From the IMG/VR virus record IMGVR_UViG_3300032291_003216, positions 1 through 64,000 of that record: a stretch of DNA of 64,000 bases. One strand, given 5' to 3'. A program made the translations under genes and the position numbers. Below, one piece after another: positions 1 to 64,000 of this stretch. This DNA comes from a virus. Under the pieces are notes generated by a model. That model had not been told where the DNA came from and searched no databases. It worked only from the letters and a program-made list of their open reading frames with translations. Position 1 is the stretch's first letter; every line of letters starts with the position of its first letter.

Positions 1-43
1 TACTGCGCGCGCTACGGGGTGAAGATGCCGCCCCGCGACATCG

Positions 44-847
44 CTACTTCGCGGGCAAAGCGAGGATCGTAGCGAGCAGCGCCGAGTCCTTCGCCGCGAC
101 CTTCGCCTTCGCCTCAACGTCCGTACACTTCAGTACGGACGCAACGCAGGCGATGGTCCGCGGCCCGACGATGCCGTCGACCGGACCCAGCGCGTAGCCG
201 GCTCGAGAGAGCAGCGCCTGGAGGACGGCCTCGTAGGTGGATAGGTCGCCGTGGCCCACGAGGATGGCGCCGACGCGCGCCGCCTGCTCGTAGCCGAGGC
301 GGTCCTTCACGCCCTTCAGCTCGCCCCAGTAGTCGAAGTGCCACGCCTCAGACGCGCCCTCGTCGGCCTGCTTGATGATGGGCTCCCAGCCGAGCGGACG
401 GGCGATCTCCCACAGCTTGTCGAGCTGCTTGTCCGCCGGTACGCCGGGGAACGCGAGCACGCCAAGGTGAACGTCGATGGCGCGGCCCGCGTTGTGGCAG
501 CTACGACCCGGCGCGGCCACGAAGGCCGCCTTCATGGTCTTCGCGTTCCACTTCTCGGAGCTGGTCGACGGCTTGCCGGCGTCAACCCACGCATCGTACT
601 TCGCGCGGGCCGCCTGCTGCACCTCGACGTTGCGGTGAAGCTCGGTGACGCGGAAGTCGCCGCCAGCCTTGAACACGGCGTCGGACAGCGCCTTGAGCGC
701 AACCGCAGCCTCAGGCACGGCGACGCCGGCCTTGCCGAGCTTGCACAGCGACACGCAGCCCTCGCGAGGACCACCCGTCTTTCCTGCCTTGTCGTAACTC
801 GACGCGATGGTCACGTCCACGGGAACCAGAGAGATCGGCGCGCTCAT
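44..847 (-). CDS. Endolysin: M15-type peptidase plus peptidoglycan-binding domain
   Basis: Predicted cell-wall hydrolase of 267 aa. Residues about 60-180 look like a VanY/M15 D-Ala-D-Ala peptidase. The zinc-ligand pattern is visible as H118 and D125 in SCHNAGRAIDVH and H170 in EAWHFDYW. Residues about 203-262 resemble a PG_binding_1 repeat (LQALLSRAGYALGPVDG, then VGPRT). No signal peptide is seen, so release probably needs a holin. It is the last gene of the long minus-strand structural run, the usual place for lysis. M15 family membership follows from the motif; the exact bond cut is not known. It could also be a virion-carried hydrolase. Confidence 0.85.
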   Translation of the reverse strand: MSAPISLVPVDVTIASSYDKAGKTGGPREGCVSLCKLGKAGVAVPEAAVALKALSDAVFKAGGDFRVTELHRNVEVQQAARAKYDAWVDAGKPSTSSEKWNAKTMKAAFVAAPGRSCHNAGRAIDVHLGVLAFPGVPADKQLDKLWEIARPLGWEPIIKQADEGASEAWHFDYWGELKGVKDRLGYEQAARVGAILVGHGDLSTYEAVLQALLSRAGYALGPVDGIVGPRTIACVASVLKCTDVEAKAKVAAKDSALLATILALPAK

Positions 848-857
848 CGTGTACTCC

Positions 858-2357
858 TTAGATGTCTTCGACCCAGATGATCGACGCGCTCACGTCACTC
901 GCGTTCGCGCTGTACGCCGTGATGGTCAGCACGTCGCCCGCCTGCATGAACAGAGCGAGGTCCGTCACGGACTCCGTGGCGTTGCCGGCCTTGCTGACGG
1001 AGAAGGCGTAGACCTGCGTGCCGGATCCAATGGCGAACCCCGTCGCCGCTGAGTCGTAGTCGGACGCGCTGGTGTTGGCGTTGACGCGCGCGAACTGGGG
1101 TGCGGTCAGCGTCCCGTTCTTGTAGACCTTGAAGTCGACGGTCTTCGTGCCGTCGCACGCCACGCTGAAGCGGTCGATCTGAAGCTGCGCCGTCGAGAGC
1201 CGGTTGAGGTAGACCGTGCTCGCGCGCAGCGAGATCACCGGCGTCTCCGTCGCAGATCCGATGCTCTTCGTGGCCGTCGCGCCAAACTGCGCCCCCAGAA
1301 ACGTGACTGGGCCTTCGACGAACGCGCCACCCGAGGCGCCGTACATCGTGACCGACGTACCGGTGCCCGTGTTCTTGGACTCCCACGTCAGGTACAGATT
1401 CGGATTTCGCAGGACCGTGCTGGTGCGCGTGTTGGCGTTCCGCACGACATGCACGAGCGTCGGTCGGCCGGTCTGGCCGTTCACGATGTAGAAGTAGGCG
1501 TCGCCGTAGCCGAGGTACTGGAACTGCACGCCGTAGACGTTGCCCTTCGTCGGGTCGAGCGTGACCTTGCTCGGGCTGAACTGGCCTCCGTCCATGCGGT
1601 CCACGTTCCACGTCGACTGCGGGATGAACTGCTCTGTCGGCGCCACGCCGAGCGTCAGGATGGCGAACGTGCCCGCCGCACCGCTGGTGCCCGCGTTGAA
1701 CGTCGATGCGCCTGCCGGCCCTGCGATGCGCCGAGTGAAGTAGACGACGTTGCCGACGGCGGCCGCGTCCCAGCCGCCAGCGGCAGAGGAGTAGTTGGCC
1801 GCTGCGATCTCAGCCGCGGTCACGCTGGTGTTCGCGCCGTTGGTGACCGGCACCGTTACGGCCGGGCCGCCGTCGAGCGTCACCGTCACGTTCGTGGCGC
1901 TACCTGCCTTGACCGTGATGGTCAGCGTCTGCACCTCGACGGTCGCCGCCTCGGTGTAGAGGATGCCGAACACCGTGTCGCGGTAGCCGAACTGGTAGCC
2001 CGCCTCAATGTTGTAGAGGCCGGCCATCTGCTGATTGCCCGTGCTGCCAGCGGTGAACCGCGCGGTCCACTTCGCCATCGTGGCCTGCCCAGCGCGGTAC
2101 TTCGCCACCTTCTTCGACGTCAGGCGCGCGTAGCCCGTGGTGCTTGTGCCGCTCGTCATGATGGCTTCGCCGTTGAGCGAAGTCACGGAGGCGCCCGTGC
2201 CGAACGTGTCCGTCGTCGTGAGCAGGGCGTTCAAGCCGCTGACGAACGCGACCTGGCTCGTCGGAGTCGGCGACACCGTCTCCAGCTCGCCGAACCCCGA
2301 GAGCGGGCCGCTGATCTGAACCGAGTCACTGAAGAGTGCGGGGTAGACCTGACGCAT
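858..2357 (-). CDS. Virion/tail-associated protein, beta-rich
   Basis: 499 aa, rich in Thr, Ser, Gly and Val with many short alternating stretches, the composition of phage fibre or tail-surface proteins. No catalytic motif was recognised. The ATG at 2357 is preferred over the GTG at 2360 because it overlaps the upstream stop as TGATG and has AAGG just upstream. It lies between the endolysin and a membrane-anchored coiled-coil protein, in the distal part of the tail/lysis cluster. Receptor binding or capsid decoration are both possible; this is inferred from composition and position only. Confidence 0.65.
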   Translation of the reverse strand: MRQVYPALFSDSVQISGPLSGFGELETVSPTPTSQVAFVSGLNALLTTTDTFGTGASVTSLNGEAIMTSGTSTTGYARLTSKKVAKYRAGQATMAKWTARFTAGSTGNQQMAGLYNIEAGYQFGYRDTVFGILYTEAATVEVQTLTITVKAGSATNVTVTLDGGPAVTVPVTNGANTSVTAAEIAAANYSSAAGGWDAAAVGNVVYFTRRIAGPAGASTFNAGTSGAAGTFAILTLGVAPTEQFIPQSTWNVDRMDGGQFSPSKVTLDPTKGNVYGVQFQYLGYGDAYFYIVNGQTGRPTLVHVVRNANTRTSTVLRNPNLYLTWESKNTGTGTSVTMYGASGGAFVEGPVTFLGAQFGATATKSIGSATETPVISLRASTVYLNRLSTAQLQIDRFSVACDGTKTVDFKVYKNGTLTAPQFARVNANTSASDYDSAATGFAIGSGTQVYAFSVSKAGNATESVTDLALFMQAGDVLTITAYSANASDVSASIIWVEDI

Positions 2358-3028
2358 CACGCCTTACCGGCCACGCTCTTCTTGAGCGCCACGATGTCCT
2401 TCTCGTGCTTCTTGACGAGCTTCTCCAGCCCTTCGGCGTCGAAGTCGTCGGGCAGTCCGAGCGAAGCCTTCTCCGTCTTTCCCAGACGAGCCTCGAGCGA
2501 CGCGAGCTTGGCGTCGACCTCCGTCTGCTTCACAGCGCACGGGGGCGGCTGGGCGCCCTGAAGACCGGCCTGCTGCGCATCGATCTCCATGCGCTTCATC
2601 GCTTGCTCGTGCTTCTGCTCCGAGAACTTGTTCCAGAACTTCCACCCGGCGCCGCCTCCGACTACGACGATCACCGCGAGGACCACCATCAGCGTCGGGT
2701 TGCCGCCGGCGAGGCCCTGAAGCTGCGTGAGGTCGACCGGCGCTTCCGTCAGCGCCTCGGTGGGGAGGGCCTGCGCGTGCTGCGCAGGCAGCGGCTCAAC
2801 CGCCACAGGAGCCTCAACAGGGACGACAGCAGGCGCCTCAACGGATGGCTCGGTCGACGCAACGACGGGCTCAGGAGATACCTCGGGCATGATCTTGTCC
2901 TCGTTGTACGAGAAAGAGAAGATGACCCCCTCGGGAATCTGGCAGCCCCGTAGTTGGTCGGCGGTGGTCGTCGTCAGCCAGATGCGCTGGCCGGGCTCGA
3001 TCCCGCAGTCGACGAGCCCGCTGTCCAC
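2357..3028 (-). CDS. Membrane-anchored coiled-coil protein, possible holin or spanin-like lysis protein
   Basis: 223 aa. Residues 1-46 form a small Cys-containing segment. They are followed by a Pro/Ala/Val/Glu-rich linker, one strong transmembrane segment at about 113-136 (PTLMVVLAVIVVVGGG), and a charged helical region with heptad-like spacing to the C-terminus. The GTG start at 3028 sits one base after the upstream stop. An ATG at 2890 has a better ribosome site (GAGGA, 7-nt spacer), so a 177-aa form starting MPEVSPEP is possible. Codons upstream of 2890 end mostly in G or C, like coding DNA here, so the long form is kept. One membrane span plus a coiled coil near an endolysin suggests lysis; this is inference. 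Confidence 0.6.
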   Translation of the reverse strand: MDSGLVDCGIEPGQRIWLTTTTADQLRGCQIPEGVIFSFSYNEDKIMPEVSPEPVVASTEPSVEAPAVVPVEAPVAVEPLPAQHAQALPTEALTEAPVDLTQLQGLAGGNPTLMVVLAVIVVVGGGAGWKFWNKFSEQKHEQAMKRMEIDAQQAGLQGAQPPPCAVKQTEVDAKLASLEARLGKTEKASLGLPDDFDAEGLEKLVKKHEKDIVALKKSVAGKA

Positions 3029-3029
3029 C

Positions 3030-3215
3030 TTAGTCGAGCACGTCGAGCGCGACCTTGGCGGTCAGCGACGTGAGTCGACGGAGCAGCTCCTTGCTCTCGG
3101 AGGGGTCGAGCTTGACCTTGCCGGCGTCGTCCTTGCGGAGCGCCTTGTCGAGGAACTGGCCGAGGTCGATCAGCTCGGCGCCGAGGGCGATGGCTTCATC
3201 AGTGGTGAACGGCAT
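3030..3215 (-). CDS. Small acidic helical protein, unknown function
   Basis: 61 aa, predicted mostly helical (LIDLGQFLDKALRKDD, then SKELLRRLTSLTAK). The ATG follows TAGGAGACACC, a strong ribosome site that also contains the stop codon of the preceding gene. It sits in the lysis/tail-end cluster. No family recognised. Confidence 0.65.
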   Translation of the reverse strand: MPFTTDEAIALGAELIDLGQFLDKALRKDDAGKVKLDPSESKELLRRLTSLTAKVALDVLD

Positions 3216-3223
3216 GGTGTCTC

Positions 3224-3439
3224 CTACGCGAAGAACTGGCAGATGAGTGTGTCGGTGGCGTCGAAGCCCTTGCAGAAGCCGACCGCGGCGGCGGTGTCCT
3301 CGACCACGGCCACGCGGCCGGGGATGCTCTGCTCGCCGTCCGGCACGTCGCCCGTCGCAACGGCGAACACGTCCGGTGCAACCACCAACTTCTTGATGTT
3401 GCCGTTTGCATCGAGGACAGCGTTGAGATAGGAGTACAT
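3224..3439 (-). CDS. Small protein of unknown function
   Basis: 71 aa beginning MYSYLNAVLDANGNIKK. A longer reading frame to 3511 exists, but the internal ATG at 3439 has GAGGA with a 7-nt spacer and the N-terminal extension would overlap the upstream gene. Short beta-rich sequence with an Asp/Gly turn near the start; resembles small fibre-associated phage proteins in composition only. Its TAG stop is part of the next gene's ribosome site. Confidence 0.6.
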   Translation of the reverse strand: MYSYLNAVLDANGNIKKLVVAPDVFAVATGDVPDGEQSIPGRVAVVEDTAAAVGFCKGFDATDTLICQFFA

Positions 3440-3449
3440 GTCAGAGTCC

Positions 3450-4436
3450 TCAGTAGAGGAGAAGGCAGGCGTCTGCCTGCGTCGTGGTAGAAGCACCGAC
3501 GACGTATCCAATGGTCGTGCCCGAGGCGTCCCACTTCAAGCGCGACACCGAGTCCTTGATGATGAACATGTTCCGGCTCTGGCCGCACCAGTAGCCGAGC
3601 AGCGTGCCGGACAGGATGTTACAGAATGGGATGCGCACGATGTCGTTGTTCGCCGCGAGCATCACGTTGCTGACCGTGCCGGTAAGCAGGCGGTAGTTCG
3701 TGTTGCCCGCGCCACCGAACATGACCGTGGAGCCGGGAGCAAAGCACGCGAAGTGAGCCGAGCCGTTGAGGTTGGACCCAGCGAGGAAGTTGCCATCGGC
3801 CGCGCCAAGCGACCAGAAGGCATTGTTCGTTGTGGCCAAGCTACCGGACCCACCCATGAAGTAGAGCCGGCCGTCGCTCTCGCAGTTGCCTGTCGCGCTG
3901 GACAACGGGTCAAACAGCGCGCCGAACGTCGCAAATGACGTGAGGCCCGTGCTCGCCTGCGCGTACTGGAGGATGCAACCCTCCTGGCTCTCCCACATCG
4001 CGACGGAGTCGTAGGCGACCGTGGCGAAAGCGCGCGTCGCGCGCCAGTAGCCGCTGAAGCCAGTCGTGAACGGCTGCGAGTTGGTCCAGCTCGTATAGGC
4101 GCCAGCGGCCCGCGCCATGCCGACCTTCACAAGGTTTCCGACACCCGCGGTGTCGGGCGTCAGGAACGTGTACGACGTCGTCGCCGCGTCACCTGCGATG
4201 ATATACTTCATCGAGAGCGCGTTGATCGGCGGCGTGCCGTAGGCGGCGACCGCTGTCACCCCGGTGCCCTCCTGTGCCCACGTCCACGCGCTGCCGGATC
4301 CCGGCGTCCGCGCCGAGCCGTCCGCGTAGGTCGTCGCGATCCCGAGCTGGTACACCGCCTCGTTGGAGAGGTTGATGCTTCCGGCGGTGAACGTCTGAAC
4401 GCCGACGTAACGCCAGTTGAGCGGAGACAGCGCCAT
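3450..4436 (-). CDS. Virion protein, probable tail fibre or tail-surface component
   Basis: 328 aa, rich in aromatic residues, Gly, Ser and Thr, with repeated short beta-like segments; no enzyme motif seen. It is joined to the upstream fibre gene by a one-base TAATG overlap and so is probably translationally coupled to it. The neighbours share fibre-like features, and this may be the distal or receptor-facing part of the same assembly. Function inferred from position and composition. Confidence 0.6.
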   Translation of the reverse strand: MALSPLNWRYVGVQTFTAGSINLSNEAVYQLGIATTYADGSARTPGSGSAWTWAQEGTGVTAVAAYGTPPINALSMKYIIAGDAATTSYTFLTPDTAGVGNLVKVGMARAAGAYTSWTNSQPFTTGFSGYWRATRAFATVAYDSVAMWESQEGCILQYAQASTGLTSFATFGALFDPLSSATGNCESDGRLYFMGGSGSLATTNNAFWSLGAADGNFLAGSNLNGSAHFACFAPGSTVMFGGAGNTNYRLLTGTVSNVMLAANNDIVRIPFCNILSGTLLGYWCGQSRNMFIIKDSVSRLKWDASGTTIGYVVGASTTTQADACLLLY

Positions 4437-5137
4437 TAGATGAAGCTCCCCGGCCCGACTGCGGCGTCGGCGCCGTAGTCAAGGACCGCGTCGTTGCGGG
4501 GGATGTATTCGATGTCCAGCGTCTTGTCCTGATTCGCGCCGACGGCGATGGCCGCAGCGACGACCGAGAACTGGAGGACGCCGCCAACGTACGTCAGGAC
4601 CGATCCCTCGACCGTGGCCTGAATCGTCTGGGCCGCGCCGGTGCCGTTGAACCCGGCGACAGAATTCGTCGTGCCGGTGTGTCCGGAAGCAGACCACCCG
4701 AGCGTTGAGAGAGAAGGATGCGACGTGACGGGAGCCGACCCGCTCGAGGCCGTCGTGACGCGGCCCTTCGCGTCGACCGTGACGCTGGCGTAGGTGTAGG
4801 AGCCGGCCGGCGACGGCGATAGCGAAGCGAGGCCCAGCGTGACGTTGCCGCCCGCGCCACCGTCCGTTCGCGTCAGCTCGGTCGACGTAACGGCCAGCAC
4901 GCGCTCGTTGGTGAGCGTCGCGTCGGACGACATGAGGACGTACTGCGCGCCGACCGGGGCCAGCGTCGGCAGCGTCGGCGTGCCGTGCGTGTGGTCGCCG
5001 CGGGCGTAGTCAGTCGACGAGCCGACCGCGCTCGCCTGGCCGAACGATGTCTCGGTGACGACCGTCGAGGCAGGCGTGCCGCCGCCTCCACCGCCACCAG
5101 AACCCGCAGGAGGAGTCGGGAATACCTGAGTGCTCAT
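4436..5137 (-). CDS. Tail fibre-like protein with HxH trimer motif
   Basis: 233 aa. The N-terminus MSTQVFPT, followed by a Gly-rich hinge ending GGGTPAS, is nearly repeated at the start of the glycine-rich adhesin gene at 6228, which suggests a shared attachment tag. Residues about 40-55 contain STDYARGDHTHGTP; the DHTH segment is of the HxH type that binds metal in trimeric phage fibres. A later segment (VTVDAKGRVTTASSG) is common in fibre proteins. The ATG at 5137 is chosen because it overlaps the upstream stop as ATGA; an in-frame GTG lies 12 bases earlier. Confidence 0.7.
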   Translation of the reverse strand: MSTQVFPTPPAGSGGGGGGGTPASTVVTETSFGQASAVGSSTDYARGDHTHGTPTLPTLAPVGAQYVLMSSDATLTNERVLAVTSTELTRTDGGAGGNVTLGLASLSPSPAGSYTYASVTVDAKGRVTTASSGSAPVTSHPSLSTLGWSASGHTGTTNSVAGFNGTGAAQTIQATVEGSVLTYVGGVLQFSVVAAAIAVGANQDKTLDIEYIPRNDAVLDYGADAAVGPGSFI

Positions 5138-5328
5138 GCGGGCTCCCACTCAGCGACGGTGCCTTCGTCGTTCATCGTGACGACGCATGGGAACGTCCAG
5201 CTCTCGACGATGCTCTGCGCTTCCCAGACGGGCGGGCAGGTCATGTAGTACCCGCCGCAGCCGTTCGCGATGGCAAGATCACGGGCCTCGTCGGCCGTCA
5301 TCGTCGCAGAGGCGATCAGGTACTTCAT
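5134..5328 (-). CDS. Small protein between two fibre genes
   Basis: 64 aa starting MKYLIASATMTADEARD, with an N-terminal helix and two Cys (GCGGYYMTCPP). It overlaps the downstream fibre gene by ATGA and begins 3 bases after the upstream adhesin gene, so the three are likely made together. It might be a fibre chaperone or attachment protein; no family recognised. Confidence 0.6.
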   Translation of the reverse strand: MKYLIASATMTADEARDLAIANGCGGYYMTCPPVWEAQSIVESWTFPCVVTMNDEGTVAEWEPA

Positions 5329-5331
5329 GTC

Positions 5332-6228
5332 TCACCCCATCTTCAACGTGCGAGCGATTCCAGCGTTGCCTGCTGTGCCGGCGACGCCCGTCCCGACGGG
5401 CGTACCGCCGGTGCCGCCGCTGGCTGTGACGCTGCCGAGCGTGCCGGACTGGTACATGACGACGACGTACCCGCCACCGCCACCACCTCCGCCACCGCCG
5501 TTCGCCCCGCCAGATGCGTTGCCGCCGTTGCCGCCGTTGGCGCTGATCCGTCCGGAGTTGACGATGTTCTTCGCCGCGACCCAGACGCCACCGCCACCGC
5601 CCCCGCCGCCGCCACCTGTGGTCCCAGCGGTGGAGCTGCCACCACCCCCGCCGCCAGACCCGCCGTTGAGCGTGCTGGGCGAGCCGCCGCGGCCCCAGAT
5701 GTGGCCCAGCGTGATGCAGGGCCAGACCGTGTTGAGGTTGATCTGCGTCGAGTACGAGTTGGCCGTTCCTGCGCTGCCGCCGGCGTTCGCGCCGCCTGCG
5801 CCGCCCGCTCCGCCTGTCGGACTGACGAACGAGGCGTTGACGGTGCAGCCGTTGCTGTTGCTCCCGAAGCCACCGACGGTGCCTCCCGCAGAACCGTTAC
5901 CGCCTGCGCCTGCCAGCGCGCCGAGCGCACCACGCGCGCCGAGCCCCAAGCCGGCCGTAGCGCCCGTTGCCGCACCGCCGTCGTCGTTGATGGAGCCTGT
6001 GGCCGCGATAGTCAGCGTGTTGAGCACATAGAGATGGAAGCCGGCCGGCTTGACGTTGTGGCCTGCACCGATGGTGAGGTTGTTGTAGAACGTGTCGCGA
6101 GTGAGCGTCACGTCTCCGACCGTGGTCAGGTCACCGTCGATACCGTGCCCGAACCATCCGTCAGACTGGATCGCAGGTGTCCCGCCGCCACCTGTCGTCG
6201 GTACGGTCGGGAAGACCTGCGTACTCAC
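5332..6228 (-). CDS. Glycine-rich adhesin-like tail tip protein
   Basis: 298 aa. The N-terminal MSTQVFPTVP tag matches the neighbouring fibre. A beta region with DGDLTTVGDVTLTRD follows. From about residue 80 the protein is dominated by Gly-rich blocks, including runs of 6-10 Gly separated by short loops (NGGNGGNASGG). This is the look of polyglycine type-II helix receptor-binding domains such as the T-even-type gp38 adhesins. The GTG start overlaps the upstream stop as GTGA. A host-recognition role is inferred; the Gly-run architecture is seen directly. Confidence 0.65.
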   Translation of the reverse strand: MSTQVFPTVPTTGGGGTPAIQSDGWFGHGIDGDLTTVGDVTLTRDTFYNNLTIGAGHNVKPAGFHLYVLNTLTIAATGSINDDGGAATGATAGLGLGARGALGALAGAGGNGSAGGTVGGFGSNSNGCTVNASFVSPTGGAGGAGGANAGGSAGTANSYSTQINLNTVWPCITLGHIWGRGGSPSTLNGGSGGGGGGSSTAGTTGGGGGGGGGGVWVAAKNIVNSGRISANGGNGGNASGGANGGGGGGGGGGYVVVMYQSGTLGSVTASGGTGGTPVGTGVAGTAGNAGIARTLKMG

Positions 6229-6629
6229 CCGACCACCTCGTAGATGACTTCGTAGGCGAAGGCGTTGTCGGCACCGGCGTTCGGACCAGGCTCGAGGTAG
6301 AACTGGCCCGCGGTGTCGGTCGGGAACACGACGCCGGCGCAGGCCACGTCAAACAGGGCCGCGACGAGCGTGCTGCTCCCCTCAAACTCCATGTCGATGG
6401 ACCCCGCCACGCCGGCCGACGCGCTGTACAGCCGCGGCACGAAGCTGGCAGCGGTTCCCGCCGTCCAGTCGAGCTTGATGCGGAGGACGTTCACCGTCGT
6501 AACGCCGCCACCGGCGTCGATGGTGAGGCGCGTCGAGGCACCGTAGTTGGTGAGGGTGCCGGAAGCGACCTTCACGTTGCCGATGGAAGCGCAGCTCGCG
6601 GAGCCGCCAGAACCAGAACCGCAGGACAT
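6225..6629 (-). CDS. Small beta-rich virion protein
   Basis: 134 aa beginning MSCGSGSGGSAS. The body is beta-like (TNYGASTRLTIDAGGGV) and ends in an aromatic/acidic tail (FAYEVIYEVVG). It overlaps the adhesin gene by GTGA and starts 2 bases after the preceding stop. Its fold pattern resembles the proteins at 6907-7500 and 7579-8010, so these may be small head- or tail-surface proteins. No family recognised. Confidence 0.55.
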   Translation of the reverse strand: MSCGSGSGGSASCASIGNVKVASGTLTNYGASTRLTIDAGGGVTTVNVLRIKLDWTAGTAASFVPRLYSASAGVAGSIDMEFEGSSTLVAALFDVACAGVVFPTDTAGQFYLEPGPNAGADNAFAYEVIYEVVG

Positions 6630-6631
6630 GG

Positions 6632-6892
6632 CTACCTTCCGTTGATGAGGATGTTCTCGATGCGCGCGAGCCGGGCGTCCATCTGCGTCATCTGCGCCTT
6701 GAGCGCCGCGACGTCTTCTTTGACGCCGTCGAGATCGTCGCAGTTGTGCTCTACGGCTGCCTCTTCAGCGCCGCGGGCTTCTTGCCACGTCAACCAGCCG
6801 CCGCCGCCGACGAAGCTCAGCGCCAGCACCCACGCAGGGATCTGAATGGGGCGGCTGACGTTGATCGTTCCCTCACCGGACGGTGTCGGCAT
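6632..6892 (-). CDS. Single-span membrane protein with coiled coil, possible holin/spanin-like
   Basis: 86 aa. A hydrophobic helix at about 17-37 (IQIPAWVLALSFVGGGGWL) is followed by a charged coiled coil (DDLDGVKEDVAALKAQMTQMDARLARIEN). Topology is like small phage lysis proteins and T7-type internal membrane proteins. The ATG at 6892 has GAGGAG with a 7-nt spacer. It sits among fibre genes about 6 kb from the endolysin. A second one-span coiled-coil protein lies at 2357-3028; the pair could cooperate in lysis, which is inference. Confidence 0.6.
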   Translation of the reverse strand: MPTPSGEGTINVSRPIQIPAWVLALSFVGGGGWLTWQEARGAEEAAVEHNCDDLDGVKEDVAALKAQMTQMDARLARIENILINGR

Positions 6893-6906
6893 CGCTCAGC
6901 TCCTCG

Positions 6907-7500
6907 TCAGTTTGCGCGGCCCGAGTCGATCTCCACGATCAACTCGGCACCGGAAGTAGCCGCGTCCGTCTGAAGCAGAACGGAGAGCGAGTTACCCGCG
7001 GCGGGTGTCGTGACCTCAAACTCAAAGACGATGACGATGCTCTCGCCGGGGACGAAAGTCTGGTTCGGTACGTTCACCGTGATGTTGTTCTCGGTGTACG
7101 TCGCGCCGCCGCCAACGTCGAGCGCGCGAGGGATGCCCTGACCCTTCACCAAGCCCGCGATGCTCGACACGTTGCCGCTGGTGTCCTTGCGGCGCACGTC
7201 CATGTTCATCCGGCCCCGCGCACCGGCAGGGGCCGCAGCGACTTGCTGCCACCGGCAACGCGCCCGGATCTGCCCGGCAAAGGAGACGTTGTAGGCGCAG
7301 CGGAGGCTGTAGAGGTACGAGAACTTGATGCCGTTGGCCGTGGTGTCGACGGCCGCGATGGTCGTCGAGGTCAGCGTCGGCACCTTGTTGAGCGCCGCGC
7401 CGGGGATGAGCACGCCATCGGTGTAGGTCGTAGCTGCGACCGCAGTAGACGACGGCGCCGCGTACCAGCCACCGCTGAACATGTTCGCCGAGTCAGCCAT
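6907..7500 (-). CDS. Beta-rich virion protein, unknown function
   Basis: 197 aa from the ATG at 7500 (MADSANMFSGGWYAAP), which has GAGAGGG about 8 nt upstream; an in-frame start at 7530 lacks such a site. The sequence is Thr/Val/Ala rich and beta-like, with VFEFEVTTPAAGNSLSV near the end, typical of surface or fibre-trimer proteins. Directly upstream is a stem-loop with two GCTATCAC motifs, so this gene probably starts a transcript covering the fibre and lysis genes. Confidence 0.6.
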   Translation of the reverse strand: MADSANMFSGGWYAAPSSTAVAATTYTDGVLIPGAALNKVPTLTSTTIAAVDTTANGIKFSYLYSLRCAYNVSFAGQIRARCRWQQVAAAPAGARGRMNMDVRRKDTSGNVSSIAGLVKGQGIPRALDVGGGATYTENNITVNVPNQTFVPGESIVIVFEFEVTTPAAGNSLSVLLQTDAATSGAELIVEIDSGRAN

Positions 7501-7509
7501 ACGTGCGCC

Positions 7510-7558
7510 CTCTCGTGCGTACGCTATCACAAGGCACGAGAGAACGCTATCACACAGG
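7510..7558 (-). promoter_or_regulatory. Regulatory stem-loop with two TGTGATAGC motifs
   Basis: Perfect 9-bp arms CTCTCGTGC (7510-7518) and GCACGAGAG (7534-7542) enclose a GCTATCAC motif (7523-7530), and a second GCTATCAC lies just outside (7546-7553). On the minus strand each reads GTGATAGC, giving two tandem extended -10-like elements (TGTGATAG). The site lies in the 78-bp gap before the gene starting at 7500. The same core recurs before the giant gene (18143-18150) and in the early control region (42261-42268). Promoter or operator is inferred. Confidence 0.5.
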
Positions 7559-7578
7559 GCGAGCTACGCCGCTGCTTT

Positions 7579-8010
7579 CTACGCGCGCCAGTGCAAACGC
7601 AGGTTGCCATTGGCAGTGCCCGCGTTAGTCTTGATCACGACATAGACCGTTCCGCGCACTTCGACCGTCAGCTGCTGGTAGTGGTAGTCGAGGTCAATGC
7701 ACGCGATGGCGGAGCCCTTGGTAGCAGTCGTGAAGCCGAACTGCACGGACGCAGTCTGCTCTGCGGTCAGGGGGATGTCGCCGGCCGCGTCGCGCGCGAG
7801 GAAGAACGTCACGCTGGACGCGCCCGCGGCGATGGTGTCCATCTCGACGGCGAGGTGCTGGAAGTGCGCGAAGTCCGGCACGACAGCGGTGCGCGGCGCG
7901 TTGGTGGGGTCCGCGGTGAGCGTGAACACCTGGTAGCTCGTGGTGAGCGCAGCCTGGTGCTTGTACGAGATGCCGGCGTGGTTGAAGCCGCCGTAGCGTG
8001 CGTTGGACAT
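7579..8010 (-). CDS. Small beta-rich virion protein
   Basis: 143 aa beginning MSNARYGGFNHAG, preceded by a strong TAAGGAGGCATC ribosome site at the end of the giant gene. It is beta-like (SVTFFLARDAAGDIPL, then QLTVEVRGTVYVVIK) without enzyme motifs. The jelly-roll-like composition suggests a small head or tail decoration protein. It is the last gene before the regulatory stem-loop at 7510-7558, so it may be the end of the giant-protein transcript. Confidence 0.55.
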   Translation of the reverse strand: MSNARYGGFNHAGISYKHQAALTTSYQVFTLTADPTNAPRTAVVPDFAHFQHLAVEMDTIAAGASSVTFFLARDAAGDIPLTAEQTASVQFGFTTATKGSAIACIDLDYHYQQLTVEVRGTVYVVIKTNAGTANGNLRLHWRA

Positions 8011-8019
8011 GATGCCTCC

Positions 8020-11000
8020 TTAGATTCCGGTGGTTTCCTTGAGCTTGGTCGGTTCCTCGTACTTGGCGGCCTTCTGCGCCGTCGTGAGCGAGACGTCCAT
8101 GCCCGCTGCGGCCCGCGCCCATCGTAGCAGTTCGCCACGAATGTCGGTGCGCTCAAGCGGCGTTTCTTCCGCTCGCAGCAGGATCTGGTTTAGCTCGCCC
8201 AGCGGGCTGTTCTCAAAGGCCAGCGCCCACGCACCGCCGGGGATGTAGTACCGCTCGTCGCGCGTCTTCGCGATGTCGGGGTACTCCGCCTGAAGGCGGC
8301 GGATGCGCTCGGCGTCCTCCTCGGACAGCATCTCAGGGTTCTCAACGAACGGGTCGGCCTGCGCCGGCACGCGGATGAACGTCGTGCCGTACGCCTCGTC
8401 GAGCTGCGCGCCGATCCACGGGTGGACGCGGAGCACCGTGGCGACGCCTTCTGAGGCGAAGGTCGACACCTTCTTTGGCGCGACGAGGTCTTCGGTCGCG
8501 TCGGCGAGGATGGGCGCGAGAATGGGCGAGCGGGTGATGTCGAACGCGGGCTCGAGCACGCGCTTGTACGACACTTCCCGCATGCCGCCTTCGGTGAGGT
8601 CGACGCCAGGAAGCTGGTCCGCCAGCCCCGCAGACAGCAGGAGGTACGCCGCGGAGATCTGCGTGATGTGCTTCAGACCGCCTTCGACCGCCGACTCCGG
8701 CCAGAACAGCTCCATGTAGGAGTGGTCGTCACCCGCCATGCTGTAGTACATCCGCACCGCCTCCGTGCGCGGGAACGGGACCGCGACACCCGCACGGTCG
8801 CGGAAGTACGACATACGCGACGCCTTGTCGGGCCGCACGACCGCATACTGCGCGAACCGCGAGAGGCCCGCCGCGCCGCCGGCCATCCGGATCTCCTGCA
8901 CGCTGCTGGTCAGCTCGACCATCTTACCGTCCTCGACCGACCGAGCCTGACCGCGGAACAGCATCCGCAGCGCGCGCTTCGCCTCAGGCGGCGGGTTGCC
9001 GCCGTAAGAGTCCTCAAACGCCTTGACGATGGCGTAGTAGGAGTCCTGAAGCTCCGGCGGCATCGACTCAACGTCCAACTCGTACTCGCCGCCCACCTCG
9101 CGGAAGAGGATCTCGCTGAGCAGGTCGGCGCTGCGGTCGCGCGCCCGCTTGATCGCCATCATGCGGTAGGCGCCCCACGGGCTGAACATCAGGTTCACGA
9201 CCTGCTGGTTGGCGTTCTTCTGGAACGCCCAGAACGGGAACAGGATGCCGACGAGCCAATGGCGGTCGGCCGCCGTCAGAGACTGGCTGTAGTCGTAGAG
9301 CGCGTCGACCGTGATGCGCGCCGCCGTGCGGGGGTCGTACCCGGCCTCCATCAGCGTCACCATCGCGCCGAGGCGCTCGCGCTCGCCCCACGCTTCGGCC
9401 GTGTCGCCCACCGTCTGCTGCCAGTCGGCGAGGAAGTTCATGAACCGGCCCTTGGCCGACCCCGTCTTGATCGTGCCGGAGACAGAGTCAGCGAACATCG
9501 TGCCTTCGCGGACGATGGCGTTCTGAAGCTCGCGCGTCGACATGCTGGCGAACACGCCTTCCTCGACCGCGATGTTGCGGACAGAGCGGTAGTCGTAGAT
9601 CTTGCCTCCCGCCCGGAACGCACCGTCGACCCCCTCGAGGATCGGGTTGACCTCGATGCGGTACTTCGCCAGCGAGAACCATTCGCCGATCTTCCCGGCG
9701 GCGATGTCGCCGATCTGCTGGAGGCCCGCGCGACTCCTCTCCAGCGCGACAGGAGAGGCGAGACGCCCACCCGAGAGCCGGCTCGCCGCATCCACGACCT
9801 GCTGCCACGCCGGCAGCACCATCACGTCCTGCAACAGGACGCGCGTGAGCGACATCGCGCCGACGCCGAAGCCCGCCTGCATGCTGATCTGCACGAAGTG
9901 GTCGACGGTGTTCATCATAAAGTACCGCTGGCGCAGGAAGAAGCTGCCGCGGGTCATGCGGGTCTTCATGTAGCGGTACAGCAGCGCGTAGGCGTCAGCG
10001 CCCGTCGCGGCCTCGGCAGGACGGTACGAGGCGCGGGAGAGCGCCTTGGCGATGCGGTCACGCGCCTGACGCGGGATGTACAAGTTCGCGTCAAGGACCG
10101 CGTCCTTCACGAACTCAATGTTCGCGCCGAAACGGTTGGCGGTGAACTGGAGCGCGTTGATGTTGTCGAGGCCCGGCTGCTCGCCAACCGACCAGTTGAT
10201 GAGCGCGTTGCGCGTCTTCGCGTTGACCCCGAGCCCCATGCGCGTCAGCGCATCCTTGCCGAGGCTGGCCGCGCCGAACGAGCCGACGAGAACGGCGACG
10301 CGGCGTGCGGCCTCCTCGTCGTAGATGGCCGCGACGTCCTTGAGCAGCGTGGTGACCGCCTGCTCGCTGCTTCCCTTGAAGACGCCACCGGGCCGCGCCG
10401 TCATCCCGGCGAGGTAGGTGATCGTCTCCACGAGGCGCATCTCGTGCGTTGGGCGGTAGGTGCCCGGCGCGTCGACCGCGTTCCGCAGCGCGCCCGACAG
10501 GGCCACGCCGATGTCCTCTTCCGACCCCTTGGCGAGGCTCATGATCTTGTCCATGGCCTGCACCGCGATCCGCCGGTTCTTCGCCTGATCTGCGGTCGCC
10601 TTGGCGAACTCCTTGCCCTCGGAGTCGAAGCCGTAGTTGGCGAGTCGGATCCCTCGATTGGGACTGTTGATGGCGTCGGCGAGGTCCACGAGCGCCTTCT
10701 TCTGGGCCTCGTCCAGCGCCGAGAGCGTGCGCTGGTACATGCCGATTACTGAGCCCATCGAGTCGTGGCCCGCCGACAGCACCGAGCGCCCATCGCGGCG
10801 ACGAACGTCGACCGCGCCCGAGAGGTAGCGCGAGAGCTGCTTGTTGCCGCCCTTGTCGACCGCGTCACGCAGCAGGCCGATGGTGTCGCCGATGTGCTGC
10901 TCAATGATGCGCTCGCCTGTGTCGAGGGCCTTGCGAACCTCAGGCGACAGCTCGCGGGCACCCTTCTCAAGCGCGACATCGCCACCGATGAGCGACCCAG

Positions 11001-14000
11001 CGACAGCGCGAGCCGCCGTGCGGAGCGCCGCCTTGGTGCCCGTTTCGCCCTTGACCGGCGCGATCACCTGTCGGATGGACTCGACCGCCGTCTCCTCGAC
11101 GACGCGCCCGAGCGCGCCGCGGCCCTTGCCCAGCAGGTCGAGGTCGACTCCCTTCTCCGCCGCCTTCTGCATCTGCGCGCGGGTCGTGTACTTGGCCTGC
11201 GCCTCGGCGAGGTCGCGTACCGTCCACGTCTCCTTGCCGAGGATCTTGACGGGGAACTCGATGGCGACGAGGTTGTCCGTCACCTTCTCGCCGCGCGCCT
11301 TCGCAGCGGCCAGCGCGTCGTCGAACTTCTTCTGGATGTCGGCGAGCTGTGCCTTCGGCAGGCCGCGGCGTACCGCCTCGCGGGAGAGAAGGTCGAGGAT
11401 CTCGACCTGATCGTCCGCCTCACCGACCAGCTCGCGGCGCAGCACCTGCTTCAACGTCGCGCCGGTCTGCTCCGTCACGTCGGAGAACGCACGGTTGAAC
11501 GCAGCGCGGACACCGTCATTGATCGTCACGCCCATGCTCGGGTCAGACGCCAAGCGGTAGATGCGGGCCGCAGCGTCCTTGAGGCCGTCGAAGGCGTTGG
11601 ACAGCGTGCCGTTCGGCGCGGTCCCGTCCGCCACATAGCGCGCGAACGCCTGAGCGAAGAGGTCTTCCGCCTTCAGAACTTCGGCCTCGTCGCCGGTGAA
11701 GTCGCCAAACTCATGGCCGACCGTCACGCCGCGCGTCTTCAGCCACGCGACGACGTCGTCCATGTCCTCCGTCGCCAGCACGTTGCGGCGCAGAACACGA
11801 CCCAAACCGTCGAGAACGGTGCTTGCATCCGCGCCTTCGAGCAGATAGATGATCGAACGACCGTCGTCGAGGAACTCGGTGACGCCCGTGACCTTGCCCG
11901 TGGGGCTGACTGCCTTGAAGAAGGTGGACGGCGGAGCTGCGTCTTCGGCTACCGCGGCTGCTGCTTCAGCGGCCTTCGGCTCGACGCTGGCGTAACGGAG
12001 CGCGTCGTACATGCCGGCGTGCGTGGTCTGGGCGTCCTTGAGCCTGTCCCAGAACCAGTGGTGCATGATCGCGCCGAACACTTCGTCGGGCAGATCCGTG
12101 CCTGGAACGCCCTCGGCGCGCAGTGCGCGGAACCGCCCCATCGCGCGGTCGGCCATCGCCACAGCGATCTTGTCGACGTCCTGCCGCGCCTTGAGATCGC
12201 GCGCGAGATCCGACTCGGGGGTCGCAAGCGTGCCGATGTCGGCGCGGCCGGTGAGCCAACCGTTGAACTCGACCGCGTCCATCGTCGGGCTCTCACCGAA
12301 ACCGAGCAGATGCGAGATGAACGGGGTCTTCGCGTTACCGATTCCGTTCAGCTTGCGGACGGCCGCCTCTACCTTCGCGACGTCTCCGCCAGCCGCGTTG
12401 ATCTCGTCAACGACCGACTGAAGGCTCTGCATGGTAGCCGCGCCGGGCTTCGGCACCGAGAACACGCCGGAATTGCGCAGCGTGTTGTTGCCCCAGATGT
12501 CGCGCAGCTTGGCGACAGTTTCCCACGCATCTGCGTCGAACTCGCCGCGCTCCAGCGCGTCCAGTGCGCGCTGTCCGTCGGGCGAGAACATCCACGCTGC
12601 CATCGCCTCTTCCGGCCGTACCTGACGCTGGCCCTTCTTGCCGAGCACGATGAAGCGGTCATCGAGAGGACCGAGGATGGCCTCGACTCGCGTGGCGTCG
12701 ATGGCGCCAGCACGCTGCGAAGCCACGGTGGGGAGGTACGCCTTCGCCACGTCGCGCACCGTGAGGCGTCCCTCGCGCACCTTGTTGCGCTGCTCCAGAA
12801 TGAATGAGGCCACGTTATCCAGATACTCGGGGCGCGCGTCACCGAGGATCTGAAGGAGCTGCGGGGTCGAGATGAACTGCGTCTTCTTCAACTCATCGAG
12901 GATCGCGGAGGCGCTACGCTGCACTTGGAGCGCGGCCCCCTCGCTGAGCATGTTCGACACCGCCGTGCCGTCGCCCTTGAGCACGTCGTCGAGAGCACGG
13001 ATGAGCGGCGCATCGGACGTCAGCCCGAACGCGCTCTTCACCTTCTCCACGAACTCCGTGAGCCACTGCTTCGCCTTGGCGACGAAGCCCTTGTCGGCCG
13101 TGGCGTAGCGCCCGCTGACGATGCGGCTGGCGTTGACGGCCCAGAACTCCGAGGGGTTGGAATACTGGTAGAACGAGCGCGGCAGGGTGCCGTTGGTGAC
13201 GCCTGTCAGCAGCGCCGCCGAGTCGCCCGTGAGCGCTTTCTCCAGCGCGGGCCGCTGCTCCGGCGTCGCGGTGCCGAGCGTCTTCTGGATCTGCTTCGCC
13301 CACTCGTCCACGACGGCCGTCTGGAGCGCCTCTGGCAGCATCTGCTCGGTGTGGTGGAGGATCTCGTGGGCCGCGGTCAGCTCGCTGCCGCGCTCCTTGA
13401 TGAGCGCCACGACGCGGTCGACCGGCTCGTAGAAGCCCGCGACTTCCTCGCCGATTTGCACGCCGAAGCGCTTCTTCGCCGACTCGGCGGTGAGCACGGC
13501 GATGTTGAGGTCGTCCGCGATGCGCGGGTTCTGCCGGATGAGCCACTCGGCGAGGTCCGCCCCGGCCTCGTCGATGACGCCCGCCGCCTTCGCCTGAAGG
13601 AGCTTGGCGCGCGCATCGTCCGCCCCACGCACCAACTGCGCCTGCGACTTCTTCGCGGCGCGCTCCGCCTTCTGCGTGGCGAGGTCACGCTTCACATCAC
13701 CGATGGTGATGTCGTACTCGATCTGGTCGATGCGGCCGGCGTCGAGGTCTTCTGCGGCCTTCCGCAGGCGCGACTCCGCCGCGACGACGAAGCGCTTCGG
13801 CGTGTCGCCCCACGGCGACTTGGCGCTCTGCGCGAGCGACTCGATGCTCGGAAGGATCGTGGCCGACGCGGCTTCCGGCTTCTGAGCCTTGGCGCGCTTG
13901 CCACCACGAATCTTTGCGCCAGTAGGTTGCGCCTCGACAGCCGCCTGGATACTCGGAGAGGCAGCGGGGGCTACGACAGTAGGAGTCGGAGGAGTCGGGG

Positions 14001-17000
14001 CTTCGGCACGAGCCAAGCGCGCTTCGACGTCGGCGATGGCCTGATCGATGGACTGGCCTACGTGCGCCTTGCCGAACTCCGTGCCCGGCCACTTGACGGC
14101 GAGCCCCGCAAGGTGGCGCTCTCGGATCGCCTTGAGATCCGCGAGGGCCTTCTCATCCGCCGCGCGCTGCGCCTGCACACGAGTCGGCCGCGCCGCTCCG
14201 TCTTCTACGCGCAGCATGTTGGACGACGTCCAGACTTCCTTCCCGTCGTCGTAGCGCACCAGCGCGTCGTTCATGCCGGAGCCCAGCGGCTCCCATCGAA
14301 CAACGACGCCGCTCTTCCCTGCCATCGGGTCGGAGACGCGCGCCCCCTCCCACGTCTCTGCGGTGACAGTAGGAGTCGGAGGAGTCGTGACTTCGGCGGC
14401 ACGCGCGACCGGGGCTGCCTCAGCCGGGGCCTCAACGACCGCCGCCGGGGGCGCCTCAACGACAGGGGCTTCGGCGACCGGAGCAGCCTCAGGCGCCTCG
14501 ACGCGCGGAGCCGCCTCGGTGACTTCACGCTCAGCACGGAGGCCCGCTTCGGTGGCCTCGAAGCGCGGCGCGTTGCGAGCGCTCAGCTCGGTGTCGAGGA
14601 TCTGGGCGTAGCCGCTCAGGTTGCGGCGGGCGCGTTCCACGTCGGCAGCAGGAAGCACGCTGTCGACGAGGTCGTCGATGGCGTTCTCGGCGAGGTCGAG
14701 TTGCTTGCGGATCTCGTCGGTCGAGAACGCGCGCACGCGCTTGCTGATCTCGCCCTGCGCCTCAGAGCGGAGCTTCGCCAGCGACGTCGGAGCCGCCTCT
14801 GCGTAGCGCCCACGAAGCTCGTCCATCGGGAAGAACGGATCGCGCTGGAGCAGCGCCTTGATGACGGTCTGCTGCGCTGCGGTCGGCGGCAGCACGGGGC
14901 GTGCGCTGGCCGGCAGTGCGCCGAAAGACACCGGCACCCGGCGCTCACGGCTTAGGTCCGCGAGGCGCTGCGCGCGGGCCGCCACCAACTCGCGGAGCCC
15001 CTCGATGTCCGTCTCGCCGCGCATGACGCGGAGCGCGCCCTTCCGGAAGTTCTCGGCGACCGTCGCGCGGTTGTCCGTACCGGCGAGTCCGTCGATGCGG
15101 CGCGTGATGCGGTCCAACTCCTCGCTCAGCGAGTCAAGCTCAGACACCAGCGCGTCCTGCTCAATGTCCACGAGCGGGATCTCAGCCGTTTCCGGAAGGT
15201 CGCGGCGCATCGTGAGCAGGTCGGGCGCGCCCTTGATGGCCGGCTCGCCCTTCTGGACGCGTGCCTTCATCAGCGCTTCGGCCTCATCGACACCGGCGAG
15301 CAGCGCCTGCATCGGGTTGCCGGTGACAGACGGCACGTTCGTCTCGGCCGCGCCGACCTTCACGAACACGTTGAAGTCGTCGCCGTCGAGCGGCGCGTCG
15401 ACCATGATGCGCACGTCACCCATCACGATGACGAAGGCGCCCGTCGTGCCGTCCGCGCGCCCGTACGAGGCGATGGCCGCAGTGCTGAACCGGCCCGCCC
15501 GCGCGTCGAGGAGGAGGCGCTTCGCCTGGTCGACGTCCGCGATGTCCATCGGCTTGGCGTTGGGGACCGGCGTCGGCTTCCACTTCAGCGCCTTCTTGCC
15601 CGCGCCGCCGAGCGGCGGGGCCGGGGTCGGCGGCACGCTCTTCGGCGCGATGCCGAAGCGCTCAAGGTCCGCGGCAGAGGCCCGCATGATCTGCGGGAAC
15701 TTCTGCTTGTAGAGCTTGAACGGATCGATGCCCTGACGCTTGGCCTGCGACAGGATGAGCTGGTCGTTGACCGCTGCGAGCTTGTAGGCTTCGTCGAAGT
15801 TCTGCCCCGGCATCGCGCGGCGCAGCTGCTTGAGGAACACCTGACCCGCGGCGGACAGGCGCACCGGCTTCCCCGCGGAATCGAGGACGGCGACATCGTC
15901 GAAGAGGTTGATCGGCTGGATACGGAGCTTGCCCCGCTTCGCGATCTCGTCCAGAAGCGCCGCAGCAGCGTAGGCGCGGGCCTCGTTGTTCTTCTCGATG
16001 GCGGCGGACGCGCGGTCGAGCAGCGCGAGGTCAGCCTGCTTCAGGTCGTCGAGCGACTGCCCGGCGATGTCCTTCATCTTCCGGCCGACCTGCGGCACGA
16101 GGCCGCCCTTCGTCGGGACGTGGAGGAGCTTGCGAACCTCCGTGTAGGCGTCCGTCTTGAACGTGTCGTCCGCCTTCAGCGCGGCCTGGAGCGCCTCACG
16201 GAAGTCCTTCTCGCTGGTGAGGAGCGCCGGAGCAACGCGGCGGGCCGCAGCGGCCAGCTTGTCGATGTCCGCAGCCTTGAGCCCCTTCTCCTTCGCGAAC
16301 GGCGCCAGCACGTTGCGCGTCGCGCCCTCGACGTAGTTGGAGATGTACTCCGCCATCGTCTTCGGGAACGCCTGCGCGTGCGCCTGCCGGGCCGCGGCGA
16401 CGCGGTCGAGGAGCTTCTCGGTGGAGAACAGCTCGTCGTAGTCGGCGTAGGGGACGTCCTTCGTGTCCGTCTTCGCGCTGAGCGTCTCACGACGCATCGA
16501 CGGGTGCTGCCACACGCGACCGGCGGCTTCCTGCTCGGCGGCCTTGATGCGCGAGCCGATGATGGCCGTCAGATCGTCCGACGCCGTGTCCGTCATCGGG
16601 TCGACGAGCTTCATCAGCTCAGCGGCCGAAGCGTCGTAGTTGTTGAGCTGGTCGGCGACGGCGGGCGTGAGGCGGCGAAGCTCGACCTCCGCAACGCGCG
16701 CCGCCTCGAAGTTCTTCGCAGCGCGGGACTCCGCGATGGTCTTCAGAAGCGCCGTGACCTCCGGCGCGATCTTGCGGATGCGGTTGTACTCCACGCCCGC
16801 CTTCACGACCTTGCCCGCCTTGCCGGCGGCGAGGAGCATGTCGGGGAAGATCACGGAGGCCGCGAAGCCAGCAGCGACCGCCGGATAGCGGACAAGCGGC
16901 GTCGCGCCTTCGGAGTGGTCGAGGGCGTACTCCAAGAAGTTCGCGCCCGTCGCGACACCCTCAGACACGGGGCGCCCCTCAAGCGCGGCGACCGTCGCCG

Positions 17001-18120
17001 ACTGCGGGATGTCGATGGCGCGGAGCAGGACGCCGAGCGGCGACTCCTGACGGAAGATCGCCTGGCCCTTGTTGTTGAAGCCGATGATCTCGATGTTCGG
17101 CGAGAGCGCGCCGAAGAACGACGGGGCCTCGCGACCCTCGGTCACGTCGACATCGCCGAGCGTGATCGCCGGCGTCCACTGCCCGACCGTCTTGTAGGCG
17201 ATGACCTCGTTCGTCGCCTGACGGCGCAGGCGCGCCACCTTCTCGACCGCCTGCGGGTCGGATGGCGTGATGCCCGCGCGCTTCTTCAGCTCCTCAAGGC
17301 GGGACTCGATGTACTTCTGCGTGCCGCCGGTCGCCATCGACCGACCGTAGAGGTCGTAGATCTTCGACGCCTGCGGGTCGCTCTTGAGCGCCTCGATGAG
17401 GGCCGCGGAGATGGTGTACCCGTGCTCGCCCGGCTTCGCGATGTCAGGCAGCACAGCCTGCGTGCCCGCCGCGGTGTAGCCAGCCAGCGCACCGGCGGGA
17501 CCGAAGCCCTTGTCCACGCCCGCACGCTTCAGTTCAAGCGTGTCAGGGGCCTCTCCGCGCGTCGCCTTCTCAAAGTCGGTTGAGAGCTTGGTCAGCGCCG
17601 CCTTGCGCTCCTCGACGGGGAGGAAGCCCATGACGCCGCGCTCGCGGGCCGCCTTGGCGATCTCGTCGTAGCTGCGACCCTTCTGCCCCGCCTTGTAGAT
17701 CGAGTCGAGGTCAACGCCCTGCGCCTCGGCGACACGCTTGAAGTCAGCTGCCGACATTCCAAGAGCCGCGGCCGCAGGCGCAATCGCGCCTTCTGCGTTC
17801 AGCGTATTCGCGCGGTCGTAGAACGCCTTGTAGTCGACGACGCGCGCCATGTCGGGCGGCAGTTCCAGCGTGGGCTGCGGCGGAACCTCAACCTTGGGCA
17901 GCGCGACCGGCTCCACCTTCGGAGTTTCTTCGCGCTTGGCCTTGACCACCTTGACCGGAGCAGTTACAGGAAGGGCAGCGGGGGCTACGCTCTTAGAAGG
18001 CGGGGCCATCGGCGCGAACGTGCTGGGCTCGACGGCGGCCGGAGGCGGCGCGACAGGGGCCGCAGCAGCGGCCTTCTTGGCATCCATCGCGGCCTTGAAC
18101 TCAGCGTAGTTGCGCGCCAT
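8020..18120 (-). CDS. Giant internal virion (ejection) polyvalent protein with zincin-like protease motif
   Basis: 3366 aa, the largest gene here. Pro/Ala-rich segments lie near residues 1-60 and again at about 1170-1230, like flexible linkers. A small SH3/KOW-like stretch follows (SGVVVRWEPLGSGMNDALVRYDDG). Residues 1585-1590 are HEILHH, a zinc-metallopeptidase HExxH motif in a helix (ELTAAHEILHHTEQML). Around residues 2950-2985 comes a hydrophobic element, GILFPFWAFQKNANQQV, resembling the conserved C-terminal motif of phage large polyvalent proteins. Its place after the 214- and 1037-aa virion proteins parallels T7 genes 14-15-16, so a DNA-ejection role is likely. No RNA polymerase catalytic motif was recognised. 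The ATG follows CGGAGACGTAG. Confidence 0.8.
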   Translation of the reverse strand: MARNYAEFKAAMDAKKAAAAAPVAPPPAAVEPSTFAPMAPPSKSVAPAALPVTAPVKVVKAKREETPKVEPVALPKVEVPPQPTLELPPDMARVVDYKAFYDRANTLNAEGAIAPAAAALGMSAADFKRVAEAQGVDLDSIYKAGQKGRSYDEIAKAARERGVMGFLPVEERKAALTKLSTDFEKATRGEAPDTLELKRAGVDKGFGPAGALAGYTAAGTQAVLPDIAKPGEHGYTISAALIEALKSDPQASKIYDLYGRSMATGGTQKYIESRLEELKKRAGITPSDPQAVEKVARLRRQATNEVIAYKTVGQWTPAITLGDVDVTEGREAPSFFGALSPNIEIIGFNNKGQAIFRQESPLGVLLRAIDIPQSATVAALEGRPVSEGVATGANFLEYALDHSEGATPLVRYPAVAAGFAASVIFPDMLLAAGKAGKVVKAGVEYNRIRKIAPEVTALLKTIAESRAAKNFEAARVAEVELRRLTPAVADQLNNYDASAAELMKLVDPMTDTASDDLTAIIGSRIKAAEQEAAGRVWQHPSMRRETLSAKTDTKDVPYADYDELFSTEKLLDRVAAARQAHAQAFPKTMAEYISNYVEGATRNVLAPFAKEKGLKAADIDKLAAAARRVAPALLTSEKDFREALQAALKADDTFKTDAYTEVRKLLHVPTKGGLVPQVGRKMKDIAGQSLDDLKQADLALLDRASAAIEKNNEARAYAAAALLDEIAKRGKLRIQPINLFDDVAVLDSAGKPVRLSAAGQVFLKQLRRAMPGQNFDEAYKLAAVNDQLILSQAKRQGIDPFKLYKQKFPQIMRASAADLERFGIAPKSVPPTPAPPLGGAGKKALKWKPTPVPNAKPMDIADVDQAKRLLLDARAGRFSTAAIASYGRADGTTGAFVIVMGDVRIMVDAPLDGDDFNVFVKVGAAETNVPSVTGNPMQALLAGVDEAEALMKARVQKGEPAIKGAPDLLTMRRDLPETAEIPLVDIEQDALVSELDSLSEELDRITRRIDGLAGTDNRATVAENFRKGALRVMRGETDIEGLRELVAARAQRLADLSRERRVPVSFGALPASARPVLPPTAAQQTVIKALLQRDPFFPMDELRGRYAEAAPTSLAKLRSEAQGEISKRVRAFSTDEIRKQLDLAENAIDDLVDSVLPAADVERARRNLSGYAQILDTELSARNAPRFEATEAGLRAEREVTEAAPRVEAPEAAPVAEAPVVEAPPAAVVEAPAEAAPVARAAEVTTPPTPTVTAETWEGARVSDPMAGKSGVVVRWEPLGSGMNDALVRYDDGKEVWTSSNMLRVEDGAARPTRVQAQRAADEKALADLKAIRERHLAGLAVKWPGTEFGKAHVGQSIDQAIADVEARLARAEAPTPPTPTVVAPAASPSIQAAVEAQPTGAKIRGGKRAKAQKPEAASATILPSIESLAQSAKSPWGDTPKRFVVAAESRLRKAAEDLDAGRIDQIEYDITIGDVKRDLATQKAERAAKKSQAQLVRGADDARAKLLQAKAAGVIDEAGADLAEWLIRQNPRIADDLNIAVLTAESAKKRFGVQIGEEVAGFYEPVDRVVALIKERGSELTAAHEILHHTEQMLPEALQTAVVDEWAKQIQKTLGTATPEQRPALEKALTGDSAALLTGVTNGTLPRSFYQYSNPSEFWAVNASRIVSGRYATADKGFVAKAKQWLTEFVEKVKSAFGLTSDAPLIRALDDVLKGDGTAVSNMLSEGAALQVQRSASAILDELKKTQFISTPQLLQILGDARPEYLDNVASFILEQRNKVREGRLTVRDVAKAYLPTVASQRAGAIDATRVEAILGPLDDRFIVLGKKGQRQVRPEEAMAAWMFSPDGQRALDALERGEFDADAWETVAKLRDIWGNNTLRNSGVFSVPKPGAATMQSLQSVVDEINAAGGDVAKVEAAVRKLNGIGNAKTPFISHLLGFGESPTMDAVEFNGWLTGRADIGTLATPESDLARDLKARQDVDKIAVAMADRAMGRFRALRAEGVPGTDLPDEVFGAIMHHWFWDRLKDAQTTHAGMYDALRYASVEPKAAEAAAAVAEDAAPPSTFFKAVSPTGKVTGVTEFLDDGRSIIYLLEGADASTVLDGLGRVLRRNVLATEDMDDVVAWLKTRGVTVGHEFGDFTGDEAEVLKAEDLFAQAFARYVADGTAPNGTLSNAFDGLKDAAARIYRLASDPSMGVTINDGVRAAFNRAFSDVTEQTGATLKQVLRRELVGEADDQVEILDLLSREAVRRGLPKAQLADIQKKFDDALAAAKARGEKVTDNLVAIEFPVKILGKETWTVRDLAEAQAKYTTRAQMQKAAEKGVDLDLLGKGRGALGRVVEETAVESIRQVIAPVKGETGTKAALRTAARAVAGSLIGGDVALEKGARELSPEVRKALDTGERIIEQHIGDTIGLLRDAVDKGGNKQLSRYLSGAVDVRRRDGRSVLSAGHDSMGSVIGMYQRTLSALDEAQKKALVDLADAINSPNRGIRLANYGFDSEGKEFAKATADQAKNRRIAVQAMDKIMSLAKGSEEDIGVALSGALRNAVDAPGTYRPTHEMRLVETITYLAGMTARPGGVFKGSSEQAVTTLLKDVAAIYDEEAARRVAVLVGSFGAASLGKDALTRMGLGVNAKTRNALINWSVGEQPGLDNINALQFTANRFGANIEFVKDAVLDANLYIPRQARDRIAKALSRASYRPAEAATGADAYALLYRYMKTRMTRGSFFLRQRYFMMNTVDHFVQISMQAGFGVGAMSLTRVLLQDVMVLPAWQQVVDAASRLSGGRLASPVALERSRAGLQQIGDIAAGKIGEWFSLAKYRIEVNPILEGVDGAFRAGGKIYDYRSVRNIAVEEGVFASMSTRELQNAIVREGTMFADSVSGTIKTGSAKGRFMNFLADWQQTVGDTAEAWGERERLGAMVTLMEAGYDPRTAARITVDALYDYSQSLTAADRHWLVGILFPFWAFQKNANQQVVNLMFSPWGAYRMMAIKRARDRSADLLSEILFREVGGEYELDVESMPPELQDSYYAIVKAFEDSYGGNPPPEAKRALRMLFRGQARSVEDGKMVELTSSVQEIRMAGGAAGLSRFAQYAVVRPDKASRMSYFRDRAGVAVPFPRTEAVRMYYSMAGDDHSYMELFWPESAVEGGLKHITQISAAYLLLSAGLADQLPGVDLTEGGMREVSYKRVLEPAFDITRSPILAPILADATEDLVAPKKVSTFASEGVATVLRVHPWIGAQLDEAYGTTFIRVPAQADPFVENPEMLSEEDAERIRRLQAEYPDIAKTRDERYYIPGGAWALAFENSPLGELNQILLRAEETPLERTDIRGELLRWARAAAGMDVSLTTAQKAAKYEEPTKLKETTGI

Positions 18121-18221
18121 CTACGTCTCCGATGGCGCAACCCTATCACAACAGACATGCGTGCGCCCGTCCGCAGCGTAGCATATTGCCACGGCGGTCG
18201 GGCGACGGGGGTTGGCGGTGG
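18121..18221 (-). promoter_or_regulatory. Intergenic leader of the giant gene with TGTGATAG motif
   Basis: A 101-bp gap between two minus-strand genes. CTATCACA at 18143-18150 (minus strand TGTGATAG) matches the motif of the 7.5-kb stem-loop and lies about 23 bases before the start codon. No convincing -35 box was found, so this could be an extended -10 promoter or a regulator site. The GGAG ribosome site follows. Confidence 0.4.
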
Positions 18222-18935
18222 CTACTTCTCGGGCAGTCCGTACTCCCTACGCGATGCGGCCAGTGCCGCGACACGCTCAAGGCGCGCCCGCTGCTCTCGC
18301 GCTATCGCAGGAAACTCGCTTCGCGGGAAGTTAGGGTCGCGCTCCAGTTCTTTGACCCGTCTCTGCCCGGCGTTGTAGTCTTCCACCGCCTGATCGTACG
18401 CTTGGTCTACGATCTTCGCTCGTTCTGCTGCTTTGGCCGGAACATTCAGTTCCTCTGGCGAGGGCCGCTGAATCGGCGTTGTCATGGCCGGGCCTACGGG
18501 CGGAAGCGGCGTAGCCCGCTGCTTCGGGTTCATCGTCATCGGCTGAACAGAGGCGAGCGGAGCCGCGGTTCCGTACGCACCCGGAAGCGTCGGTGTTCCA
18601 ATTTCCCGCGCTTTGCGCAACTGCGCGACCCGTCCAACGGCGTCGAGATACGGACGCATGTCGGCGTACTTGTCCGCCGGCGCCGACGGCTCGATCTCCG
18701 GAACGGACGCCGGAATCTCCAGCGCCTCTACCTGTCCCTCTACCGACTTGAGATAGGCGAGACGTCGGTCAGCTTCTGCTTCGTATCCGTCGTCCACGCG
18801 CGCAGGAGCCGTGGCCTTCGGAGCCGAGGTCTGCTTCGGCGGCGCGGCCTTCTGAGGCGCCGGCTGCTTCGGAGCCGACGCTGCGGGAGCGGCGGCCGGC
18901 ACCTTCCCGGCCATCTGGTCTGCGGCTTTCGGCAT
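18222..18935 (-). CDS. Pro/Ala-rich virion-associated protein
   Basis: 237 aa. The first 50 residues are rich in Pro, Ala and Lys (APKQPAPQKAAPPKQ), followed by helical charged regions (EAEADRRLAYLKSVEGQ; AERAKIVDQAYDQAVEDY). It is coupled to the 1037-aa gene by TGATG with GGAG upstream, so the ATG at 18935 is preferred to the GTG at 18938. Sitting between two ejection-type proteins, it is probably an internal virion component or linker; no family recognised. Confidence 0.6.
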   Translation of the reverse strand: MPKAADQMAGKVPAAAPAASAPKQPAPQKAAPPKQTSAPKATAPARVDDGYEAEADRRLAYLKSVEGQVEALEIPASVPEIEPSAPADKYADMRPYLDAVGRVAQLRKAREIGTPTLPGAYGTAAPLASVQPMTMNPKQRATPLPPVGPAMTTPIQRPSPEELNVPAKAAERAKIVDQAYDQAVEDYNAGQRRVKELERDPNFPRSEFPAIAREQRARLERVAALAASRREYGLPEK

Positions 18936-21900
18936 CACGCCACTCCGGTGTTGGTGGTCAAGCGGCGTGCGCCCGTCGCTTGGAGCTTCTTGAAGGTCGG
19001 CAGCGGGGCGCGGCTCGCCTGCGGTTCGACGGTCGGCGTCGAGGGCTTGAACTCAAGCTCCTCCTCTTCCTCGCCATACAGCGTCTTTCGCACAGACGCG
19101 CGCTGCTTTGCCGCTTCTTCTGCTGCCTTGCGCACTTCCTGCGCGACGCCTGCCTGCTTCTGCGCCGTAGTCTTCTGGAACGTCGCCTCACCCATCTGAG
19201 GTCCGGTGACTTCAGCCGCCTCTGCGATAGGTGCTGCGACAGACTTCGGCTCGCGCTTGCCGAACGTGGCGCGCTTGCGGGCCTCGGTGGCGATCCCCGC
19301 CACTTCCTTGTAGTAGTCCTCGCCCGTCTTCGACTGCGCAGCGGCGTACCGCTCTGCGAGGTCAGAGTCAGGCTCACCCGCCTTAATGTTCTTGAGGCCC
19401 TGCATGAGGCGCTCGTCGCGCAGCGCGCCGAAGCCGGCGTAGAACTCGCCGACCGAGCCAGGACGTCCCTTGCCCTTGCGCTCCACGTCCTCGATACCTT
19501 CGCCTGTCGGGAGCGGCTTGGTGAACGCTGTCTGGCGGAACTTGCCGGCGGCCTCCTTTCCCTCTACGGCGGGGCTGACACCGCGCTCAGCCTGCCGCTC
19601 TTCGCGGCGCTGCTTCATCTTCTCCAGCGTGTCGCGAATGTCGGTGCCGACGTTGCGGACGCGGCCCGAGTCGATGACCGTGCTGCCGCGCACCTCGCGC
19701 GCCTCGACGTCGGGCTTCTTCGCCTTGAGCCCAGCGCCAACATCGGCGAGCTGGAACTTCATGGCCTCGTCCTTCGACAGCTCCCTGACGTCTTCGCCCT
19801 CGAGCCGGCTCGTCGCTGCGGTGTACGCGGCCGACCCCTCGGCCTTCCACTCCTTGTCGAAGGTCAGATCGCCGCTCTTCGGCGCGACCTGTCGGACGCC
19901 CTTCCCCTCGAGCGACTCGAACACCGAGCCGTCTGGCATGCGGTAGAAGTCCGACGTCGGCGCCGCGGGCTTCGGAGCCTCGACCTGCGTGAGCTTGCTC
20001 TCGACGGCCTTGTAGGCGGCGTCCGCCGGCTTGAACACGGTCTTGGCAGGCATCTTGCCTTCGGGGGCGCCGGTGACCGTGATGGTGCCGTCCGCCGCCT
20101 TCGTGAACGTGTAGCCTGCGTCGTCCTTGAACGTCGGCAGCGCGGGCGCCGCGGCGACCGGAGCCGGAGCCTCGGGAGCCGGAGCCGCAGGAGGCGCGAC
20201 AGGCGCGACAGGAGCCGCGGGCGTCGAGACACCCGGAGCCTCGATGCGCCGCGTCTCTTCGGGCGTGAGCCCTCCGAGGCCACCGGCCCGACGCTCGGCG
20301 CGGCGCGCGAGCGCGTTCGTCGGCGAAGTCGTGCGACCGCGTGACTCGAGGATCTCGATCTTCGCGCCGGGGCCGAACTTCTGCTGGCCGCCGTTGATGC
20401 TGAACGTGCCGGGACCGCCCTCAATGATGTCGCGGGCGTTGATCTTGTCGCGATAGCCGACGACGCTCATCTCGCCGATGGCCGGAAGCGCGTCGGCGCC
20501 CACGACGTCGATCCCCTTCAGCGTCTTCGGCAGCGCGGCCCGCTCGGCCTCATCTGGCACGCCGGCGTTGTTGATGTCGAAGTCGGATAGGTCGACATCG
20601 GTCATGTAGCGCGACGGCTTGTCACCGTCGTAGACGATGGCATCGTTGAACTTCAGATTGGCCGGAGCCTTGGCTTCGACGGGGTTCCCGGCCTTGTCAT
20701 ACGCCGTGATCGTACCCGCCGATGACTTCACGAAGACGGTGCTGTTGTCCGCGCTGTAGGCAAGCTGGACGCCCGTCGGGTCAATGCCCTGCTCCCGGCG
20801 CGCCTTGGCGTAGTCCTCCGGCGAGAGGACCACGCCGTCCTGCACGGCGTACCGGCCGCCTCCGATGTTGTACTCGGAGAGGACGCGCTCGCGGGCCGCG
20901 GGATCCTGCACCGTCACGCGGACGAGCTGGCCGCTGTTGCGGGAGAAGCCGATGGGCCGACCCGTCCGCATCTGATGCGAGAACACCAGCATGGCGCGCT
21001 CGTCGTTCGGGCCGGGCGCGTAGCCATACACGTTGCCCTCAGCGTCGATGTTCGCCGAGCCGATGCGGAACCCATTGTCCTTCGCCCACTGGCGGAACTC
21101 TTCGTTCGCCATCGTGCGCGCGATCTTCGTACGAAGACCCTCCTGCCCCGGCTTCTGGACGAGGCTCTTGAACCAGTCCGCCTCTTCCGTGAGCCCCTGA
21201 TAGGTCGAGTCAATCTGCGCGACGCGCTCCATTTCCTTGCGGAGATCGGTCGCGTTCATGCCGACACGCGCCTCAACCAGACCCGCGAGCTTCTCGGAGA
21301 GGCGCACCGCCTCCTGCGCCTGCTCGCCGCTCAGCGCCCCGCCGCTGACACGGGACAGCTCAAAGAGACGCCCGCGCGTCTCTTGGATCGCACGATCTGT
21401 TACCTGCTGAGCGCCGAGGACGCTCTGTCCGTGACGGAACAACGCTGCGGTTTCAGCCGCGAGCGTCTCGTTGCCGCCGCTGGATTCCCGAACCATCTGC
21501 GCGGCTTGTTCCGGCGTGATCTGGTCGAGTGACTTGCCGAACATCCGCAGCGACACTTCCTGCATCATACCGGCGATGTCAGGCGACTCGCGACTGGGGT
21601 CGACGCCCGTGAGACGGAGCGTGTTGGTCAGCGACTCCATGCCGTCCGCGATGGAGTTGCCTGCGCCCTGATACGCCGCCAACGCAGGACTGAGACGAGA
21701 ACTGATGACCTGCGTGCTCTGCGTCGCGAGCTTCGTCAGGTTGTCGTCGGCGTTGTTGTTGAGGTCGACGAGAGAGCGTGTCTCGACGCGGCCATTCTGA
21801 GCGAACGTCTCGTTGACCTGCCCGACCATCCGCTGCGTCGAGGCCAGCGTGTCGACACCGGAGGCGAGCTGGTCACGCCACTGCACCAGCGTCGGCGTAT

Positions 21901-22048
21901 TGATGCCCGCGTTGCGGTACTGCGACAGCGTCTTGAGGAGGCCCGCGTACTGCGCGGCCATCTTCGGATCGTTCGTCGGCAGCGTGTCGTCGTAGTTCTC
22001 GGTCGAAAGGAGAACGTCCATGTAGGTCGGCCGGTAAGTCCTTGCCAT
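18935..22048 (-). CDS. Large internal virion protein (T7 gp15-like position)
   Basis: 1037 aa. The N-terminal half is helical and Gln/Leu/Ala rich (TLSQYRNAGINTPTLVQW; QSVLGAQQVTDRAIQET). The middle has beta-like segments (NIDAEGNVYGYAPGPNDER). The C-terminal third has Pro/Ala-rich linkers alternating with short domains (APAPEAPAPVAAAPALPTF) and low-complexity Glu/Lys helices. This matches no enzyme family I can name. Position between the 214-aa and 3366-aa proteins suggests a DNA-ejection or inner-core protein. The ATG follows AAGGAGACGGC. Confidence 0.65.
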   Translation of the reverse strand: MARTYRPTYMDVLLSTENYDDTLPTNDPKMAAQYAGLLKTLSQYRNAGINTPTLVQWRDQLASGVDTLASTQRMVGQVNETFAQNGRVETRSLVDLNNNADDNLTKLATQSTQVISSRLSPALAAYQGAGNSIADGMESLTNTLRLTGVDPSRESPDIAGMMQEVSLRMFGKSLDQITPEQAAQMVRESSGGNETLAAETAALFRHGQSVLGAQQVTDRAIQETRGRLFELSRVSGGALSGEQAQEAVRLSEKLAGLVEARVGMNATDLRKEMERVAQIDSTYQGLTEEADWFKSLVQKPGQEGLRTKIARTMANEEFRQWAKDNGFRIGSANIDAEGNVYGYAPGPNDERAMLVFSHQMRTGRPIGFSRNSGQLVRVTVQDPAARERVLSEYNIGGGRYAVQDGVVLSPEDYAKARREQGIDPTGVQLAYSADNSTVFVKSSAGTITAYDKAGNPVEAKAPANLKFNDAIVYDGDKPSRYMTDVDLSDFDINNAGVPDEAERAALPKTLKGIDVVGADALPAIGEMSVVGYRDKINARDIIEGGPGTFSINGGQQKFGPGAKIEILESRGRTTSPTNALARRAERRAGGLGGLTPEETRRIEAPGVSTPAAPVAPVAPPAAPAPEAPAPVAAAPALPTFKDDAGYTFTKAADGTITVTGAPEGKMPAKTVFKPADAAYKAVESKLTQVEAPKPAAPTSDFYRMPDGSVFESLEGKGVRQVAPKSGDLTFDKEWKAEGSAAYTAATSRLEGEDVRELSKDEAMKFQLADVGAGLKAKKPDVEAREVRGSTVIDSGRVRNVGTDIRDTLEKMKQRREERQAERGVSPAVEGKEAAGKFRQTAFTKPLPTGEGIEDVERKGKGRPGSVGEFYAGFGALRDERLMQGLKNIKAGEPDSDLAERYAAAQSKTGEDYYKEVAGIATEARKRATFGKREPKSVAAPIAEAAEVTGPQMGEATFQKTTAQKQAGVAQEVRKAAEEAAKQRASVRKTLYGEEEEELEFKPSTPTVEPQASRAPLPTFKKLQATGARRLTTNTGVA

Positions 22049-22057
22049 GCCGTCTCC

Positions 22058-22702
22058 TTAGTAGCCGAGCGTCGACATCGCGCGCTGCTGCGGCGACATC
22101 TTGCTGTAGTCCACCTGTCCGCCCGCGCCGGCCGGGACGTTCCCGCGCAGCGTCGTGTCAAGCTCGCCGAGCCGCTGCTTCTGCAACGTCTTCGTAGCCG
22201 CCGCCGCTTCCGCGCCGAAGGTCTGACCCGCCTGACCGATGGCCGCGCCGGTCTGCATCGCCTCGGCGCGCTTGGCGGCGACGCGGTTCATCACGTCGGC
22301 GAAGCGCTGCTGAGCGACCTGCTGCGACAGCGCGTCGACCTGACCCGCGGCTCCAGCGAGCTGCTCCCTCTGCGCCGCGCCCATCTGCCCGAGCGCCGCC
22401 TGCTGCGCGCCTGAGCGACCGAAGCCGCCCATCGCAGCGGCGGAACGACGAAGGTTCGCCTCAGCGCCCGCCGTCTGGGCCTGCAACGCGCGCTGCGTGC
22501 CGGCGAGCATCGTGCGCTTCTCCGCTTCGGAGAGGCCGAGCTTGCCGCGCTGGAGCGCGTCCATGTCCTTCTTCATCTGCTTGCGGTAGGCGATGGCCGC
22601 CGGGTCCACCGCCGAAGCGATGGCCTGACCCGCCGCCCCGACGAGCCCCATCGCGCCTTCGCCCGCAAGCGCGGTGAGAGGTCCGGCAAGGACTGGAAGC
22701 AT
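22058..22702 (-). CDS. Small internal virion protein (T7 gp14-like position)
   Basis: 214 aa. The N-terminus is hydrophobic and Gly/Ala rich (MLPVLAGPLTALAGEGAMGLV), able to enter a membrane. It is followed by Ala/Gln/Arg-rich helices (RALQAQTAGAEANLRRSAAAM) and a Gln-rich stretch. T7 gp14-type proteins of similar size form the outer-membrane part of the ejection channel and have the same layout; the homology is inferred, not proven. It precedes the two larger internal virion proteins. Ribosome site AAGGAG, ATG at 22702. Confidence 0.6.
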   Translation of the reverse strand: MLPVLAGPLTALAGEGAMGLVGAAGQAIASAVDPAAIAYRKQMKKDMDALQRGKLGLSEAEKRTMLAGTQRALQAQTAGAEANLRRSAAAMGGFGRSGAQQAALGQMGAAQREQLAGAAGQVDALSQQVAQQRFADVMNRVAAKRAEAMQTGAAIGQAGQTFGAEAAAATKTLQKQRLGELDTTLRGNVPAGAGGQVDYSKMSPQQRAMSTLGY

Positions 22703-22723
22703 GGAGTATTCTCCTTGGTCGCG

Positions 22724-22752
22724 ACTATATCGTATTGCGCCCGTCGGGTCGA
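22724..22752 (-). promoter_or_regulatory. Possible sigma70-like promoter before the internal virion genes
   Basis: On the minus strand, TCGACC (22747-22752) and TATAGT (22724-22729) are separated by 17 bp within the 54-bp gap before the 214-aa gene. The -10 box matches consensus at 5 of 6 positions and the -35 at 4 of 6. Strength is unknown. Confidence 0.4.
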
Positions 22753-22756
22753 CCGG

Positions 22757-23536
22757 TTACTTGAACATCACGCAGCGTACGCTCCTCGTGCCGAACGAGA
22801 TGCGGGTGTGCATCGTGCACTCAACGGTGTCCGTGCTGGGCGGGTCAAACGTGCCCGTAAACGACGACATCGGCGTGAAGAAGAGCACCTCTTCGGTGCC
22901 GTAGGTCACGCGCGGCAGGTAGAGCTTCACGGTCAGCTCGTGGAACCCAGCGGCCACGTTGTTCTGGAGCAGCGCGAAGTCGTACCAGAGCTGCGACGTG
23001 TGCTCGTAGTCCTTGAAGCTCATGTCGAGCCCAGGAGTTCCGACCAGCGACAGCGTCGTGGGGAATGTCCGCCGGTACGTCGGCTGCTCAACACCGTCGA
23101 TGAACACGCGGATGCCCATGTTCGCAAGCTCTGGGCCACTCTGGTCCTGTATGTCGTTGATCCACGGACGAACGACCGAGATGTGCAACGCCCACTGCCA
23201 GACGACAGCGGTCATGGCGTACGGGATGTACAGGCGCTGTCCGAGGCCCGCGAGCGGGACGTAGGTGGGGTCATTGTCATCGCGGATGCCGAAGGCGTTG
23301 TTGTAGACGTCCATCGGGATGGTCGAGCCGTCCATCCGCGCGACGACCGCCTCCTCCGGCATGACGTGCTCGTCGCGGATGGTAAACGCCGCGTCGAGGT
23401 TCACGACTTGAAGCCCGCCGTTCGGCTCCGACATGATGCCGCGGCCCGACGCCGTCGCGTAGACGTTGGCGTTGTGATTCGGCACGGACAAGGCCGCGCC
23501 GTTCGGGTAGGTCGTGTTCGGAGTGATGACAGCCAT
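22757..23536 (-). CDS. Structural protein, possible beta-sandwich tail or head-fibre protein
   Basis: 259 aa, beta-rich, with an N-terminal segment MAVITPNTTYPNGAALSV and a C-terminal half with aromatic strands (AAGFHELTVKLYLPRV). It starts 2 bases after the 536-aa structural gene and the two share the same style of Asp/Asn/Pro-rich loops. It lies between the nozzle and ejection proteins. A virion role is inferred from context; no family recognised. Confidence 0.6.
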   Translation of the reverse strand: MAVITPNTTYPNGAALSVPNHNANVYATASGRGIMSEPNGGLQVVNLDAAFTIRDEHVMPEEAVVARMDGSTIPMDVYNNAFGIRDDNDPTYVPLAGLGQRLYIPYAMTAVVWQWALHISVVRPWINDIQDQSGPELANMGIRVFIDGVEQPTYRRTFPTTLSLVGTPGLDMSFKDYEHTSQLWYDFALLQNNVAAGFHELTVKLYLPRVTYGTEEVLFFTPMSSFTGTFDPPSTDTVECTMHTRISFGTRSVRCVMFK

Positions 23537-23538
23537 TG

Positions 23539-25149
23539 TTACTTCCTCATGCTGATGGCGATGAGGCTACCACGCAGCACGTCGCACTCGGTGTTGGTGT
23601 TCGCCACGCCACCGAAGATGGCGACGTTGAGCGGCGTCGCCTGCGGCACATTGAGGTCGATGACCGCCATGAGGTGAACCTCAACGAACTCACGCGCAAA
23701 GTCGATGAATGAACCCGTCCACCAGACGAAGTTGTTCACCATCCCGATGCTTTCCGTGACGCTGTTCCACGACGTCGGCGAGGCCGTGTTGTTCTGCGTC
23801 ATGAGCTGAAACAGCGCGAAGGCGTTGAACGCGCCCTGCTCAAGCGGAGGAAGCCCTCCACCAGACGGCTTGAACGAAGAGCCGCTGATGTTGCGGACCT
23901 GCACGTTGCCCAGCACGAGGATCTTGCGCGGCGTGCTGACGTCGATGTTGTTGACGCGGATGCCAGACAAGCCTCCGCCGATCAACCCCCAACCACCCGT
24001 CGGACCCGCCTGCGTGCCGGAGTAGTAGTTGGTCGTGACGGTGTCGCGCAGCGCAGGATTGGTGCCGGGGTAGTAGTTGTTGAACAGCCAACCGCCGAAG
24101 GACGAGGCATCGTAGAGTTTCTGCGCCGTCTGGAGCACCGCAGACGGGAGGTGGTAGTGCATGAGCGCGCCGCGCGCGAGCGAGCCCTCCTGCACGTCGT
24201 TGTAGGCTGCGATGATCGGCTGCACCCGGTTGGTGTACAGCGCGGCCTGGTTCAGCGTGTCCTCCGTCTCCAGCGCGGGGGCGGTGGTTTCCGCCGGCCC
24301 GACGCTGTCGATGGGGTACGCCTTCATCTCTACGACGACGACCTGTCGCGCGTAGACCGCGATCTTGTCGAACGGGCCGTACTGAACGACCTGCTCGTCG
24401 GTGATGAAGGGCACACGTCGAACCACCAATTCAACCAGTTGCGGGCCTGGAACACATGGCACGCAAGCGCCGATCCGGATAGGGAGACAAGGCGGGCCGA
24501 GTGCGCACACTTGAGGGCCGCGGATGTCTTGAGGTCCGGGTAGGATCGACGTCGCGCTGCGCGTGGTCTTCGGCTTGATCGGGATCGAAGCGCGGTACGT
24601 CAGGTCGTCGATGCCGGTGACCGTTTCGGCGATGATGTTGCCGTTGACCCGCAGCGCGAATTGAAGGTTGCACGGCATGTTCAGCGCGTCGTTGGCGTGG
24701 TACGCCCCACCCGGAGCAGCGCCGCCCGTCGGGTTGCTGAACCCCCACCAGATGTACTGCGCGTAGGCGTTAATCCAGAGGACCGACTGCCCCGTCGTCA
24801 TGCTGACCTGCGTGGAAGCGCCCGTGCCGTCGATCAGCGCCTGCCACTCAAAGTTGTTCTGCACCATCGCCATGTCGGGCGTGGTCGTGTACCCGGCGTC
24901 CGGGTTGCCCCACGGCGGTCCTGGCGTCGCGGCTTCGGTCCACTGGATGTCTACTGACTTCTGGTAGCGCGCGATCTGATAGTACGCCTCTCCGTCGACC
25001 ACGATGGTCGAGGCGACGCCCTGATCGAAGTTGTGCATGTTCAGCTTTCCGCTGACACGGTCGGCCGCCGGCGTGATGTCCTCGGTCAACTCCTGCGGGT
25101 CGAGCACGTCGCCGGGCCGCAGGACTCGTCGGGGGAAGATGTAGCTCAT
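23539..25149 (-). CDS. Structural protein, tail or head-surface component
   Basis: 536 aa. It begins MSYIFPRRVLRPGDVLDPQEL, a start like phage proteins that set up a list of surface points. The body is rich in aromatics, Asn, Gly and Thr. A Cys/Pro cluster near the middle (CALGPPCLPIRIGACVPC) is unusual and could bind metal or form disulphides. It is ATGA-coupled to the nozzle gene. It probably forms an external tail or head structure together with the following 259-aa protein; this is inference. Confidence 0.65.
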   Translation of the reverse strand: MSYIFPRRVLRPGDVLDPQELTEDITPAADRVSGKLNMHNFDQGVASTIVVDGEAYYQIARYQKSVDIQWTEAATPGPPWGNPDAGYTTTPDMAMVQNNFEWQALIDGTGASTQVSMTTGQSVLWINAYAQYIWWGFSNPTGGAAPGGAYHANDALNMPCNLQFALRVNGNIIAETVTGIDDLTYRASIPIKPKTTRSATSILPGPQDIRGPQVCALGPPCLPIRIGACVPCVPGPQLVELVVRRVPFITDEQVVQYGPFDKIAVYARQVVVVEMKAYPIDSVGPAETTAPALETEDTLNQAALYTNRVQPIIAAYNDVQEGSLARGALMHYHLPSAVLQTAQKLYDASSFGGWLFNNYYPGTNPALRDTVTTNYYSGTQAGPTGGWGLIGGGLSGIRVNNIDVSTPRKILVLGNVQVRNISGSSFKPSGGGLPPLEQGAFNAFALFQLMTQNNTASPTSWNSVTESIGMVNNFVWWTGSFIDFAREFVEVHLMAVIDLNVPQATPLNVAIFGGVANTNTECDVLRGSLIAISMRK

Positions 25150-27275
25150 CGGTCCTGCCTGAGCGGGATGCGCCCGCGAAGGTTGCCGCCGCTGGCCGCG
25201 CTCTGGTCGAACGCGAACGCCGCCAGCTCGAGGCGCGTGGGGTAGGTGACTTCGATCTCAAACGCCCACGAGTAGGCGTTCTCGAGGCCCGCGGGGACCA
25301 TGCGCCAGACGAGGCGCGGCTCATGTGCTCGGGCCGTGCCGACCACCGCTGCGCCGGCGATGTCGCGGACCACGTCCGTTCCGTCGTCGACTCCGATGGC
25401 GAGCACGTCGTTCATCTCAATGACGGGCTTCCACGAACCGTTGCGGAAGTAGCGCACGGTGAACGTTCCGTCGAAGCCGTCCATCATCCCGAGGAAGATG
25501 GAGCGGACATGGACCGGCGTCATGCCCGTCTCGTCCGCCTTGATCCACGCCGAACGGTAGAGGCCCTTGCGGGTCAACGGCGTGTAGGCGGTCGTTTCGT
25601 GGTCGGCCACGTAGACGTCGTAGCCGGCTGGTCCGCCCTGCTGGTTGAGCTTCGTCGGGTCACGGCCCGCCATGAGGATGTACTGGCGATAGTCGTCCGT
25701 CCGACACATGTCCGCGATCCACAGCGTCGTGTCGACCGCGCCTGTGCCAAGCTCCTGACGGCGCCAGTTCTCGCCATCGAAGATGAACAGCACCGTATTG
25801 CGCTGCACGCCGGCCGGCGCCACCGCGCAGCGGTACTCCAGCGACCGCGCGTCCACGACCGACACCGCCTTGCGGTAGCGCGCCATGTTGAGGCCCGTGC
25901 GGGTCAGCGCCTGAATCGGCTGCGACACGCGCGTGATCTTCTGGCTCGGGTCCATCGTGTAGAAGCCGTCGCGCGCGAGCCAGATGAGGCGGCCGTCCGC
26001 GAGCGCCTTGATGCTCCGCGGTGCAACGCAGCCGACGCCCATCGCCAGCGTGACGGAGCCGGACAGCTGGCCCGTCGCACGGTCTGGCGTGATGTCGTAG
26101 ATGGCGTTCTCGGTGAACGCGAGCAGGAACCCAGCGTGCGACGCGACCGCGGTTACCTCGGCCCCGTTGGAGTCGGGGTAGACGAAGTCGTCCTTCGGCA
26201 GCGTGCCGGGGAACCCCGGAGAGGAGCGCCGGACGAGGCCGGGGTCGGCCAGCATGTTCGCGATGATGAGGCAGCCCTGATGCGCGCACATCGTGCGAAA
26301 CACCGGAAACGGAACCGTGGGCTCCATCTCAGAGCCGAGGTAGCTGTCCGCCTTCCGGTCGCCGAAGATGAACTGCTCGCGACCTGCGAAGCGGGCGAGG
26401 AACCGCGGCTTCGTGCTGCCTCGCGTCGTGTCTGCGCTACGGTAGACGTTGACCGCCGCCGTGTAGTCCGGCCCCTTTGCAGTGTGACGCACCATGAACT
26501 GCCGCGTCAGGTCGTCGATCTCAGCGCCCGTCGTCGTCGGCGTTCCGGCGGGGGCGTTTGGATCGTACGGGCTCGCCTGCGTCGTGCGGATGTAGGCTTG
26601 GTTTGACGGCGGAGACGGCGCAGAGAGGTTGCCGTGGATGTCTTCGAGCTGGACGTAGTAGTACCACGTCCCATCAAGCACAGCGCCCTGCGTGCCGCTG
26701 AGCACGTCGCCGGGCGTGCCGATCTCGCCGCGCCACGAGTAGCCGCCTGAGTTGGGGTAGGCGATCTGCTTGTTCGGAAGCGGCTGCGGCCCATAGACCG
26801 ATGGCGCCGACGGAATCTCCTGAAAGCCGAGCGGAACGACGACACCCTGCGCGTCGATGACGAGCGGGTAGTCGATGCCGTTTGCCCAGATGATCTTGTC
26901 GTTGAGGACGAGGAACTGGTCGGGATAGCCGGGCCGCGTGTCGGAGGTCAGTCCTGTCTGGATGACTTCCCACCCGCGCTGCCAGCCCGCGTGCCGGTAC
27001 AGGTTCGTGCCGGAGCGGACCAGCAGCGTATCTGCCACGCCACCCGAGAGAGCGGCGTGGAAGATGCCGTGCATCTCGCCGAAGGGTGCGGACGGAATCG
27101 TCGCGCCCCGCGTCGGCTCGTAGACGGTAGGGCCGCGGACAGTCGCCAGCGTGGAGCGGATCGTCGTCTCAAAGTTGATGATCTGCTGCGCGATGTTCGA
27201 CGGGGCGTAGACCGAGGGCGCTTCACCGAGGGGGATGAAGAACTGCTTGGTCTGCTGGTTGTCCGGGCCTGCCAT
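25146..27275 (-). CDS. Tail nozzle-like protein (T7 gp12-like)
   Basis: 709 aa. Repeated beta segments of propeller type are visible (NLYRHAGWQRGWEVIQTG; GCLIIANMLADPGLVRRSS; LWIADMCRTDDYRQYILMAG), each with aromatic/Asp turns. A fibronectin-like middle segment (GTWYYYVQLEDIHGNLSAPSPP) is common in podovirus nozzles. Length is close to the T7 gp12 class. It follows the adaptor-like gene, as in T7, and overlaps the next gene by ATGA. The assignment rests on layout and repeated-strand pattern, not on a profile match. Confidence 0.65.
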   Translation of the reverse strand: MAGPDNQQTKQFFIPLGEAPSVYAPSNIAQQIINFETTIRSTLATVRGPTVYEPTRGATIPSAPFGEMHGIFHAALSGGVADTLLVRSGTNLYRHAGWQRGWEVIQTGLTSDTRPGYPDQFLVLNDKIIWANGIDYPLVIDAQGVVVPLGFQEIPSAPSVYGPQPLPNKQIAYPNSGGYSWRGEIGTPGDVLSGTQGAVLDGTWYYYVQLEDIHGNLSAPSPPSNQAYIRTTQASPYDPNAPAGTPTTTGAEIDDLTRQFMVRHTAKGPDYTAAVNVYRSADTTRGSTKPRFLARFAGREQFIFGDRKADSYLGSEMEPTVPFPVFRTMCAHQGCLIIANMLADPGLVRRSSPGFPGTLPKDDFVYPDSNGAEVTAVASHAGFLLAFTENAIYDITPDRATGQLSGSVTLAMGVGCVAPRSIKALADGRLIWLARDGFYTMDPSQKITRVSQPIQALTRTGLNMARYRKAVSVVDARSLEYRCAVAPAGVQRNTVLFIFDGENWRRQELGTGAVDTTLWIADMCRTDDYRQYILMAGRDPTKLNQQGGPAGYDVYVADHETTAYTPLTRKGLYRSAWIKADETGMTPVHVRSIFLGMMDGFDGTFTVRYFRNGSWKPVIEMNDVLAIGVDDGTDVVRDIAGAAVVGTARAHEPRLVWRMVPAGLENAYSWAFEIEVTYPTRLELAAFAFDQSAASGGNLRGRIPLRQDR

Positions 27276-27278
27276 TCG

Positions 27279-27710
27279 CTACACCTGGGGAAGCTGCGGC
27301 ACCGGGAGCTTCGGCACGGGGCCGCGCTTCTTGGTGATCGCGTTGGTGATCTCGGAGGCGTCCGCGACGAGGAACTCGTCCTTGTGCTCCGGCGCCTCGA
27401 CGGCGGCCTTGGCGGCCTCGGCGGCCCGCTGCTCACCGATCTTCACCGTCTGCGCCGGCGAGAACCAGTTGCCGAGCTGCTCGTCGTGGATCCAGCCCTT
27501 CGGGCGCCAGTCGTGGATGTTGCGGTGCTCCTGATCGCCGGTCACGAACTCGGTGCCGTTCTTCGTCATCATCACGGCCTGCCAGAGGCCGCCGGCCTTC
27601 GGGCCGGACTGGATGGCGACGATGAGGGCCTCCTCCTCGTTGCCGTTCAGGTTCTTGCGGACGAAGATGTCACCGATGTCAGGCTTCGGGAAGGCGTTGG
27701 TCACGGACAT
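27279..27710 (-). CDS. Small protein between adaptor and nozzle genes
   Basis: 143 aa from the ATG at 27710 (MSVTNAFPKPDIGDIFVRKN), which has AGGAG with a 4-nt spacer. The N-terminal 75 residues form a compact beta-like domain (EEEALIVAIQSGPKAGG; AVMMTKNGTEFVTGD). A Lys/Ala/Glu helix and a Pro-rich tail ending LPVPQLPQV follow. No family recognised. It might be a head-tail completion protein; the upstream palindrome suggests its own promoter. Confidence 0.55.
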   Translation of the reverse strand: MSVTNAFPKPDIGDIFVRKNLNGNEEEALIVAIQSGPKAGGLWQAVMMTKNGTEFVTGDQEHRNIHDWRPKGWIHDEQLGNWFSPAQTVKIGEQRAAEAAKAAVEAPEHKDEFLVADASEITNAITKKRGPVPKLPVPQLPQV

Positions 27711-27727
27711 GAGGCTCCTTGTGGTTG

Positions 27728-27746
27728 CCATGTAGGTATAACATGG
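27728..27746 (-). promoter_or_regulatory. Palindrome centred on a TATACC -10-like box
   Basis: CCATGT and ACATGG flank GGTATA-containing sequence; on the minus strand TATACC lies in the centre. The same -10 hexamer is used by the candidate promoters at 60050-60055 and 45932-45937. The -35 region is weak. Possible promoter/operator for the 143-aa gene. Confidence 0.35.
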
Positions 27747-27750
27747 AGCG

Positions 27751-29238
27751 TCAGGTCGTGTCGCGGAACCTTCCAAAGCGGAACCGGGCCGTGAAGCCGG
27801 TGATCGGCATGGGGTCCACCGCGCCGCCGGGGTTGGCGTAGCGCTTGCGGAAGTGGCGAGCCAGCTCGTTGTAGCGGCTCAGATGGATGTTGGCGCCGGT
27901 CTGGTCGACGCCGTCCATGAGGCACATGTAGTAGAGGCACAGCTCGATGTAGGACGGCACCGCGTCGCGCTGGATCGGCGGCGTGTCCTGATCGTCCTTG
28001 AGCTTCTTCGGCAGACGCTGCACGCGCAGGTCCAGCTCGTAGCGCTCGTCCTGATGCGGGAACACCTGATAGGCGTAGTAGCCAGTGCTGTGCTTCAGTT
28101 CGCGCTGGTAGTCGGGGATGGCCGAGCCGTTCCACGTAAAGACGCCGGCGGTAGGTTCGACCTCGCCAAGAAGGTAGAACTTGCCATTCGTCTCGACACG
28201 GTCAAACCCGGTGCCGTAGGGAGTGGTCGTCTGGGTGCCTGTGCGTGCGACATAGATACGGATTCGCATGCCGCTACGGCTGTAGCGCAGCGTCGCGGGG
28301 TCGCCGAAGCCCAACATGGCGTCGATGTTCGTCGTCGTGATTTCGATGGCGCGGCCCGCCGAAGCACCTGTCTGCGTGTAGATGGCGCTGAGCGGAGACG
28401 GTGCAGACTCCCACTGCGGGTCGCGTATGCCCTCGGGCGACCTCTGCCACTCAAGGTCGCGACGGCCCCAGACATACGTGAAGCAGAACTGGAACGTGCC
28501 TTCCCACTCAGGTCCGGTCCACGGAGCGCCAGTATTCGGCGCTGTCGGCGCTGCTGTCGGAGGCGTTGACGGCGCAGGGATCTGGAAGTGGCGGTCGCGC
28601 CACAGGCGGAACGGCTGGCCCTTGTCCTCTCCGCGGTAGTCGACCATGTCCTGACGGTAGGCGCCGCCGGTGTCGATGGCCCAGACCTGCTGCCGCGTCT
28701 CGTTGTAGAGGCGCGCGGGCTCCAGCACACGGGTCACGTCGTCGCAGACGAAGAACTCGGGCTGATGGAGGCGGAACGAGAACGCCGTGCCCGCGGCGTC
28801 CCACGGGCGGTCGAGAGAGACGTAGTACCCAGCCGGCGCTCCGGAGAGCAGCCAGAACTCGCGGCACTGCCGGCGGTGGACCTGCCCGTTGGTGTCGACC
28901 ACCTCGATGTGCATGATGCCGTCGAAGGTGCCCGTGACATCCGGAACCCACGGGCTCGACGGCGTCAGGGCCACACCATTGGGGTCGACGAACTTCAGGA
29001 CGCGCGTGTCGGCCGTCGGCGAGACACGGGCCTGCACAGAGGCGTCATCTCCAACGACATCCTTCTGGAGGACGATGTGCTCATCGTCGGGGACCACGGC
29101 TTCTGGCACATCACCAGAGATGCGCTCCAAGGCCGTGTTCATGGCCTGCACGACGCGGTTGTCCAGCGTCGTTCCCGTGCTGTCCCAAGCACGGAAGTTG
29201 AAGAGGCGGGCACGAAGCGCACCGAGAGATGTGTCCAT
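27751..29238 (-). CDS. Head-tail adaptor-like structural protein
   Basis: 495 aa. The N-terminus is helical (MDTSLGALRARLFNFRAWD; VVQAMNTALERISGDVPEA), as in gp11-type tail adaptors that dock on the portal. Beta-rich regions with many aromatics follow. A helical C-terminal segment (YIELCLYYMCLMDGVDQTG; SRYNELARHFRKRYANPGG) is typical of adaptor proteins that assess chain length. It precedes the nozzle-like gene. Larger than T7 gp11 (about 196 aa), so an extra domain is likely. Assignment moderate. Confidence 0.6.
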   Translation of the reverse strand: MDTSLGALRARLFNFRAWDSTGTTLDNRVVQAMNTALERISGDVPEAVVPDDEHIVLQKDVVGDDASVQARVSPTADTRVLKFVDPNGVALTPSSPWVPDVTGTFDGIMHIEVVDTNGQVHRRQCREFWLLSGAPAGYYVSLDRPWDAAGTAFSFRLHQPEFFVCDDVTRVLEPARLYNETRQQVWAIDTGGAYRQDMVDYRGEDKGQPFRLWRDRHFQIPAPSTPPTAAPTAPNTGAPWTGPEWEGTFQFCFTYVWGRRDLEWQRSPEGIRDPQWESAPSPLSAIYTQTGASAGRAIEITTTNIDAMLGFGDPATLRYSRSGMRIRIYVARTGTQTTTPYGTGFDRVETNGKFYLLGEVEPTAGVFTWNGSAIPDYQRELKHSTGYYAYQVFPHQDERYELDLRVQRLPKKLKDDQDTPPIQRDAVPSYIELCLYYMCLMDGVDQTGANIHLSRYNELARHFRKRYANPGGAVDPMPITGFTARFRFGRFRDTT

Positions 29239-29277
29239 GCCCGCCCCTTATTCCTGCCGAAGCAGGGTTGCTACCTA

Positions 29278-29820
29278 CTACGGACGACAGTCGATGTACG
29301 CCGACCCGACCGCGCTGGCGAGGATCTGGACGTGCGACACGCCGATGATGCCTGCCGCTTCAGGGGCGGTGATGGGACTGGAAACCGGAACCACCGAACC
29401 AGCCACCGTGGCGGAGGTCACGAACGGGGTGTCGGCGGCGAGGTTGCCCGCGCTGTCCACGCGGACCGAACCCTCACCCTTCACCAGAATGAAGCCATAC
29501 GCACCAGCGCCGAACGTGGTGAGGGCGCTGCCGGCCGTGGTGTAGGTCTGCGCCACACCGAGAACGCGGAGCATCGGGACGGAGTTGGTCGCCGGAGCGA
29601 GCGTACCGGAACCGAGGTTCTGCGCGGTGTTGGTCACAGCGGTGACGACCTGACCCTCGGTGAACGCGGAGGCCGAGGTGTTCTGGACATAACGCCAGAC
29701 CTGATCGCCCTTGCCCGTCTGGGAACCGAGCACAAGGCGCTCGGTGCCGAGGGGGTAGACCTGAGTCGCGTCAATGACGTTGACGTCGTTCCCAAAGACC
29801 TGATTGTTGGCAGAGGACAT
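29278..29820 (-). CDS. Capsid-associated (decoration-like) protein
   Basis: 180 aa, Thr/Val/Ala/Gly rich and beta-like. It contains TGKGDQVWRYVQNTSASAFTEG, where VWRYV is a pattern common in phage capsid-decoration or hoc-like proteins encoded next to the major capsid gene. It follows the capsid gene by 42 bases with a strong AAGGAG site. Likely abundant virion protein; family not certain. Confidence 0.6.
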   Translation of the reverse strand: MSSANNQVFGNDVNVIDATQVYPLGTERLVLGSQTGKGDQVWRYVQNTSASAFTEGQVVTAVTNTAQNLGSGTLAPATNSVPMLRVLGVAQTYTTAGSALTTFGAGAYGFILVKGEGSVRVDSAGNLAADTPFVTSATVAGSVVPVSSPITAPEAAGIIGVSHVQILASAVGSAYIDCRP

Positions 29821-29862
29821 GTTGAAGTCTCCTTGAAGTGGAAGTGAGTCCTGACGGATCGC

Positions 29863-30912
29863 TTAGAGCGCGCCGCCGGAGACGCAGCCCTGCGCCGGGG
29901 TCTTCGTGCAGATGATGTTGCCCTGCATCGAGAAGATGGCGGTGACCACGTCCTGATCGCCGACGCGCTCCGAGAACGGGGTGATGGAGGGGGCCTCCAT
30001 CAGCGGCATCTCGATGTAGTCGGTGTTGAGGATGTAGGTGACGCCGTCGTTCGCCACACCGGTGAACAGCGAGCGATTCAGGTCGATGGAGGAGTAGACC
30101 TTCGCCACGCCAAGCTCGAGGCCCAGCATGTTCGTCTTCTCGGTCTTGTCCTCGACGAGCGCGACGCGGACGAGGGAGAGACGGCTGTCCTCAAAGTTGG
30201 TGTAGGTGTCGTCGTCCATCACGACGAGGTCCGGGCCCTTGCCCATGCCGCCCGCGTAGTGGGCGCACTGGCGGTAGGTCTTGCGGAGCACCGGCAGACC
30301 GTCGGTGGCCCACGCGGTGATGTCGTTGTACTGGTTGAAGTGCGAGTACGACGAGGACTTCGCGACGTTCTGCACCACGTCCGCCTGCGCGGTCGTGAGC
30401 TGGAAGTCGAGAAGGCCGTTCGTCACGCCCGTGCCGGAGCCCGCCGCGAACTGGCCGTTGAGGCTCAGGAAGCCGGCGAGGTCGGCGGTCTGGAACACGA
30501 GGCCGCGGGAGGCGCCGGTGAGGAGGAAGGCGTTGAGGTCAGACTTGGCGCCCTCAAGCGTGGTCTGGGGGTACTCCTCGATGAGGCGGATCACAGCGAG
30601 CTTGCCGCTGTTGAAGAGGAGTTCCTTCTTCGGGATGTTGATCGCGGCCACGATGCGGTGCGGCTCGACCTGGAAGCGCTTGGTCTGCTGACGGCGCGTC
30701 ATGTTGAGCAGCTCGTCGCCGACGAAGACGCCGACGCCGCGGGCGGGGGCGCCGCCGGCGAAGGAACGCTCGATGAGGCTGCCGCCCTCAGAGGGCATGC
30801 GCGCCTTGGTCATAAGCGCGTCGAGCAGCTCATTGGAGCGGATGAAGGAGTTGATGAGCGGGCCGCGCAGGTCCGCGAACGTGGTGTTGAGGATTTCGGT
30901 AGAGATCGCCAT
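29863..30912 (-). CDS. Major capsid protein
   Basis: 349 aa. It has the layout of an HK97-fold capsid protein without a long scaffold-like N-arm: N-terminal helix (LNTTFADLRGPLINSFIR), P-domain-like helix after EEYPQTTLEGAKSDLN, an A-domain with YAGGMGKGPDLVVMDDDTY, and a final strand (FSMQGNIICTKTPAQ). The assignment follows from overall pattern and from its neighbours, a decoration-like protein and adaptor. Notably it lies on the minus strand while terminase, portal and scaffold are on the plus strand. The ATG has CGGAG 6 nt upstream, inside a predicted leader stem. Confidence 0.8.
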   Translation of the reverse strand: MAISTEILNTTFADLRGPLINSFIRSNELLDALMTKARMPSEGGSLIERSFAGGAPARGVGVFVGDELLNMTRRQQTKRFQVEPHRIVAAINIPKKELLFNSGKLAVIRLIEEYPQTTLEGAKSDLNAFLLTGASRGLVFQTADLAGFLSLNGQFAAGSGTGVTNGLLDFQLTTAQADVVQNVAKSSSYSHFNQYNDITAWATDGLPVLRKTYRQCAHYAGGMGKGPDLVVMDDDTYTNFEDSRLSLVRVALVEDKTEKTNMLGLELGVAKVYSSIDLNRSLFTGVANDGVTYILNTDYIEMPLMEAPSITPFSERVGDQDVVTAIFSMQGNIICTKTPAQGCVSGGAL

Positions 30913-30920
30913 CTTGAACT

Positions 30921-31017
30921 CCGTAGCCGGGGGCAGACGCGCGGTGCGACTCCGACCGGCTGGGTCGAAGGAACGGTTGAGGTTCGTGCTGCGCCTGCCC
31001 GCTTGCCGTTGCTACGG
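30921..31017 (-). promoter_or_regulatory. Structured leader of the major capsid mRNA
   Basis: A nested inverted repeat: CCGTAGC (30921-30927) pairs with GCTACGG (31011-31017), GGGCAG (30931-30936) with CTGCCC (30995-31000), and GCGC (30939-30942) with GCGC (30991-30994). The outer arm at 30921-30927 includes part of the GGAG ribosome site of the capsid gene, so folding could control translation or RNA stability. Confidence 0.45.
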
Positions 31018-31061
31018 ACCCCGAAGGGCTACCCGAAACACCAACGAGGGGTGCTCAAGAA

Positions 31062-31090
31062 AGTTAGCACGGTGTGTTGCAACCACGCAA
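31062..31090 (-). promoter_or_regulatory. Possible promoter for the capsid operon
   Basis: On the minus strand TTGCGT (31085-31090), a 17-bp spacer and CTAACT (31062-31067) lie about 150 bp before the capsid start, upstream of the structured leader. A strong promoter is expected for a capsid gene, but this -10 box is a poor match. Confidence 0.3.
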
Positions 31091-31139
31091 GCAGCGGGAT
31101 ACGAAAAGTTGCCGCCGAGAGTGGAAGGCCCCCGCACGC

Positions 31140-31568
31140 CTATGACGAACGGTCCTTGCCTTCGTGGAGGCCGTGGCGCGCGAACTGCTCGCCCTTCTTG
31201 GACGCCTCGCGCTTCGCACGGGTAGCCGCGACGAGCTTCTGCATCCCACCCGGTGTGGAACGAAGACGCTCAATGGCCTTCTTCGGCGCGTAGACCTCGC
31301 CGGTGGCCTTCGGCCCCTGCACGCTGGGCTTGCCGGAGGGTGTCGTCCACTCCTGCTTCGTCCACTTCTTGAGGCTCTTCTGCGACTTCGACGGCCCGCT
31401 CTTGTAGCTACCGCCCGCCTTCTTGTACTGCTGGGCGACCATCTGCGCCTTGCGGGCGGACCACTGGCCCGGCTTGCCGCCCTTGCCGCCTGCGAGGACG
31501 CGCTTCTTGATGCGCTCTCGCAGTCCGGGGTTGGAGTAGACCTGCTTCAACGTCGAGCGTCGGTCCAT
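31140..31568 (-). CDS. Basic protein with KGGKPGQWSARKAQ motif (DUF5872-like)
   Basis: 142 aa, very rich in Lys, Arg, Gln and Ser. The segment KGGKPGQWSARKAQ followed by YKKAGGSYK matches what I know of the DUF5872-type motif found in phage and large-virus proteins. Its high positive charge suggests DNA or RNA binding or packing inside the head. It overlaps the previous gene by TGATG. A longer frame to 31622 runs through that gene and is rejected. Function unknown. Confidence 0.7.
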   Translation of the reverse strand: MDRRSTLKQVYSNPGLRERIKKRVLAGGKGGKPGQWSARKAQMVAQQYKKAGGSYKSGPSKSQKSLKKWTKQEWTTPSGKPSVQGPKATGEVYAPKKAIERLRSTPGGMQKLVAATRAKREASKKGEQFARHGLHEGKDRSS

Positions 31569-31954
31569 CACTTCCCTCGCTTGTCGGCGGCCTCCATCTG
31601 GCGCGCCACCTTGTTCGCCCACGCCTTGCCGGCCCCACCACCCCAGAGGAGGCCCGCGACGTAGCCCTTGTCTTCCTTCGGGCTCTTCCCCGCGTCGAGC
31701 TGGTAGTTGCTCGCGTGTCGGTCGAAGTACGCCTTCATCCGCTTCACGGTGGACGGGTCCATCTCAGAGCGGTTCTTCAGGTTCGCGGCGCGCTGGACGC
31801 CGGAGCCGATGCCCTGAGCGGCGGCCTGCTTCGCGTCGAGGCCCGCCTTCTGCGACTTCGACTGCTCGCGGCGCAGCATGAGGCCGCGCACGGCAGCCGC
31901 GGCCACGGACTGCGGCGGCTTGAAGTTGATGTGCTTGTACTTACCCTCGGCCAC
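31568..31954 (-). CDS. Conserved phage protein with GIGSGVQRA and LLWGG motifs
   Basis: 128 aa. It shows a widespread but uncharacterised phage pattern: an N-terminal helix with GLMLRREQ, then QGIGSGVQRAANLKNR, then STVKRMKAYFDRH, and GYVAGLLWGGGAGKAWANK near the end. Such proteins are usually coded near terminase, portal or capsid genes. Basic and helical. The GTG start at 31954 overlaps the end of a 46-aa gene, which supports coupling. Confidence 0.7.
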   Translation of the reverse strand: MAEGKYKHINFKPPQSVAAAAVRGLMLRREQSKSQKAGLDAKQAAAQGIGSGVQRAANLKNRSEMDPSTVKRMKAYFDRHASNYQLDAGKSPKEDKGYVAGLLWGGGAGKAWANKVARQMEAADKRGK

Positions 31955-32081
31955 CGGTCATCTCCCGCTGTACACGGTTCGCGACGAGCGCCTTGATCAT
32001 CTCCCGCTTCTGCGCGGCGGGGATGGCCTTGGCGCCCTTCTTGTCAGGCAGGGTCGTGTTCTGCACGTCGGTGCCGATCAC
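31941..32081 (-). CDS. 46-aa small protein
   Basis: GTG-start frame (MIGTDVQNTTLPDKKGAKAI) ending in TAA. The start overlaps the upstream stop as GTGA, and the end overlaps the next gene's start by 14 bases, so it fits exactly into an otherwise empty 120-bp stretch. Basic helical C-terminus (KREMIKALVANRVQREM). Too short for most gene callers. Function unknown. Confidence 0.6.
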   Translation of the reverse strand: MIGTDVQNTTLPDKKGAKAIPAAQKREMIKALVANRVQREMTGGRG

Positions 32082-32293
32082 TTCATCTTCCCGAGCGTGC
32101 GGGCGAGCACGAGCTGCTTGAGCAGGGTGCGCTTGGCGGACGAGAGCTTCTTGTCGCCCTCGCTCTCCTTCTGGAGCTGACCGATCTTGGCAGCGATCTT
32201 CTCCTTCGGGATGTTCTCGCCTTCCTTGGCGCCCATCTTCTCGCGGAGAGCGCCCGGCTTCTTGATCGCGCCCTTGATCCAGTTGTCGGCCAT
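32078..32293 (-). CDS. Small basic protein with IKGAIKKPGAL motif
   Basis: 71 aa from the ATG at 32293 (MADNWIKGAIKKPGALREKM), preceded by GGGGAG with a 5-nt spacer. The N-terminal pattern, in which a Trp-Ile-Lys-x-Ala-Ile-Lys-Lys-Pro-Gly block leads into a Lys-rich helix, recurs in many phage small proteins near the portal. First gene of the minus-strand late run, back to back with the terminase gene. Confidence 0.65.
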   Translation of the reverse strand: MADNWIKGAIKKPGALREKMGAKEGENIPKEKIAAKIGQLQKESEGDKKLSSAKRTLLKQLVLARTLGKMK

Positions 32294-32342
32294 GTCGACT
32301 CCCCGCCCATACCGTGTTAGCATAGGTTAGAGGCAGTCTACC
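32294..32342. promoter_or_regulatory. Divergent start region between late minus genes and terminase
   Basis: Only 49 bp separate the two start codons. On the minus strand ACGGTAT, shared with other candidate promoters, and GCTAAC occur; on the plus strand AGAGG serves as the terminase ribosome site. No clear paired -35/-10 set in either direction, so transcription may enter from further away. Confidence 0.3.
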
Positions 32343-33992
32343 GTGTCAGCTCCTGCAAGTCTACCGGGCGGCGCCAAGATCGTGCAGTTGCCGCACATGC
32401 ACATGGGCAAGGTGAACGCGCTGTTCGCGACGCCGTGGGCGTTCGTCTCGATGTGCCAGATCGTCCGTGAGGACGAGTCCATCGGCTACCTCGAGCCGAC
32501 GAACATCCAGATGAAGTTCTTGCAGGCGTGCTCCGACCACCGCTGGGTGCTCTGCGACAAGTTCCGTCAGGCGAAGATCACCACGCCGTCGGTCATGCTG
32601 CTGCTCCGCGACTGCATGTACTTGCAGGGCGTGAAGGGCGTGCTGATCGCTGAGCGGCAGGACACCGCCGAGGACATCTTTGAGCGCATCCTGTTCGCCT
32701 ACAAGAACCTGCCCGACGACGTGAAGGTGCCGACCGAGGCGGGCCGCAAGCCCGGCACGACGCAGATTCACTTCATCCACGGCGGCGGCATCAAGGTGCT
32801 GACGGCTGGTGGACGCAGTCCCGCCGTTGGTCGCTCCATCGACCGCCTGCTCATCACCGAGTTCGGTGAGGCGCAGTGGCAGCGCAAGGCGGCGGCGAAC
32901 ATCTTCCCCGCCGTCAACAAGCGCCAGAACGCCCGCGTCATCTTGGAGTCGACGCCTGGCTCTGCTGGCAGTCACCACGAGACGATGTGGCACAACGCGC
33001 TGGAGGGCAAGGGTCGCTTCCACCCCGTGTTCTTGGAGTGGTGGCTTGACCCGTCGTGCCGCTCCGACCCCGCCGGTCTGAAGCCGACGGAGGTCGAGGT
33101 CGAGTACATGAAGCGGCATCCGGGGATGGACCTCCACAACCTCGCGTTCCGCCGCCTCTCGCTCCAGACGGAGATGGGCAACGACGAGCGGCTCTTCACG
33201 TCGAAGTACCCGTCGGACGCCTACGACGGCTGGCTCGGCTCGGGCTCGCCCGTCATGCCCATCGACGTGCTCAAGGAGAGCCTGCTGCACTCCATCACGC
33301 CGCCGGAGCCGGTGGCGAAGGGCGCGAGCCTCTTGGAGAAGCCGGTGCGCGGTCGCGCGTACCTCATCTGCGCTGACCCAGCTGGCTTCGGCGGCTCGGG
33401 CGACAACAGCGCCGTGACGGTGTGGGACGCGACGGAGCGTCGCGAGGTCGCCGTCTGGGAAGGGCGCGAAGACCCAGGTCGCTTCAGCGAGCGCCTCCTG
33501 AACCTCCAGCGCTTCTTCAACAACGGGCTCCTCGCCGTCGAGTCGAACGCCGCGGCGTGTATCGCCATGCTGAAGGACAAGGGCGCCCGCAACCTGCTCT
33601 GGACCGACCGCAACCACCCCGGCTGGTACGCCACGGAGAAGCGGGTGCAGGAGGGCGAGGCCCGCCTCGTTCGCATGCTTCGTGAGCGGGAACTCACGAT
33701 CAAGTCCAAGCCGCTGCTTCACCAGTTGCTGAACTACGACGGCAACCGCGGCAAGCGGTCGACGAACAGCGACGGCACGACGCACCACTTCGACTTGGCG
33801 CGCACCGCCGTCATGGCGGCCGACGTGCTGTCCCGTCGCCGCTTCACGAGCGATGAAATGCCGATGCAGACGCAGGATTCTGCCCCGTCCGATGAGGCTC
33901 GGGTTACCATCGCCGACCTCGACCGTTACAAGCATCAAGAGCGTGCTGCGGCGCGCAACCCCTTCAAGCCCATCGCTCGGGAGTGGACATGA
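32343..33992 (+). CDS. terL: Terminase large subunit
   Basis: 549 aa DNA-packaging motor. The N-terminal ATPase has a deviant Walker A (KFRQAKITT, about residues 72-80) in place of GxxxxGK[ST], and Walker B DRLLITEF at about 166. The C-terminal RNase H-like nuclease shows CADPAGFGGSGDNSAVTVWD at about 342-362, VESNA at about 398 and HFDLARTAVMAAD near 483. These are the expected acidic sites. The GTG start follows AGAGG. It overlaps the portal gene by ATGA. It acts with the small-terminase-like protein at 50.0 kb, which is far away on the other strand. Confidence 0.88.
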   Translation: MSAPASLPGGAKIVQLPHMHMGKVNALFATPWAFVSMCQIVREDESIGYLEPTNIQMKFLQACSDHRWVLCDKFRQAKITTPSVMLLLRDCMYLQGVKGVLIAERQDTAEDIFERILFAYKNLPDDVKVPTEAGRKPGTTQIHFIHGGGIKVLTAGGRSPAVGRSIDRLLITEFGEAQWQRKAAANIFPAVNKRQNARVILESTPGSAGSHHETMWHNALEGKGRFHPVFLEWWLDPSCRSDPAGLKPTEVEVEYMKRHPGMDLHNLAFRRLSLQTEMGNDERLFTSKYPSDAYDGWLGSGSPVMPIDVLKESLLHSITPPEPVAKGASLLEKPVRGRAYLICADPAGFGGSGDNSAVTVWDATERREVAVWEGREDPGRFSERLLNLQRFFNNGLLAVESNAAACIAMLKDKGARNLLWTDRNHPGWYATEKRVQEGEARLVRMLRERELTIKSKPLLHQLLNYDGNRGKRSTNSDGTTHHFDLARTAVMAADVLSRRRFTSDEMPMQTQDSAPSDEARVTIADLDRYKHQERAAARNPFKPIAREWT

Positions 33993-35716
33993 ATCTCGCG
34001 ACTCTCATCGACCGTCATCGTCGCTTCTACGAGCGCACCGAGAAGAAGAACTTCGACAAGGCGCGGCGCTACTACCGCGGCGAGTTCTACACGTCGCGCA
34101 ACGATGTGAACCTGAGCGATGGTGCGATTCCGTCGTTCCTTTGCTCGAAGAACATGATCTACGCCATCGCGGACACCGCGGTGTCGGCGCTGCTCGGGCC
34201 CAACCCGAAGGTCGCCGCCAACCCGCGCAACCGCCAGAGCCAGGACGCCATCCCGCTCGTCAACGGGCTCATGGACTACGTCTTCGACGTGAACAACATG
34301 CGGCGCCGGGCCGCGACTGCGCTCATCGACGCGGTCCTCTGCAAGCGTGGCGTGTTCAAGACCGGCTGGGACATGAACGCCGACCGCCCCATCGTGCGGG
34401 TGCTGGAGCCGGGCTCGGTCTTCTTTGACCAGACCGTCCGCGACCCGGACGACATCCGCTACTGGCTTGAGGCGGCGGTCATCCCGTGGACCGAGTTTCA
34501 GCGCCGCGTGAAGGCGGGCATCTACCGCTCGCCGAAGATCACGGACGTGCAGCCCGACCGCTACCCGAAGTGGATCACCGACTCCTACAAGAACAGCGAC
34601 ACCGCGCAGCTTCGCGACAGCTTCGAGTGGGTCACGGTCTGGGAGTACTACGACCGCGAGACGAACAAGGTCCAGCACTACGTCCGTCAGGCCGACGCCG
34701 TCGTGTTCGAGCAGGAGCTGGACTACATCCCCTACTCGATGTTCTCGCTCAACCAGAGCGCGGTCGACTGCCTCGGCCTGTCCGAGGTCCAGCTGGTCCT
34801 CAACCAGCAGGAGACGATCAACGACCTGCTCACGCACATGAAGCAGATCGTCTACCTGATGATCCCGCGCATCCTGTTCAACAGCGAGCTGATCACTGAG
34901 GAAGACCTCAACAAGGCGGTTGAGGCGGCGACGGGCTCGTTCGTGCCCATCAGCCCGACGAACGCCGAGGGCCTCCGCACGCTGTCGACGCTGTTCTACG
35001 AGATGCCGATGCCGCAGGTGCCGGCTGGCGTTGAGAACTTCATCGCGCGTCAGGAAGGCGACGCGGCGTTCATCTCGGCCCTCGCCGAGGCGGCCCGCGG
35101 TCAGGTCGCCGGCGCCCGCACCGCGACGGAGATGGCGATCATCGACGCGCAGATGCGGACCCGTCTCGCGACGCGCGAGGGGCACATCAACTCGGCGCTC
35201 ACCGACGTCGCCGAGAAGTGCCTCTACCTGTCGAAGAAGTACATGCAGGAGCCGAAGCTCGTGCAGGTCAGCGGGCACGAGGGGTGGACCGAGGTGTCGC
35301 TGGAAGACATCCACGAGGTCGACATGGGCTTCGCGATGGTGTCGTACAACCCGATCCGCCAGAACCCGTCGGTCATGTCTGAGACGCTGCTCAAGCTGTT
35401 CCCGATCCTCGCGCAGGATCCGAACATCAACAAGCGCGCGCTGCTCGAAGAGTTGGTCACCGGCGTCGGCCTCTCCACGAAGCTCCTCATCCCGAAGGAA
35501 GAGCTGGAGCAGCAGGAGGCGATGGCGCAGCAGATGATGATGGCGCAGATGGCCGCAGCACAGGGAGGCGGCGCGGGGCCCGGCGCGGCTCCTCCGGGCA
35601 TGCCGATGCTGCCGGGCGGCGAGGTGCCGGGGAACGAGACGACCGAAGCCGCGACGCAGAACGTGCCGTCCGACGTCATGGCGGCGATGGGCCCGACGCC
35701 GGTCCCGGTGGCGTGA
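33989..35716 (+). CDS. Portal protein
   Basis: 575 aa. The position directly after the large terminase and the length fit a podovirus-type portal. Visible patterns include an N-terminal helix with RHRRFYERTEKKNFDKARRY, the wing segment ITDSYKNSDTAQLRDSFEWV followed by VWEYYDRETNKVQHYV, a stem region with LNQQETINDLLTHMKQIVYL, and a long helical crown at the C-terminus rich in Gln, Met and Ala. The ATG at 33989 overlaps the terminase stop (ATGA). It forms the dodecamer through which DNA enters and leaves the head. Confidence 0.85.
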   Translation: MNLATLIDRHRRFYERTEKKNFDKARRYYRGEFYTSRNDVNLSDGAIPSFLCSKNMIYAIADTAVSALLGPNPKVAANPRNRQSQDAIPLVNGLMDYVFDVNNMRRRAATALIDAVLCKRGVFKTGWDMNADRPIVRVLEPGSVFFDQTVRDPDDIRYWLEAAVIPWTEFQRRVKAGIYRSPKITDVQPDRYPKWITDSYKNSDTAQLRDSFEWVTVWEYYDRETNKVQHYVRQADAVVFEQELDYIPYSMFSLNQSAVDCLGLSEVQLVLNQQETINDLLTHMKQIVYLMIPRILFNSELITEEDLNKAVEAATGSFVPISPTNAEGLRTLSTLFYEMPMPQVPAGVENFIARQEGDAAFISALAEAARGQVAGARTATEMAIIDAQMRTRLATREGHINSALTDVAEKCLYLSKKYMQEPKLVQVSGHEGWTEVSLEDIHEVDMGFAMVSYNPIRQNPSVMSETLLKLFPILAQDPNINKRALLEELVTGVGLSTKLLIPKEELEQQEAMAQQMMMAQMAAAQGGGAGPGAAPPGMPMLPGGEVPGNETTEAATQNVPSDVMAAMGPTPVPVA

Positions 35717-35746
35717 GAAACTTTTCCCTCAAGTTTAAGGAAACCT

Positions 35747-36202
35747 ATGCCGACTCATGATCTACGGTGTTCTGCGTGTGGGTGGAAGGCAGTCGATGTC
35801 TTCGTCCGCGTCGAGTCGCTGCCCGTCTGCTCCGACTGCGGGGAGCCCTCTCAGATCGACTGGTCGCACGGACGTGCGCCGTCGGTGCGCGGCCACGGCT
35901 ACGGCAGCTTCACGGCCATCGACATGGGCACGCTGGGCAAGGCCGAGACGAAGGAAGACTACGACCGCGCCGTGGCGAAGATCCAGCAGCGCTTCCCCGG
36001 CCACCGCGTCGAGCTGACCAGCGAGACGTCGAACAAGAAGAGCGAGCGCCTCGACGGTCTGCGCCAGCGCGCGTACACCGAGCGGAAGAAGGCCGGAGTC
36101 GACGACGCTGTGCGCCGCGACATGCGCGAGGAGGCCGCGGCCCGCAAGGCGGAGAAGGCCGCCGCGGGGCCCGTCGCTGCGCCGTCCGGAAGTGCGTCGT
36201 GA
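35747..36202 (+). CDS. Zinc-ribbon protein with charged C-terminal helix
   Basis: 151 aa. CSAC near residue 8 and CSDC near 28 form a two-CxxC zinc ribbon like the FmdB-type regulatory domain. A loop with RGHGYGSFTAIDMGTLG follows, then a Lys/Arg/Ala helix. In many phages such a protein lies between portal and scaffold genes; the role is unclear. AAGGAAA precedes the ATG, and an AT-rich small hairpin (AAACTT...AAGTTT) lies in the gap after the portal. Confidence 0.7.
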   Translation: MPTHDLRCSACGWKAVDVFVRVESLPVCSDCGEPSQIDWSHGRAPSVRGHGYGSFTAIDMGTLGKAETKEDYDRAVAKIQQRFPGHRVELTSETSNKKSERLDGLRQRAYTERKKAGVDDAVRRDMREEAAARKAEKAAAGPVAAPSGSAS

Positions 36203-36432
36203 AGATGCCTGACCTCAACGAGGCCAAGATCAAGGCGATGCAGCAGGCCCGCATGGTCCGCGTCATCGGCTCGTACGGCCCGTACGACTCCACCGTGCTG
36301 GAGGATCAGATGACCGGCGAGCGCCGCACAGTCCCGAACAAGTGGCTCTTGGCGGCGAACCGCCCGGAGATCGCGTTTGAGATGGTCCCGCCGCACGCTG
36401 CGTTTGAGGCCGACTACCCTGACGACGAGTAG
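36199..36432 (+). CDS. Small protein in the head operon
   Basis: 77 aa from a GTG that overlaps the previous stop as GTGA; an ATG two codons later is also possible. It has a helical N-terminus (MPDLNEAKIKAMQQARMV), a beta-like middle (VRVIGSYGPYDSTVLEDQ) and an acidic end (EADYPDDE). No family recognised; probably a head-assembly accessory. Confidence 0.6.
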   Translation: MKMPDLNEAKIKAMQQARMVRVIGSYGPYDSTVLEDQMTGERRTVPNKWLLAANRPEIAFEMVPPHAAFEADYPDDE

Positions 36433-36495
36433 CGGACCGGGCCGCTCCACGTCTTACCTTCCCGGTTTCATCAAACCATGTTAGGAGACTACATC

Positions 36496-36966
36496 ATGGC
36501 TGACATGCCCAAGATGCCCGAAGGCGGGATCGTTCCGCGTCGCGACATCAAGCCGCTGGCGGACGAGATCGACGCCATCATGCGCGAGGCTGGCCTCAAC
36601 GTCGAAGCCGAAGGCGCTCCCGCGTCGTCCGGCACGATGAACGGCGAGCAGGCCCCCGCAACGGGCACCTCGATGCCCGCCGAGGGTGGCGCGACGGGTG
36701 GCGTTCAGGTCATCGCCGACGTGCTCGGCGTGACGGTCGACAAGGCGCAGGCCCTGTTCGACGCCGCGCAGGCGATGCCGAAGCTCGCGGGCAAGTCGCC
36801 CGAGGAGCTTGCCATGATGCTGGAGAAGGACATGAATCTCCGCATGCAGCTGGAGAAGAACATGGGCGCCAGCGAGGACTCCATGGCCCGGAAGGCGATG
36901 GCCGAGGAGGGTCTGAAGGCCCCCGCGACGCCCCCGCCGACCGAGCCGAGCATGATCAAGAAGTAG
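36496..36966 (+). CDS. Acidic Met-rich protein upstream of the scaffold-like gene
   Basis: 156 aa from the ATG at 36496, which has AGGAG with an 8-nt spacer; an earlier ATG lacks a site. It is rich in Met, Glu, Ala and Pro, with a helical middle (VLGVTVDKAQALFDAAQAMP; EELAMMLEKDMNLRMQLEK). Such low-complexity acidic proteins beside scaffolds often have assembly or internal-head roles. Function not known. Confidence 0.6.
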   Translation: MADMPKMPEGGIVPRRDIKPLADEIDAIMREAGLNVEAEGAPASSGTMNGEQAPATGTSMPAEGGATGGVQVIADVLGVTVDKAQALFDAAQAMPKLAGKSPEELAMMLEKDMNLRMQLEKNMGASEDSMARKAMAEEGLKAPATPPPTEPSMIKK

Positions 36967-36975
36967 GAGGTTCGT

Positions 36976-37866
36976 ATGTTCGACCAGGCCGAGGAAGAGG
37001 AAGTCGACACCCAGACCGAGAACGCAGAGGCGTCGGAGCCGGAAGCCGTTGAAGCGGCGGACCCCGTCGAGGATGCGCCCTCGGTGTTCGACTGGAACGG
37101 AGAGCTGGAGGCGCTGTCCAAGGCTGACTGGTTCAGCAAGATCGGCGACGACGGGCTCCGCAACACCCTCGTTCGCGGCTTTGAGTCGAAGTACAAGAAC
37201 TTTGAGCGCGGCTTCACCAAGGCGTTTCAGGAGACTGCGGCCCGCCGCAAGGATCTGGAGCGCCGTGAAGCCGCCATCAAGGAGAACGAGCTGAAGGTCA
37301 TGCGCTGGCTCAACGGCAGCGGTGACCCGATGGCCGAGAAGCAGGCGGAAGTCGAGCGCCTGAAGGCCGCGCACGACGCGGCCCTCCAGACGCTGCGCGA
37401 TGAGTACGCGCAGTCCGTCCAGAAGGCGCAGGATGAGTGGACCGGCAAGTACGGCACCGCCGAGCGCGAGCGTGACGAGCTTCGCCAGCGCCTTGAGCAG
37501 TTCGAGTACGAGTCGAAGGCCGCCGAGGAGCGTCAGGTCGAGCAGGCGGTCGACGAGGTCGAGACGTGGCTCAAGGATGAGGCGTCCGACGTCTACGAGA
37601 ACGACGATGCGTTCTACGCCTTCTGCGTGCTCGTGACGGGCGGCCTTGACCCCGAGGATGCCGTCGTCATGACGCGCGCCAAGTTCGGCCCGCCGCCGGC
37701 CCCGACGCCTGAGCCTGTGCCCGACGCGATGCAGGTGATGAACCTCGGCCCGCAGCGCAGCGGCGGCACCGTGCAGAGCGAGAGCCGCTCGTACAAGGAC
37801 ATCATGGACGCGATGCGTCGCGCCGCTCAGGCCGACGAATCTGCCTTTTACAACCCGCGCCGCTGA
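36976..37866 (+). CDS. Scaffolding protein-like coiled coil
   Basis: 296 aa with an acidic N-terminus (MFDQAEEEEVDTQTENAEAS), a long charged coiled coil from about 90 to 200 (RRKDLERREAAIKENELK; AERERDELRQRLEQFEYESK) and a Pro-rich tail with basic C-terminal helix. This three-part composition is typical of podovirus scaffolds. The spacing of portal, small genes, then scaffold agrees, but the capsid gene is not next to it; it is on the minus strand. Excellent ribosome site (TAGGAGG). Confidence 0.7.
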   Translation: MFDQAEEEEVDTQTENAEASEPEAVEAADPVEDAPSVFDWNGELEALSKADWFSKIGDDGLRNTLVRGFESKYKNFERGFTKAFQETAARRKDLERREAAIKENELKVMRWLNGSGDPMAEKQAEVERLKAAHDAALQTLRDEYAQSVQKAQDEWTGKYGTAERERDELRQRLEQFEYESKAAEERQVEQAVDEVETWLKDEASDVYENDDAFYAFCVLVTGGLDPEDAVVMTRAKFGPPPAPTPEPVPDAMQVMNLGPQRSGGTVQSESRSYKDIMDAMRRAAQADESAFYNPRR

Positions 37867-37874
37867 GTTACGAT

Positions 37875-37905
37875 AACGACGGTCAGGGTCGTCCTGACTG
37901 TCGTT
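37875..37905 (+). terminator. Hairpin terminator after the head operon
   Basis: 13-bp stem with one G-U pair: AACGACGGTCAGG, loop GTCGT, CCTGACTGTCGTT, followed by a short pyrimidine-rich CTCC. It lies 8 bases after the scaffold-like gene, between converging gene sets. Confidence 0.7.
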
Positions 37906-37955
37906 CTCCATTCGACTGAGGCGGCGTGTCGGGGGTCCAATCCCCCCGGCTCGCT

Positions 37956-38156
37956 TCAGAACGGACGGTTGATGGCGCGCGCCGTGACCCAGCGCGTCAC
38001 CGACGGCTCAGGGAACGCCATGCGATACACCAGCTCGCGACGAAACAGGTCGAGCAGGCGGAAGTGCATGGGCGTCATCTCAAGGACGTCCACACCACCT
38101 TCCTGTCCCGCGTCGACCCAGTCGAGAAGCTCGTCGTCGGAGGCGTCTGGGGTCAG
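37956..38156 (-). CDS. 66-aa protein, probable CTG start
   Basis: The frame opens with CTG overlapping the upstream stop as CTGA, and reads LTPDASDDELLDWVDAGQEG onward as normal acidic helical protein, then a helix RLLDLFRRELVYRMAF. No ATG, GTG or TTG occurs in frame between the upstream stop at about 38300 and the CTG; the next GTG is at 38093, giving 45 aa. The codons are GC-ending as in neighbours. Coupled translation from the 57-aa gene would explain a weak start. Function unknown, possibly part of the lytic-transglycosylase module. Confidence 0.5.
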   Translation of the reverse strand: MTPDASDDELLDWVDAGQEGGVDVLEMTPMHFRLLDLFRRELVYRMAFPEPSVTRWVTARAINRPF

Positions 38157-38326
38157 CGCGAGCCGACCTTGACCTTCACCTTGACGGTCGGCTTCTGGAT
38201 GAGGCCCGAAATGTCCGGCAGCTTCTTGCCGCGGGGGTTGAGGCCCGCCTTGCCGCCGTCCTCGTCATCCTTCTCCGCCTTCGCCTTGTTCTTCATGGCG
38301 TTGAGCTTGGTGTAGTAGTCTTCCAT
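38153..38326 (-). CDS. 57-aa basic small protein
   Basis: Starts MEDYYTKLNAMKNKAKAEKD and ends KVKVKVGSR. The start overlaps the transglycosylase stop as TGATG. It contains a Lys-rich helix and GLNPRGKKLPDISGL. Too short for common ORF limits but well supported by overlap and codon use. Function unknown. Confidence 0.65.
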   Translation of the reverse strand: MEDYYTKLNAMKNKAKAEKDDEDGGKAGLNPRGKKLPDISGLIQKPTVKVKVKVGSR

Positions 38327-39000
38327 CACAGCACCTTGTTGGCGAGAAGGGTTTCGCGGAACGTGTTCGTAGGATTCACGCGGTCCTGCGCGACTTCCTC
38401 GCGCGTGGTGCCGGTCAGGAGGTTGTACGCCTGGTCGGCCATAGTGGCGTAGGCGCGCGTCCGGTCGCCGAACTTTGGGCTCGGGTACGCCTGACCGTAG
38501 GAGCGGACAATCGTCTCGCCGGAGTGGTAGGCGGCACCCAGCGCGGCAGGGTCTTCGCCGAACTTCTTCTTGAGGTCGCCGAGATACTGCGCGGCCCCGC
38601 GGATGCTGTCCTTGGGATCGTCCACGTTGATCTTGTACTTGTCGCGGATGTTGTCGGTGATCTGCGCGAGGCCCTTCGCGCCGTCCTCCGACTGCACGTA
38701 CCGGCCCTGCGTCGGGTTGCCGCGCTGCTCGACCATGACGATGGCCTTGAGCAGCTTCGGGTCGACGCCCGACGCGGCGGCGTACTTCTCAAAGTACTCC
38801 TCGTAGGGCTGCACATGGAGTTTGTAGCTCCGCATGAGGTGCTGCTCCTGCGTGTCGGGCTTGAACGAGCCGAGGTCTGTGCGGATGCGCTCCGCAGCCC
38901 GTGCCTCGGCGGCCCGCATGGCGAGCGTGCCGGCCTCCCAGCTCATCGGCCCGCCCTCCGAGTAGATCGGAGAGAACTTCTCCTTCTTCGGAGCCGCCAC
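38326..39000 (-). CDS. Lytic transglycosylase (SLT domain)
   Basis: 224 aa. Residues about 75-190 are an SLT/goose-lysozyme-like domain. The sequence LLKAIVMVEQRGNPTQG carries the probable catalytic Glu, followed by SEDGAKGLAQITDNI, the GLMQ-like motif (GLAQI), and AAYHSGETIVRSYGQ, the AYNAG-like motif (AYHSG). It would cleave peptidoglycan glycan strands. It is coded away from the endolysin and beside head genes, as virion-associated lysins often are. The GTG start lies one base after the upstream TGA. A signal peptide is absent. Confidence 0.85.
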   Translation of the reverse strand: MAAPKKEKFSPIYSEGGPMSWEAGTLAMRAAEARAAERIRTDLGSFKPDTQEQHLMRSYKLHVQPYEEYFEKYAAASGVDPKLLKAIVMVEQRGNPTQGRYVQSEDGAKGLAQITDNIRDKYKINVDDPKDSIRGAAQYLGDLKKKFGEDPAALGAAYHSGETIVRSYGQAYPSPKFGDRTRAYATMADQAYNLLTGTTREEVAQDRVNPTNTFRETLLANKVL

Positions 39001-39001
39001 G

Positions 39002-39373
39002 TCAGTACTTCATCGGCTTGGACTTGAGGAACGCCGGCGGCCCCTTCTTCGGCGGCCCGGCCTGGACCTTCGCCGGAGATGGCTCAGACGGCTCGTCCTC
39101 GACGTCCTCTTCCTCTTCCATCTCGACCGAGCCCTCGAGCTGCTTGGCGATCTCGCGGAGCTTCGCCGCCGCAGACCGGAAGTCCATGTTGGCGAGGTCG
39201 GGCTTGGTGGACGCCATCGCCGGGGTCGGCTCGTCGCCCTCGTCCTCTTCCTGCACCATCTCAAACATCATCGGGCCCATGGCAGGACCGGCGTCGTCCA
39301 TCGCGTTGAAGTAACCGCCGTGGCCCGCGGCCTTCTTCTTGGCGAGAATGAGGATGGTGGCGGGACCGGGCAT
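39002..39373 (-). CDS. Acidic protein with Pro-rich tail
   Basis: 123 aa from the ATG at 39373 (MPGPATILILAKKKAAGHGG), preceded by AGGGG with a 7-nt spacer. An acidic stretch (VEMEEEEDVEDEPSEPSPAK) and a Pro/Lys tail give a disordered look. It precedes the transglycosylase and may be a virion or packaging accessory. No family recognised. Confidence 0.55.
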   Translation of the reverse strand: MPGPATILILAKKKAAGHGGYFNAMDDAGPAMGPMMFEMVQEEDEGDEPTPAMASTKPDLANMDFRSAAAKLREIAKQLEGSVEMEEEEDVEDEPSEPSPAKVQAGPPKKGPPAFLKSKPMKY

Positions 39374-39457
39374 AGACAAACCCCTACTTGAGGCGTATGC
39401 TACCATCGCCATGAAGTGTACGCAATAGAGCGGGCACTCGGAGTTCTGGAGGTGGTC

Positions 39458-39988
39458 ATGGCGGCATATGGCTGGATCGTTCGCAAGTTCATTCGTTACG
39501 GCGAGGTCATCACCGAGCATCTCGCTCCCGGCGCGGTCACCACGGCAAAGATCGCCTCGCAGGCGGTTGATGCCTCGAAGGTGGCGGACACCACGGTCGG
39601 AGCCGCGGTCGCTCCGGGTGCGGCTCGCGCGCTTGTGGCCGCCGAGGTCGGCGCTCAGGTGAAGCTCGTCCTCACCGTCAGCGACGCGGCCAGCGGCAAC
39701 GCCGACTTCACCGGCGTGCCCTACAAGTTCCTCGTCACCGGCGTCACTTACGTGAAGACGGGCGGCGCGGGCAACGCCGGCAACAGCATCACGCTGCACA
39801 ACGGCACGACGGGCAACGCCATCACCAACGGCATGAACAACGCGACGGACACGGGCACCGCCTACGCCTCGACGCTCGACGATGCGTTCACCACCGTGGC
39901 CGCGGGCGCGACGCTCCGCGCCGTCACGGTCAAGGCGGGCGGCAACAACGCCGCCCTCATCATCATCGAGGGCATCCGCGTCGCCTGA
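39458..39988 (+). CDS. Small surface or decoration-type virion protein
   Basis: 176 aa from the ATG at 39458 (MAAYGWIVRKFIRYGEVITE) with GGAGGTGGTC upstream; the earlier in-frame ATG at 39416 lacks a site. The body is Ala/Val/Thr-rich and beta-like (LVLTVSDAASGNADFTG; SITLHNGTTGNAITNG), with the composition of a head fibre or trimeric fibre tip. It is a single plus-strand gene between two minus-strand groups. Function inferred. Confidence 0.55.
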   Translation: MAAYGWIVRKFIRYGEVITEHLAPGAVTTAKIASQAVDASKVADTTVGAAVAPGAARALVAAEVGAQVKLVLTVSDAASGNADFTGVPYKFLVTGVTYVKTGGAGNAGNSITLHNGTTGNAITNGMNNATDTGTAYASTLDDAFTTVAAGATLRAVTVKAGGNNAALIIIEGIRVA

Positions 39989-39999
39989 TGCGTGTTCTG

Positions 40000-40035
40000 A
40001 GGGCCGGAGAACGTGATAATCGCGTCTCCGGCCCT
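40000..40035. terminator. Bidirectional hairpin between converging genes
   Basis: Perfect 11-bp arms AGGGCCGGAGA (40000-40010) and TCTCCGGCCCT (40025-40035) with a 14-base loop. It sits in the 53-bp gap between the ends of the genes at 39988 and 40042. There is no clear T-run on either side, so efficiency is uncertain. Confidence 0.65.
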
Positions 40036-40041
40036 CTCCGC

Positions 40042-41070
40042 TTAGGAGTTGAGCCAGTTTGCCGGGACGATGTGGCCCGGACCCCACGGTGTGTCCTGTA
40101 CCGCGATGCGGCGACCGTTCTTGTCGCTGCCGGGGAAGGCGTCGAGGCCCTGCTTGCCCATCTCGGGCGTCCAGTAGAAGTAGATCACGCTGTCACCGGC
40201 CTTGCCCCAGTACCGATCCCACCCGTTCTGGGTGTAGTAGTCGTGCAAAACGGCCTCGGGGACCGGGATCTTGTCGTTCGGACCGCACCTGGCCCACCCG
40301 TCGGGGGTCGGATGGACGCCGTTTCGCGGTTCGGCGGCCGAAACGGGCTCGTCTGGCGTCGGATCCGCCTCTTTTTCGGGCTTCGGAGCGCCATTCTTGA
40401 CCGAATGAGCCTTCTCAAGCGCGTCGAGGCCCCGGATCAGCGCCATTCGGCCCACCGTTTCCGCCGAAACTTCGACGCCCAGCTCCTTGACATGCGCCAG
40501 CCCCTTGATAACGGGGATCATCGCCCGAAGTCTGTCTTGAATATCCGACTCCAGCCGGAGCATGAGCAGTCCGCGGCCGTCTGTCGTCTCGGTTGAGCCA
40601 CCCGCTTGCTTCACGATGGCCCGTTGGATGTCCAGTTTGGACGCAAGGTCGCGGATTCGCAGCTCGGGCTCGTCGTCTTGGTCGACGTGCATCCACTCGC
40701 GTAGCGCATCGAGGCCCCCGCGCATGGATACGTCGCCCGTCATCTGGTTCCAGCGACCCGGCACTGCGTTGCTCTGCGTGGGCATGACGTCGTCGCGGCG
40801 GTAGTCCTCGGCCCGTTCTTCGTCGAGCGTCGCAACTGCTGGCTTGGCGGGCCGACGGATGACCGTGGGGCCACCGCGCGGCGCGGTTGACTCGGCGGCC
40901 CACTGCTTCAGCTGACGGAGGCCCGTCTCTCCGATGCCGGGAATAGGTGTCGTTTCACCGGTTATCGGTCCTTCGGCCAGCCAGTCATGAATGTCTTCGT
41001 CGGTCTTGAACCCCGACTTCACCAGCGCGTTGCGTAGGCGCAGCGGCAGCGGCAGGTCGTCGATCTTCAT
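40042..41070 (-). CDS. Protein with RNA polymerase alpha-CTD-like N-terminus
   Basis: 342 aa. Residues about 2-60 resemble the alpha subunit C-terminal domain. They have IDDLPLPLRLRNALVKSGF (compare the L-x-L-S/P-x-R-x-x-N-x-L-K pattern), a helix with DEDIHDWLAE, and the helix-hairpin-helix IPGIGETGLRQLKQW. The middle is helical (DLASKLDIQRAIVKQ; DRLRAMIPVIKGL). A beta-like C-terminal domain of about 75 residues (VLHDYYTQNGWDRYWG; VIYFYWTPEMGKQG) is linked by an acidic stretch. The good ribosome site is GGAGG, and a TTGCCA-17-TTATGC promoter lies just upstream. A role in host RNA polymerase redirection is a hypothesis; a plain DNA-binding use of the HhH is also possible. Confidence 0.6.
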   Translation of the reverse strand: MKIDDLPLPLRLRNALVKSGFKTDEDIHDWLAEGPITGETTPIPGIGETGLRQLKQWAAESTAPRGGPTVIRRPAKPAVATLDEERAEDYRRDDVMPTQSNAVPGRWNQMTGDVSMRGGLDALREWMHVDQDDEPELRIRDLASKLDIQRAIVKQAGGSTETTDGRGLLMLRLESDIQDRLRAMIPVIKGLAHVKELGVEVSAETVGRMALIRGLDALEKAHSVKNGAPKPEKEADPTPDEPVSAAEPRNGVHPTPDGWARCGPNDKIPVPEAVLHDYYTQNGWDRYWGKAGDSVIYFYWTPEMGKQGLDAFPGSDKNGRRIAVQDTPWGPGHIVPANWLNS

Positions 41071-41088
41071 GCAGTCCTCCGGCCCGAG

Positions 41089-41117
41089 GCATAACGCTGT
41101 GGTATGGTGTTTGGCAA
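41089..41117 (-). promoter_or_regulatory. Promoter for the alpha-CTD-like gene
   Basis: On the minus strand TTGCCA (41112-41117) and TTATGC (41089-41094) with a 17-bp spacer, starting about 20 bases before the start codon. The spacer carries CATACCACAGCG, the repeat described separately, which may bind a regulator. Confidence 0.5.
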
Positions 41118-41183
41118 GAATGGCTGCGATATTTTTGGGCGTTTGGCCCGGGTCCCCTTACCGCTGTGGTATGGGTGTTGGCG
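41095..41183. repeat. Two copies of CGCTGTGGTATGG repeat
   Basis: CGCTGTGGTATGG occurs at 41095-41107 and 41162-41174, each followed by a TGTT(T)GGC variant. The copies are 67 bp apart. The proximal one lies between the -10 and -35 boxes of the promoter, so an operator pair is likely. A related TGTGGTAT is present at 50694-50701. Confidence 0.5.
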
Positions 41184-41824
41184 AAATTGCTCTGGTAGTG
41201 GAACTGCGTTCCGGGGTGGGGTCCCCGTGGCCTGCGCGGCGGGTATGCCGGGGTCGCGGCGTCGCGTCGCGTCGCGCGCCTGCTCGTGCCGGGCGTTGGC
41301 CGCTCGGGTGAACAACCGTTCAGCGACGGGTGCGGGCGACCCTGCTCGTGCGCGCGGGCGGAGTCGAGCCGGGCGACGTAGCCGCGGCGCTCGCAACGCT
41401 GCGCAGCTGCGCAACGTCGGGCCGGCTTACGGGAGGCGGGTGGACGTTCTCCCTCGGCGAACGTACGGGCCGCGTCGCAGCTCGTCGCGCGGGCGAACGT
41501 CGGCGGACGGACCAGACGCGCCGCGTTCCTGCGTCGACCAGACGCGCCGCGTTGTCGAACGGCGCACGTGAGACGGCGCGGACCAGACGCGCCGCGGACT
41601 ATGATCGCGCGTAGCCGCACTGGCGCGCCAGCTACGCCACGAACGGGGGCGCGCCTATGGGTCGACATAGGTACGCGGTCCGCGTCGCTTGTAGCGCGTC
41701 CTATGGCCCTTGCGCGCGATCTACGATTCGGCGCGAATATTCCCTTGCACTACCCGAACCCACGCGGTAAGGTATTGCCACGGTCGCCGAATAGACGGCG
41801 CCGCAACGACATGGAGCTAAGACA
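41118..41824. other. Control region without a convincing gene
   Basis: About 700 bp between the minus-strand gene at 41070 and the plus-strand gene at 41825. It holds the repeats noted here and GC-rich runs. A possible TTGCAC-17-TAAGGT promoter precedes the 41825 gene at about 41743-41771. The reading frames across it are Arg-rich, lack ribosome sites and look like chance translations. Origin or early regulatory region is inferred. Confidence 0.4.
41510..41596. repeat. Three iteron-like direct repeats
   Basis: GACCAGACGCGCCGCG occurs identically at 41510-41525, 41536-41551 and 41581-41596, with spacings of 26 and 45 bp. Same orientation, in a noncoding control region just before the early genes. 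This is the layout of replication iterons or a multi-site operator. Confidence 0.6.
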
Positions 41825-42049
41825 ATGAACCTCGCTACTAAACACGTCTGCTACCTGATTGCGGACGACGACGGCCCGATCCCGAACGGCTACCCGCTGC
41901 CGCACCCGTTTGAGACGCGCGCCGAGGCGCTCGAAGCGCTGCGCAGCTTGACGGCGCATCCTGGACGCTACGCCGGCGCGCCCTACGTCGCGAAGGGGAC
42001 GTGCGAGGTGTCGCGCTACGGTACGTTGCTCGGCGTTGCGCTCGACTAA
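41825..42049 (+). CDS. Small early protein, unknown function
   Basis: 74 aa starting MNLATKHVCYLIADDDGPIP, preceded by GGAG with an 8-nt spacer. It has a short helix (RAEALEALRSLTAH) and a beta tail. It stands alone between the repeat region and a hairpin terminator. Other members of the early array share its size and style but not its sequence. Confidence 0.6.
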   Translation: MNLATKHVCYLIADDDGPIPNGYPLPHPFETRAEALEALRSLTAHPGRYAGAPYVAKGTCEVSRYGTLLGVALD

Positions 42050-42070
42050 TCGCTACAGCAGCTCGCCACG

Positions 42071-42092
42071 CGGCCGCCTCTTATGGCGGCCG
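42071..42092 (+). terminator. Hairpin after the 74-aa gene
   Basis: 8-bp GC arms CGGCCGCC (42071-42078) and GGCGGCCG (42085-42092) followed by TTCGTGTTTG. It starts 22 bases after the stop codon. Confidence 0.65.
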
Positions 42093-42109
42093 TTCGTGTT
42101 TGCGGCGCA

Positions 42110-42440
42110 AGCTTAGATCGATACTTGACGTCGCGTCGCGACGCGTTACTCACAGCGTGTTACACGATATGGCAGTTTCAACCTGCGTTATTCCTTATTG
42201 CAACTGAGTTGCAATTCATGTCGACGTAACGCCGATCCTGAATGATCTTAGCTATGTCCAGCTATCACACAGGATCCAGATCACTCTACGATCACATACC
42301 CCCTACGATCCTGTTAGCTCTACGCGTCTATAGTGTTTCTATACGTTTATATAGGGGTACCTCCGCGGCCCGGAGTAACGCCCGAGGTCACCCCTAACCG
42401 AGCGTAATCACACGTGAAACCACCGTTACGTGCTACGGTT
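42110..42440. other. AT-rich noncoding island
   Basis: About 330 bp clearly richer in A/T than the surrounding genome, with clustered TATAGT, TATACG and TATATA boxes at about 42330-42355, two CGATCCTG copies, a GCTATCACACAGG copy (42261-42273) identical to one at 7546-7558, and an ACCGT/ACGGT inverted pair near 42423-42440. No gene fits. Possible DNA-unwinding element of an origin and/or early promoters for the genes from 42742. Confidence 0.45.
42197..42215. promoter_or_regulatory. 19-bp perfect palindrome (operator-like)
   Basis: ATTGCAACT (42197-42205), one G, AGTTGCAAT (42207-42215): perfect 9-bp half-sites. It is in a noncoding AT-rich stretch, typical of a dimeric repressor or initiator site rather than an RNA hairpin, since the one-base loop is too tight. 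Confidence 0.6.
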
Positions 42441-42445
42441 ACGCA

Positions 42446-42724
42446 CTAATGCGACGGCGCCCCGATACACGCGACGCGCGCTAACAGGCTGACAAGCTGC
42501 GCTATCGCCGTCTCACGCGGTCCTGCGTTGCGACGGCCCGCGCGCCTGGCTCGCTTGCCGAATCTGTCAACGTCGCCATGCCAGCCATGGCAACGACGCG
42601 CCGTCGCCTTAGCTCCGAGACGATGTCGGAAAGAATATGCGGTCCCTACCTTGACGCCCCGGTATAGCCCGACTACATAGACAACACCGAACGGCGCCGC
42701 GCCGCTAATCGGTTCAACGCTCAC
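42446..42724 (-). CDS. Possible antisense-oriented gene with GIY-YIG-like start
   Basis: 92 aa with a GTG start and no clear ribosome site. FGVVYVVGLYRGVKVGTAYS followed by FRHRL resembles the opening of GIY-YIG/T5orf172-type domains (VYVV, then VKVG, then R..L). It is the only frame in this stretch that looks protein-like, but it is Arg-rich near its end, lies opposite to its neighbours, and its start overlaps the ribosome site of the plus-strand gene at 42742. It may be a degenerate or chance frame. Confidence 0.3.
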   Translation of the reverse strand: MSVEPISGAAPFGVVYVVGLYRGVKVGTAYSFRHRLGAKATARRCHGWHGDVDRFGKRARRAGRRNAGPRETAIAQLVSLLARVACIGAPSH

Positions 42725-42741
42725 ACACTGGAGACTCTACC

Positions 42742-43206
42742 ATGCTCGCAACGCTCATTCGCACGTCCTACGCTGGCCCGACGAATACCCGCGGCTCCCG
42801 AATCATCGTTAGCAGCGAAGGCCGCAAGCGCATCGTGCCGTTCGACTATGCCGCGTTCAACGCGCACGATTCGGCCGTAGCTACGGCGTTCGGCGTCGAC
42901 GCGGTCGACGTTAGCGCGTGGAATTGCGCGATCGAGCCAAAGAGCGGCGCCCGTATCTATCTCGCCCCGTTCGATGTTCGCATGCCTGAGCCCGCGGCCG
43001 ATACGCGCCCGTACGTGACCATTCGCCGCGTCGAGCTCGACGCCGGCGGATACGACAAGCACGGCGGATACTTCGGCCGTGGCGCCCCGGTCTATAGCAT
43101 CGTGACCGATGACGGCGCGCACGTCCGCAGCACGCACGTCCGCGCCGCGTCCTACCGCGCGCTCGCGGACGAATACCGCGCCCGCGGCTACCACGTCACC
43201 CGCTAA
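42742..43206 (+). CDS. Early protein of unknown function
   Basis: 154 aa starting MLATLIRTSYAGPTNTRGSR, preceded by TGGAGACTCTACC. It is beta-rich in the middle (GARIYLAPFDVRMPEPAAD; YVTIRRVELDAGGYDKHGG). No enzyme motif. First gene of the array downstream of the AT-rich island. Followed by a GC-rich hairpin at 43218-43242. Confidence 0.6.
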   Translation: MLATLIRTSYAGPTNTRGSRIIVSSEGRKRIVPFDYAAFNAHDSAVATAFGVDAVDVSAWNCAIEPKSGARIYLAPFDVRMPEPAADTRPYVTIRRVELDAGGYDKHGGYFGRGAPVYSIVTDDGAHVRSTHVRAASYRALADEYRARGYHVTR

Positions 43207-43217
43207 CGCTACCCGTC

Positions 43218-43242
43218 GCGCGGCTCGCCATTCGGGCCGCGC
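43218..43242 (+). terminator. GC-rich hairpin after an early gene
   Basis: GCGCGGC (43218-43224) and GCCGCGC (43236-43242), 7-bp arms, 12 bases after the stop codon. No T-run, so it could act as an RNA processing or stability element as well as a terminator. Confidence 0.5.
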
Positions 43243-43286
43243 ATCCTACCCGCCTAACTACCTGCTATCCATCGGAGTAATCTACT

Positions 43287-43640
43287 ATGTCGAACCGTCG
43301 TATCACCATCGCCCACTGGACTATCCCCGGCTCCGAGGACGTCGCCGAATTCCAGGTAAGCTACCCTGAGGCGGGGCTCGGAATGGCGCCCGTCTACCGC
43401 GTGCACGTGCAACCGATGAAGATCGAGCGCTACCCCGACGGCGCGACCATTCGCCGATACTTCCCGCGCGCTGGCTACCAGTCCCGAATCGAGGACGCGC
43501 CGCGATTCAACGCGCGCAAACTCGCCACGCTCGCCGCGGATCCGAACGTCCGCGCGCTCGCTGTAGCTATGTATCGCCGCGTCCTCGCGGACCGTGGGAT
43601 CGACGGCGCCGATACCGTCGACCCGGTCGACGCGGTCTAA
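43287..43640 (+). CDS. Early protein of unknown function
   Basis: 117 aa starting MSNRRITIAHWTIPGSEDVA, preceded by CGGAGTAATCTACT. Beta-like N-terminal half (VYRVHVQPMKIERYPDG) and a helical end (RKLATLAADPNVRALAVAMY). Small, mildly basic. No family recognised. Confidence 0.6.
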   Translation: MSNRRITIAHWTIPGSEDVAEFQVSYPEAGLGMAPVYRVHVQPMKIERYPDGATIRRYFPRAGYQSRIEDAPRFNARKLATLAADPNVRALAVAMYRRVLADRGIDGADTVDPVDAV

Positions 43641-43654
43641 CCGCGGACGTCAAC

Positions 43655-43679
43655 GCTACCGGGCCGCATGTCCGGTAGC
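43655..43679 (+). terminator. Hairpin after the 117-aa gene
   Basis: GCTACCGG (43655-43662) and CCGGTAGC (43672-43679), 8-bp arms enclosing a GGGCCGC-like core, 14 bases past the stop. Confidence 0.5.
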
Positions 43680-43750
43680 CGCGGCCGGCGCCCGAATAAT
43701 CGGACGTCGACAGCGGCTAATCCGCAAACAATGACAGGGAGGATCTATCT

Positions 43751-44149
43751 ATGTCGACCGCTACCGATACCGCAGCTGATACCGTTACGCGCCCCGGCGC
43801 CGTCGTTCGCCCCGCTGGATTCACCGCGGCCGACGTCGCCGTCGCCGTGTCGAGCGACTACCCGCCTACCACGCGCGCGGCCTGGCTGTCGCCCGACGGC
43901 GCCGTCGCCGTCTACCGTTCGCTCGGCGACGTCAAGCGCTACGCCGTCGCCGTTATGGTCGACGGCCGCGCTATGCTCGCGTGCAATGGCAACGGCCGAG
44001 AGGCGCGCCGCGCCGCCGAGTTGATCGCGGCCGTGCTGGATGCGGACCACGACGGCCGGGCCCGTCTCACGTCCGGTCGCGACGCCCACAGCACGGTCGA
44101 CGCTATCGGGATCGCGGTAACCCGCGCCGGTTTGCGTCCCGGCTACTGA
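43751..44149 (+). CDS. Early protein of unknown function
   Basis: 132 aa starting MSTATDTAADTVTRPGAVVR, preceded by GGGAGGATCTATCT. Residues 25-120 alternate beta strands and helices (AVAVYRSLGDVKRYAVAVMV; RRAAELIAAVLDADHDG), a compact alpha/beta look. No family recognised. Confidence 0.6.
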   Translation: MSTATDTAADTVTRPGAVVRPAGFTAADVAVAVSSDYPPTTRAAWLSPDGAVAVYRSLGDVKRYAVAVMVDGRAMLACNGNGREARRAAELIAAVLDADHDGRARLTSGRDAHSTVDAIGIAVTRAGLRPGY

Positions 44150-44159
44150 TTCAACCCGC

Positions 44160-44184
44160 GCCGCGGTCCTATCCGGGCCGCGGC
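44160..44184 (+). terminator. Hairpin after the 132-aa gene
   Basis: GCCGCGG (44160-44166) and CCGCGGC (44178-44184), 7-bp arms with a GGG-containing loop, just after the stop codon. No T-run. Confidence 0.45.
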
Positions 44185-44218
44185 TCACCCTACCTACCTA
44201 CCTCCGGAGGATCCTGCT

Positions 44219-45049
44219 ATGCCCCGTCCCCGTCCTATCTCACACCGTTGGCGCGTATCGTGGCGCAATGCCGCGCGTACCCTGAGCGGCGCCGCGCTCG
44301 CCCGTACCGTAGTCGTATGGTCCGGCCCGTCACAGCTTGACGGCGCGCCGATCCTACTCGTCGCGCACGCCGTCACGGCGCCGTCTGAGAATCGAAAGAC
44401 CGGCGATATGCTCCAGCTCTCGATCATGCGCGCGGACATGGATCCAGTCAGCGCGTGGGTCGCGGGGCTGGACGGCGCCGTATGCCCGTCCGCGTGCAAG
44501 CACCGGTCTAAGGCGCGTAACGGCGACGGTACGTGCTACGTGAACAAGGCGCGACTATCGTCCGCGTGGCGCGCTGCGCGTCGCGCCGTTGACGCGGGCC
44601 GCGCCGGTGTCCCGGTCGAATTCTTCAAGGGCGCCCGGCTACGCTGCGGGATGGAAGGCGATCCCGCGGCCGTCCCTCTCAACGTCTGGATCCCGATCCT
44701 CGACGCAGCGCAAGCGCACACGGGCTACACGGCCGCGTGGCGCACGCTACCCCGTGAGTGGTCGCACTACTTCATGGCAAGCGTGGCGAGCCCGGCGGAC
44801 TACCTACGCGCCCGGTCCGCGGGATGGTCCCCGTTCGCCGCATCGGCGAGCGCGACCGATGACGTAGCCTATGCGGCATCCGGCGCGGCCGTATGCCGTG
44901 CGGAGCGCCCCACGGCGCCTATGGCGTGCGTCGATTGTTTAGGGTGCAACGGTAGCCGTTCCTCCGAGACGGGCCGCGCGGGCTTTCACTTGCCGATGCA
45001 CGGCGCTATCGGCGCCGTCGTCCGCAAGCGTAACGATACGGCCGCCTAA
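44219..45049 (+). CDS. Conserved phage protein with Cys/His cluster
   Basis: 276 aa. It contains VVVWSGPSQLDGAPILLVAH, then NRKTGDMLQLSIMR, then DGAVCPSACKHRSK and GDGTCYVN. This combination (WSGPSxLDG, KTGDMxQ, C-x3-C-x-HR, TCYVN) belongs to a phage protein group of unknown function that I recognise only by pattern; the Cys/His set may bind zinc. A second Cys pair, CVDCLGC, lies near the end. GGAGG precedes the ATG. Larger than the other early genes and followed by a strong hairpin. Confidence 0.65.
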   Translation: MPRPRPISHRWRVSWRNAARTLSGAALARTVVVWSGPSQLDGAPILLVAHAVTAPSENRKTGDMLQLSIMRADMDPVSAWVAGLDGAVCPSACKHRSKARNGDGTCYVNKARLSSAWRAARRAVDAGRAGVPVEFFKGARLRCGMEGDPAAVPLNVWIPILDAAQAHTGYTAAWRTLPREWSHYFMASVASPADYLRARSAGWSPFAASASATDDVAYAASGAAVCRAERPTAPMACVDCLGCNGSRSSETGRAGFHLPMHGAIGAVVRKRNDTAA

Positions 45050-45066
45050 CCGTACAACGCAGCGGG

Positions 45067-45091
45067 GCCGCGGTCTACAACGGACCGCGGC
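45067..45091 (+). terminator. Hairpin after the 276-aa gene
   Basis: Perfect 9-bp arms GCCGCGGTC (45067-45075) and GACCGCGGC (45083-45091). No T-run. Same position relative to the stop codon as the other early-gene hairpins. Confidence 0.55.
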
Positions 45092-45172
45092 GCCCGGTCT
45101 ATCTACATGCAAGCCCGGCGCGCCCTACCGGTAACCGGCGCGCCCCTAACTGTCACCAGGGAGAATTGTATC

Positions 45173-45328
45173 ATGCTGTATCACGCTATCGTCGCCGGTC
45201 ACATCGGCGCTATCGCCTTCCTCGGATCCATCCTCGCCGGCGCGCCTGATTCGGCGGCCGTGCTCGTCGCCACCGGCGCAACGCTCGCCGCCTACGCCGT
45301 CTCCCTCGCCGTCGCGGTGCGCGCGTGA
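45173..45328 (+). CDS. 51-aa two-span membrane protein
   Basis: Starts MLYHAIVAGHIGAIAFLGSI with GGGAG upstream (9-nt spacer); a longer frame to 45107 begins without a site and is rejected. Two hydrophobic segments (about 4-23 and 29-49) and an Arg near the C-terminus suggest an inner-membrane hairpin. GTGA overlap with the next gene. Possibly a superinfection or membrane-effect protein; unknown. Confidence 0.6.
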   Translation: MLYHAIVAGHIGAIAFLGSILAGAPDSAAVLVATGATLAAYAVSLAVAVRA

Positions 45329-45588
45329 GTCCGGCGCGGGCGGAGTACCGGGGCACGTCGTGGTCCGGCGCCGCGGACCGGGCCGCAAGCTACGCCGAGT
45401 CGTGCCACGCGCGCGGACACTGGCGCGGAGCGCTCGCCGCGGCGGACCGTGAACGGCGCGCCCGGCTCGAGGCCGCGGAGCTGTACGCGCAAGCGGCCGA
45501 GCTTGCGCGCGTGATCGGCGACGCGGACGGCGCCCGGCGCTACCTCGCCGCGGCCGCTTGGGAGCGCGATTGCGCGTCCGTATTGTAG
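45325..45588 (+). CDS. Small Ala/Arg-rich helical protein
   Basis: 87 aa from a GTG overlapping the membrane-protein stop. Two long helices (ADRAASYAESCHARG; RRARLEAAELYAQAAELARV) resemble a tetratricopeptide-like pair. Function unknown; coupled to the 51-aa membrane protein. Confidence 0.55.
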   Translation: MSPARAEYRGTSWSGAADRAASYAESCHARGHWRGALAAADRERRARLEAAELYAQAAELARVIGDADGARRYLAAAAWERDCASVL

Positions 45589-45595
45589 GCAGCCA

Positions 45596-45622
45596 TTGAC
45601 GCACCTACCGTTACGGTATAAC
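45596..45622 (+). promoter_or_regulatory. Early promoter P1
   Basis: TTGACG (45596-45601) and TATAAC (45617-45622), 15-bp spacer. Shares the 5' context GGCAGCCATTGAC and the ACGGTATA element with the promoter 315 bp downstream, so the similarity is not chance. Precedes the 75-aa gene at 45673. Confidence 0.65.
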
Positions 45623-45672
45623 TAAGACACACCGGCGCCCCGCGCGCCGGCCCTCCCCTCGGAGCACCTGCT

Positions 45673-45900
45673 ATGACCTACAGCATCCGCCAACTTGCCG
45701 GCCTCGACCCGGTCGACGTGGTCGACGGCGAGCCGGTCTACCTCGACAACGAACGCGAGCCGCTCAGCCCTCCCGGCGCGGCGCTCCGCTACGGTACGCG
45801 CTGGCCCCGCGCCCGCGCGGCCCTCGACATGCACGCCGCGCTTGACCGGCTGATCGCCGATCTTGAATCGCTCGGCGCGCCTACTGACGATCCATTCTGA
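45673..45900 (+). CDS. Small acidic early protein
   Basis: 75 aa starting MTYSIRQLAGLDPVDVVDGE, with TCGGAGCACCTGCT upstream. A short beta hairpin (GEPVYLDNEREPLSP) is followed by a helix (AALDMHAALDRLIADLESLG). Driven directly by promoter P1. Unknown function. Confidence 0.6.
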   Translation: MTYSIRQLAGLDPVDVVDGEPVYLDNEREPLSPPGAALRYGTRWPRARAALDMHAALDRLIADLESLGAPTDDPF

Positions 45901-45910
45901 CCGGCAGCCA

Positions 45911-45937
45911 TTGACACCGTGACCGCCACGGTATACC
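45911..45937 (+). promoter_or_regulatory. Early promoter P2
   Basis: TTGACA (45911-45916), 15-bp spacer, TATACC (45932-45937), preceded by CGGCAGCCA exactly as in P1. Located 10 bases after the 75-aa gene and about 20 bases before the start of the next. Confidence 0.65.
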
Positions 45938-45957
45938 TTAGACCCGGAGCAACGAAC

Positions 45958-46257
45958 ATGCCTTCCTTCAGCGACTACGCCGCTCGCACCCCGCACAGCT
46001 ACGGCACCGGCACCGGCTCGACCCGCGGCCTCGCCGGTCCCGCCCCGGCGCCCGTCGCCTACGCACTCACCGATGCCGACGGCGTGCCCGTCCGCCTTCC
46101 CGTCGTCGTCGAATACAAGGGCCGCGGCCTGCTGCTCGACATGGTCGACGGTCCGGACCATATGAGCGGGCCGCACGAGATCGAAGCGCTGGCGGAGCGC
46201 GGCGTCCGGCGCGGCGTCGCGGCGTCCCGCTTCGGCTATCGCACCGTCCCGGCCTAA
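45958..46257 (+). CDS. Small early protein
   Basis: 99 aa from the ATG at 45958 (MPSFSDYAARTPHSYGTGTG) with CCGGAG and an 8-nt spacer. An earlier in-frame GTG at 45919 lies inside promoter P2 and is rejected. The sequence has a Gly/Thr-rich start, a beta-like centre (VRLPVVVEYKGRGLLLDMVD) and an Arg-rich end. Unknown. Confidence 0.6.
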   Translation: MPSFSDYAARTPHSYGTGTGSTRGLAGPAPAPVAYALTDADGVPVRLPVVVEYKGRGLLLDMVDGPDHMSGPHEIEALAERGVRRGVAASRFGYRTVPA

Positions 46258-46266
46258 CGACACCCG

Positions 46267-46295
46267 CCGGGGCGCTTGCCTGAGAGGCGCCCCGG
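46267..46295 (+). terminator. Strong hairpin with pyrimidine tail
   Basis: 9-bp arms CCGGGGCGC (46267-46275) and GCGCCCCGG (46287-46295) followed by TTCCCTTCCC. Best terminator of the early array; ends transcription before the 479-aa gene. Confidence 0.65.
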
Positions 46296-46360
46296 TTCCC
46301 TTCCCTACACGCAACCCCGGCCACATGGCCAGCCTACACGACAATTCGGAGGATGCCTAC

Positions 46361-47800
46361 ATGAATTCCGAGAACCTAATCCGATTCATCCGCGCCGATG
46401 GTACTGAGTCCACCGGCCCCGTGCCCGACATGATGCGCGCCTACGCCCAAGCCGGATTCGTCGGCAAGCTGCTGCCTGTCACGGCGCCCGCCCCCGTCGA
46501 CGACGTCGTCGCAGCTGCCCCGCAGCCCGTCAGCTCGACGCTCCGCCCCGGTGTCGACGTCGACCCCGAGGCCGCCCGTCGCATCGGCGCGGCTGAGAAG
46601 TTCCTCGCCTCGCGCGGCTTCGCGGCGCCGCCGCCATGGTTCGCGGCCGGCACGGAGATGCTGCCCGAGGGCCGCGCCAAGTTCGGTAGCCTCGCTCGCC
46701 GCCACGAGGACCTCCCGAGCTTCGGCGACGCGGCCGCCGCGGTGATCGACACGATCAAGGCCGAGCGCCGCACCGATGTAGTCCTGGGCGACGCCCGCGC
46801 GCTGCGCCTGCTGCCGGACGGCACGGTCACCCGCGGCAAAGCGCCGATGCGCCTTGAGCCCGCCGCCCTGAAGGGCCTGCTCGGCCGCTTCCCCCGTGCG
46901 TTCCCCGGCGCCTGGGAATTCCTGAGCCTGCTCGACCCGGCGACCCGCGCGGAAGCTGTGAACGCGCAGCTGGGCCGCCTACATGAATGGTACGACGACG
47001 ACGCGCGCAACGTGCGCGTGCGCGCCCGCAACCTCGACGGCGCGTGGCAAGCGTTCGCCACGGTCAGCCCGTCGTACCTGCCGATGGACGGTGACAAGCT
47101 GCTGAGCACCTACGTCAGCGCGCTCGAGGGCCTCGGCCTGCCGGACCCGCGCGGCACCGTGGCGTACAACGGCGAGACGACGGACCTCGTGATCCGCGCC
47201 TCGTGGCACGCGCCGCAGAGCTTCCGGCCGTCCGTCGGCGACGTGTTCGAGAGCGGGATCACCGCCCGGTCGAACGACGCCGGCGGTGGGGCGCACCGTG
47301 GCGGGAACAGCTTCACCCGGATCTTGTGCATCAACTGCACGACCGTAGACTTCGGGGAGGGAGCGCTGCGCCGCGTCCACAAGGGCTCAAAGCACAGCGA
47401 CGTGTCCGCGCAGGGCCTCGCCCGCGTACAGTCCGACGTGCGCACGCTCGTGAACCAGAGTGGCGACGCGGCCCGCTTCTTCCTCGACAGCTGGGGCGTG
47501 CTGCGCGAGACGGCGATGGACAAGATCACCGTCGGCGGCAAGCGCCACGACAAGCCGGCCGACTTCCTCAAGGCGCTCGTGAGCAGCGGCGATCTCGACG
47601 CGGACGTGGCCCGCGACACCGTCGTCGAGGCGCTGCTACGCGGCTACGCCGCTGAGCCGGGCGACACCCTGGCCGATGCGTTCAACGCGGTGACCCGCGC
47701 CGCGCACGAGGGCCTGCTCGACGAGGCGCAACGCTGGCGCATGGAGCGCGCCGCTGGTGCGCTGCTCCCGGTCCTCGCCCGCCGCGCTGCCGAAGCGTAG
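46361..47800 (+). CDS. DUF932-like phage/plasmid protein
   Basis: 479 aa from the ATG at 46361 (MNSENLIRFIRADGTESTG), with CGGAGG and an 8-nt spacer; an upstream in-frame ATG at 46325 lacks a site. A central stretch (SVGDVFESGITARSNDAGGG, then NSFTRILCINCTTVDFGEG) matches the DUF932 pattern of a structured core with NS...R..C.N. The rest is helical with no enzyme motif. DUF932-type proteins are common on phages and plasmids, and a DNA-protection or host-defence link is only suspected. Downstream genes have their own promoter. Confidence 0.55.
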   Translation: MNSENLIRFIRADGTESTGPVPDMMRAYAQAGFVGKLLPVTAPAPVDDVVAAAPQPVSSTLRPGVDVDPEAARRIGAAEKFLASRGFAAPPPWFAAGTEMLPEGRAKFGSLARRHEDLPSFGDAAAAVIDTIKAERRTDVVLGDARALRLLPDGTVTRGKAPMRLEPAALKGLLGRFPRAFPGAWEFLSLLDPATRAEAVNAQLGRLHEWYDDDARNVRVRARNLDGAWQAFATVSPSYLPMDGDKLLSTYVSALEGLGLPDPRGTVAYNGETTDLVIRASWHAPQSFRPSVGDVFESGITARSNDAGGGAHRGGNSFTRILCINCTTVDFGEGALRRVHKGSKHSDVSAQGLARVQSDVRTLVNQSGDAARFFLDSWGVLRETAMDKITVGGKRHDKPADFLKALVSSGDLDADVARDTVVEALLRGYAAEPGDTLADAFNAVTRAAHEGLLDEAQRWRMERAAGALLPVLARRAAEA

Positions 47801-47834
47801 CGCTACCCGTCTGGGGGAGGTCCGACCCCTCCCC

Positions 47835-47863
47835 TTGACGATACCTTACCGCCTCGCTATCTT
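47835..47863 (+). promoter_or_regulatory. Early promoter P3 with consensus 17-bp spacing
   Basis: TTGACG (47835-47840), 17 bp, TATCTT (47858-47863). The predicted start of RNA is near 47870, so the message would have almost no leader. It serves the run of small genes ending at 49807. A short GC-rich hairpin at 47814-47834 ends the preceding gene. Confidence 0.65.
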
Positions 47864-47881
47864 CAGGACATGGAGAACGAC

Positions 47882-48217
47882 ATGCACCCCGCCACGCTGG
47901 AGACGCTCGAAGCGCTCCGCCACCTGACTCCATCCGATGTGATCTTCGCCTACGCTGGAGCCCGCGGCTGCGCCTGCGGATGCCGCGGCGACTACGCCTA
48001 CCGCACCGCGGACCACAAGGGCGCCCCGCTCGAATTCATCGGCCGCCCGATGTTCGACGACGAGGTCGACCCCGCCGCCGTGGCGGAGCGCCTCACCACG
48101 ATCCGCAACCTCGACCCCGCCGATGTGATCTTCACGTCTGACGCGACGGGCTTCGGCACCCGCCACATCGTCGTCGACACCCGCGCCCTCACGTACATCC
48201 TCCGCACCACCGTCTGA
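47882..48217 (+). CDS. Early protein with Cys pair
   Basis: 111 aa from the ATG at 47882 (MHPATLETLEALRHLTPSDV), preceded by GGAG with a 6-nt spacer. A second ATG at 47870 lies at the expected transcription start and could be read as a leaderless start. It contains GCACGCRG and two similar segments (LTPSDVIFAYA; LDPADVIFTSD) about 70 residues apart, an internal repeat. Function unknown. Confidence 0.6.
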   Translation: MHPATLETLEALRHLTPSDVIFAYAGARGCACGCRGDYAYRTADHKGAPLEFIGRPMFDDEVDPAAVAERLTTIRNLDPADVIFTSDATGFGTRHIVVDTRALTYILRTTV

Positions 48218-48231
48218 ACCTGGAGCCTGAC

Positions 48232-48489
48232 ATGTCTTCTGATCTCGCCTTCTTCCGCAACGCCTTCATCCGCGCCGCCGGTAGCGCCTTCCCGCAGGAG
48301 TCGGCCGTCGACCCCGACGAGGCCGGCGCGATGTTCGACGAGTGCATGGCCCTGCCCGCGGACCAGTTCATGTCTCGCCTGCTCGACCTGATCCGCAACG
48401 CGCACGAGGCACCGAGCTGGCGCGTGCAGTCCGCCGTCGCCCTCGTCACGAACCTCGCCGAGGCCCGCCACCTCGTTGGTCAGGAGTAG
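48232..48489 (+). CDS. Small protein, tandem paralogue copy 1
   Basis: 85 aa starting MSSDLAFFRNAFIRAAGSAF with TGGAGCCTGAC. It shares the layout F-I-R-A-A/L-G, FP, then A..(M/W)FDE, then L.R...L with the next protein. Helical. The pair likely arose by gene duplication. Confidence 0.6.
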   Translation: MSSDLAFFRNAFIRAAGSAFPQESAVDPDEAGAMFDECMALPADQFMSRLLDLIRNAHEAPSWRVQSAVALVTNLAEARHLVGQE

Positions 48490-48492
48490 CCC

Positions 48493-48753
48493 ATGAACCG
48501 CGACATCAAGTATCACCGCAACGAGTTCATCCGCCTCGCTGGCGCGTCGTTCCCTCCTCGCGAGGGCCTCGGCCCGTTCGAGGAGGCGGCCGACTGGTTC
48601 GACGAGAGCCTGACGCTGACGAACCGCAGCCTGCTCGACCGCGTCGCCCGCCTCGCCGAATGGTCGACCTGCACCACCGGCGAGACGGCGCGCGACCGCG
48701 CCGCGCTGATCATCCACCTCGTTGGCGCCCGCCTCGCTGAGCGTGCTGAATGA
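48493..48753 (+). CDS. Small protein, tandem paralogue copy 2
   Basis: 86 aa starting MNRDIKYHRNEFIRLAGASF. EFIRLAGASFPP and WFDESL align with FIRAAGSAFPQ and MFDECM of the preceding gene. It ends ARLAERAE and overlaps the next gene by ATGA. CAGGAGTAGCCC is its ribosome site. Function unknown. Confidence 0.6.
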   Translation: MNRDIKYHRNEFIRLAGASFPPREGLGPFEEAADWFDESLTLTNRSLLDRVARLAEWSTCTTGETARDRAALIIHLVGARLAERAE

Positions 48754-49055
48754 TCGGCGCCGTCGACACCGGGCGCGGCCCGACCGTGCGGGAGCTTCTC
48801 GCCGAGGAGCTGGAGCGTGACGCAGACGCCGTCGAGCTTCGCTACCTGCACGCGCAGATCGAGAAGGCGGCGCACATGCTCCAGCTGCACGTCGACGCGC
48901 AGCGCGAGCGCATGGACGCCGCCGGGGAGCACGCCGCCGGCATGGTAGCCGGGCTCGAGGATGGGATCCGCGAGCTGCGCTGGCTCCAGCAGGCGGGCGC
49001 CGTCTACCGCGCGGCGTGGGTCGAGCAGGTCGCCGCCGTGCGGGGCCTCGCATGA
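48750..49055 (+). CDS. Coiled-coil early protein
   Basis: 101 aa starting MIGAVDTGRGPTVRELLAEE. Long amphipathic helices with heptad spacing (EKAAHMLQLHVDAQRERMDAAG; length kept short here). ATGA overlaps on both sides. Unknown function. Confidence 0.55.
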   Translation: MIGAVDTGRGPTVRELLAEELERDADAVELRYLHAQIEKAAHMLQLHVDAQRERMDAAGEHAAGMVAGLEDGIRELRWLQQAGAVYRAAWVEQVAAVRGLA

Positions 49056-49171
49056 TCGCGCTGCTCGGCCTCATCCCGCCGGCGATCCTCATCGCCGGGT
49101 ACACGGTCCTCCTCATCGCTATGCGCATGCCCGCCGCAAACTTTCACGACCCCAACGAAGGTGACCAATGA
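49052..49171 (+). CDS. 39-aa membrane peptide
   Basis: Reads MIALLGLIPPAILIAGYTVL through to a polar tail ending NEGDQ. The first 24 residues form one hydrophobic span. ATGA overlaps join it to both neighbours, which supports real translation. Too short for most callers; function unknown. Confidence 0.6.
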   Translation: MIALLGLIPPAILIAGYTVLLIAMRMPAANFHDPNEGDQ

Positions 49172-49602
49172 CTGAACGCCGCGCCCACTTCATGCTCTCG
49201 GCAGACGACGACCACGCTATCGCTACCATCAGCGTAGACGGGCTCAGCGCCGCGAGCGTCTCCCGCTCGGGTCGCAGCGAGGGCGAGGCTATCGCGGCCG
49301 CGCTCCGCGCCCTCGCCGACCATGTCGACGGGGACCGCCGCGCTCGGCGCCGCCTCGAACCCTCGACGTGGATCCGCCTGTCCGCCGACGTGGACGTCAA
49401 GGTGCCGACCGCCGAGCTGAACCGCGCCCGCATGCTCGAAGCCTCCGCGCAGGAAGGCAACCGGCAGGCCCTCATCGAAGCCTCGAAGATCACCGTGGGC
49501 TGGATGTACACTGCCCTCGACGACCCGGACGCCCGCAACTGGCAGGCGTTCGACTGGGCCCTGGTCGACGACTGCGACCCCACCGACTTCCCGAGCGCCT
49601 GA
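49168..49602 (+). CDS. Early protein of unknown function
   Basis: 144 aa starting MTERRAHFMLSADDDHAIAT. The N-terminal half is a short beta/alpha domain (SEGEAIAAALRALADHVDG). A helical middle and acidic C-terminus (WALVDDCDPTDFPSA) follow. Coupled to the membrane peptide. Confidence 0.55.
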   Translation: MTERRAHFMLSADDDHAIATISVDGLSAASVSRSGRSEGEAIAAALRALADHVDGDRRARRRLEPSTWIRLSADVDVKVPTAELNRARMLEASAQEGNRQALIEASKITVGWMYTALDDPDARNWQAFDWALVDDCDPTDFPSA

Positions 49603-49603
49603 C

Positions 49604-49807
49604 ATGCAGCCGCTCCCGCTCGGAGAGATCATCATCGACTACACCAACTGGAAGGGCGAGCGCCGCGAGCGCCACATTCTGCCGCGCACCCTGTGGTTCG
49701 GGACGACGGAGCATCACCCGGAGCCGCAGTGGTTCATCCTCGCCCTCGACGTCGAGAAGGGGAAGACGCGCGACTTCGCGCTGCGTGACATTCACAGCGT
49801 GCGATAG
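49604..49807 (+). CDS. Small WYL-like beta protein
   Basis: 67 aa. IIIDYTNWKGERRERHILPR followed by WFGTTEHHPEPQWFILALD and FALRDIHSV has the arrangement of the short single-domain proteins related to WYL ligand-binding domains (YxNxxGExxxR, then strands with W...A.D). It could sense nucleotides or modulate a host regulator; the family call is tentative. Last gene of the plus-strand early array. Confidence 0.55.
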   Translation: MQPLPLGEIIIDYTNWKGERRERHILPRTLWFGTTEHHPEPQWFILALDVEKGKTRDFALRDIHSVR

Positions 49808-49815
49808 ACCGGAGA

Positions 49816-49832
49816 CGGAGCACCATGCTCCG
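49816..49832 (+). terminator. Hairpin at the end of the early array
   Basis: CGGAGCA (49816-49822), 3-base loop, TGCTCCG (49826-49832), 9 bases after the stop codon. Confidence 0.5.
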
Positions 49833-49884
49833 CCCCCGGCCCCCCGTCTCACACACAGCGTAACGACGCATCGCCGGAACGACA

Positions 49885-49917
49885 ACGGCCCCCGAAGCAG
49901 AGCGCCTCGGGGGCCGT
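49885..49917. terminator. Bidirectional terminator between early array and replication operon
   Basis: Perfect 11-bp arms ACGGCCCCCGA (49885-49895) and TCGGGGGCCGT (49907-49917), 11-base loop. It sits between converging operons ending at 49807 and 50007. Confidence 0.7.
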
Positions 49918-50006
49918 ATCGCGTCTTAGGGTAGTCTCAGGCGCAGCTCCGCCGGAGCGGGGAGGAACCCACCACGGAGCCGCGATCTGTCACGCGACCC
50001 GGTCCA

Positions 50007-50624
50007 CTATCCGGACGTGCGCTGGCCCGCAACGATGCGCGCGAGGCGCTCGTCGAAGTCGACGTCGACCTTGACCACTGTCTCCGTCGTGGTCGCCGCC
50101 TTCGTCGCTACCTCGACGAGGCCGCACCGGTCGAGCACCAGCTCCGCCGCCTTCAGCCGGTCCTTCGGTGTGACTGCGTCGTCGTTCATCAGGTCGACGA
50201 GGGTGGAGAGGGCCGCCTCGGCGGCGTCCTCAAGCTCCTGGCCGAGGCTCCGGCGCCGCAACTCCCGGCCCTTCTCGATGCTGGACTTGATGCCGGGATC
50301 CTCGGACCACTGCCACACGATGTGCGGCCGCAGCTTGAGCCGGCGCGACACATCGCGCACCGTGTACCCGGACGCGAGGAGCTGGCACGCGACGGCCCGC
50401 GTCTCGGGGTCGGATGCGAAGCGCGTCTGCTCGGCGAGCATCTCGACGACTTCCTGCTCCGCCGAAGGCCGGACCACCCGCGCCAGCTGTGCGCCGCCCA
50501 GCGGGGCGCTCGGGGCCGCGTCGCCCGGCTTCACGAGCCGAGGCAGCACGGGCTTCGTGGGCTTCGCTGCGGGGGCCGGCGCGTCGTCCTCGCCGTCCTC
50601 GATGTCGTCGTCTTCGTCGCGCAT
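50007..50624 (-). CDS. Terminase small subunit-like DNA-binding protein
   Basis: 205 aa. An acidic N-tail is followed by a helix-turn-helix at about residues 78-110 (ACQLLASGYTVRDVSRRLKL), then a helical part with KSSIEKGRELRRRSLGQELE and RLKAAELVLDRCGLVE. This matches small terminases and related phage packaging regulators. The ATG is bounded upstream by an in-frame stop, so the start is fixed although no strong ribosome site is present. It is far from the large subunit at 32.3 kb. A replication-linked DNA-binding role is the alternative. Confidence 0.6.
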   Translation of the reverse strand: MRDEDDDIEDGEDDAPAPAAKPTKPVLPRLVKPGDAAPSAPLGGAQLARVVRPSAEQEVVEMLAEQTRFASDPETRAVACQLLASGYTVRDVSRRLKLRPHIVWQWSEDPGIKSSIEKGRELRRRSLGQELEDAAEAALSTLVDLMNDDAVTPKDRLKAAELVLDRCGLVEVATKAATTTETVVKVDVDFDERLARIVAGQRTSG

Positions 50625-50670
50625 GCTGAGGTTCTACCATGCTGGCAACCCCTCGACCACAACGACGAAC

Positions 50671-50713
50671 GGCTCCCCAACGATGCCACAGAGTGTGGTA
50701 TCATCGAGGAGCC
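50671..50713 (-). promoter_or_regulatory. Imperfect palindrome with TGTGG core
   Basis: Outer arms GGCTCC (50671-50676) and GGAGCC (50708-50713), inner arms CCACA (50686-50690) and TGTGG (50694-50698). It lies in the 94-bp gap between two minus-strand genes and contains the ATACCACA half-site also found at the 41.1-kb repeats. It may be an operator or an attenuator. Confidence 0.5.
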
Positions 50714-50718
50714 GGCGG

Positions 50719-51222
50719 CTACGCTGACTTCTGACGCAGAGCGACGCGACGCACCGCGAGCTTGTGCCGTAGGTGGACCTCGCAGAACGTGCCCCGCACG
50801 CCTGCGATCTTGAAGCGGGCCCCTGCGTTGCAGGCCATGACCCCGCCGCCGGAGCGCCCCGCGCAGGTGTACGACCCGTTGCGCAGCTCGACGCCGGGCA
50901 CCTCGTAGTACCACGGCACGTCGCGCGACGCGGTCACGATGCGCCGGCCGAGGGCCTTGGCGAGGCGCGCCACGCCCTCGTGCGGCAGCGTCTCCAGCAG
51001 CGCGATGGCCGCCTTGACGTGGCGCACGAGCACGGGCCTCTTCGCGATGTGCAGGCCGGCGAGGAGGGCGAGCGCGTCCCCTTCGACCTGCGACCAGAAG
51101 AGGCACAGCTGGGCCTGGCGCGGCCCGATGCTGACCTCGACGTAGTCCGGTAGCGGGTAGAACTCCCGCACCGGAACGCTCGCCAACGAGAACGGCAGCG
51201 GGTCGAGGAGCGACTCAGCCAC
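50719..51222 (-). CDS. Unknown protein downstream of the helicase-like gene
   Basis: 167 aa. The GTG at 51222 has GAGGG with a 5-nt spacer and is chosen over a TTG at 51234. It is helical in the first half (LALLAGLHIAKRPVLVRHVK; AIALLETLPHEGVARLAKAL) and holds Cys residues in GSYTCAGRSGGGVMACN and FCEVHL, possibly a zinc site. It overlaps the DUF927-type gene by 8 bases. A replication accessory is likely by position. Confidence 0.6.
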   Translation of the reverse strand: MAESLLDPLPFSLASVPVREFYPLPDYVEVSIGPRQAQLCLFWSQVEGDALALLAGLHIAKRPVLVRHVKAAIALLETLPHEGVARLAKALGRRIVTASRDVPWYYEVPGVELRNGSYTCAGRSGGGVMACNAGARFKIAGVRGTFCEVHLRHKLAVRRVALRQKSA

Positions 51223-53410
51223 TGGATCCCTCAATGTCCGCGATCTCCAGCTCGTCGGCGGCGACGTGCTGGTCGATGGTCGAGCGCTTCAGCTGGTACA
51301 CCCGCATCGGCGCACCGTGGATGCGCTCCACCGCCGTGCGGTTGGCGATGCCCTTCTGATGGTGCGTCTGCCGCTGCGTCACGCGGATCCACCCACGCTC
51401 CGCCCAACGCTCGATGATCTCCTCGACGTGGAACCCGGAGGGCTCCAGCGCCTCGCGCAGCGCGGTCGGCAGCAGTGAGATGACTTCCCAGTCGTCGTTC
51501 GCGTCCCATGCGCCCGCCCAACCACGCTGCGGAACCTGCGGGCTCCCGCTGTGTGCCTTCTCGTGCCGGCCCCAGAAGCGCGCTTGGTTCGCCGCGGCCC
51601 ACGACGCCACCTCAATGAGCGCCGCGTGCGGTCGGTCCTTCTCGGACTCCATGCGGTTGACGCACTCGATGAGGAAGAGCATCGGGTCTTCGTCCGGCTG
51701 CGGCACGCCCAACTGATGCACGATGGTGGACATCAGGTGGATGGTGGCGAGGTTGCCGGCGTGGCGTCGGCTCACCGGGGTGCGCGCGACCGAAGCGTAC
51801 TCAGCGCGCGTCTGCCGCCAGATCTCCTTGAGGTCGTCGTGCTGGTGCGCGATGCCAGCGAGGTACTGCGCGACCCGACGCCCAAGGTGGCCGTAGCTCT
51901 GGTGCAGGATGCGCGTCAGCTCCTCCGCTGCCGGCCCGCCGTTGGTCATGTCCGTGCCCATCGGCTTGCCGGTGATGGACAGCACGCGCGCCCGCGTGCC
52001 GCCGTCCTGGGAGAAGCTCGTCGCGGCGCTCTCGCCCGACGTGAGCATGATGGTCCGCCACGCCACGGTCTGCCGCGTGCCGCCGATGCTGCCGCGTCCG
52101 CGGCCCTGCCCGTTGGCGAAGTCGTAGATGACGTCGCGCACCTGCTTCTGATCCTTCGCCCGCTTCGTCTCGTCGAGGATGACCGGCAGGTTTGCGAGGA
52201 ACCCACAGAGCCGCTCGATGTAGACGCGGGTCGAGTCCCATGAGTACATCGCCGTCGGCACGTTGTCGGCGGGGCGCCCCCACACCGAGGCCGCCACGCG
52301 CATCGCCGTCGTCTTCCCGCTCGACGTCTCGCCGTTGAAGTCGACGATGAACGACGGCGCACCGAGGATGTCGAGCAGCGGCGCCGCGGCCGATGCGTAG
52401 AGCGCCACCCACATCGGGGTGAACGGCTTCATCAGGTGCATCGCCTCGATCCACTCGTCCCATGTCCCGGCCGGCTTCCACCCGTCGAGCACACTCTCCA
52501 TCCCCTCGGGCGGGACCATCTCAATGCCCGCCTCTTCGGCGTCGGTGCGCGTCGTGTAGAACGCATCCGGCAGGAGGAACCCGGACACGTTGCCCTGACG
52601 GATCCAGCCCATGCGGCTCGCCGCCTGATGCGCGGCAAAGCGGTGCATGTTCTCCGCCTCAAACTCCGCGAGCCACTCGACGACGTCGCCAGCCGTGTTC
52701 GACGTGACCGGCACCTCAAGGTCCGCGAGGCCGATGAGCTTCTGGTTGTTCATGACCACGCCGCGGTCCACCGCGCGCATCGTCCACCCGCTCGGGGTGC
52801 GCCACATGAGGATGCGCTTCGCCGTCCCGGTCAGCACGTCGTGCGTGCGGCCCGTGATGAAGATCGGCGCGGTCGCCACGCGCTTGCTGTTTGTGCCGCC
52901 GTCCGCCGCCACCGACATCTTGAAGACGCCGGTCGGGTCGATGGCCCAGCCGCGCGGCACGCGCAGCGCGTCGAGCATCCCCGGCTCGACCAGCGACGGA
53001 GGCGGGGCGCCGGGCCCGAGGGCCACGGCCATCGACACCAGCGTGTTGTCCTGCACGACACCGATGACCCGGTCCAGCGCCGCCTTCTTCTTCTCCACCA
53101 CGAGGCGCTTGAGCGCGGAGCGGAGCGCCTTGGCGCGCGTCACCTGACCCGGCAATAGCTCGATGACGGCGAGCATTGAGGACACCGCGCCCTCGTCCGC
53201 CACCCACGCATCGGCGATGGCGGTCAGCGCATCGGGCCGCTGGAGCTGGCTCCACGCCGCGAGGTGGTTGCTCTTCTCCGACGAGGCGAGCTGGTTCTGT
53301 AGGACGCGCAGAAGGTCGAGCCCCGCGCTCACGTTGTCCGGCTTGTCTTCCACGTCGTCGAGGACCGGACCCTCGCCCGCATCGGGATCTTCCATGTCGT
53401 CGTAGTTCAT
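51215..53410 (-). CDS. DUF927-type helicase/primase-associated ATPase
   Basis: 731 aa replication protein. It has a Walker A, FNGETSSGKTTAM, at about 357-369 and a Walker B-like VILDETKRAKD at about 407-417. After these comes a segment (VAWRTIMLTSGESAATSF) of the type seen in DUF927 superfamily II-like phage/plasmid helicases. N-terminal helical region and C-terminal winged-helix-like part (EEIIERWAERGWIRVTQRQT). ATGA overlap with the upstream HTH gene. Probably unwinds or loads at the origin. A separate primase active site was not identified. Confidence 0.8.
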   Translation of the reverse strand: MNYDDMEDPDAGEGPVLDDVEDKPDNVSAGLDLLRVLQNQLASSEKSNHLAAWSQLQRPDALTAIADAWVADEGAVSSMLAVIELLPGQVTRAKALRSALKRLVVEKKKAALDRVIGVVQDNTLVSMAVALGPGAPPPSLVEPGMLDALRVPRGWAIDPTGVFKMSVAADGGTNSKRVATAPIFITGRTHDVLTGTAKRILMWRTPSGWTMRAVDRGVVMNNQKLIGLADLEVPVTSNTAGDVVEWLAEFEAENMHRFAAHQAASRMGWIRQGNVSGFLLPDAFYTTRTDAEEAGIEMVPPEGMESVLDGWKPAGTWDEWIEAMHLMKPFTPMWVALYASAAAPLLDILGAPSFIVDFNGETSSGKTTAMRVAASVWGRPADNVPTAMYSWDSTRVYIERLCGFLANLPVILDETKRAKDQKQVRDVIYDFANGQGRGRGSIGGTRQTVAWRTIMLTSGESAATSFSQDGGTRARVLSITGKPMGTDMTNGGPAAEELTRILHQSYGHLGRRVAQYLAGIAHQHDDLKEIWRQTRAEYASVARTPVSRRHAGNLATIHLMSTIVHQLGVPQPDEDPMLFLIECVNRMESEKDRPHAALIEVASWAAANQARFWGRHEKAHSGSPQVPQRGWAGAWDANDDWEVISLLPTALREALEPSGFHVEEIIERWAERGWIRVTQRQTHHQKGIANRTAVERIHGAPMRVYQLKRSTIDQHVAADELEIADIEGSSG

Positions 53411-54198
53411 TCGGCAACTCGCAGGTAGAGGTAGCCGCGCGGACGGAGCAGACCGTCGCGCCGCAGCTTGACGATGGTGGTGTTGAGGAAGGAGCGGCTG
53501 AACTGATCGGCCGCCGTGAGTGTCTCCAGCGTAGGCAACTCCGCGCCGGAGAGCCATGCCTGGATACACGCCATGAGCACGAACGCCTCTGCTCCTGCGC
53601 GTGCCTGCGCCTCGTGGATCGCTTCGCCCATCGCCGGCACGATGCCGTCGGCGACGAGGCCGCGCCGGCGTAGCTCACCGATGTGCGCCTTGATGACGTG
53701 CTCGGGGATCTTCGTCCGGGCCGGCAGGTCTTCCGGGCGCAGCGCCTCGCCCTCGGCTTCCGCAGCCCGAAGCGCCGCCACGATGGCGTCGATGACGTCG
53801 TCGCGCATCGTCGGCGGCGTGTAGACGCGCGGCTGCTTCGGCCGGACGACCACGGGGTACGGAATCTCGAGCCGCTCGCAGTAGCGAGACAGGCGCATGT
53901 AGAGCGTCCGCGTCGTCTGGTCGCACGGCTCCATGCCGAGGTCGGTGGCGATCTCTTGGTACGTCTTGCCCTGCTTCCGGAGCGCGTAGATGCGCTCGTT
54001 CTGCATGTCCATCGACGTGTCCGCGCGGCGTGCCGCCTCGGCGTCGAAGCCGGCGCACTTCAAGCGCCGGTGGATGTTCCGCACCGTGCAGTTGTTCTGC
54101 TCGGCGATGGTCACGACAGAGACGCCAGAACGGAGCTGTTCCCACACAGCCTTCGCCCGGCTGCGCGTCCACGGGGTCCACTTCTTCTCGGGGGTCAT
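53407..54198 (-). CDS. Multi-HTH DNA-binding protein
   Basis: 263 aa with two N-terminal helix-turn-helix units (VSVVTIAEQNNCTVRNIHRR at about 29-48; GKTYQEIATDLGMEPCDQTT about 78-97). Two later winged-helix-like parts follow (ARTKIPEHVIKAHIGELRRR; RSFLNTTIVKLRRDGLL). It sits directly upstream of the helicase-like gene, so origin recognition or operon regulation fits. ATGA overlaps on both sides. A longer frame upstream is discarded. Confidence 0.7.
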   Translation of the reverse strand: MTPEKKWTPWTRSRAKAVWEQLRSGVSVVTIAEQNNCTVRNIHRRLKCAGFDAEAARRADTSMDMQNERIYALRKQGKTYQEIATDLGMEPCDQTTRTLYMRLSRYCERLEIPYPVVVRPKQPRVYTPPTMRDDVIDAIVAALRAAEAEGEALRPEDLPARTKIPEHVIKAHIGELRRRGLVADGIVPAMGEAIHEAQARAGAEAFVLMACIQAWLSGAELPTLETLTAADQFSRSFLNTTIVKLRRDGLLRPRGYLYLRVAE

Positions 54199-54470
54199 AC
54201 CTTCACCTCGTCGATGCAGGCCGTCTCGCGGGCTTCTGCGGCGAGGTTGTCGAGGCGTCGCAACGCCACGAGTGCTTGTTCGATCCTGTCGTTGTGCTGG
54301 GCCGCGAGCACGCGCGTGATGTCCTCCATCACCCGTGACGAGTAGTGAAGCTGTGCGCGTTGCACGAACCACTCGGCCAGCTCGCCGTTCGTCAGGGCGT
54401 CGCGAATGGTAGCGACGCACGCCTCGACCTCACGCTCGTTCTTGAGGTACTCCTCATTGGTCCACGGCAT
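54195..54470 (-). CDS. Small helical protein
   Basis: 91 aa starting MPWTNEEYLKNEREVEACVA. All-helical with WFVQRAQLHYSSRVMEDITR and LEARETACIDEVKV-like ends. TGATG coupling to the Rad50-like gene, whose last codons supply AAGGAG. Possibly a partner subunit; unknown. Confidence 0.6.
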   Translation of the reverse strand: MPWTNEEYLKNEREVEACVATIRDALTNGELAEWFVQRAQLHYSSRVMEDITRVLAAQHNDRIEQALVALRRLDNLAAEARETACIDEVKV

Positions 54471-56293
54471 CACGCCTCCTTCGGAGCGGCGATGCCGTTG
54501 GAGATGATGTGCGCGGCGCTCTCGCGGTTGAGCGAGCCGATCTGGCCGTTGCTGTACCCGAGCGCGCGGAGCATGGCCCACATCGACGGGGACGCCACGA
54601 AGACCTGCATCGTCGGGGCCGCGGGGTCGACGACCACGACCTCAGGCACGACCTTCTCAGGCTCGGCCTTCTCCTCGACCTGACCCAGCTCGATGACCGT
54701 CCAGCCGGTCGGCACCTTCTTCGGCTTCGTTGGCGTGCCGATGACGACCTGGCCCTCGAAACCGGACCACGAGGCGAGCACCTTGCCCAGCGTCGCGGCG
54801 TCCCAGCCGCGGTCCTCCGGCATGACGAGCACGGGCCGGTCGGCCGGAATGTCCGCGCAGATCGCCATCGCCAAGGCGCACGTCACCGTGGCCCACTCCG
54901 CACCGGAGAGCGCACACCGCAGCTTGCCGTTGGTCAGAAGGCCGAGTCGGAAGACCTCTTTCCCGGCTTCTTCCAGCATCATACCGAACTTCCAGCCGTC
55001 GGGCAAGTGCTTCTGTACGCGCGCGATGAAGGTGTCGACGACGCGCTTGAGGAGGCCGGCGACGACACCCTCCAGCTCCTTCTTCATGCCCTTGTACGTC
55101 TCGGACTCGCGCGTCATCTCGGCCACCGTGTTGCGAGCGGAGCGGAGGCTCGCCCACTTCTCCGACGTGGCGCGGAGCGCGAGCCACCGATCCTGTGCGG
55201 CGCTCGCTTCCTTCTGGGACTCGATGAGGTCGAGGTCTAGCAACTCCGTCGGCAGGGACGCTACGTCCTGCGCGTACTCGGTGAGGCGCTGCTGGAGCAC
55301 CGCGGTGTCCGGCGCCGGCTGCTGCGCAGGAAGGGAGTTCAGCGTGTCCCCGTAGAACCCGGCGCACATCTTGATGTGGGCCTTGCCAACGGCGCTGGAG
55401 CAGAGCGGGCACGCCTCGATGCCGCGGGCCACGGCGATGTTCGCCGCCGACACCATGCTCCGGTAGAACTCGCGGTCCTCCGCACCGGCGCTCGGGGTCG
55501 AGGGCGCCGCCGTCGCGAGCTGCTGGCGCAGGCCGGTGATCTTGGTGAGCAGGGCCGCGTGCTGCGCCTGTGCGCTCTGCGCCCGGCTCAGCGTGGAGGC
55601 GAGCGCACCGGCGACCTGCTTCGCGTCGTCGATGTCAGACTCGGTCGGTGCCTCGTCGAGATCCTGCGTCATGCCGGCGAGGAGCGCCTCGGCGCCGCTC
55701 GCTTCCTTTGTCGCGTCGCGCTGGCGCTTGCCGACGTACTCCAGCGTGGCGAGCAGCGCGTCGACCGGCGTCTTCCCGCGACCGACCGAGCCGCTGATGT
55801 CCTTGTACTTCGCCTGGTAGATGGCCGGGACCATCTCCTCGATGTCGGCGGCGCGCACGCTCGCCGAGGCCCAGCCGAGGAACGCCTTGCGCGCGTTCGC
55901 GGGGCTGCTGTCGAGCACCTCGCGGATGTTGTGGAGCGGCAGGAACGCATCGCCCGCCGTGTCGTGGCTGGGGCGGCTGCCGTCCTTGGCGATGAAGACG
56001 TAGTCCTCGCCGTTGCTGAGCTTCGCGTGCACGCTCAGCCGCTCGGCGCTGACCATGCTCATCAGCATGCCGTTGTCCTTGACCCCGTCGCGACCCGTCA
56101 GGTCGTCGGCGCTGCCGAGGAGGGCGAGCTGGAGGCTCTGCTGGACGGCGCTCTTGCCGCTGCCGTTGGGCCCGACGATCAGCGTCTTGGCCGTGAGGGC
56201 GGTCTGCTTGGGGCGACCGTCAGCGGACTTGAGGTTGGAGGAGAGATGCTCAATGAACGGTCGAGCGGTGGTGGTCTGCTTCTTCGGCGGCAC
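54470..56293 (-). CDS. Rad50/SbcC-like ATPase
   Basis: 607 aa from the GTG at 56293 (CAGGAG, 5-nt spacer); an ATG 14 codons upstream has no site and lies inside a hairpin loop. Walker A GPNGSGKS at residues 41-48. A CPLC pair at about 297-300 (GIEACPLCSSAVG) is in the position of a Rad50-type zinc hook between coiled coils. ABC signature-like LSGAEW is at about 463 and Walker B-like VLVMPEDRG at about 487. A paired SbcD-type nuclease gene is not visible nearby. Likely recombination or DNA-end processing in phage replication; the nuclease partner may be host-encoded or elsewhere in the phage. Confidence 0.8.
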   Translation of the reverse strand: MPPKKQTTTARPFIEHLSSNLKSADGRPKQTALTAKTLIVGPNGSGKSAVQQSLQLALLGSADDLTGRDGVKDNGMLMSMVSAERLSVHAKLSNGEDYVFIAKDGSRPSHDTAGDAFLPLHNIREVLDSSPANARKAFLGWASASVRAADIEEMVPAIYQAKYKDISGSVGRGKTPVDALLATLEYVGKRQRDATKEASGAEALLAGMTQDLDEAPTESDIDDAKQVAGALASTLSRAQSAQAQHAALLTKITGLRQQLATAAPSTPSAGAEDREFYRSMVSAANIAVARGIEACPLCSSAVGKAHIKMCAGFYGDTLNSLPAQQPAPDTAVLQQRLTEYAQDVASLPTELLDLDLIESQKEASAAQDRWLALRATSEKWASLRSARNTVAEMTRESETYKGMKKELEGVVAGLLKRVVDTFIARVQKHLPDGWKFGMMLEEAGKEVFRLGLLTNGKLRCALSGAEWATVTCALAMAICADIPADRPVLVMPEDRGWDAATLGKVLASWSGFEGQVVIGTPTKPKKVPTGWTVIELGQVEEKAEPEKVVPEVVVVDPAAPTMQVFVASPSMWAMLRALGYSNGQIGSLNRESAAHIISNGIAAPKEA

Positions 56294-56318
56294 AGGAACT
56301 CCTGAGAGGAAAGACCAA

Positions 56319-56364
56319 CCGGTGCTGCGGCGCATCGCTGACAGGGAAGCGGGCGCAGCACCGG
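56319..56364 (-). promoter_or_regulatory. Stem-loop in the leader of the Rad50-like gene
   Basis: Perfect 11-bp arms CCGGTGCTGCG (56319-56329) and CGCAGCACCGG (56354-56364). On the minus strand it is followed by a pyrimidine-rich stretch and then the CAGGAG ribosome site. It could attenuate transcription or shape translation. A TTGACG sequence lies across the upstream stop codon at 56400-56405. Confidence 0.5.
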
Positions 56365-56401
56365 CTGGCTGTTGTCCTCTTAGTGTACCCGTACCACGGC
56401 G

Positions 56402-56893
56402 TCAAGTATCTTTCTTGATGAACGCTTCGTACCGCGTGAACGGGACACAACCGCCGGAGCCGAGCGCAGCGCACTCGCGGCAGTCATCGACCTCAATGAT
56501 CGTACCGGGGTCGGAGAAGCGCATCACGGCATGCGCTGACACAGCATGCCCGCAACGAGTGCAGTCCCCACTACGCACGGGGGCCACGGGCGTTTCCGTA
56601 ACACGCATCTCGTCTACTGTCGCTTGAAGAGCCTTCAACTTTCGCTGCATCGCCACGTAGGCCGCGCGCATCTCCGCGTTCTCGCGCCGCACCGTCTCCA
56701 GCTCGGCGATGCCGGCGGCCAGCACCTCGTTGGCGCTGACCTTCGTCTCCTTGTCGGGGTAGGCGATGCGCCACGCGAGCTTGCGCATCTCGCTGATGGC
56801 GCGGTCGATGGCAGGACAGGTGTAGCCAGGAGGCTTCGGCAGCGGCTCGGCGTAGCTGCACGGGCCGCAGTCGCAGGGTGGTAGGTCGCTCAC
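56402..56893 (-). CDS. Cys-rich protein with possible zinc sites
   Basis: 163 aa from a GTG overlapping the upstream stop (GTGA). CDCGPC lies near the N-terminus; CTRCGHAVSAH and CRECAALGSGGC lie near the C-terminus, the latter a likely zinc ribbon. A coiled coil between them (ELETVRRENAEMRAAYVAMQ) suggests a dimer. Function unknown. Confidence 0.6.
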   Translation of the reverse strand: MSDLPPCDCGPCSYAEPLPKPPGYTCPAIDRAISEMRKLAWRIAYPDKETKVSANEVLAAGIAELETVRRENAEMRAAYVAMQRKLKALQATVDEMRVTETPVAPVRSGDCTRCGHAVSAHAVMRFSDPGTIIEVDDCRECAALGSGGCVPFTRYEAFIKKDT

Positions 56894-57435
56894 GACTTCT
56901 CCCAGTAGACATCCTCGCCGCGCCGGTAGCGGCGGAGGTGTTCCTTCGCAGCATCGTCCACGAAGTGCGCGTCGTCGTAGACTGCGTAGTTGTTTGGGAG
57001 CAGCGCGAACTGGCCGCTGTCCAACGCGATGAGGTTCAGCGGCTTGTGCTCCTGCGGGTAGCGGGAGAAGCCGTCGGCCCAGTCGATGATGACGCCCGTG
57101 TGCCGCCCGCGCGCCTTGAACGGCGCGCGGATCTCGCACGTCAGTCCCTCAAGGTAGCGCGCGTGCCACGCCTCCGTCTGCTCGCCCATCGAACCCCACG
57201 GCATCAGGTGCTCGCGCGGAACGCTGAAGTCCTGCGTGGTCGAGATGGCGTGCAGCGGGAGCCCGCTCCAGTGCGCGCCGCTCTCCAGCAGGACATGACA
57301 CATGAGCGTCTGGAAGGGCCGCGCATACACGCCGTGCCAGATCGCAGCCGTCGTACCCGGCGGCATCGTGGGCCCGAGGAAGCTGTTCTGCACGTTCACG
57401 TACAGGTGAAACGGGAGGTTCGCATGGCGGCTCAT
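56890..57435 (-). CDS. Unknown replication-operon protein
   Basis: 181 aa starting MSRHANLPFHLYVNVQNSFL. It contains many aromatics and His (GAHWSGLPLHAIS; GVIIDWADGFSRYP), a possible small beta/alpha domain. ATGA/GTGA overlaps tie it to neighbours. No family recognised. Confidence 0.55.
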   Translation of the reverse strand: MSRHANLPFHLYVNVQNSFLGPTMPPGTTAAIWHGVYARPFQTLMCHVLLESGAHWSGLPLHAISTTQDFSVPREHLMPWGSMGEQTEAWHARYLEGLTCEIRAPFKARGRHTGVIIDWADGFSRYPQEHKPLNLIALDSGQFALLPNNYAVYDDAHFVDDAAKEHLRRYRRGEDVYWEKS

Positions 57436-57761
57436 GGCGCGGCCTCCAGCGCCGCGACAAGAAGTTCGGCCTCGCTCTCGCCTTGCAGCGCCGTCGTCCC
57501 GTAGTCCGCGAGGAACCAGCGTCGTTTCCCACCGGACACAGGCGATAGCGTCGTCTGCCCGTGCGCCTCCCGCACGCACGCGATCAGGATGCCCATTGAG
57601 GCCGGCTGCCGGAGGTCCGGCACGTCCACTTCGCGGTTCCATCGCCACAACAGCGAGTCGTCCCACGTCCGGCCCTGCATGTCCTTGAGGCCCGGCATCG
57701 GCCGGAAGTGCCGGCAGGCGGAGAGCCGCTTGCCCAGCGCGGTCGCTTCCTCTTCAGTCAC
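57432..57761 (-). CDS. Small protein of unknown function
   Basis: 109 aa from a GTG overlapping the DUF3310-like stop (GTGA). It starts MTEEEATALGKRLSACRHFR. A central motif is MQGRTWDDSLLWRWNREVDV. The end is acidic/helical. Found in many GC-rich phages as a small operon gene by pattern only. Confidence 0.55.
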   Translation of the reverse strand: MTEEEATALGKRLSACRHFRPMPGLKDMQGRTWDDSLLWRWNREVDVPDLRQPASMGILIACVREAHGQTTLSPVSGGKRRWFLADYGTTALQGESEAELLVAALEAAP

Positions 57762-58108
57762 CGGGACACCGTGTTGCGGCGGTCCAGCTCGCGCTGGATG
57801 TACCAGAGGGCCTTGCGGAGATCCTCGACGGCGTTGCCCTTGTGGTCGGCTCTCACGACGTACTTCACGACATTCCCGAGGTTGAACCCTAAGTTCCACG
57901 CCTCGATGGCTTCGATGACCTCGATGCTGCCAGCGTTGTAGTGCGCTGGGTGATGCACCGTGTTAGGTTCGGGACGAGCCGGGACTGCGGTAGTAGAAGC
58001 ACGCCAGCCCTTGTGCCAGCGGCACTTGCCCTCGGTGTTGTTGCAGGTCGACGGCTCGCCGTTCAGGTACGTCGGGGCGCCGCACTTCTCTTGCATGATG
58101 ATCTTCAT
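57758..58108 (-). CDS. DUF3310 domain protein
   Basis: 116 aa. The C-terminal 60 residues show the DUF3310 signature: HPAHYNAGSIEVIEAIEAWN, then NLGNVVKYVVRADHKGN, then DLRKALWYIQREL. The N-terminus has a Cys/His cluster (KCGAPTYLNGEPSTC, then GKCRWHKG), possibly zinc-binding. DUF3310 proteins are widespread in phages and function is unknown. ATGA overlap with the upstream gene. Confidence 0.85.
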   Translation of the reverse strand: MKIIMQEKCGAPTYLNGEPSTCNNTEGKCRWHKGWRASTTAVPARPEPNTVHHPAHYNAGSIEVIEAIEAWNLGFNLGNVVKYVVRADHKGNAVEDLRKALWYIQRELDRRNTVSR

Positions 58109-58515
58109 GGGGACTCCTGGATGAGCAGGACGCCGACGTCGGTCCACGCGTCGCTCTGCTTCTCGGCCAGTCCGATGACGTGGCCGATCTGGTTGGTGAT
58201 GTAGTTCCATGCGTAGACGGGCTTGCCGCGGGAGAGGAACCCCTCGACGAGGGCGTAGGTGGCGCGGCCCACGGACGGCTGGTCGAAGTCGAGGACCGGG
58301 ACCGCGATGCCGTGGAACAGCGCGTCGCCGCTCCAGTCTTCCGCGACCGGCACGTCCTTGACCCATGTGTTCCAGCCGCCCATCGCACGGCTGCGACTGA
58401 GGTAGTCGTCCCGGCCGGCGACGACCGTGGCGCTGAGCAGCGTGCCAAGCTCCGTCACCCATGCGTCGATCTCTTCGTTCGGGGTCTGCTTCCCGTGTGC
58501 GAGGAAGACGGTCAT
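58105..58515 (-). CDS. Possible nucleoside deoxyribosyltransferase/SLOG-like protein
   Basis: 136 aa starting MTVFLAHGKQTPNEEIDAWV. AVPVLDFDQPSVGRATYALV then EGFLSRGKPVYAWN resembles the late part of nucleoside deoxyribosyltransferase-like folds (hydrophobic strand, acidic loop, small-residue turn, GFA..GKPV). The opening strand and loop agree. The catalytic Glu is not sure, so it might be a nucleotide-binding protein without activity. ATGA overlaps both sides. Confidence 0.5.
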   Translation of the reverse strand: MTVFLAHGKQTPNEEIDAWVTELGTLLSATVVAGRDDYLSRSRAMGGWNTWVKDVPVAEDWSGDALFHGIAVPVLDFDQPSVGRATYALVEGFLSRGKPVYAWNYITNQIGHVIGLAEKQSDAWTDVGVLLIQESP

Positions 58516-58982
58516 GGCTGCTCCTCAAGGCCGAGGATGGAGAGCAGCCCGCGCCGCTGCTCCACGAAGCGCTGCGCAAGATCGTCGCGCTCTCGATAGG
58601 CGAGGTCGCGTTCCTGCCGCGCCCGCTCCACGTTGGCTTGAGCGGACCTCAGTTCCTCGATGGCGACCTTCGCCGCGATGTCTGTGGCGCGCTTCTCCTG
58701 CTCGGCGTTCCACGCCATCTTGGTGAGGCGCTGGTTCTCCTTCGTGAGACGAACCACTTCAGCGTCGAGGTCTTGCTCCGTCAGCTTCGCGGCCTGTAGT
58801 TGGTTGCGGAGTCCGTCGTTCGACTCATGCAGCGACTTGATGGTGACCAGAAGGTCGGGCTGCGGCTCAGGCGGTTCGACGTGGGCCGACAGCTTCTCGA
58901 CCTTCTGCGCGAGTGTCTCAAGGTCGAGGTGTAGGCGCAGCACGGCCCGCTCCAAGTCGTCGACATTAGCGTGGGTGGTCAT
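58512..58982 (-). CDS. Coiled-coil protein
   Basis: 156 aa starting MTTHANVDDLERAVLRLHLD. Almost entirely heptad-repeat coiled coil (LTEQDLDAEVVRLTKENQRL; RARQERDLAYRERDDLAQRF). Probably an oligomeric DNA-replication or -binding accessory. Overlaps on both sides (ATGA). Confidence 0.6.
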   Translation of the reverse strand: MTTHANVDDLERAVLRLHLDLETLAQKVEKLSAHVEPPEPQPDLLVTIKSLHESNDGLRNQLQAAKLTEQDLDAEVVRLTKENQRLTKMAWNAEQEKRATDIAAKVAIEELRSAQANVERARQERDLAYRERDDLAQRFVEQRRGLLSILGLEEQP

Positions 58983-59302
58983 GGCGCCTCCTTGCGGTGC
59001 TCGCCGCGCACGATGCCCGTAGCCAACTCCGAGACGGCGATGTCCTTGCACTCTGTGCAGACGTAGCCGCCTTCCGACATGTACCGGACGACCGCAGCGC
59101 GCTCGTCGTTGCGTTGCTGGTATGCGTTGGTCATCCGCGTCCGCATCGTCTCGACGCCCAGCTCCAGCTCCGCCTTCTCCGCGCGCAGCCGCTCGACCTC
59201 CGCGACCAGCGCGCGAGCCTGCTCGACGGTGAGCACGCCGTCGCGCCACGGGATCGCTTCTTCGATCTGCTGCTTGATCTCGTTGAGCCTGTCGCTGTTC
59301 AT
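58979..59302 (-). CDS. Coiled-coil protein with CxxC tail
   Basis: 107 aa starting MNSDRLNEIKQQIEEAIPWR. Helical middle (RALVAEVERLRAEKAELELG) and CTECKD near the end. It ends RGEHRKEAP, whose Lys-Glu codons form AAGGAG, the ribosome site of the next gene. A similar tail (RGDHRKENP) ends the gene at 59693-59947. Function unknown. Confidence 0.6.
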   Translation of the reverse strand: MNSDRLNEIKQQIEEAIPWRDGVLTVEQARALVAEVERLRAEKAELELGVETMRTRMTNAYQQRNDERAAVVRYMSEGGYVCTECKDIAVSELATGIVRGEHRKEAP

Positions 59303-59520
59303 GCGGCCTTCCAGAGCAGCACGTACTTGCGACGCGGCTGCGACTTCTGCTGGTACGTCACCTTGCCCTCGTTGTGCAGTTCCATCAGCAGGGGCTGGAT
59401 GAACGCCTTGGACATCAGCATCTCCGATGCGATCTCCTCGGTCGTCGACCACGGCTCCTCGGTGATGATGGACAGCGCCTGCCGCTTGCGCTCCGCGCGC
59501 GGGTCGACGGGGCCCCTCAC
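59299..59520 (-). CDS. Winged-helix DNA-binding protein
   Basis: 73 aa from a GTG overlapping the upstream stop. STTEEIASEMLMSKAFIQPL then ELHNEGKVTYQQ and KYVLLW form a compact winged helix (recognition helix, wing, last strand). Probably a small transcriptional regulator of the operon. Confidence 0.65.
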   Translation of the reverse strand: MRGPVDPRAERKRQALSIITEEPWSTTEEIASEMLMSKAFIQPLLMELHNEGKVTYQQKSQPRRKYVLLWKAA

Positions 59521-59696
59521 TTGCGCACCCGACGCGGCGTCAGCTCGCGCAGCCGGTGCATCTCAGCGATGAGCGCGTCATAGTCGTCGAGGTCGATGAG
59601 CACCGCACGACGGCGCGTGATGCCATCGGTGCGGTTGCGGGCCGCGATGCGGTCGATGATGGAATCGAGCCGCTCGTCCGTCATGGGGACGGTCAT
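59517..59696 (-). CDS. 59-aa small protein
   Basis: Reads MTVPMTDERLDSIIDRIAAR through LRELTPRRVRK. Starts as ATGA on the upstream stop; a GTGA overlap joins it to the winged-helix gene. Helical, acidic in the centre (VLIDLDDYDALIAEM), basic at the end; just below common ORF size limits. Function unknown. Confidence 0.65.
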   Translation of the reverse strand: MTVPMTDERLDSIIDRIAARNRTDGITRRRAVLIDLDDYDALIAEMHRLRELTPRRVRK

Positions 59697-59947
59697 GGGT
59701 TCTCCTTGCGATGGTCGCCGCGCTCGATCTTCTTTGCCGCCACGAACAGGGCGGCTGCGCCCTCAAACGGCTTCGCTGCCTCGCTTCGCAGCCACGCCGC
59801 GACGTCGCTCTGCTCCGTCGCGAGGTCGAACTTCAGCGACTCAATGATGAGTTCCTTGAACTTCAACGACTTCTTCAAGTCCTTGATCGTCAGCGCCATC
59901 TCGGCGATCTGCGCGGCGAGCGCCTCGTTGCGTTCTTCGAGCGTCAC
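59693..59947 (-). CDS. Coiled-coil protein
   Basis: 84 aa from the GTG at 59947 (MTLEERNEALAAQIAEMALT), overlapping the 27-aa gene's stop as GTGA. It has a helical body (LKKSLKFKELIIESLKFDL) and the C-terminal RGDHRKENP tail. A longer upstream frame is rejected because it runs through the promoter and the DNA polymerase gene. Function unknown. Confidence 0.6.
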   Translation of the reverse strand: MTLEERNEALAAQIAEMALTIKDLKKSLKFKELIIESLKFDLATEQSDVAAWLRSEAAKPFEGAAALFVAAKKIERGDHRKENP

Positions 59948-60027
59948 GGCCACCTCCCGACCTTGCGGGCTACGGCGGCCACGAGGTCGAGCAGCCAGTG
60001 CCCGACGTCGATGAGGTCTGTGTACAT
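59944..60027 (-). CDS. 27-aa micro-protein at the head of the operon
   Basis: Reads MYTDLIDVGHWLLDLVAAVA and ends KVGRWP. It has a perfect-style ribosome site (TGGAGAGACG) right after a TTGCCG-17-TATACC promoter and overlaps the next start as GTGA. The sequence is amphipathic to hydrophobic. It could be a leader peptide that tunes expression or a tiny membrane-active protein. Confidence 0.55.
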   Translation of the reverse strand: MYTDLIDVGHWLLDLVAAVARKVGRWP

Positions 60028-60045
60028 CGTCTCTCCAGAAGACCT

Positions 60046-60078
60046 CTACGGTATAGCAAGGCCATACCGTAGCGGCAA
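60046..60078 (-). promoter_or_regulatory. Promoter with overlapping operator
   Basis: Minus strand TTGCCG (60073-60078), 17-bp spacer, TATACC (60050-60055). A perfect 9-bp inverted repeat, CTACGGTAT (60046-60054) and ATACCGTAG (60064-60072), covers the -10 box and most of the spacer. A dimeric regulator bound here would block RNA polymerase. Located 19 bases before the 27-aa gene. Confidence 0.75.
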
Positions 60079-60087
60079 GAAGAAACG

Positions 60088-62922
60088 CTACGCCTCCTTC
60101 AGGTTGCGCCCCACGCTCGCCTCGGCCGTAAGCGGCACGTCCCAGCCGGGGATGCGCACGGTCATGCACTCCTCGACCTGCTTCCGCAGCTTCTCCAACT
60201 CGGGAGGCAGCGCCTCGCCCTTCGCCGGCTTCCATCCCGCGAGGCCCGGCGGCGCGTCCACCTCGACCGCGACGGAGTCGTGGCACTGGTGGATGAGGCC
60301 CGTCCTGCGCCCGAGATCCCATGGGAACGCATGGACCAGCGCCTGCTCTGCGAGCCGCATGCAGCTTGCCTCGGCAGCGAGGATGGGGAAGTTCACGACC
60401 TCCTGCTTCTTGCCGTCGCTCAGCAGGCCCGAGCGCCGCCCCATGACCGGCTCTTCCATGAAGCCTTGGCGCTTGTAGATCGCCTGCATGGCGTCCCACG
60501 CCGTGAGCCACTCGGGCTCGGTCTTCAGCCACGTCTCGTGGAAGTGGCGGACCTCTTTGGTTGTCATGCCGAGGTACGGTAGCTCGCCGCTGTCGGACTC
60601 GGTCGACGTGAGCACCTGCCAGATGGTCGCAGGATCGGCCGCATACGCAGCCGCGTACCGGAACGTCTTCGAGATGTCGCGCATAGCTTTCGCCATGCCG
60701 GAACCTGGCTTGCGCTGGATGCTGAACCCATCGGGTCCCCATCCGTCCGCGTTCTTGAACTTATCCCCGAACAGCGCCAGCGCAAGGGCGTTGTGCGGAT
60801 CTTTCCCTTCGACGAAGCCCTCGATCAACGTCGGGATCTTCCAGTAGTTCGCGATGATGCGGAGGTGCGCCTGGTCGAGGTCGGCGCCCACCAGCAGGTG
60901 CCCCGGCTCCGCGGCGAACAGGGTCTTCAGCTTGCCCTGTCCCTTGCGGCTGCCGATGTTCTGGAGGTTCGGGCCGCTCGAGGAGAGGCGGCCGGGGGCC
61001 GTGACGTGCGCGTTCCACGTCGACCGCACGCGCCCGTCGCTGTGCCAGATGAGCCCTTTGTTCGGATCGTAGGTAGTGAGGTTCAGCGGTAGCAGCACGG
61101 TGCCGAGGATCTTGTTCTTCTCCCGGCGGTAAAGGCGCAGCTCGCGGATGAAGTCCTCCTGCTCCTTCGACAGGCGCCCACCGGCGAGGTGGCCGCGGAG
61201 CACCTTGTCGCCCGTGCCGGGCATCCCCGACGCCGTGTAGAAGTCGCGCGCCTCCATCTGCGGCGGGATGCCGAGCTTCCACGTCTCGTAGAGCAGGTCG
61301 CGGATCTGGTCGGCGCTGCCGGGCTTCACGCCCACGACCTCGTCGCCGTCGTCGTTGGAGCCCGCGCTCTTGAGGTCGAGCTTCCCAAGGCCCACCGCGT
61401 AGGACAACTCCGCGAGCCGCTTCTCGCGCTTCGCCACGCTGGCGCGCGTGTCCATCTCCATCTTGAACCGCGCCTCCTGGTCGACGTACACGCCGATCTT
61501 GTGGAGGTTCACGCACATGTCCTGCGTGGCGTGGTCCAGCTCGTGCAAGTCCCACCGGCGGCTGTCCCACCCGACGGGGCGCAGCGCCTCGGGCAGGTCG
61601 CGGAAGGCGCCGACCTCCTCCGCCGCGTCCATCAACGGCACGACGATGCGCGCGTTCACGGTGCTGTCGGTGCAGTTGTAGGCGAGCCGGTCCCAGTCGT
61701 CGACCTTGCCGTGCGCGAGGCTCTCGCCCTTCTCCGTCGTCTCCCATCGGTCGACGTCGGTGAGCACGGAGCCGACGACCTTCAGCCCCTTCGGCAGTTC
61801 GGGTGCCCGGAACCGGGCCGCGAACAGCGTGTCGATGATGGGCAGCGGCGTGACGCCGAGCCACTGCTCGACCACCTGACGGTCGTATGAACCAGCGTTA
61901 TGACCCACCTTGACCTTGGTCGTGTCCAATAGGAACCGGCGTAGGATGCCGAGGATCCGCGCCTCGTCGTGCGGCGCGTAGAATCGCGTATGGCCGTCGC
62001 CACTCAGGATGTTGAGGCCCATGACCCCGGCGCGCCGCGCCTCGATCTGGCCCTCGCGCAGCGCCCGCCCCGCCATGTTGAGGTCGGGGTGCGCGATGGC
62101 GATGGAGCGCACCTTGCACGTCATCGCCTCGATGCCGTCCGTCTCGAGGTCGTACGCCCAGAACGGCATGTCCTGATCGAGGAACGCCTCCAGCTCATCG
62201 GGCGTCGGGTTGAACGTGCGCTCCGGCTCGGTCCACCGAAGCTGCCCCGAGAACCAGCGCATCGCCTTGCCGAGGTCCGCCTGCATCGTTGCGCGCCACC
62301 CCGGAGCCTTCTGGACGAAGCCGGGATGGAACGTAGGGAACACTCGCCGCAGCGCGCCTTCGGGCCGTGCGTCGCCCGCCAGCGGCGTTTCCATGAGCGC
62401 TTGCCAGTTCTCGTCGACCCACACCGGGCCGCCGCGCAGCGCGAAGATGGACTGCGCCTTCGCCGTCAGGGCGTTGGCCGCCGACCGGCCGAGCGCGATG
62501 ATGTTCTCGTAATCTTCTGCCTCCTTGAGTAGACGGGGGCGGCAGCACGAGATAGGGTCCGGGAGGGCCGGGAGCCCAGTAACAAGACGCCGGCGGTTCT
62601 CCTTGTCGAGCGCCTTGGTCATCTTCTCCCATGCGTTCGGCTGCGCGCCTGCGTTGCACGCGACGACATGGGTGAGGCTGATGTCGGTGCGCTTGCGGCC
62701 CGTGGCGAGGAGCGCGAGGTTCCACTCGCCGCCGCTGCGGCCGGACAGCGGGCGTTCGTTGGCGGCGTCGTCGACACCTGGCGACTCGGCCACCGCCAGC
62801 ACGACGGCGTTCTCGTGGATCTCCGGCGCGACCGGGCGCCACGGCCCGTCGCGATGGCTGCCCTTGGGGCCAAGCGGACACTCGTCGCAGCGTGCCCCAC
62901 AGGCACGAGGGTCGTAGCTCAT
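60088..62922 (-). CDS. DNA polymerase (family A) with N-terminal uracil-DNA-glycosylase-like domain
   Basis: 944 aa. Residues about 5-180 look like a family-4 UDG-like module: Cys cluster CGARCDECP, then VAESPGVDDAANERPLSGRS, and CCRPRLLKEA. Then comes a 3'-5' exonuclease domain (AYDLETDG near 256; HNAGSYD; AYNCTDS), and family-A polymerase motifs. Motif A is DLDQAHLR near 678, motif B is RDISKTFRYAAAYA and motif C is QCHDSVAVEV near 880. Motif B has Ala in place of the usual Gly, and motif C has HDS rather than HDE. The ATG at 62922 overlaps the methyltransferase stop (ATGA). The UDG active residues are not all preserved, so it may be structural. Confidence 0.88.
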   Translation of the reverse strand: MSYDPRACGARCDECPLGPKGSHRDGPWRPVAPEIHENAVVLAVAESPGVDDAANERPLSGRSGGEWNLALLATGRKRTDISLTHVVACNAGAQPNAWEKMTKALDKENRRRLVTGLPALPDPISCCRPRLLKEAEDYENIIALGRSAANALTAKAQSIFALRGGPVWVDENWQALMETPLAGDARPEGALRRVFPTFHPGFVQKAPGWRATMQADLGKAMRWFSGQLRWTEPERTFNPTPDELEAFLDQDMPFWAYDLETDGIEAMTCKVRSIAIAHPDLNMAGRALREGQIEARRAGVMGLNILSGDGHTRFYAPHDEARILGILRRFLLDTTKVKVGHNAGSYDRQVVEQWLGVTPLPIIDTLFAARFRAPELPKGLKVVGSVLTDVDRWETTEKGESLAHGKVDDWDRLAYNCTDSTVNARIVVPLMDAAEEVGAFRDLPEALRPVGWDSRRWDLHELDHATQDMCVNLHKIGVYVDQEARFKMEMDTRASVAKREKRLAELSYAVGLGKLDLKSAGSNDDGDEVVGVKPGSADQIRDLLYETWKLGIPPQMEARDFYTASGMPGTGDKVLRGHLAGGRLSKEQEDFIRELRLYRREKNKILGTVLLPLNLTTYDPNKGLIWHSDGRVRSTWNAHVTAPGRLSSSGPNLQNIGSRKGQGKLKTLFAAEPGHLLVGADLDQAHLRIIANYWKIPTLIEGFVEGKDPHNALALALFGDKFKNADGWGPDGFSIQRKPGSGMAKAMRDISKTFRYAAAYAADPATIWQVLTSTESDSGELPYLGMTTKEVRHFHETWLKTEPEWLTAWDAMQAIYKRQGFMEEPVMGRRSGLLSDGKKQEVVNFPILAAEASCMRLAEQALVHAFPWDLGRRTGLIHQCHDSVAVEVDAPPGLAGWKPAKGEALPPELEKLRKQVEECMTVRIPGWDVPLTAEASVGRNLKEA

Positions 62923-63356
62923 CGGGCGCCCTTCGGCGGGTAGAAGACGGCGACGGCCGACGGGAACGGCGCGCTGTTCTTGGAGTCGCCGAACTTGAGG
63001 CGGCCGCGGATGAACGTCACCGTCGCCATCGGCAGCACGTAGTCGTGCCACCATGCCGTGTCCGTACGGGCTGGCAGGAGGCAGACGACGGTCGCGCCGT
63101 TGCGGCTCTCGTTGTACGCCTTCTTGACCCACTGACCGATCTCGCGACCGTAGGGCGGGTTCATCCAGCAGACGTCGAGGGACCAGTCCTGCTTCAGTCC
63201 GTTCGCCTCACGGTCGAAGAAGCGGGCGCACTTCGCGTTGTCCGCGTCCGCGCACACGTCGAGCGTGAAGCCGAAGATGGCGTTCCACTCGTTGAAGAAC
63301 TCGATGGGAGTGGCCCACTGGTCCGTGGCCGACGAGAACATGAGATCGGTGTTCAT
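62919..63356 (-). CDS. Dam-type N6-adenine DNA methyltransferase
   Basis: 145 aa from the ATG at 63356. It shows SSATDQWATPIEFFNEWNAI, then FTLDVCADADNAKCARFF, then the catalytic-type motif NPPYGREIGQWVKKA and later FGDSKNSAPFPSAVAVF. This is the compact phage Dam family (PF05869-like) that methylates adenine in DNA. It overlaps the polymerase gene by ATGA. A GGGGTGGC site precedes the start. Possible role: protecting the DNA from host restriction. Confidence 0.85.
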   Translation of the reverse strand: MNTDLMFSSATDQWATPIEFFNEWNAIFGFTLDVCADADNAKCARFFDREANGLKQDWSLDVCWMNPPYGREIGQWVKKAYNESRNGATVVCLLPARTDTAWWHDYVLPMATVTFIRGRLKFGDSKNSAPFPSAVAVFYPPKGAR

Positions 63357-63393
63357 GCCACCCCGTATCCTTACCGAGGCGGCATGACAAGCT

Positions 63394-63684
63394 CTAAGGT
63401 AGCACTCGCTCAAGGCAGCGGAGCAACTCGACCGCCTCTTGGTGAGTGAGTGTGTTCTCCGACATTGAGGTCGGTCCAGTAATCACGATGCGCACGGCGT
63501 CGAACGAGGAGCGCTCCTTGGTCTTCGCGTTTGTCCCGGTGTCGCGCGTCTCTTCAACGAGGACGCTGATGGGGTTCCCGATCTCGTTCGTGAACTTCTT
63601 CGCCGCACGCTTCTTCGGGCCACGCCGAGAAGGCGCCTCCGCCTCACGGCGGAGCTTCTCCTTCATCTCAGCGTAATCCGCCAT
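63394..63684 (-). CDS. Small basic protein
   Basis: 96 aa from the ATG at 63684 (MADYAEMKEKLRREAEAPSR), with GGAG and a 6-nt spacer. It is Lys/Arg-rich near the start and contains PISVLVEETRDTGTNAKTK and a C-terminal helix EAVELLRCLERVLP. It precedes the methyltransferase. Unknown; possible DNA-binding accessory. Confidence 0.6.
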   Translation of the reverse strand: MADYAEMKEKLRREAEAPSRRGPKKRAAKKFTNEIGNPISVLVEETRDTGTNAKTKERSSFDAVRIVITGPTSMSENTLTHQEAVELLRCLERVLP

Positions 63685-63712
63685 CGCGCACTCCGGTCGC
63701 GACGAGCATAGC

Positions 63713-63747
63713 AAAAACGAGAACGCCCCGCCACTAAGGGCGGGGCG
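63713..63747 (-). terminator. Rho-independent terminator
   Basis: 9-bp GC arms (63739-63747 and 63724-63732; CGCCCCGCC on the minus strand, loop, GGCGGGGCG) followed after 6 bases by a TTTTT run (63713-63717). It separates the gene running in from the window edge from the 96-aa gene. Confidence 0.8.
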
Positions 63748-63763
63748 CTGTCAGCCGCTGCGC

Positions 63764-64000
63764 TTAGCGGGCGACGCCGACGGCCGGGGGCGGCGGGAGA
63801 CGAAGACCGCCGGCGGGAGCCGGGGCCACCGCCTGCACCGGGGCCGCGATGGACGCGGACGGGGAGGCCGGGATGCCGGCCGGAACCGCCGGAGCGGTGC
63901 GCTGCGGGGGCACGCCACCGGCCTGCGCCACGGGCTTGGCGCCCGACGCGACGGCCTTCTCGTACTGCTCCTTCGAGAGGAACTTGTTGATCTTGGCGTA
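63764..64000 (-). CDS. C-terminal part of an unknown protein, cut by the window edge
   Basis: 79 codons to a TAA at 63764. The reading starts YAKINKFLSKEQYEKAVASG and then becomes a Pro/Ala/Val-rich tail ending PPPPAVGVAR. The folded part is mostly outside the window. Such Pro/Ala tails occur on phage single-strand-binding and recombination proteins, but no assignment is safe. Confidence 0.5.
   Translation of the reverse strand, partial: YAKINKFLSKEQYEKAVASGAKPVAQAGGVPPQRTAPAVPAGIPASPSASIAAPVQAVAPAPAGGLRLPPPPAVGVAR

Follow-up and report, generated by a model that had tools for sequence, protein, structure and literature searches.

A cysteine-free giant phage protein with a predicted zincin in an exchangeable central region, probably an ejection protein

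We analysed a window that covers the first 64,000 bases of a virus record 70,206 bases long. It encodes a protein of 3366 amino acids, referred to here as the giant. The results suggest that the giant is probably a polyvalent ejection protein with swappable cargo that includes a zincin. It would be packed in the phage head alongside the 214-, 1037- and 238-aa products of the neighbouring genes, and, as infection begins, be threaded at least partly unfolded into the host by way of the tail. To judge from their conservation, the two ends (residues 1-822 and 1996-3366) would serve packaging and threading, and the middle region would carry exchangeable enzyme cargo. Here, the cargo would include a predicted zincin metallopeptidase acting in the infected cell, either as an effector or by freeing cargo domains. 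The features on which this reading rests are listed in Table 1.

Table 1. Position of the giant gene, its parts and its neighbours in the window
Feature	Position	Strand	Basis
3366-aa giant protein gene	8020..18120	-	intact ORF; orthologues of 2183-4206 aa across 37 IMG/VR loci
Conserved N-terminal part, residues 1-822	15655..18120	-	47% identity to L001
Variable central cargo region, residues 823-1995, unalignable to L001	12136..15654	-	
Cargo zincin metallopeptidase domain (predicted), residues 1452-1727	12940..13767	-	profile limits; AlphaFold2; Foldseek
HEILHH, predicted zinc-binding/catalytic motif, residues 1585-1590	13351..13368	-	invariant in 72 sequences
SEFWAV, residues 1657-1662, predicted third zinc ligand Glu1658	13135..13152	-	invariant in 72 sequences; second model helix
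Domain common to the MW202675 898-aa protein, residues 1764-2044	11989..12831	-	29% identity, E 3e-19
Conserved C-terminal part, residues 1996-3366	8023..12135	-	
Decayed second zincin site DGLGR, residues 2104-2108	11797..11811	-	HEVAH/HEAAH in four nearest relatives
GILFPFWAFQKNANQ, family signature, residues 2958-2972	9205..9249	-	
238-aa cysteine-free gene, predicted ejection block	18222..18938	-	equivalents beside the giant in L001, L015, L014, L010
1037-aa cysteine-free gene, predicted ejection block	18935..22048	-	
214-aa cysteine-free gene, predicted ejection block	22058..22702	-	
Major capsid protein	29863..30912	-	phrog_9953, E 6e-18; 89-92% identical in relatives
Stand-alone 224-aa transglycosylase protein	38326..39000	-	phrog_342, E 3e-19; 0 Cys

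The giant gene and its neighbourhood

The ORF of the giant starts with ATG and contains no internal stop, and its codon-position GC (0.69/0.47/0.88) is what would be expected of genuine coding DNA with 67% GC. This composition, together with orthologues that keep the same neighbours, indicates that the ORF is a genuine gene. The initial annotation had reported the intact ORF, the HEILHH motif and the GILFPFWAFQKNANQ element within it, and the 1037- and 214-aa genes, all of which were recovered at the positions claimed. It had also described a three-part set, whereas the block consists of four genes, the 238-aa gene that separates the giant from the 1037-aa gene having been overlooked. The gene adjoining the giant at this position encodes 276, 248, 334 and 306 aa in the relatives L001, L015, L014 and L010, respectively. 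In the order of transcription, the major capsid protein is followed by products of 180, 495, 709, 536, 259, 214, 1037, 238 and 3366 aa; the giant is thus the final gene of the structural block, and this gene order is retained in relatives. No terminase large subunit was recognised among the window ORFs scanned, and four large ORFs of the window (33935-35314, 36481-37911, 39002-40087 and 3450-4436) had no Pfam or PHROG match. The nearest capsid protein of a cultured phage was that of Bradyrhizobium phage ppBjS10J-1 (26%).

Conserved ends and an exchangeable central region

Scanning viral contigs with the whole giant retrieved a single relative, L001 (a 70,497-base contig), and scans using C-terminal alignments retrieved 37 loci in IMG/VR. 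Complete giants in this family span 2183-4190 aa; the longest of those truncated at the 5' end has 4206 aa. The capsid protein of L001 is 92% identical to that of the window, and the two giants could be aligned only at window residues 1-822 and 1996-3365, with 47% identity. Within the same phages, the giant diverges far faster than the capsid protein (47-53% where alignable vs 89-92%). The conserved N- and C-terminal chassis matched no Pfam or PHROG model, and a C-terminal pattern scan of 84,980 prokaryote genomes found no relatives of the family.

In the C-terminal part, P-F-W-A-F-Q-K-N (within FPFWAFQKNA) was invariant across the 33-row family alignment, which identifies GILFPFWAFQKNANQ as a signature of the family. 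This element and the HEILHH motif had initially been read as marks of a large polyvalent protein, with alignment to LPD domains as the proposed check. The reading as a polyvalent protein was supported, and so, as far as can be predicted, was that of a true zincin domain (see below), but the PFWAFQ region of 33 family members matched no Pfam LPD model, even at E up to 5. The same search gave no support to the idea that this region is LPD38-like, and no LPD or PolyVal Pfam domain was found in the window giant itself.

The central regions differ in content from one relative to the next. The window cargo consists of the zincin, followed by the domain at residues 1764-2044. The giant of L001 (10001-19861, P0004) has a zincin of another clade at ~1194, a C5 cytosine methylase at 1444-1602 (E 2e-21) and an ART-PolyVal ADP-ribosyltransferase at 1791-1962 (E 1e-23), and that of L010 has ART-PolyVal only. 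The giants of L015 and L014 have the window-type zincin, at 53% and 49% identity. Among 31 members, the cargo included GNAT acetyltransferases (12), ART-PolyVal (5), Rho_N (2), PBECR5 (1) and C5 methylase (1). One enzyme domain was recognised in the window giant itself, and unrelated enzymes are joined elsewhere in the family. This comparison shows the middle of the giant to be an exchangeable cargo bay that is swapped among near relatives.

The domain at residues 1764-2044 has a GIGxAK...TMDA-like motif that also occurs at L008 19869-22565 (the 898-aa protein, MW202675); that protein has an InPase domain at its end and is annotated as 'type I restriction enzyme'. The giants of L105, L110 and L107 have two or three zincin domains per polypeptide, partly of different clades.

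The HEILHH motif in a predicted zincin fold

The giant contains just 23 His, and HExxH arose in 1.3% of 2000 shuffles and HExxHH in none. A zincin domain of ~275 aa was encoded in 284 IMG/VR stretches. The scan demanded just one of the motifs HE[ILMFV]LH and SE[FY]WA; both were present in all of the best 80 of the 284 stretches. In 72 aligned zincin homologues, H, E, L and H of the first motif and the distal S-E-x-W-A were invariant at a mean column identity of ~32%, indicating selection on the metal site.

The AlphaFold2 model of the domain had a mean pLDDT of 84, with values >90 through the core. In this model (model numbering), predicted strands 112-116, 135-138 and 143-147 precede the HExxH helix 155-167, and Glu1658 lies on a later helix, 229-248. 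Three strands, an HExxH helix and a later Glu helix are the core given for polyvalent-type zincins (PMC5512222). Foldseek returned weak matches to anthrax lethal factor, IrrE, selecase, collagenases and jannalysin, all of them zincins; against the PDB, the best E was 0.07 overall and 0.11 for anthrax lethal factor, none being individually significant. An hmmsearch of the domain against the PDB gave no significant match, and no Pfam model covers the window zincin clade. The 72 aligned homologues, the predicted core fold and the third ligand support the prediction that HEILHH is a real zincin site, with zinc ligands His1585, His1589 and Glu1658 and catalytic base Glu1586. As far as AlphaFold2 and Foldseek can predict, the motif lies inside a zincin fold; a position outside one was the outcome that the initial annotation had named as fatal to its claim.

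The domain first matched proteins of ~5000 aa in three Erwinia phages, Pavtok, PEp14 and Stean (36%, E 5e-47), and a tblastn search with the L015 zincin against 50,697 phage records retrieved only these three again. A sister zincin clade, A16, was found in 15 family members; the window zincin profile matched A16 over the HExxH and Glu helices with 95% probability (hhalign). A16 in turn matched residues 2221-2321 of the N4 virion RNA polymerase (E 1e-10 with an 11-sequence set; 95% by hhalign). A SHOCT helical-hairpin model matched 11 of the 72 zincin domains in the N-terminal helices before the core (best E 4e-5); this hairpin is possibly an oligomerisation element.

A decayed second site in the C-terminal half

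At residues 2101-2108, the window giant reads TVLDGLGR, where L001 and L010 have TVLHEVAH, L015 has TVLHEAAH and L014 has TILHEAAH. This resident HExxH is kept, with AEExFAxAFExY, in 11 members and lost in 26 of the 37 (the window counted), including most of the distant relatives; the distal AE(E/D) is kept by most of the 26. In an IQ-TREE analysis of the C-terminal half, built with the resident site excluded, the window fell in a trio with two intact members (99/99) and inside a clade of seven, six of them intact (100/100). This nesting among intact members indicates that its site was lost recently and separately. On the whole tree, the state of the resident site changed at least 3-5 times. 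The intact resident domains (A15) matched the cargo zincin by hhalign (73%, E 3e-5), and the resident domain of L001 gave a sub-threshold ATLF match (E 0.12). The model of the corresponding window region (ZD2) was mostly helical, with no zincin among its Foldseek matches. On the strength of the intact orthologues, we infer that the resident domain of the C-terminal half was once a zincin.

No recognisable zincin was found in 9 of the 28 complete family members, which indicates that neither zincin site is essential to the chassis and that protease activity is optional. The same count ruled out the idea that a zincin of some kind is kept throughout the family. Compensation by the cargo zincin for loss of the resident site was dropped as undemonstrable: a cargo zincin was present in 11 of 20 members with a lost site and in 3 of 8 with an intact one, a comparison that holds just 2-3 independent pairs among complete members.

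A gene block without cysteine

The giant and the 238-, 1037- and 214-aa products (8020-22702) contain no Cys in 4855 aa, where 37-49 would be expected from the other genes. Cys reappears further up the operon, with 2, 6, 5 and 5 residues in the next four genes. The block is nearly Cys-free in L001, L015, L014 and L010 as well, and the genes beyond it contain Cys again in L001 and L015, the two where this was examined. Over the family, the giants have 39 Cys per 105,595 aa, and zincin-bearing giants at large have 31 per 193,311 aa.

This composition was compared with that of phage proteins regarded as ejected. Across T7 gp14-16 and gp6.7, N4 gp50 and P22 gp7/16/20, 7158 aa in all, there are 2 Cys, compared with 0.75% Cys in the other proteins of these phages, and SP6 gp35-37 have none in 2487 aa. 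Pooled, the ejected proteins of T7, N4, P22 and SP6 contain 2 Cys in 9,645 aa vs 0.75-0.97% in the phages' other proteins. Exceptions are the epsilon15 internal proteins (7 Cys in 2728 aa, 0.26%) and P1 DarB, regarded as an injected protein (9 Cys in 2255 aa, 0.4%). Absence of Cys is not specific to ejection, as some non-ejected virion proteins of N4 and P22 also lack it. Among the papers searched, none was found to state such a rule for ejection proteins. The cysteine-free block is independent support for ejection, not proof.

The initial annotation had read the set as an inner core with an ejection-type protein. Gene order and the lack of Cys across the block make such a module probable; no homology to T7 gp14/15/16 was found. 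At somewhat less than an even chance, the family can be read more broadly as a chassis that keeps its ends and swaps its cargo, in which the resident zincin has repeatedly been lost or become a pseudo-protease, other zincins have been imported, and threading selects against Cys. If tail-threaded proteins are indeed so selected, which forms part of this tentative reading, a cysteine-free gene block could be read as the signature of an ejection module.

Function of the zincin and alternative explanations

The cargo zincin would most likely act inside the infected cell, a view favoured by the third of complete relatives in which the chassis does without a zincin. It would not be a maturation enzyme required by the family, given that the resident site is lost here and that 9 of 28 have no zincin at all. 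A different role, which we regard as possible though short of probable, is that of an autoprotease with the giant as its main substrate, which would release the cargo domains either within the head or once ejection has taken place. Autoprocessing was proposed for polyvalent proteins generally by Iyer et al. and P1 DdrB is cut prior to packaging (PMC5512222), and the zincin here sits between the cargo and the conserved C-terminal half, as such a role would favour. The zincin-less complete members show, however, that the chassis needs none, resident loss is not demonstrably tied to the presence of a cargo zincin, and the N4 virion RNA polymerase is packaged uncut although it carries a zincin (PMC5512222). 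It is improbable that the fold is a catalytically dead binding or structural module: the resident domain of the same giant did go that way (DGLGR), but the invariance of H, E, H and the distal E over 72 sequences points to selection on the metal site of the cargo zincin.

Delivery itself has two competitors. Long, Cys-free proteins can be tape measures, as lambda gpH (853 aa) and P1 Sit (1140 aa), both with no Cys, illustrate, and the giant could in principle be a structural, tape-measure-like tail protein that never reaches the cytoplasm. This is unlikely, since the C5 DNA methylase, ADP-ribosyltransferase, GNAT and RNase-like cargo of relatives makes sense only in the cytoplasm, and a family length of 2183 to >4200 aa is unsuited to a ruler. 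That the giant is synthesised late in the cell without entering the virion is very improbable, as its gene lies within the structural block and within the cysteine-free block, and gp69 of podovirus JC1, a DarB-like giant of 4515 aa, gave 51 unique peptides in mass spectrometry of purified virions (PMC9144972). P1 DarB is likewise present in the P1 virion (PMC9024508).

From a single motif, the analysis leads to 37 relatives from uncultured phages that share a conserved chassis and carry exchangeable enzymes. With such a chassis and cargo bay, nature would have a design for bringing large proteins into bacteria, and inspecting the cargo bay would offer a route to new phage effectors. Absence of Cys, a rule that here holds in T7, SP6, N4 and P22, could serve as a cheap, testable predictor of tail-threaded phage proteins. 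Decay of the resident zincin and the existence of zincin-less members argue against obligatory self-processing in this giant family.

Comparison with known systems

The block shares with T7 gp14-gp15-gp16 the small-medium-large order, the late structural position and the near absence of Cys. The T7 transglycosylase resides on gp16, whereas that of the window is the separate 224-aa protein, and no Pfam or PHROG match to a transglycosylase domain was found in the giant; the block also has the additional 238-aa gene. Outside the zincin, no family member showed sequence homology to T7 gp14/15/16 or N4 gp50-52, no known ejection protein was matched by the parts assigned to delivery, and the likeness to gp14-15-16 drawn in the initial annotation does not extend to sequence.

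Polyvalent proteins (PMC5512222) are, like the giant, large multidomain phage proteins in which a zincin metallopeptidase is a common domain, and family relatives of the giant carry ART-PolyVal, C5 DNA methylase, GNAT and PBECR5 cargo, classes of the sort described for them. The giant differs in that its family chassis has no Pfam or PHROG model and its resident zincin-like site is decayed. In the predicted core fold and ligand arrangement, the cargo zincin resembles anthrax lethal factor-type (M34) and other zincins, with sequence and structure scores that are not significant. The ~5000-aa DarB-like proteins of pavtokviruses (Pavtok gp27, PEp14 gp27 and Stean) have a zincin of the same clade (36-38% over ~285 aa), with HEILHHTE and SE[YF]WAVNA in common, and contain no Cys, as does the giant. 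The giant, however, lacks their methylase, SNF2 helicase and transglycosylase; nor did Pfam or PHROGs match in it the adenine methylase and SNF2 helicase of the DarB antirestriction protein. Profile searches found no homology between the C-terminal half or ends of the giant and the pavtokvirus or N4 C-termini.

The N4 virion RNA polymerase is built of an N-terminal part for injection, an enzyme in the centre and, for encapsidation, 1400 C-terminal residues that open with a zincin (PMC5512222). N4 gp50, with gp51 and gp52, parallels the giant as a Cys-free giant closing a Cys-free gene block, with a conserved C-terminal part of ~1400 aa and, near the start of that part, a zincin homologous to that of the window via A16. 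The giant differs in having no T7-like RNA polymerase domain (Pfam, PHROGs). By sequence, the window block belongs to neither the T7 nor the N4 family, yet it resembles both systems in layout, and the N4 virion RNA polymerase is the best working model for the giant.
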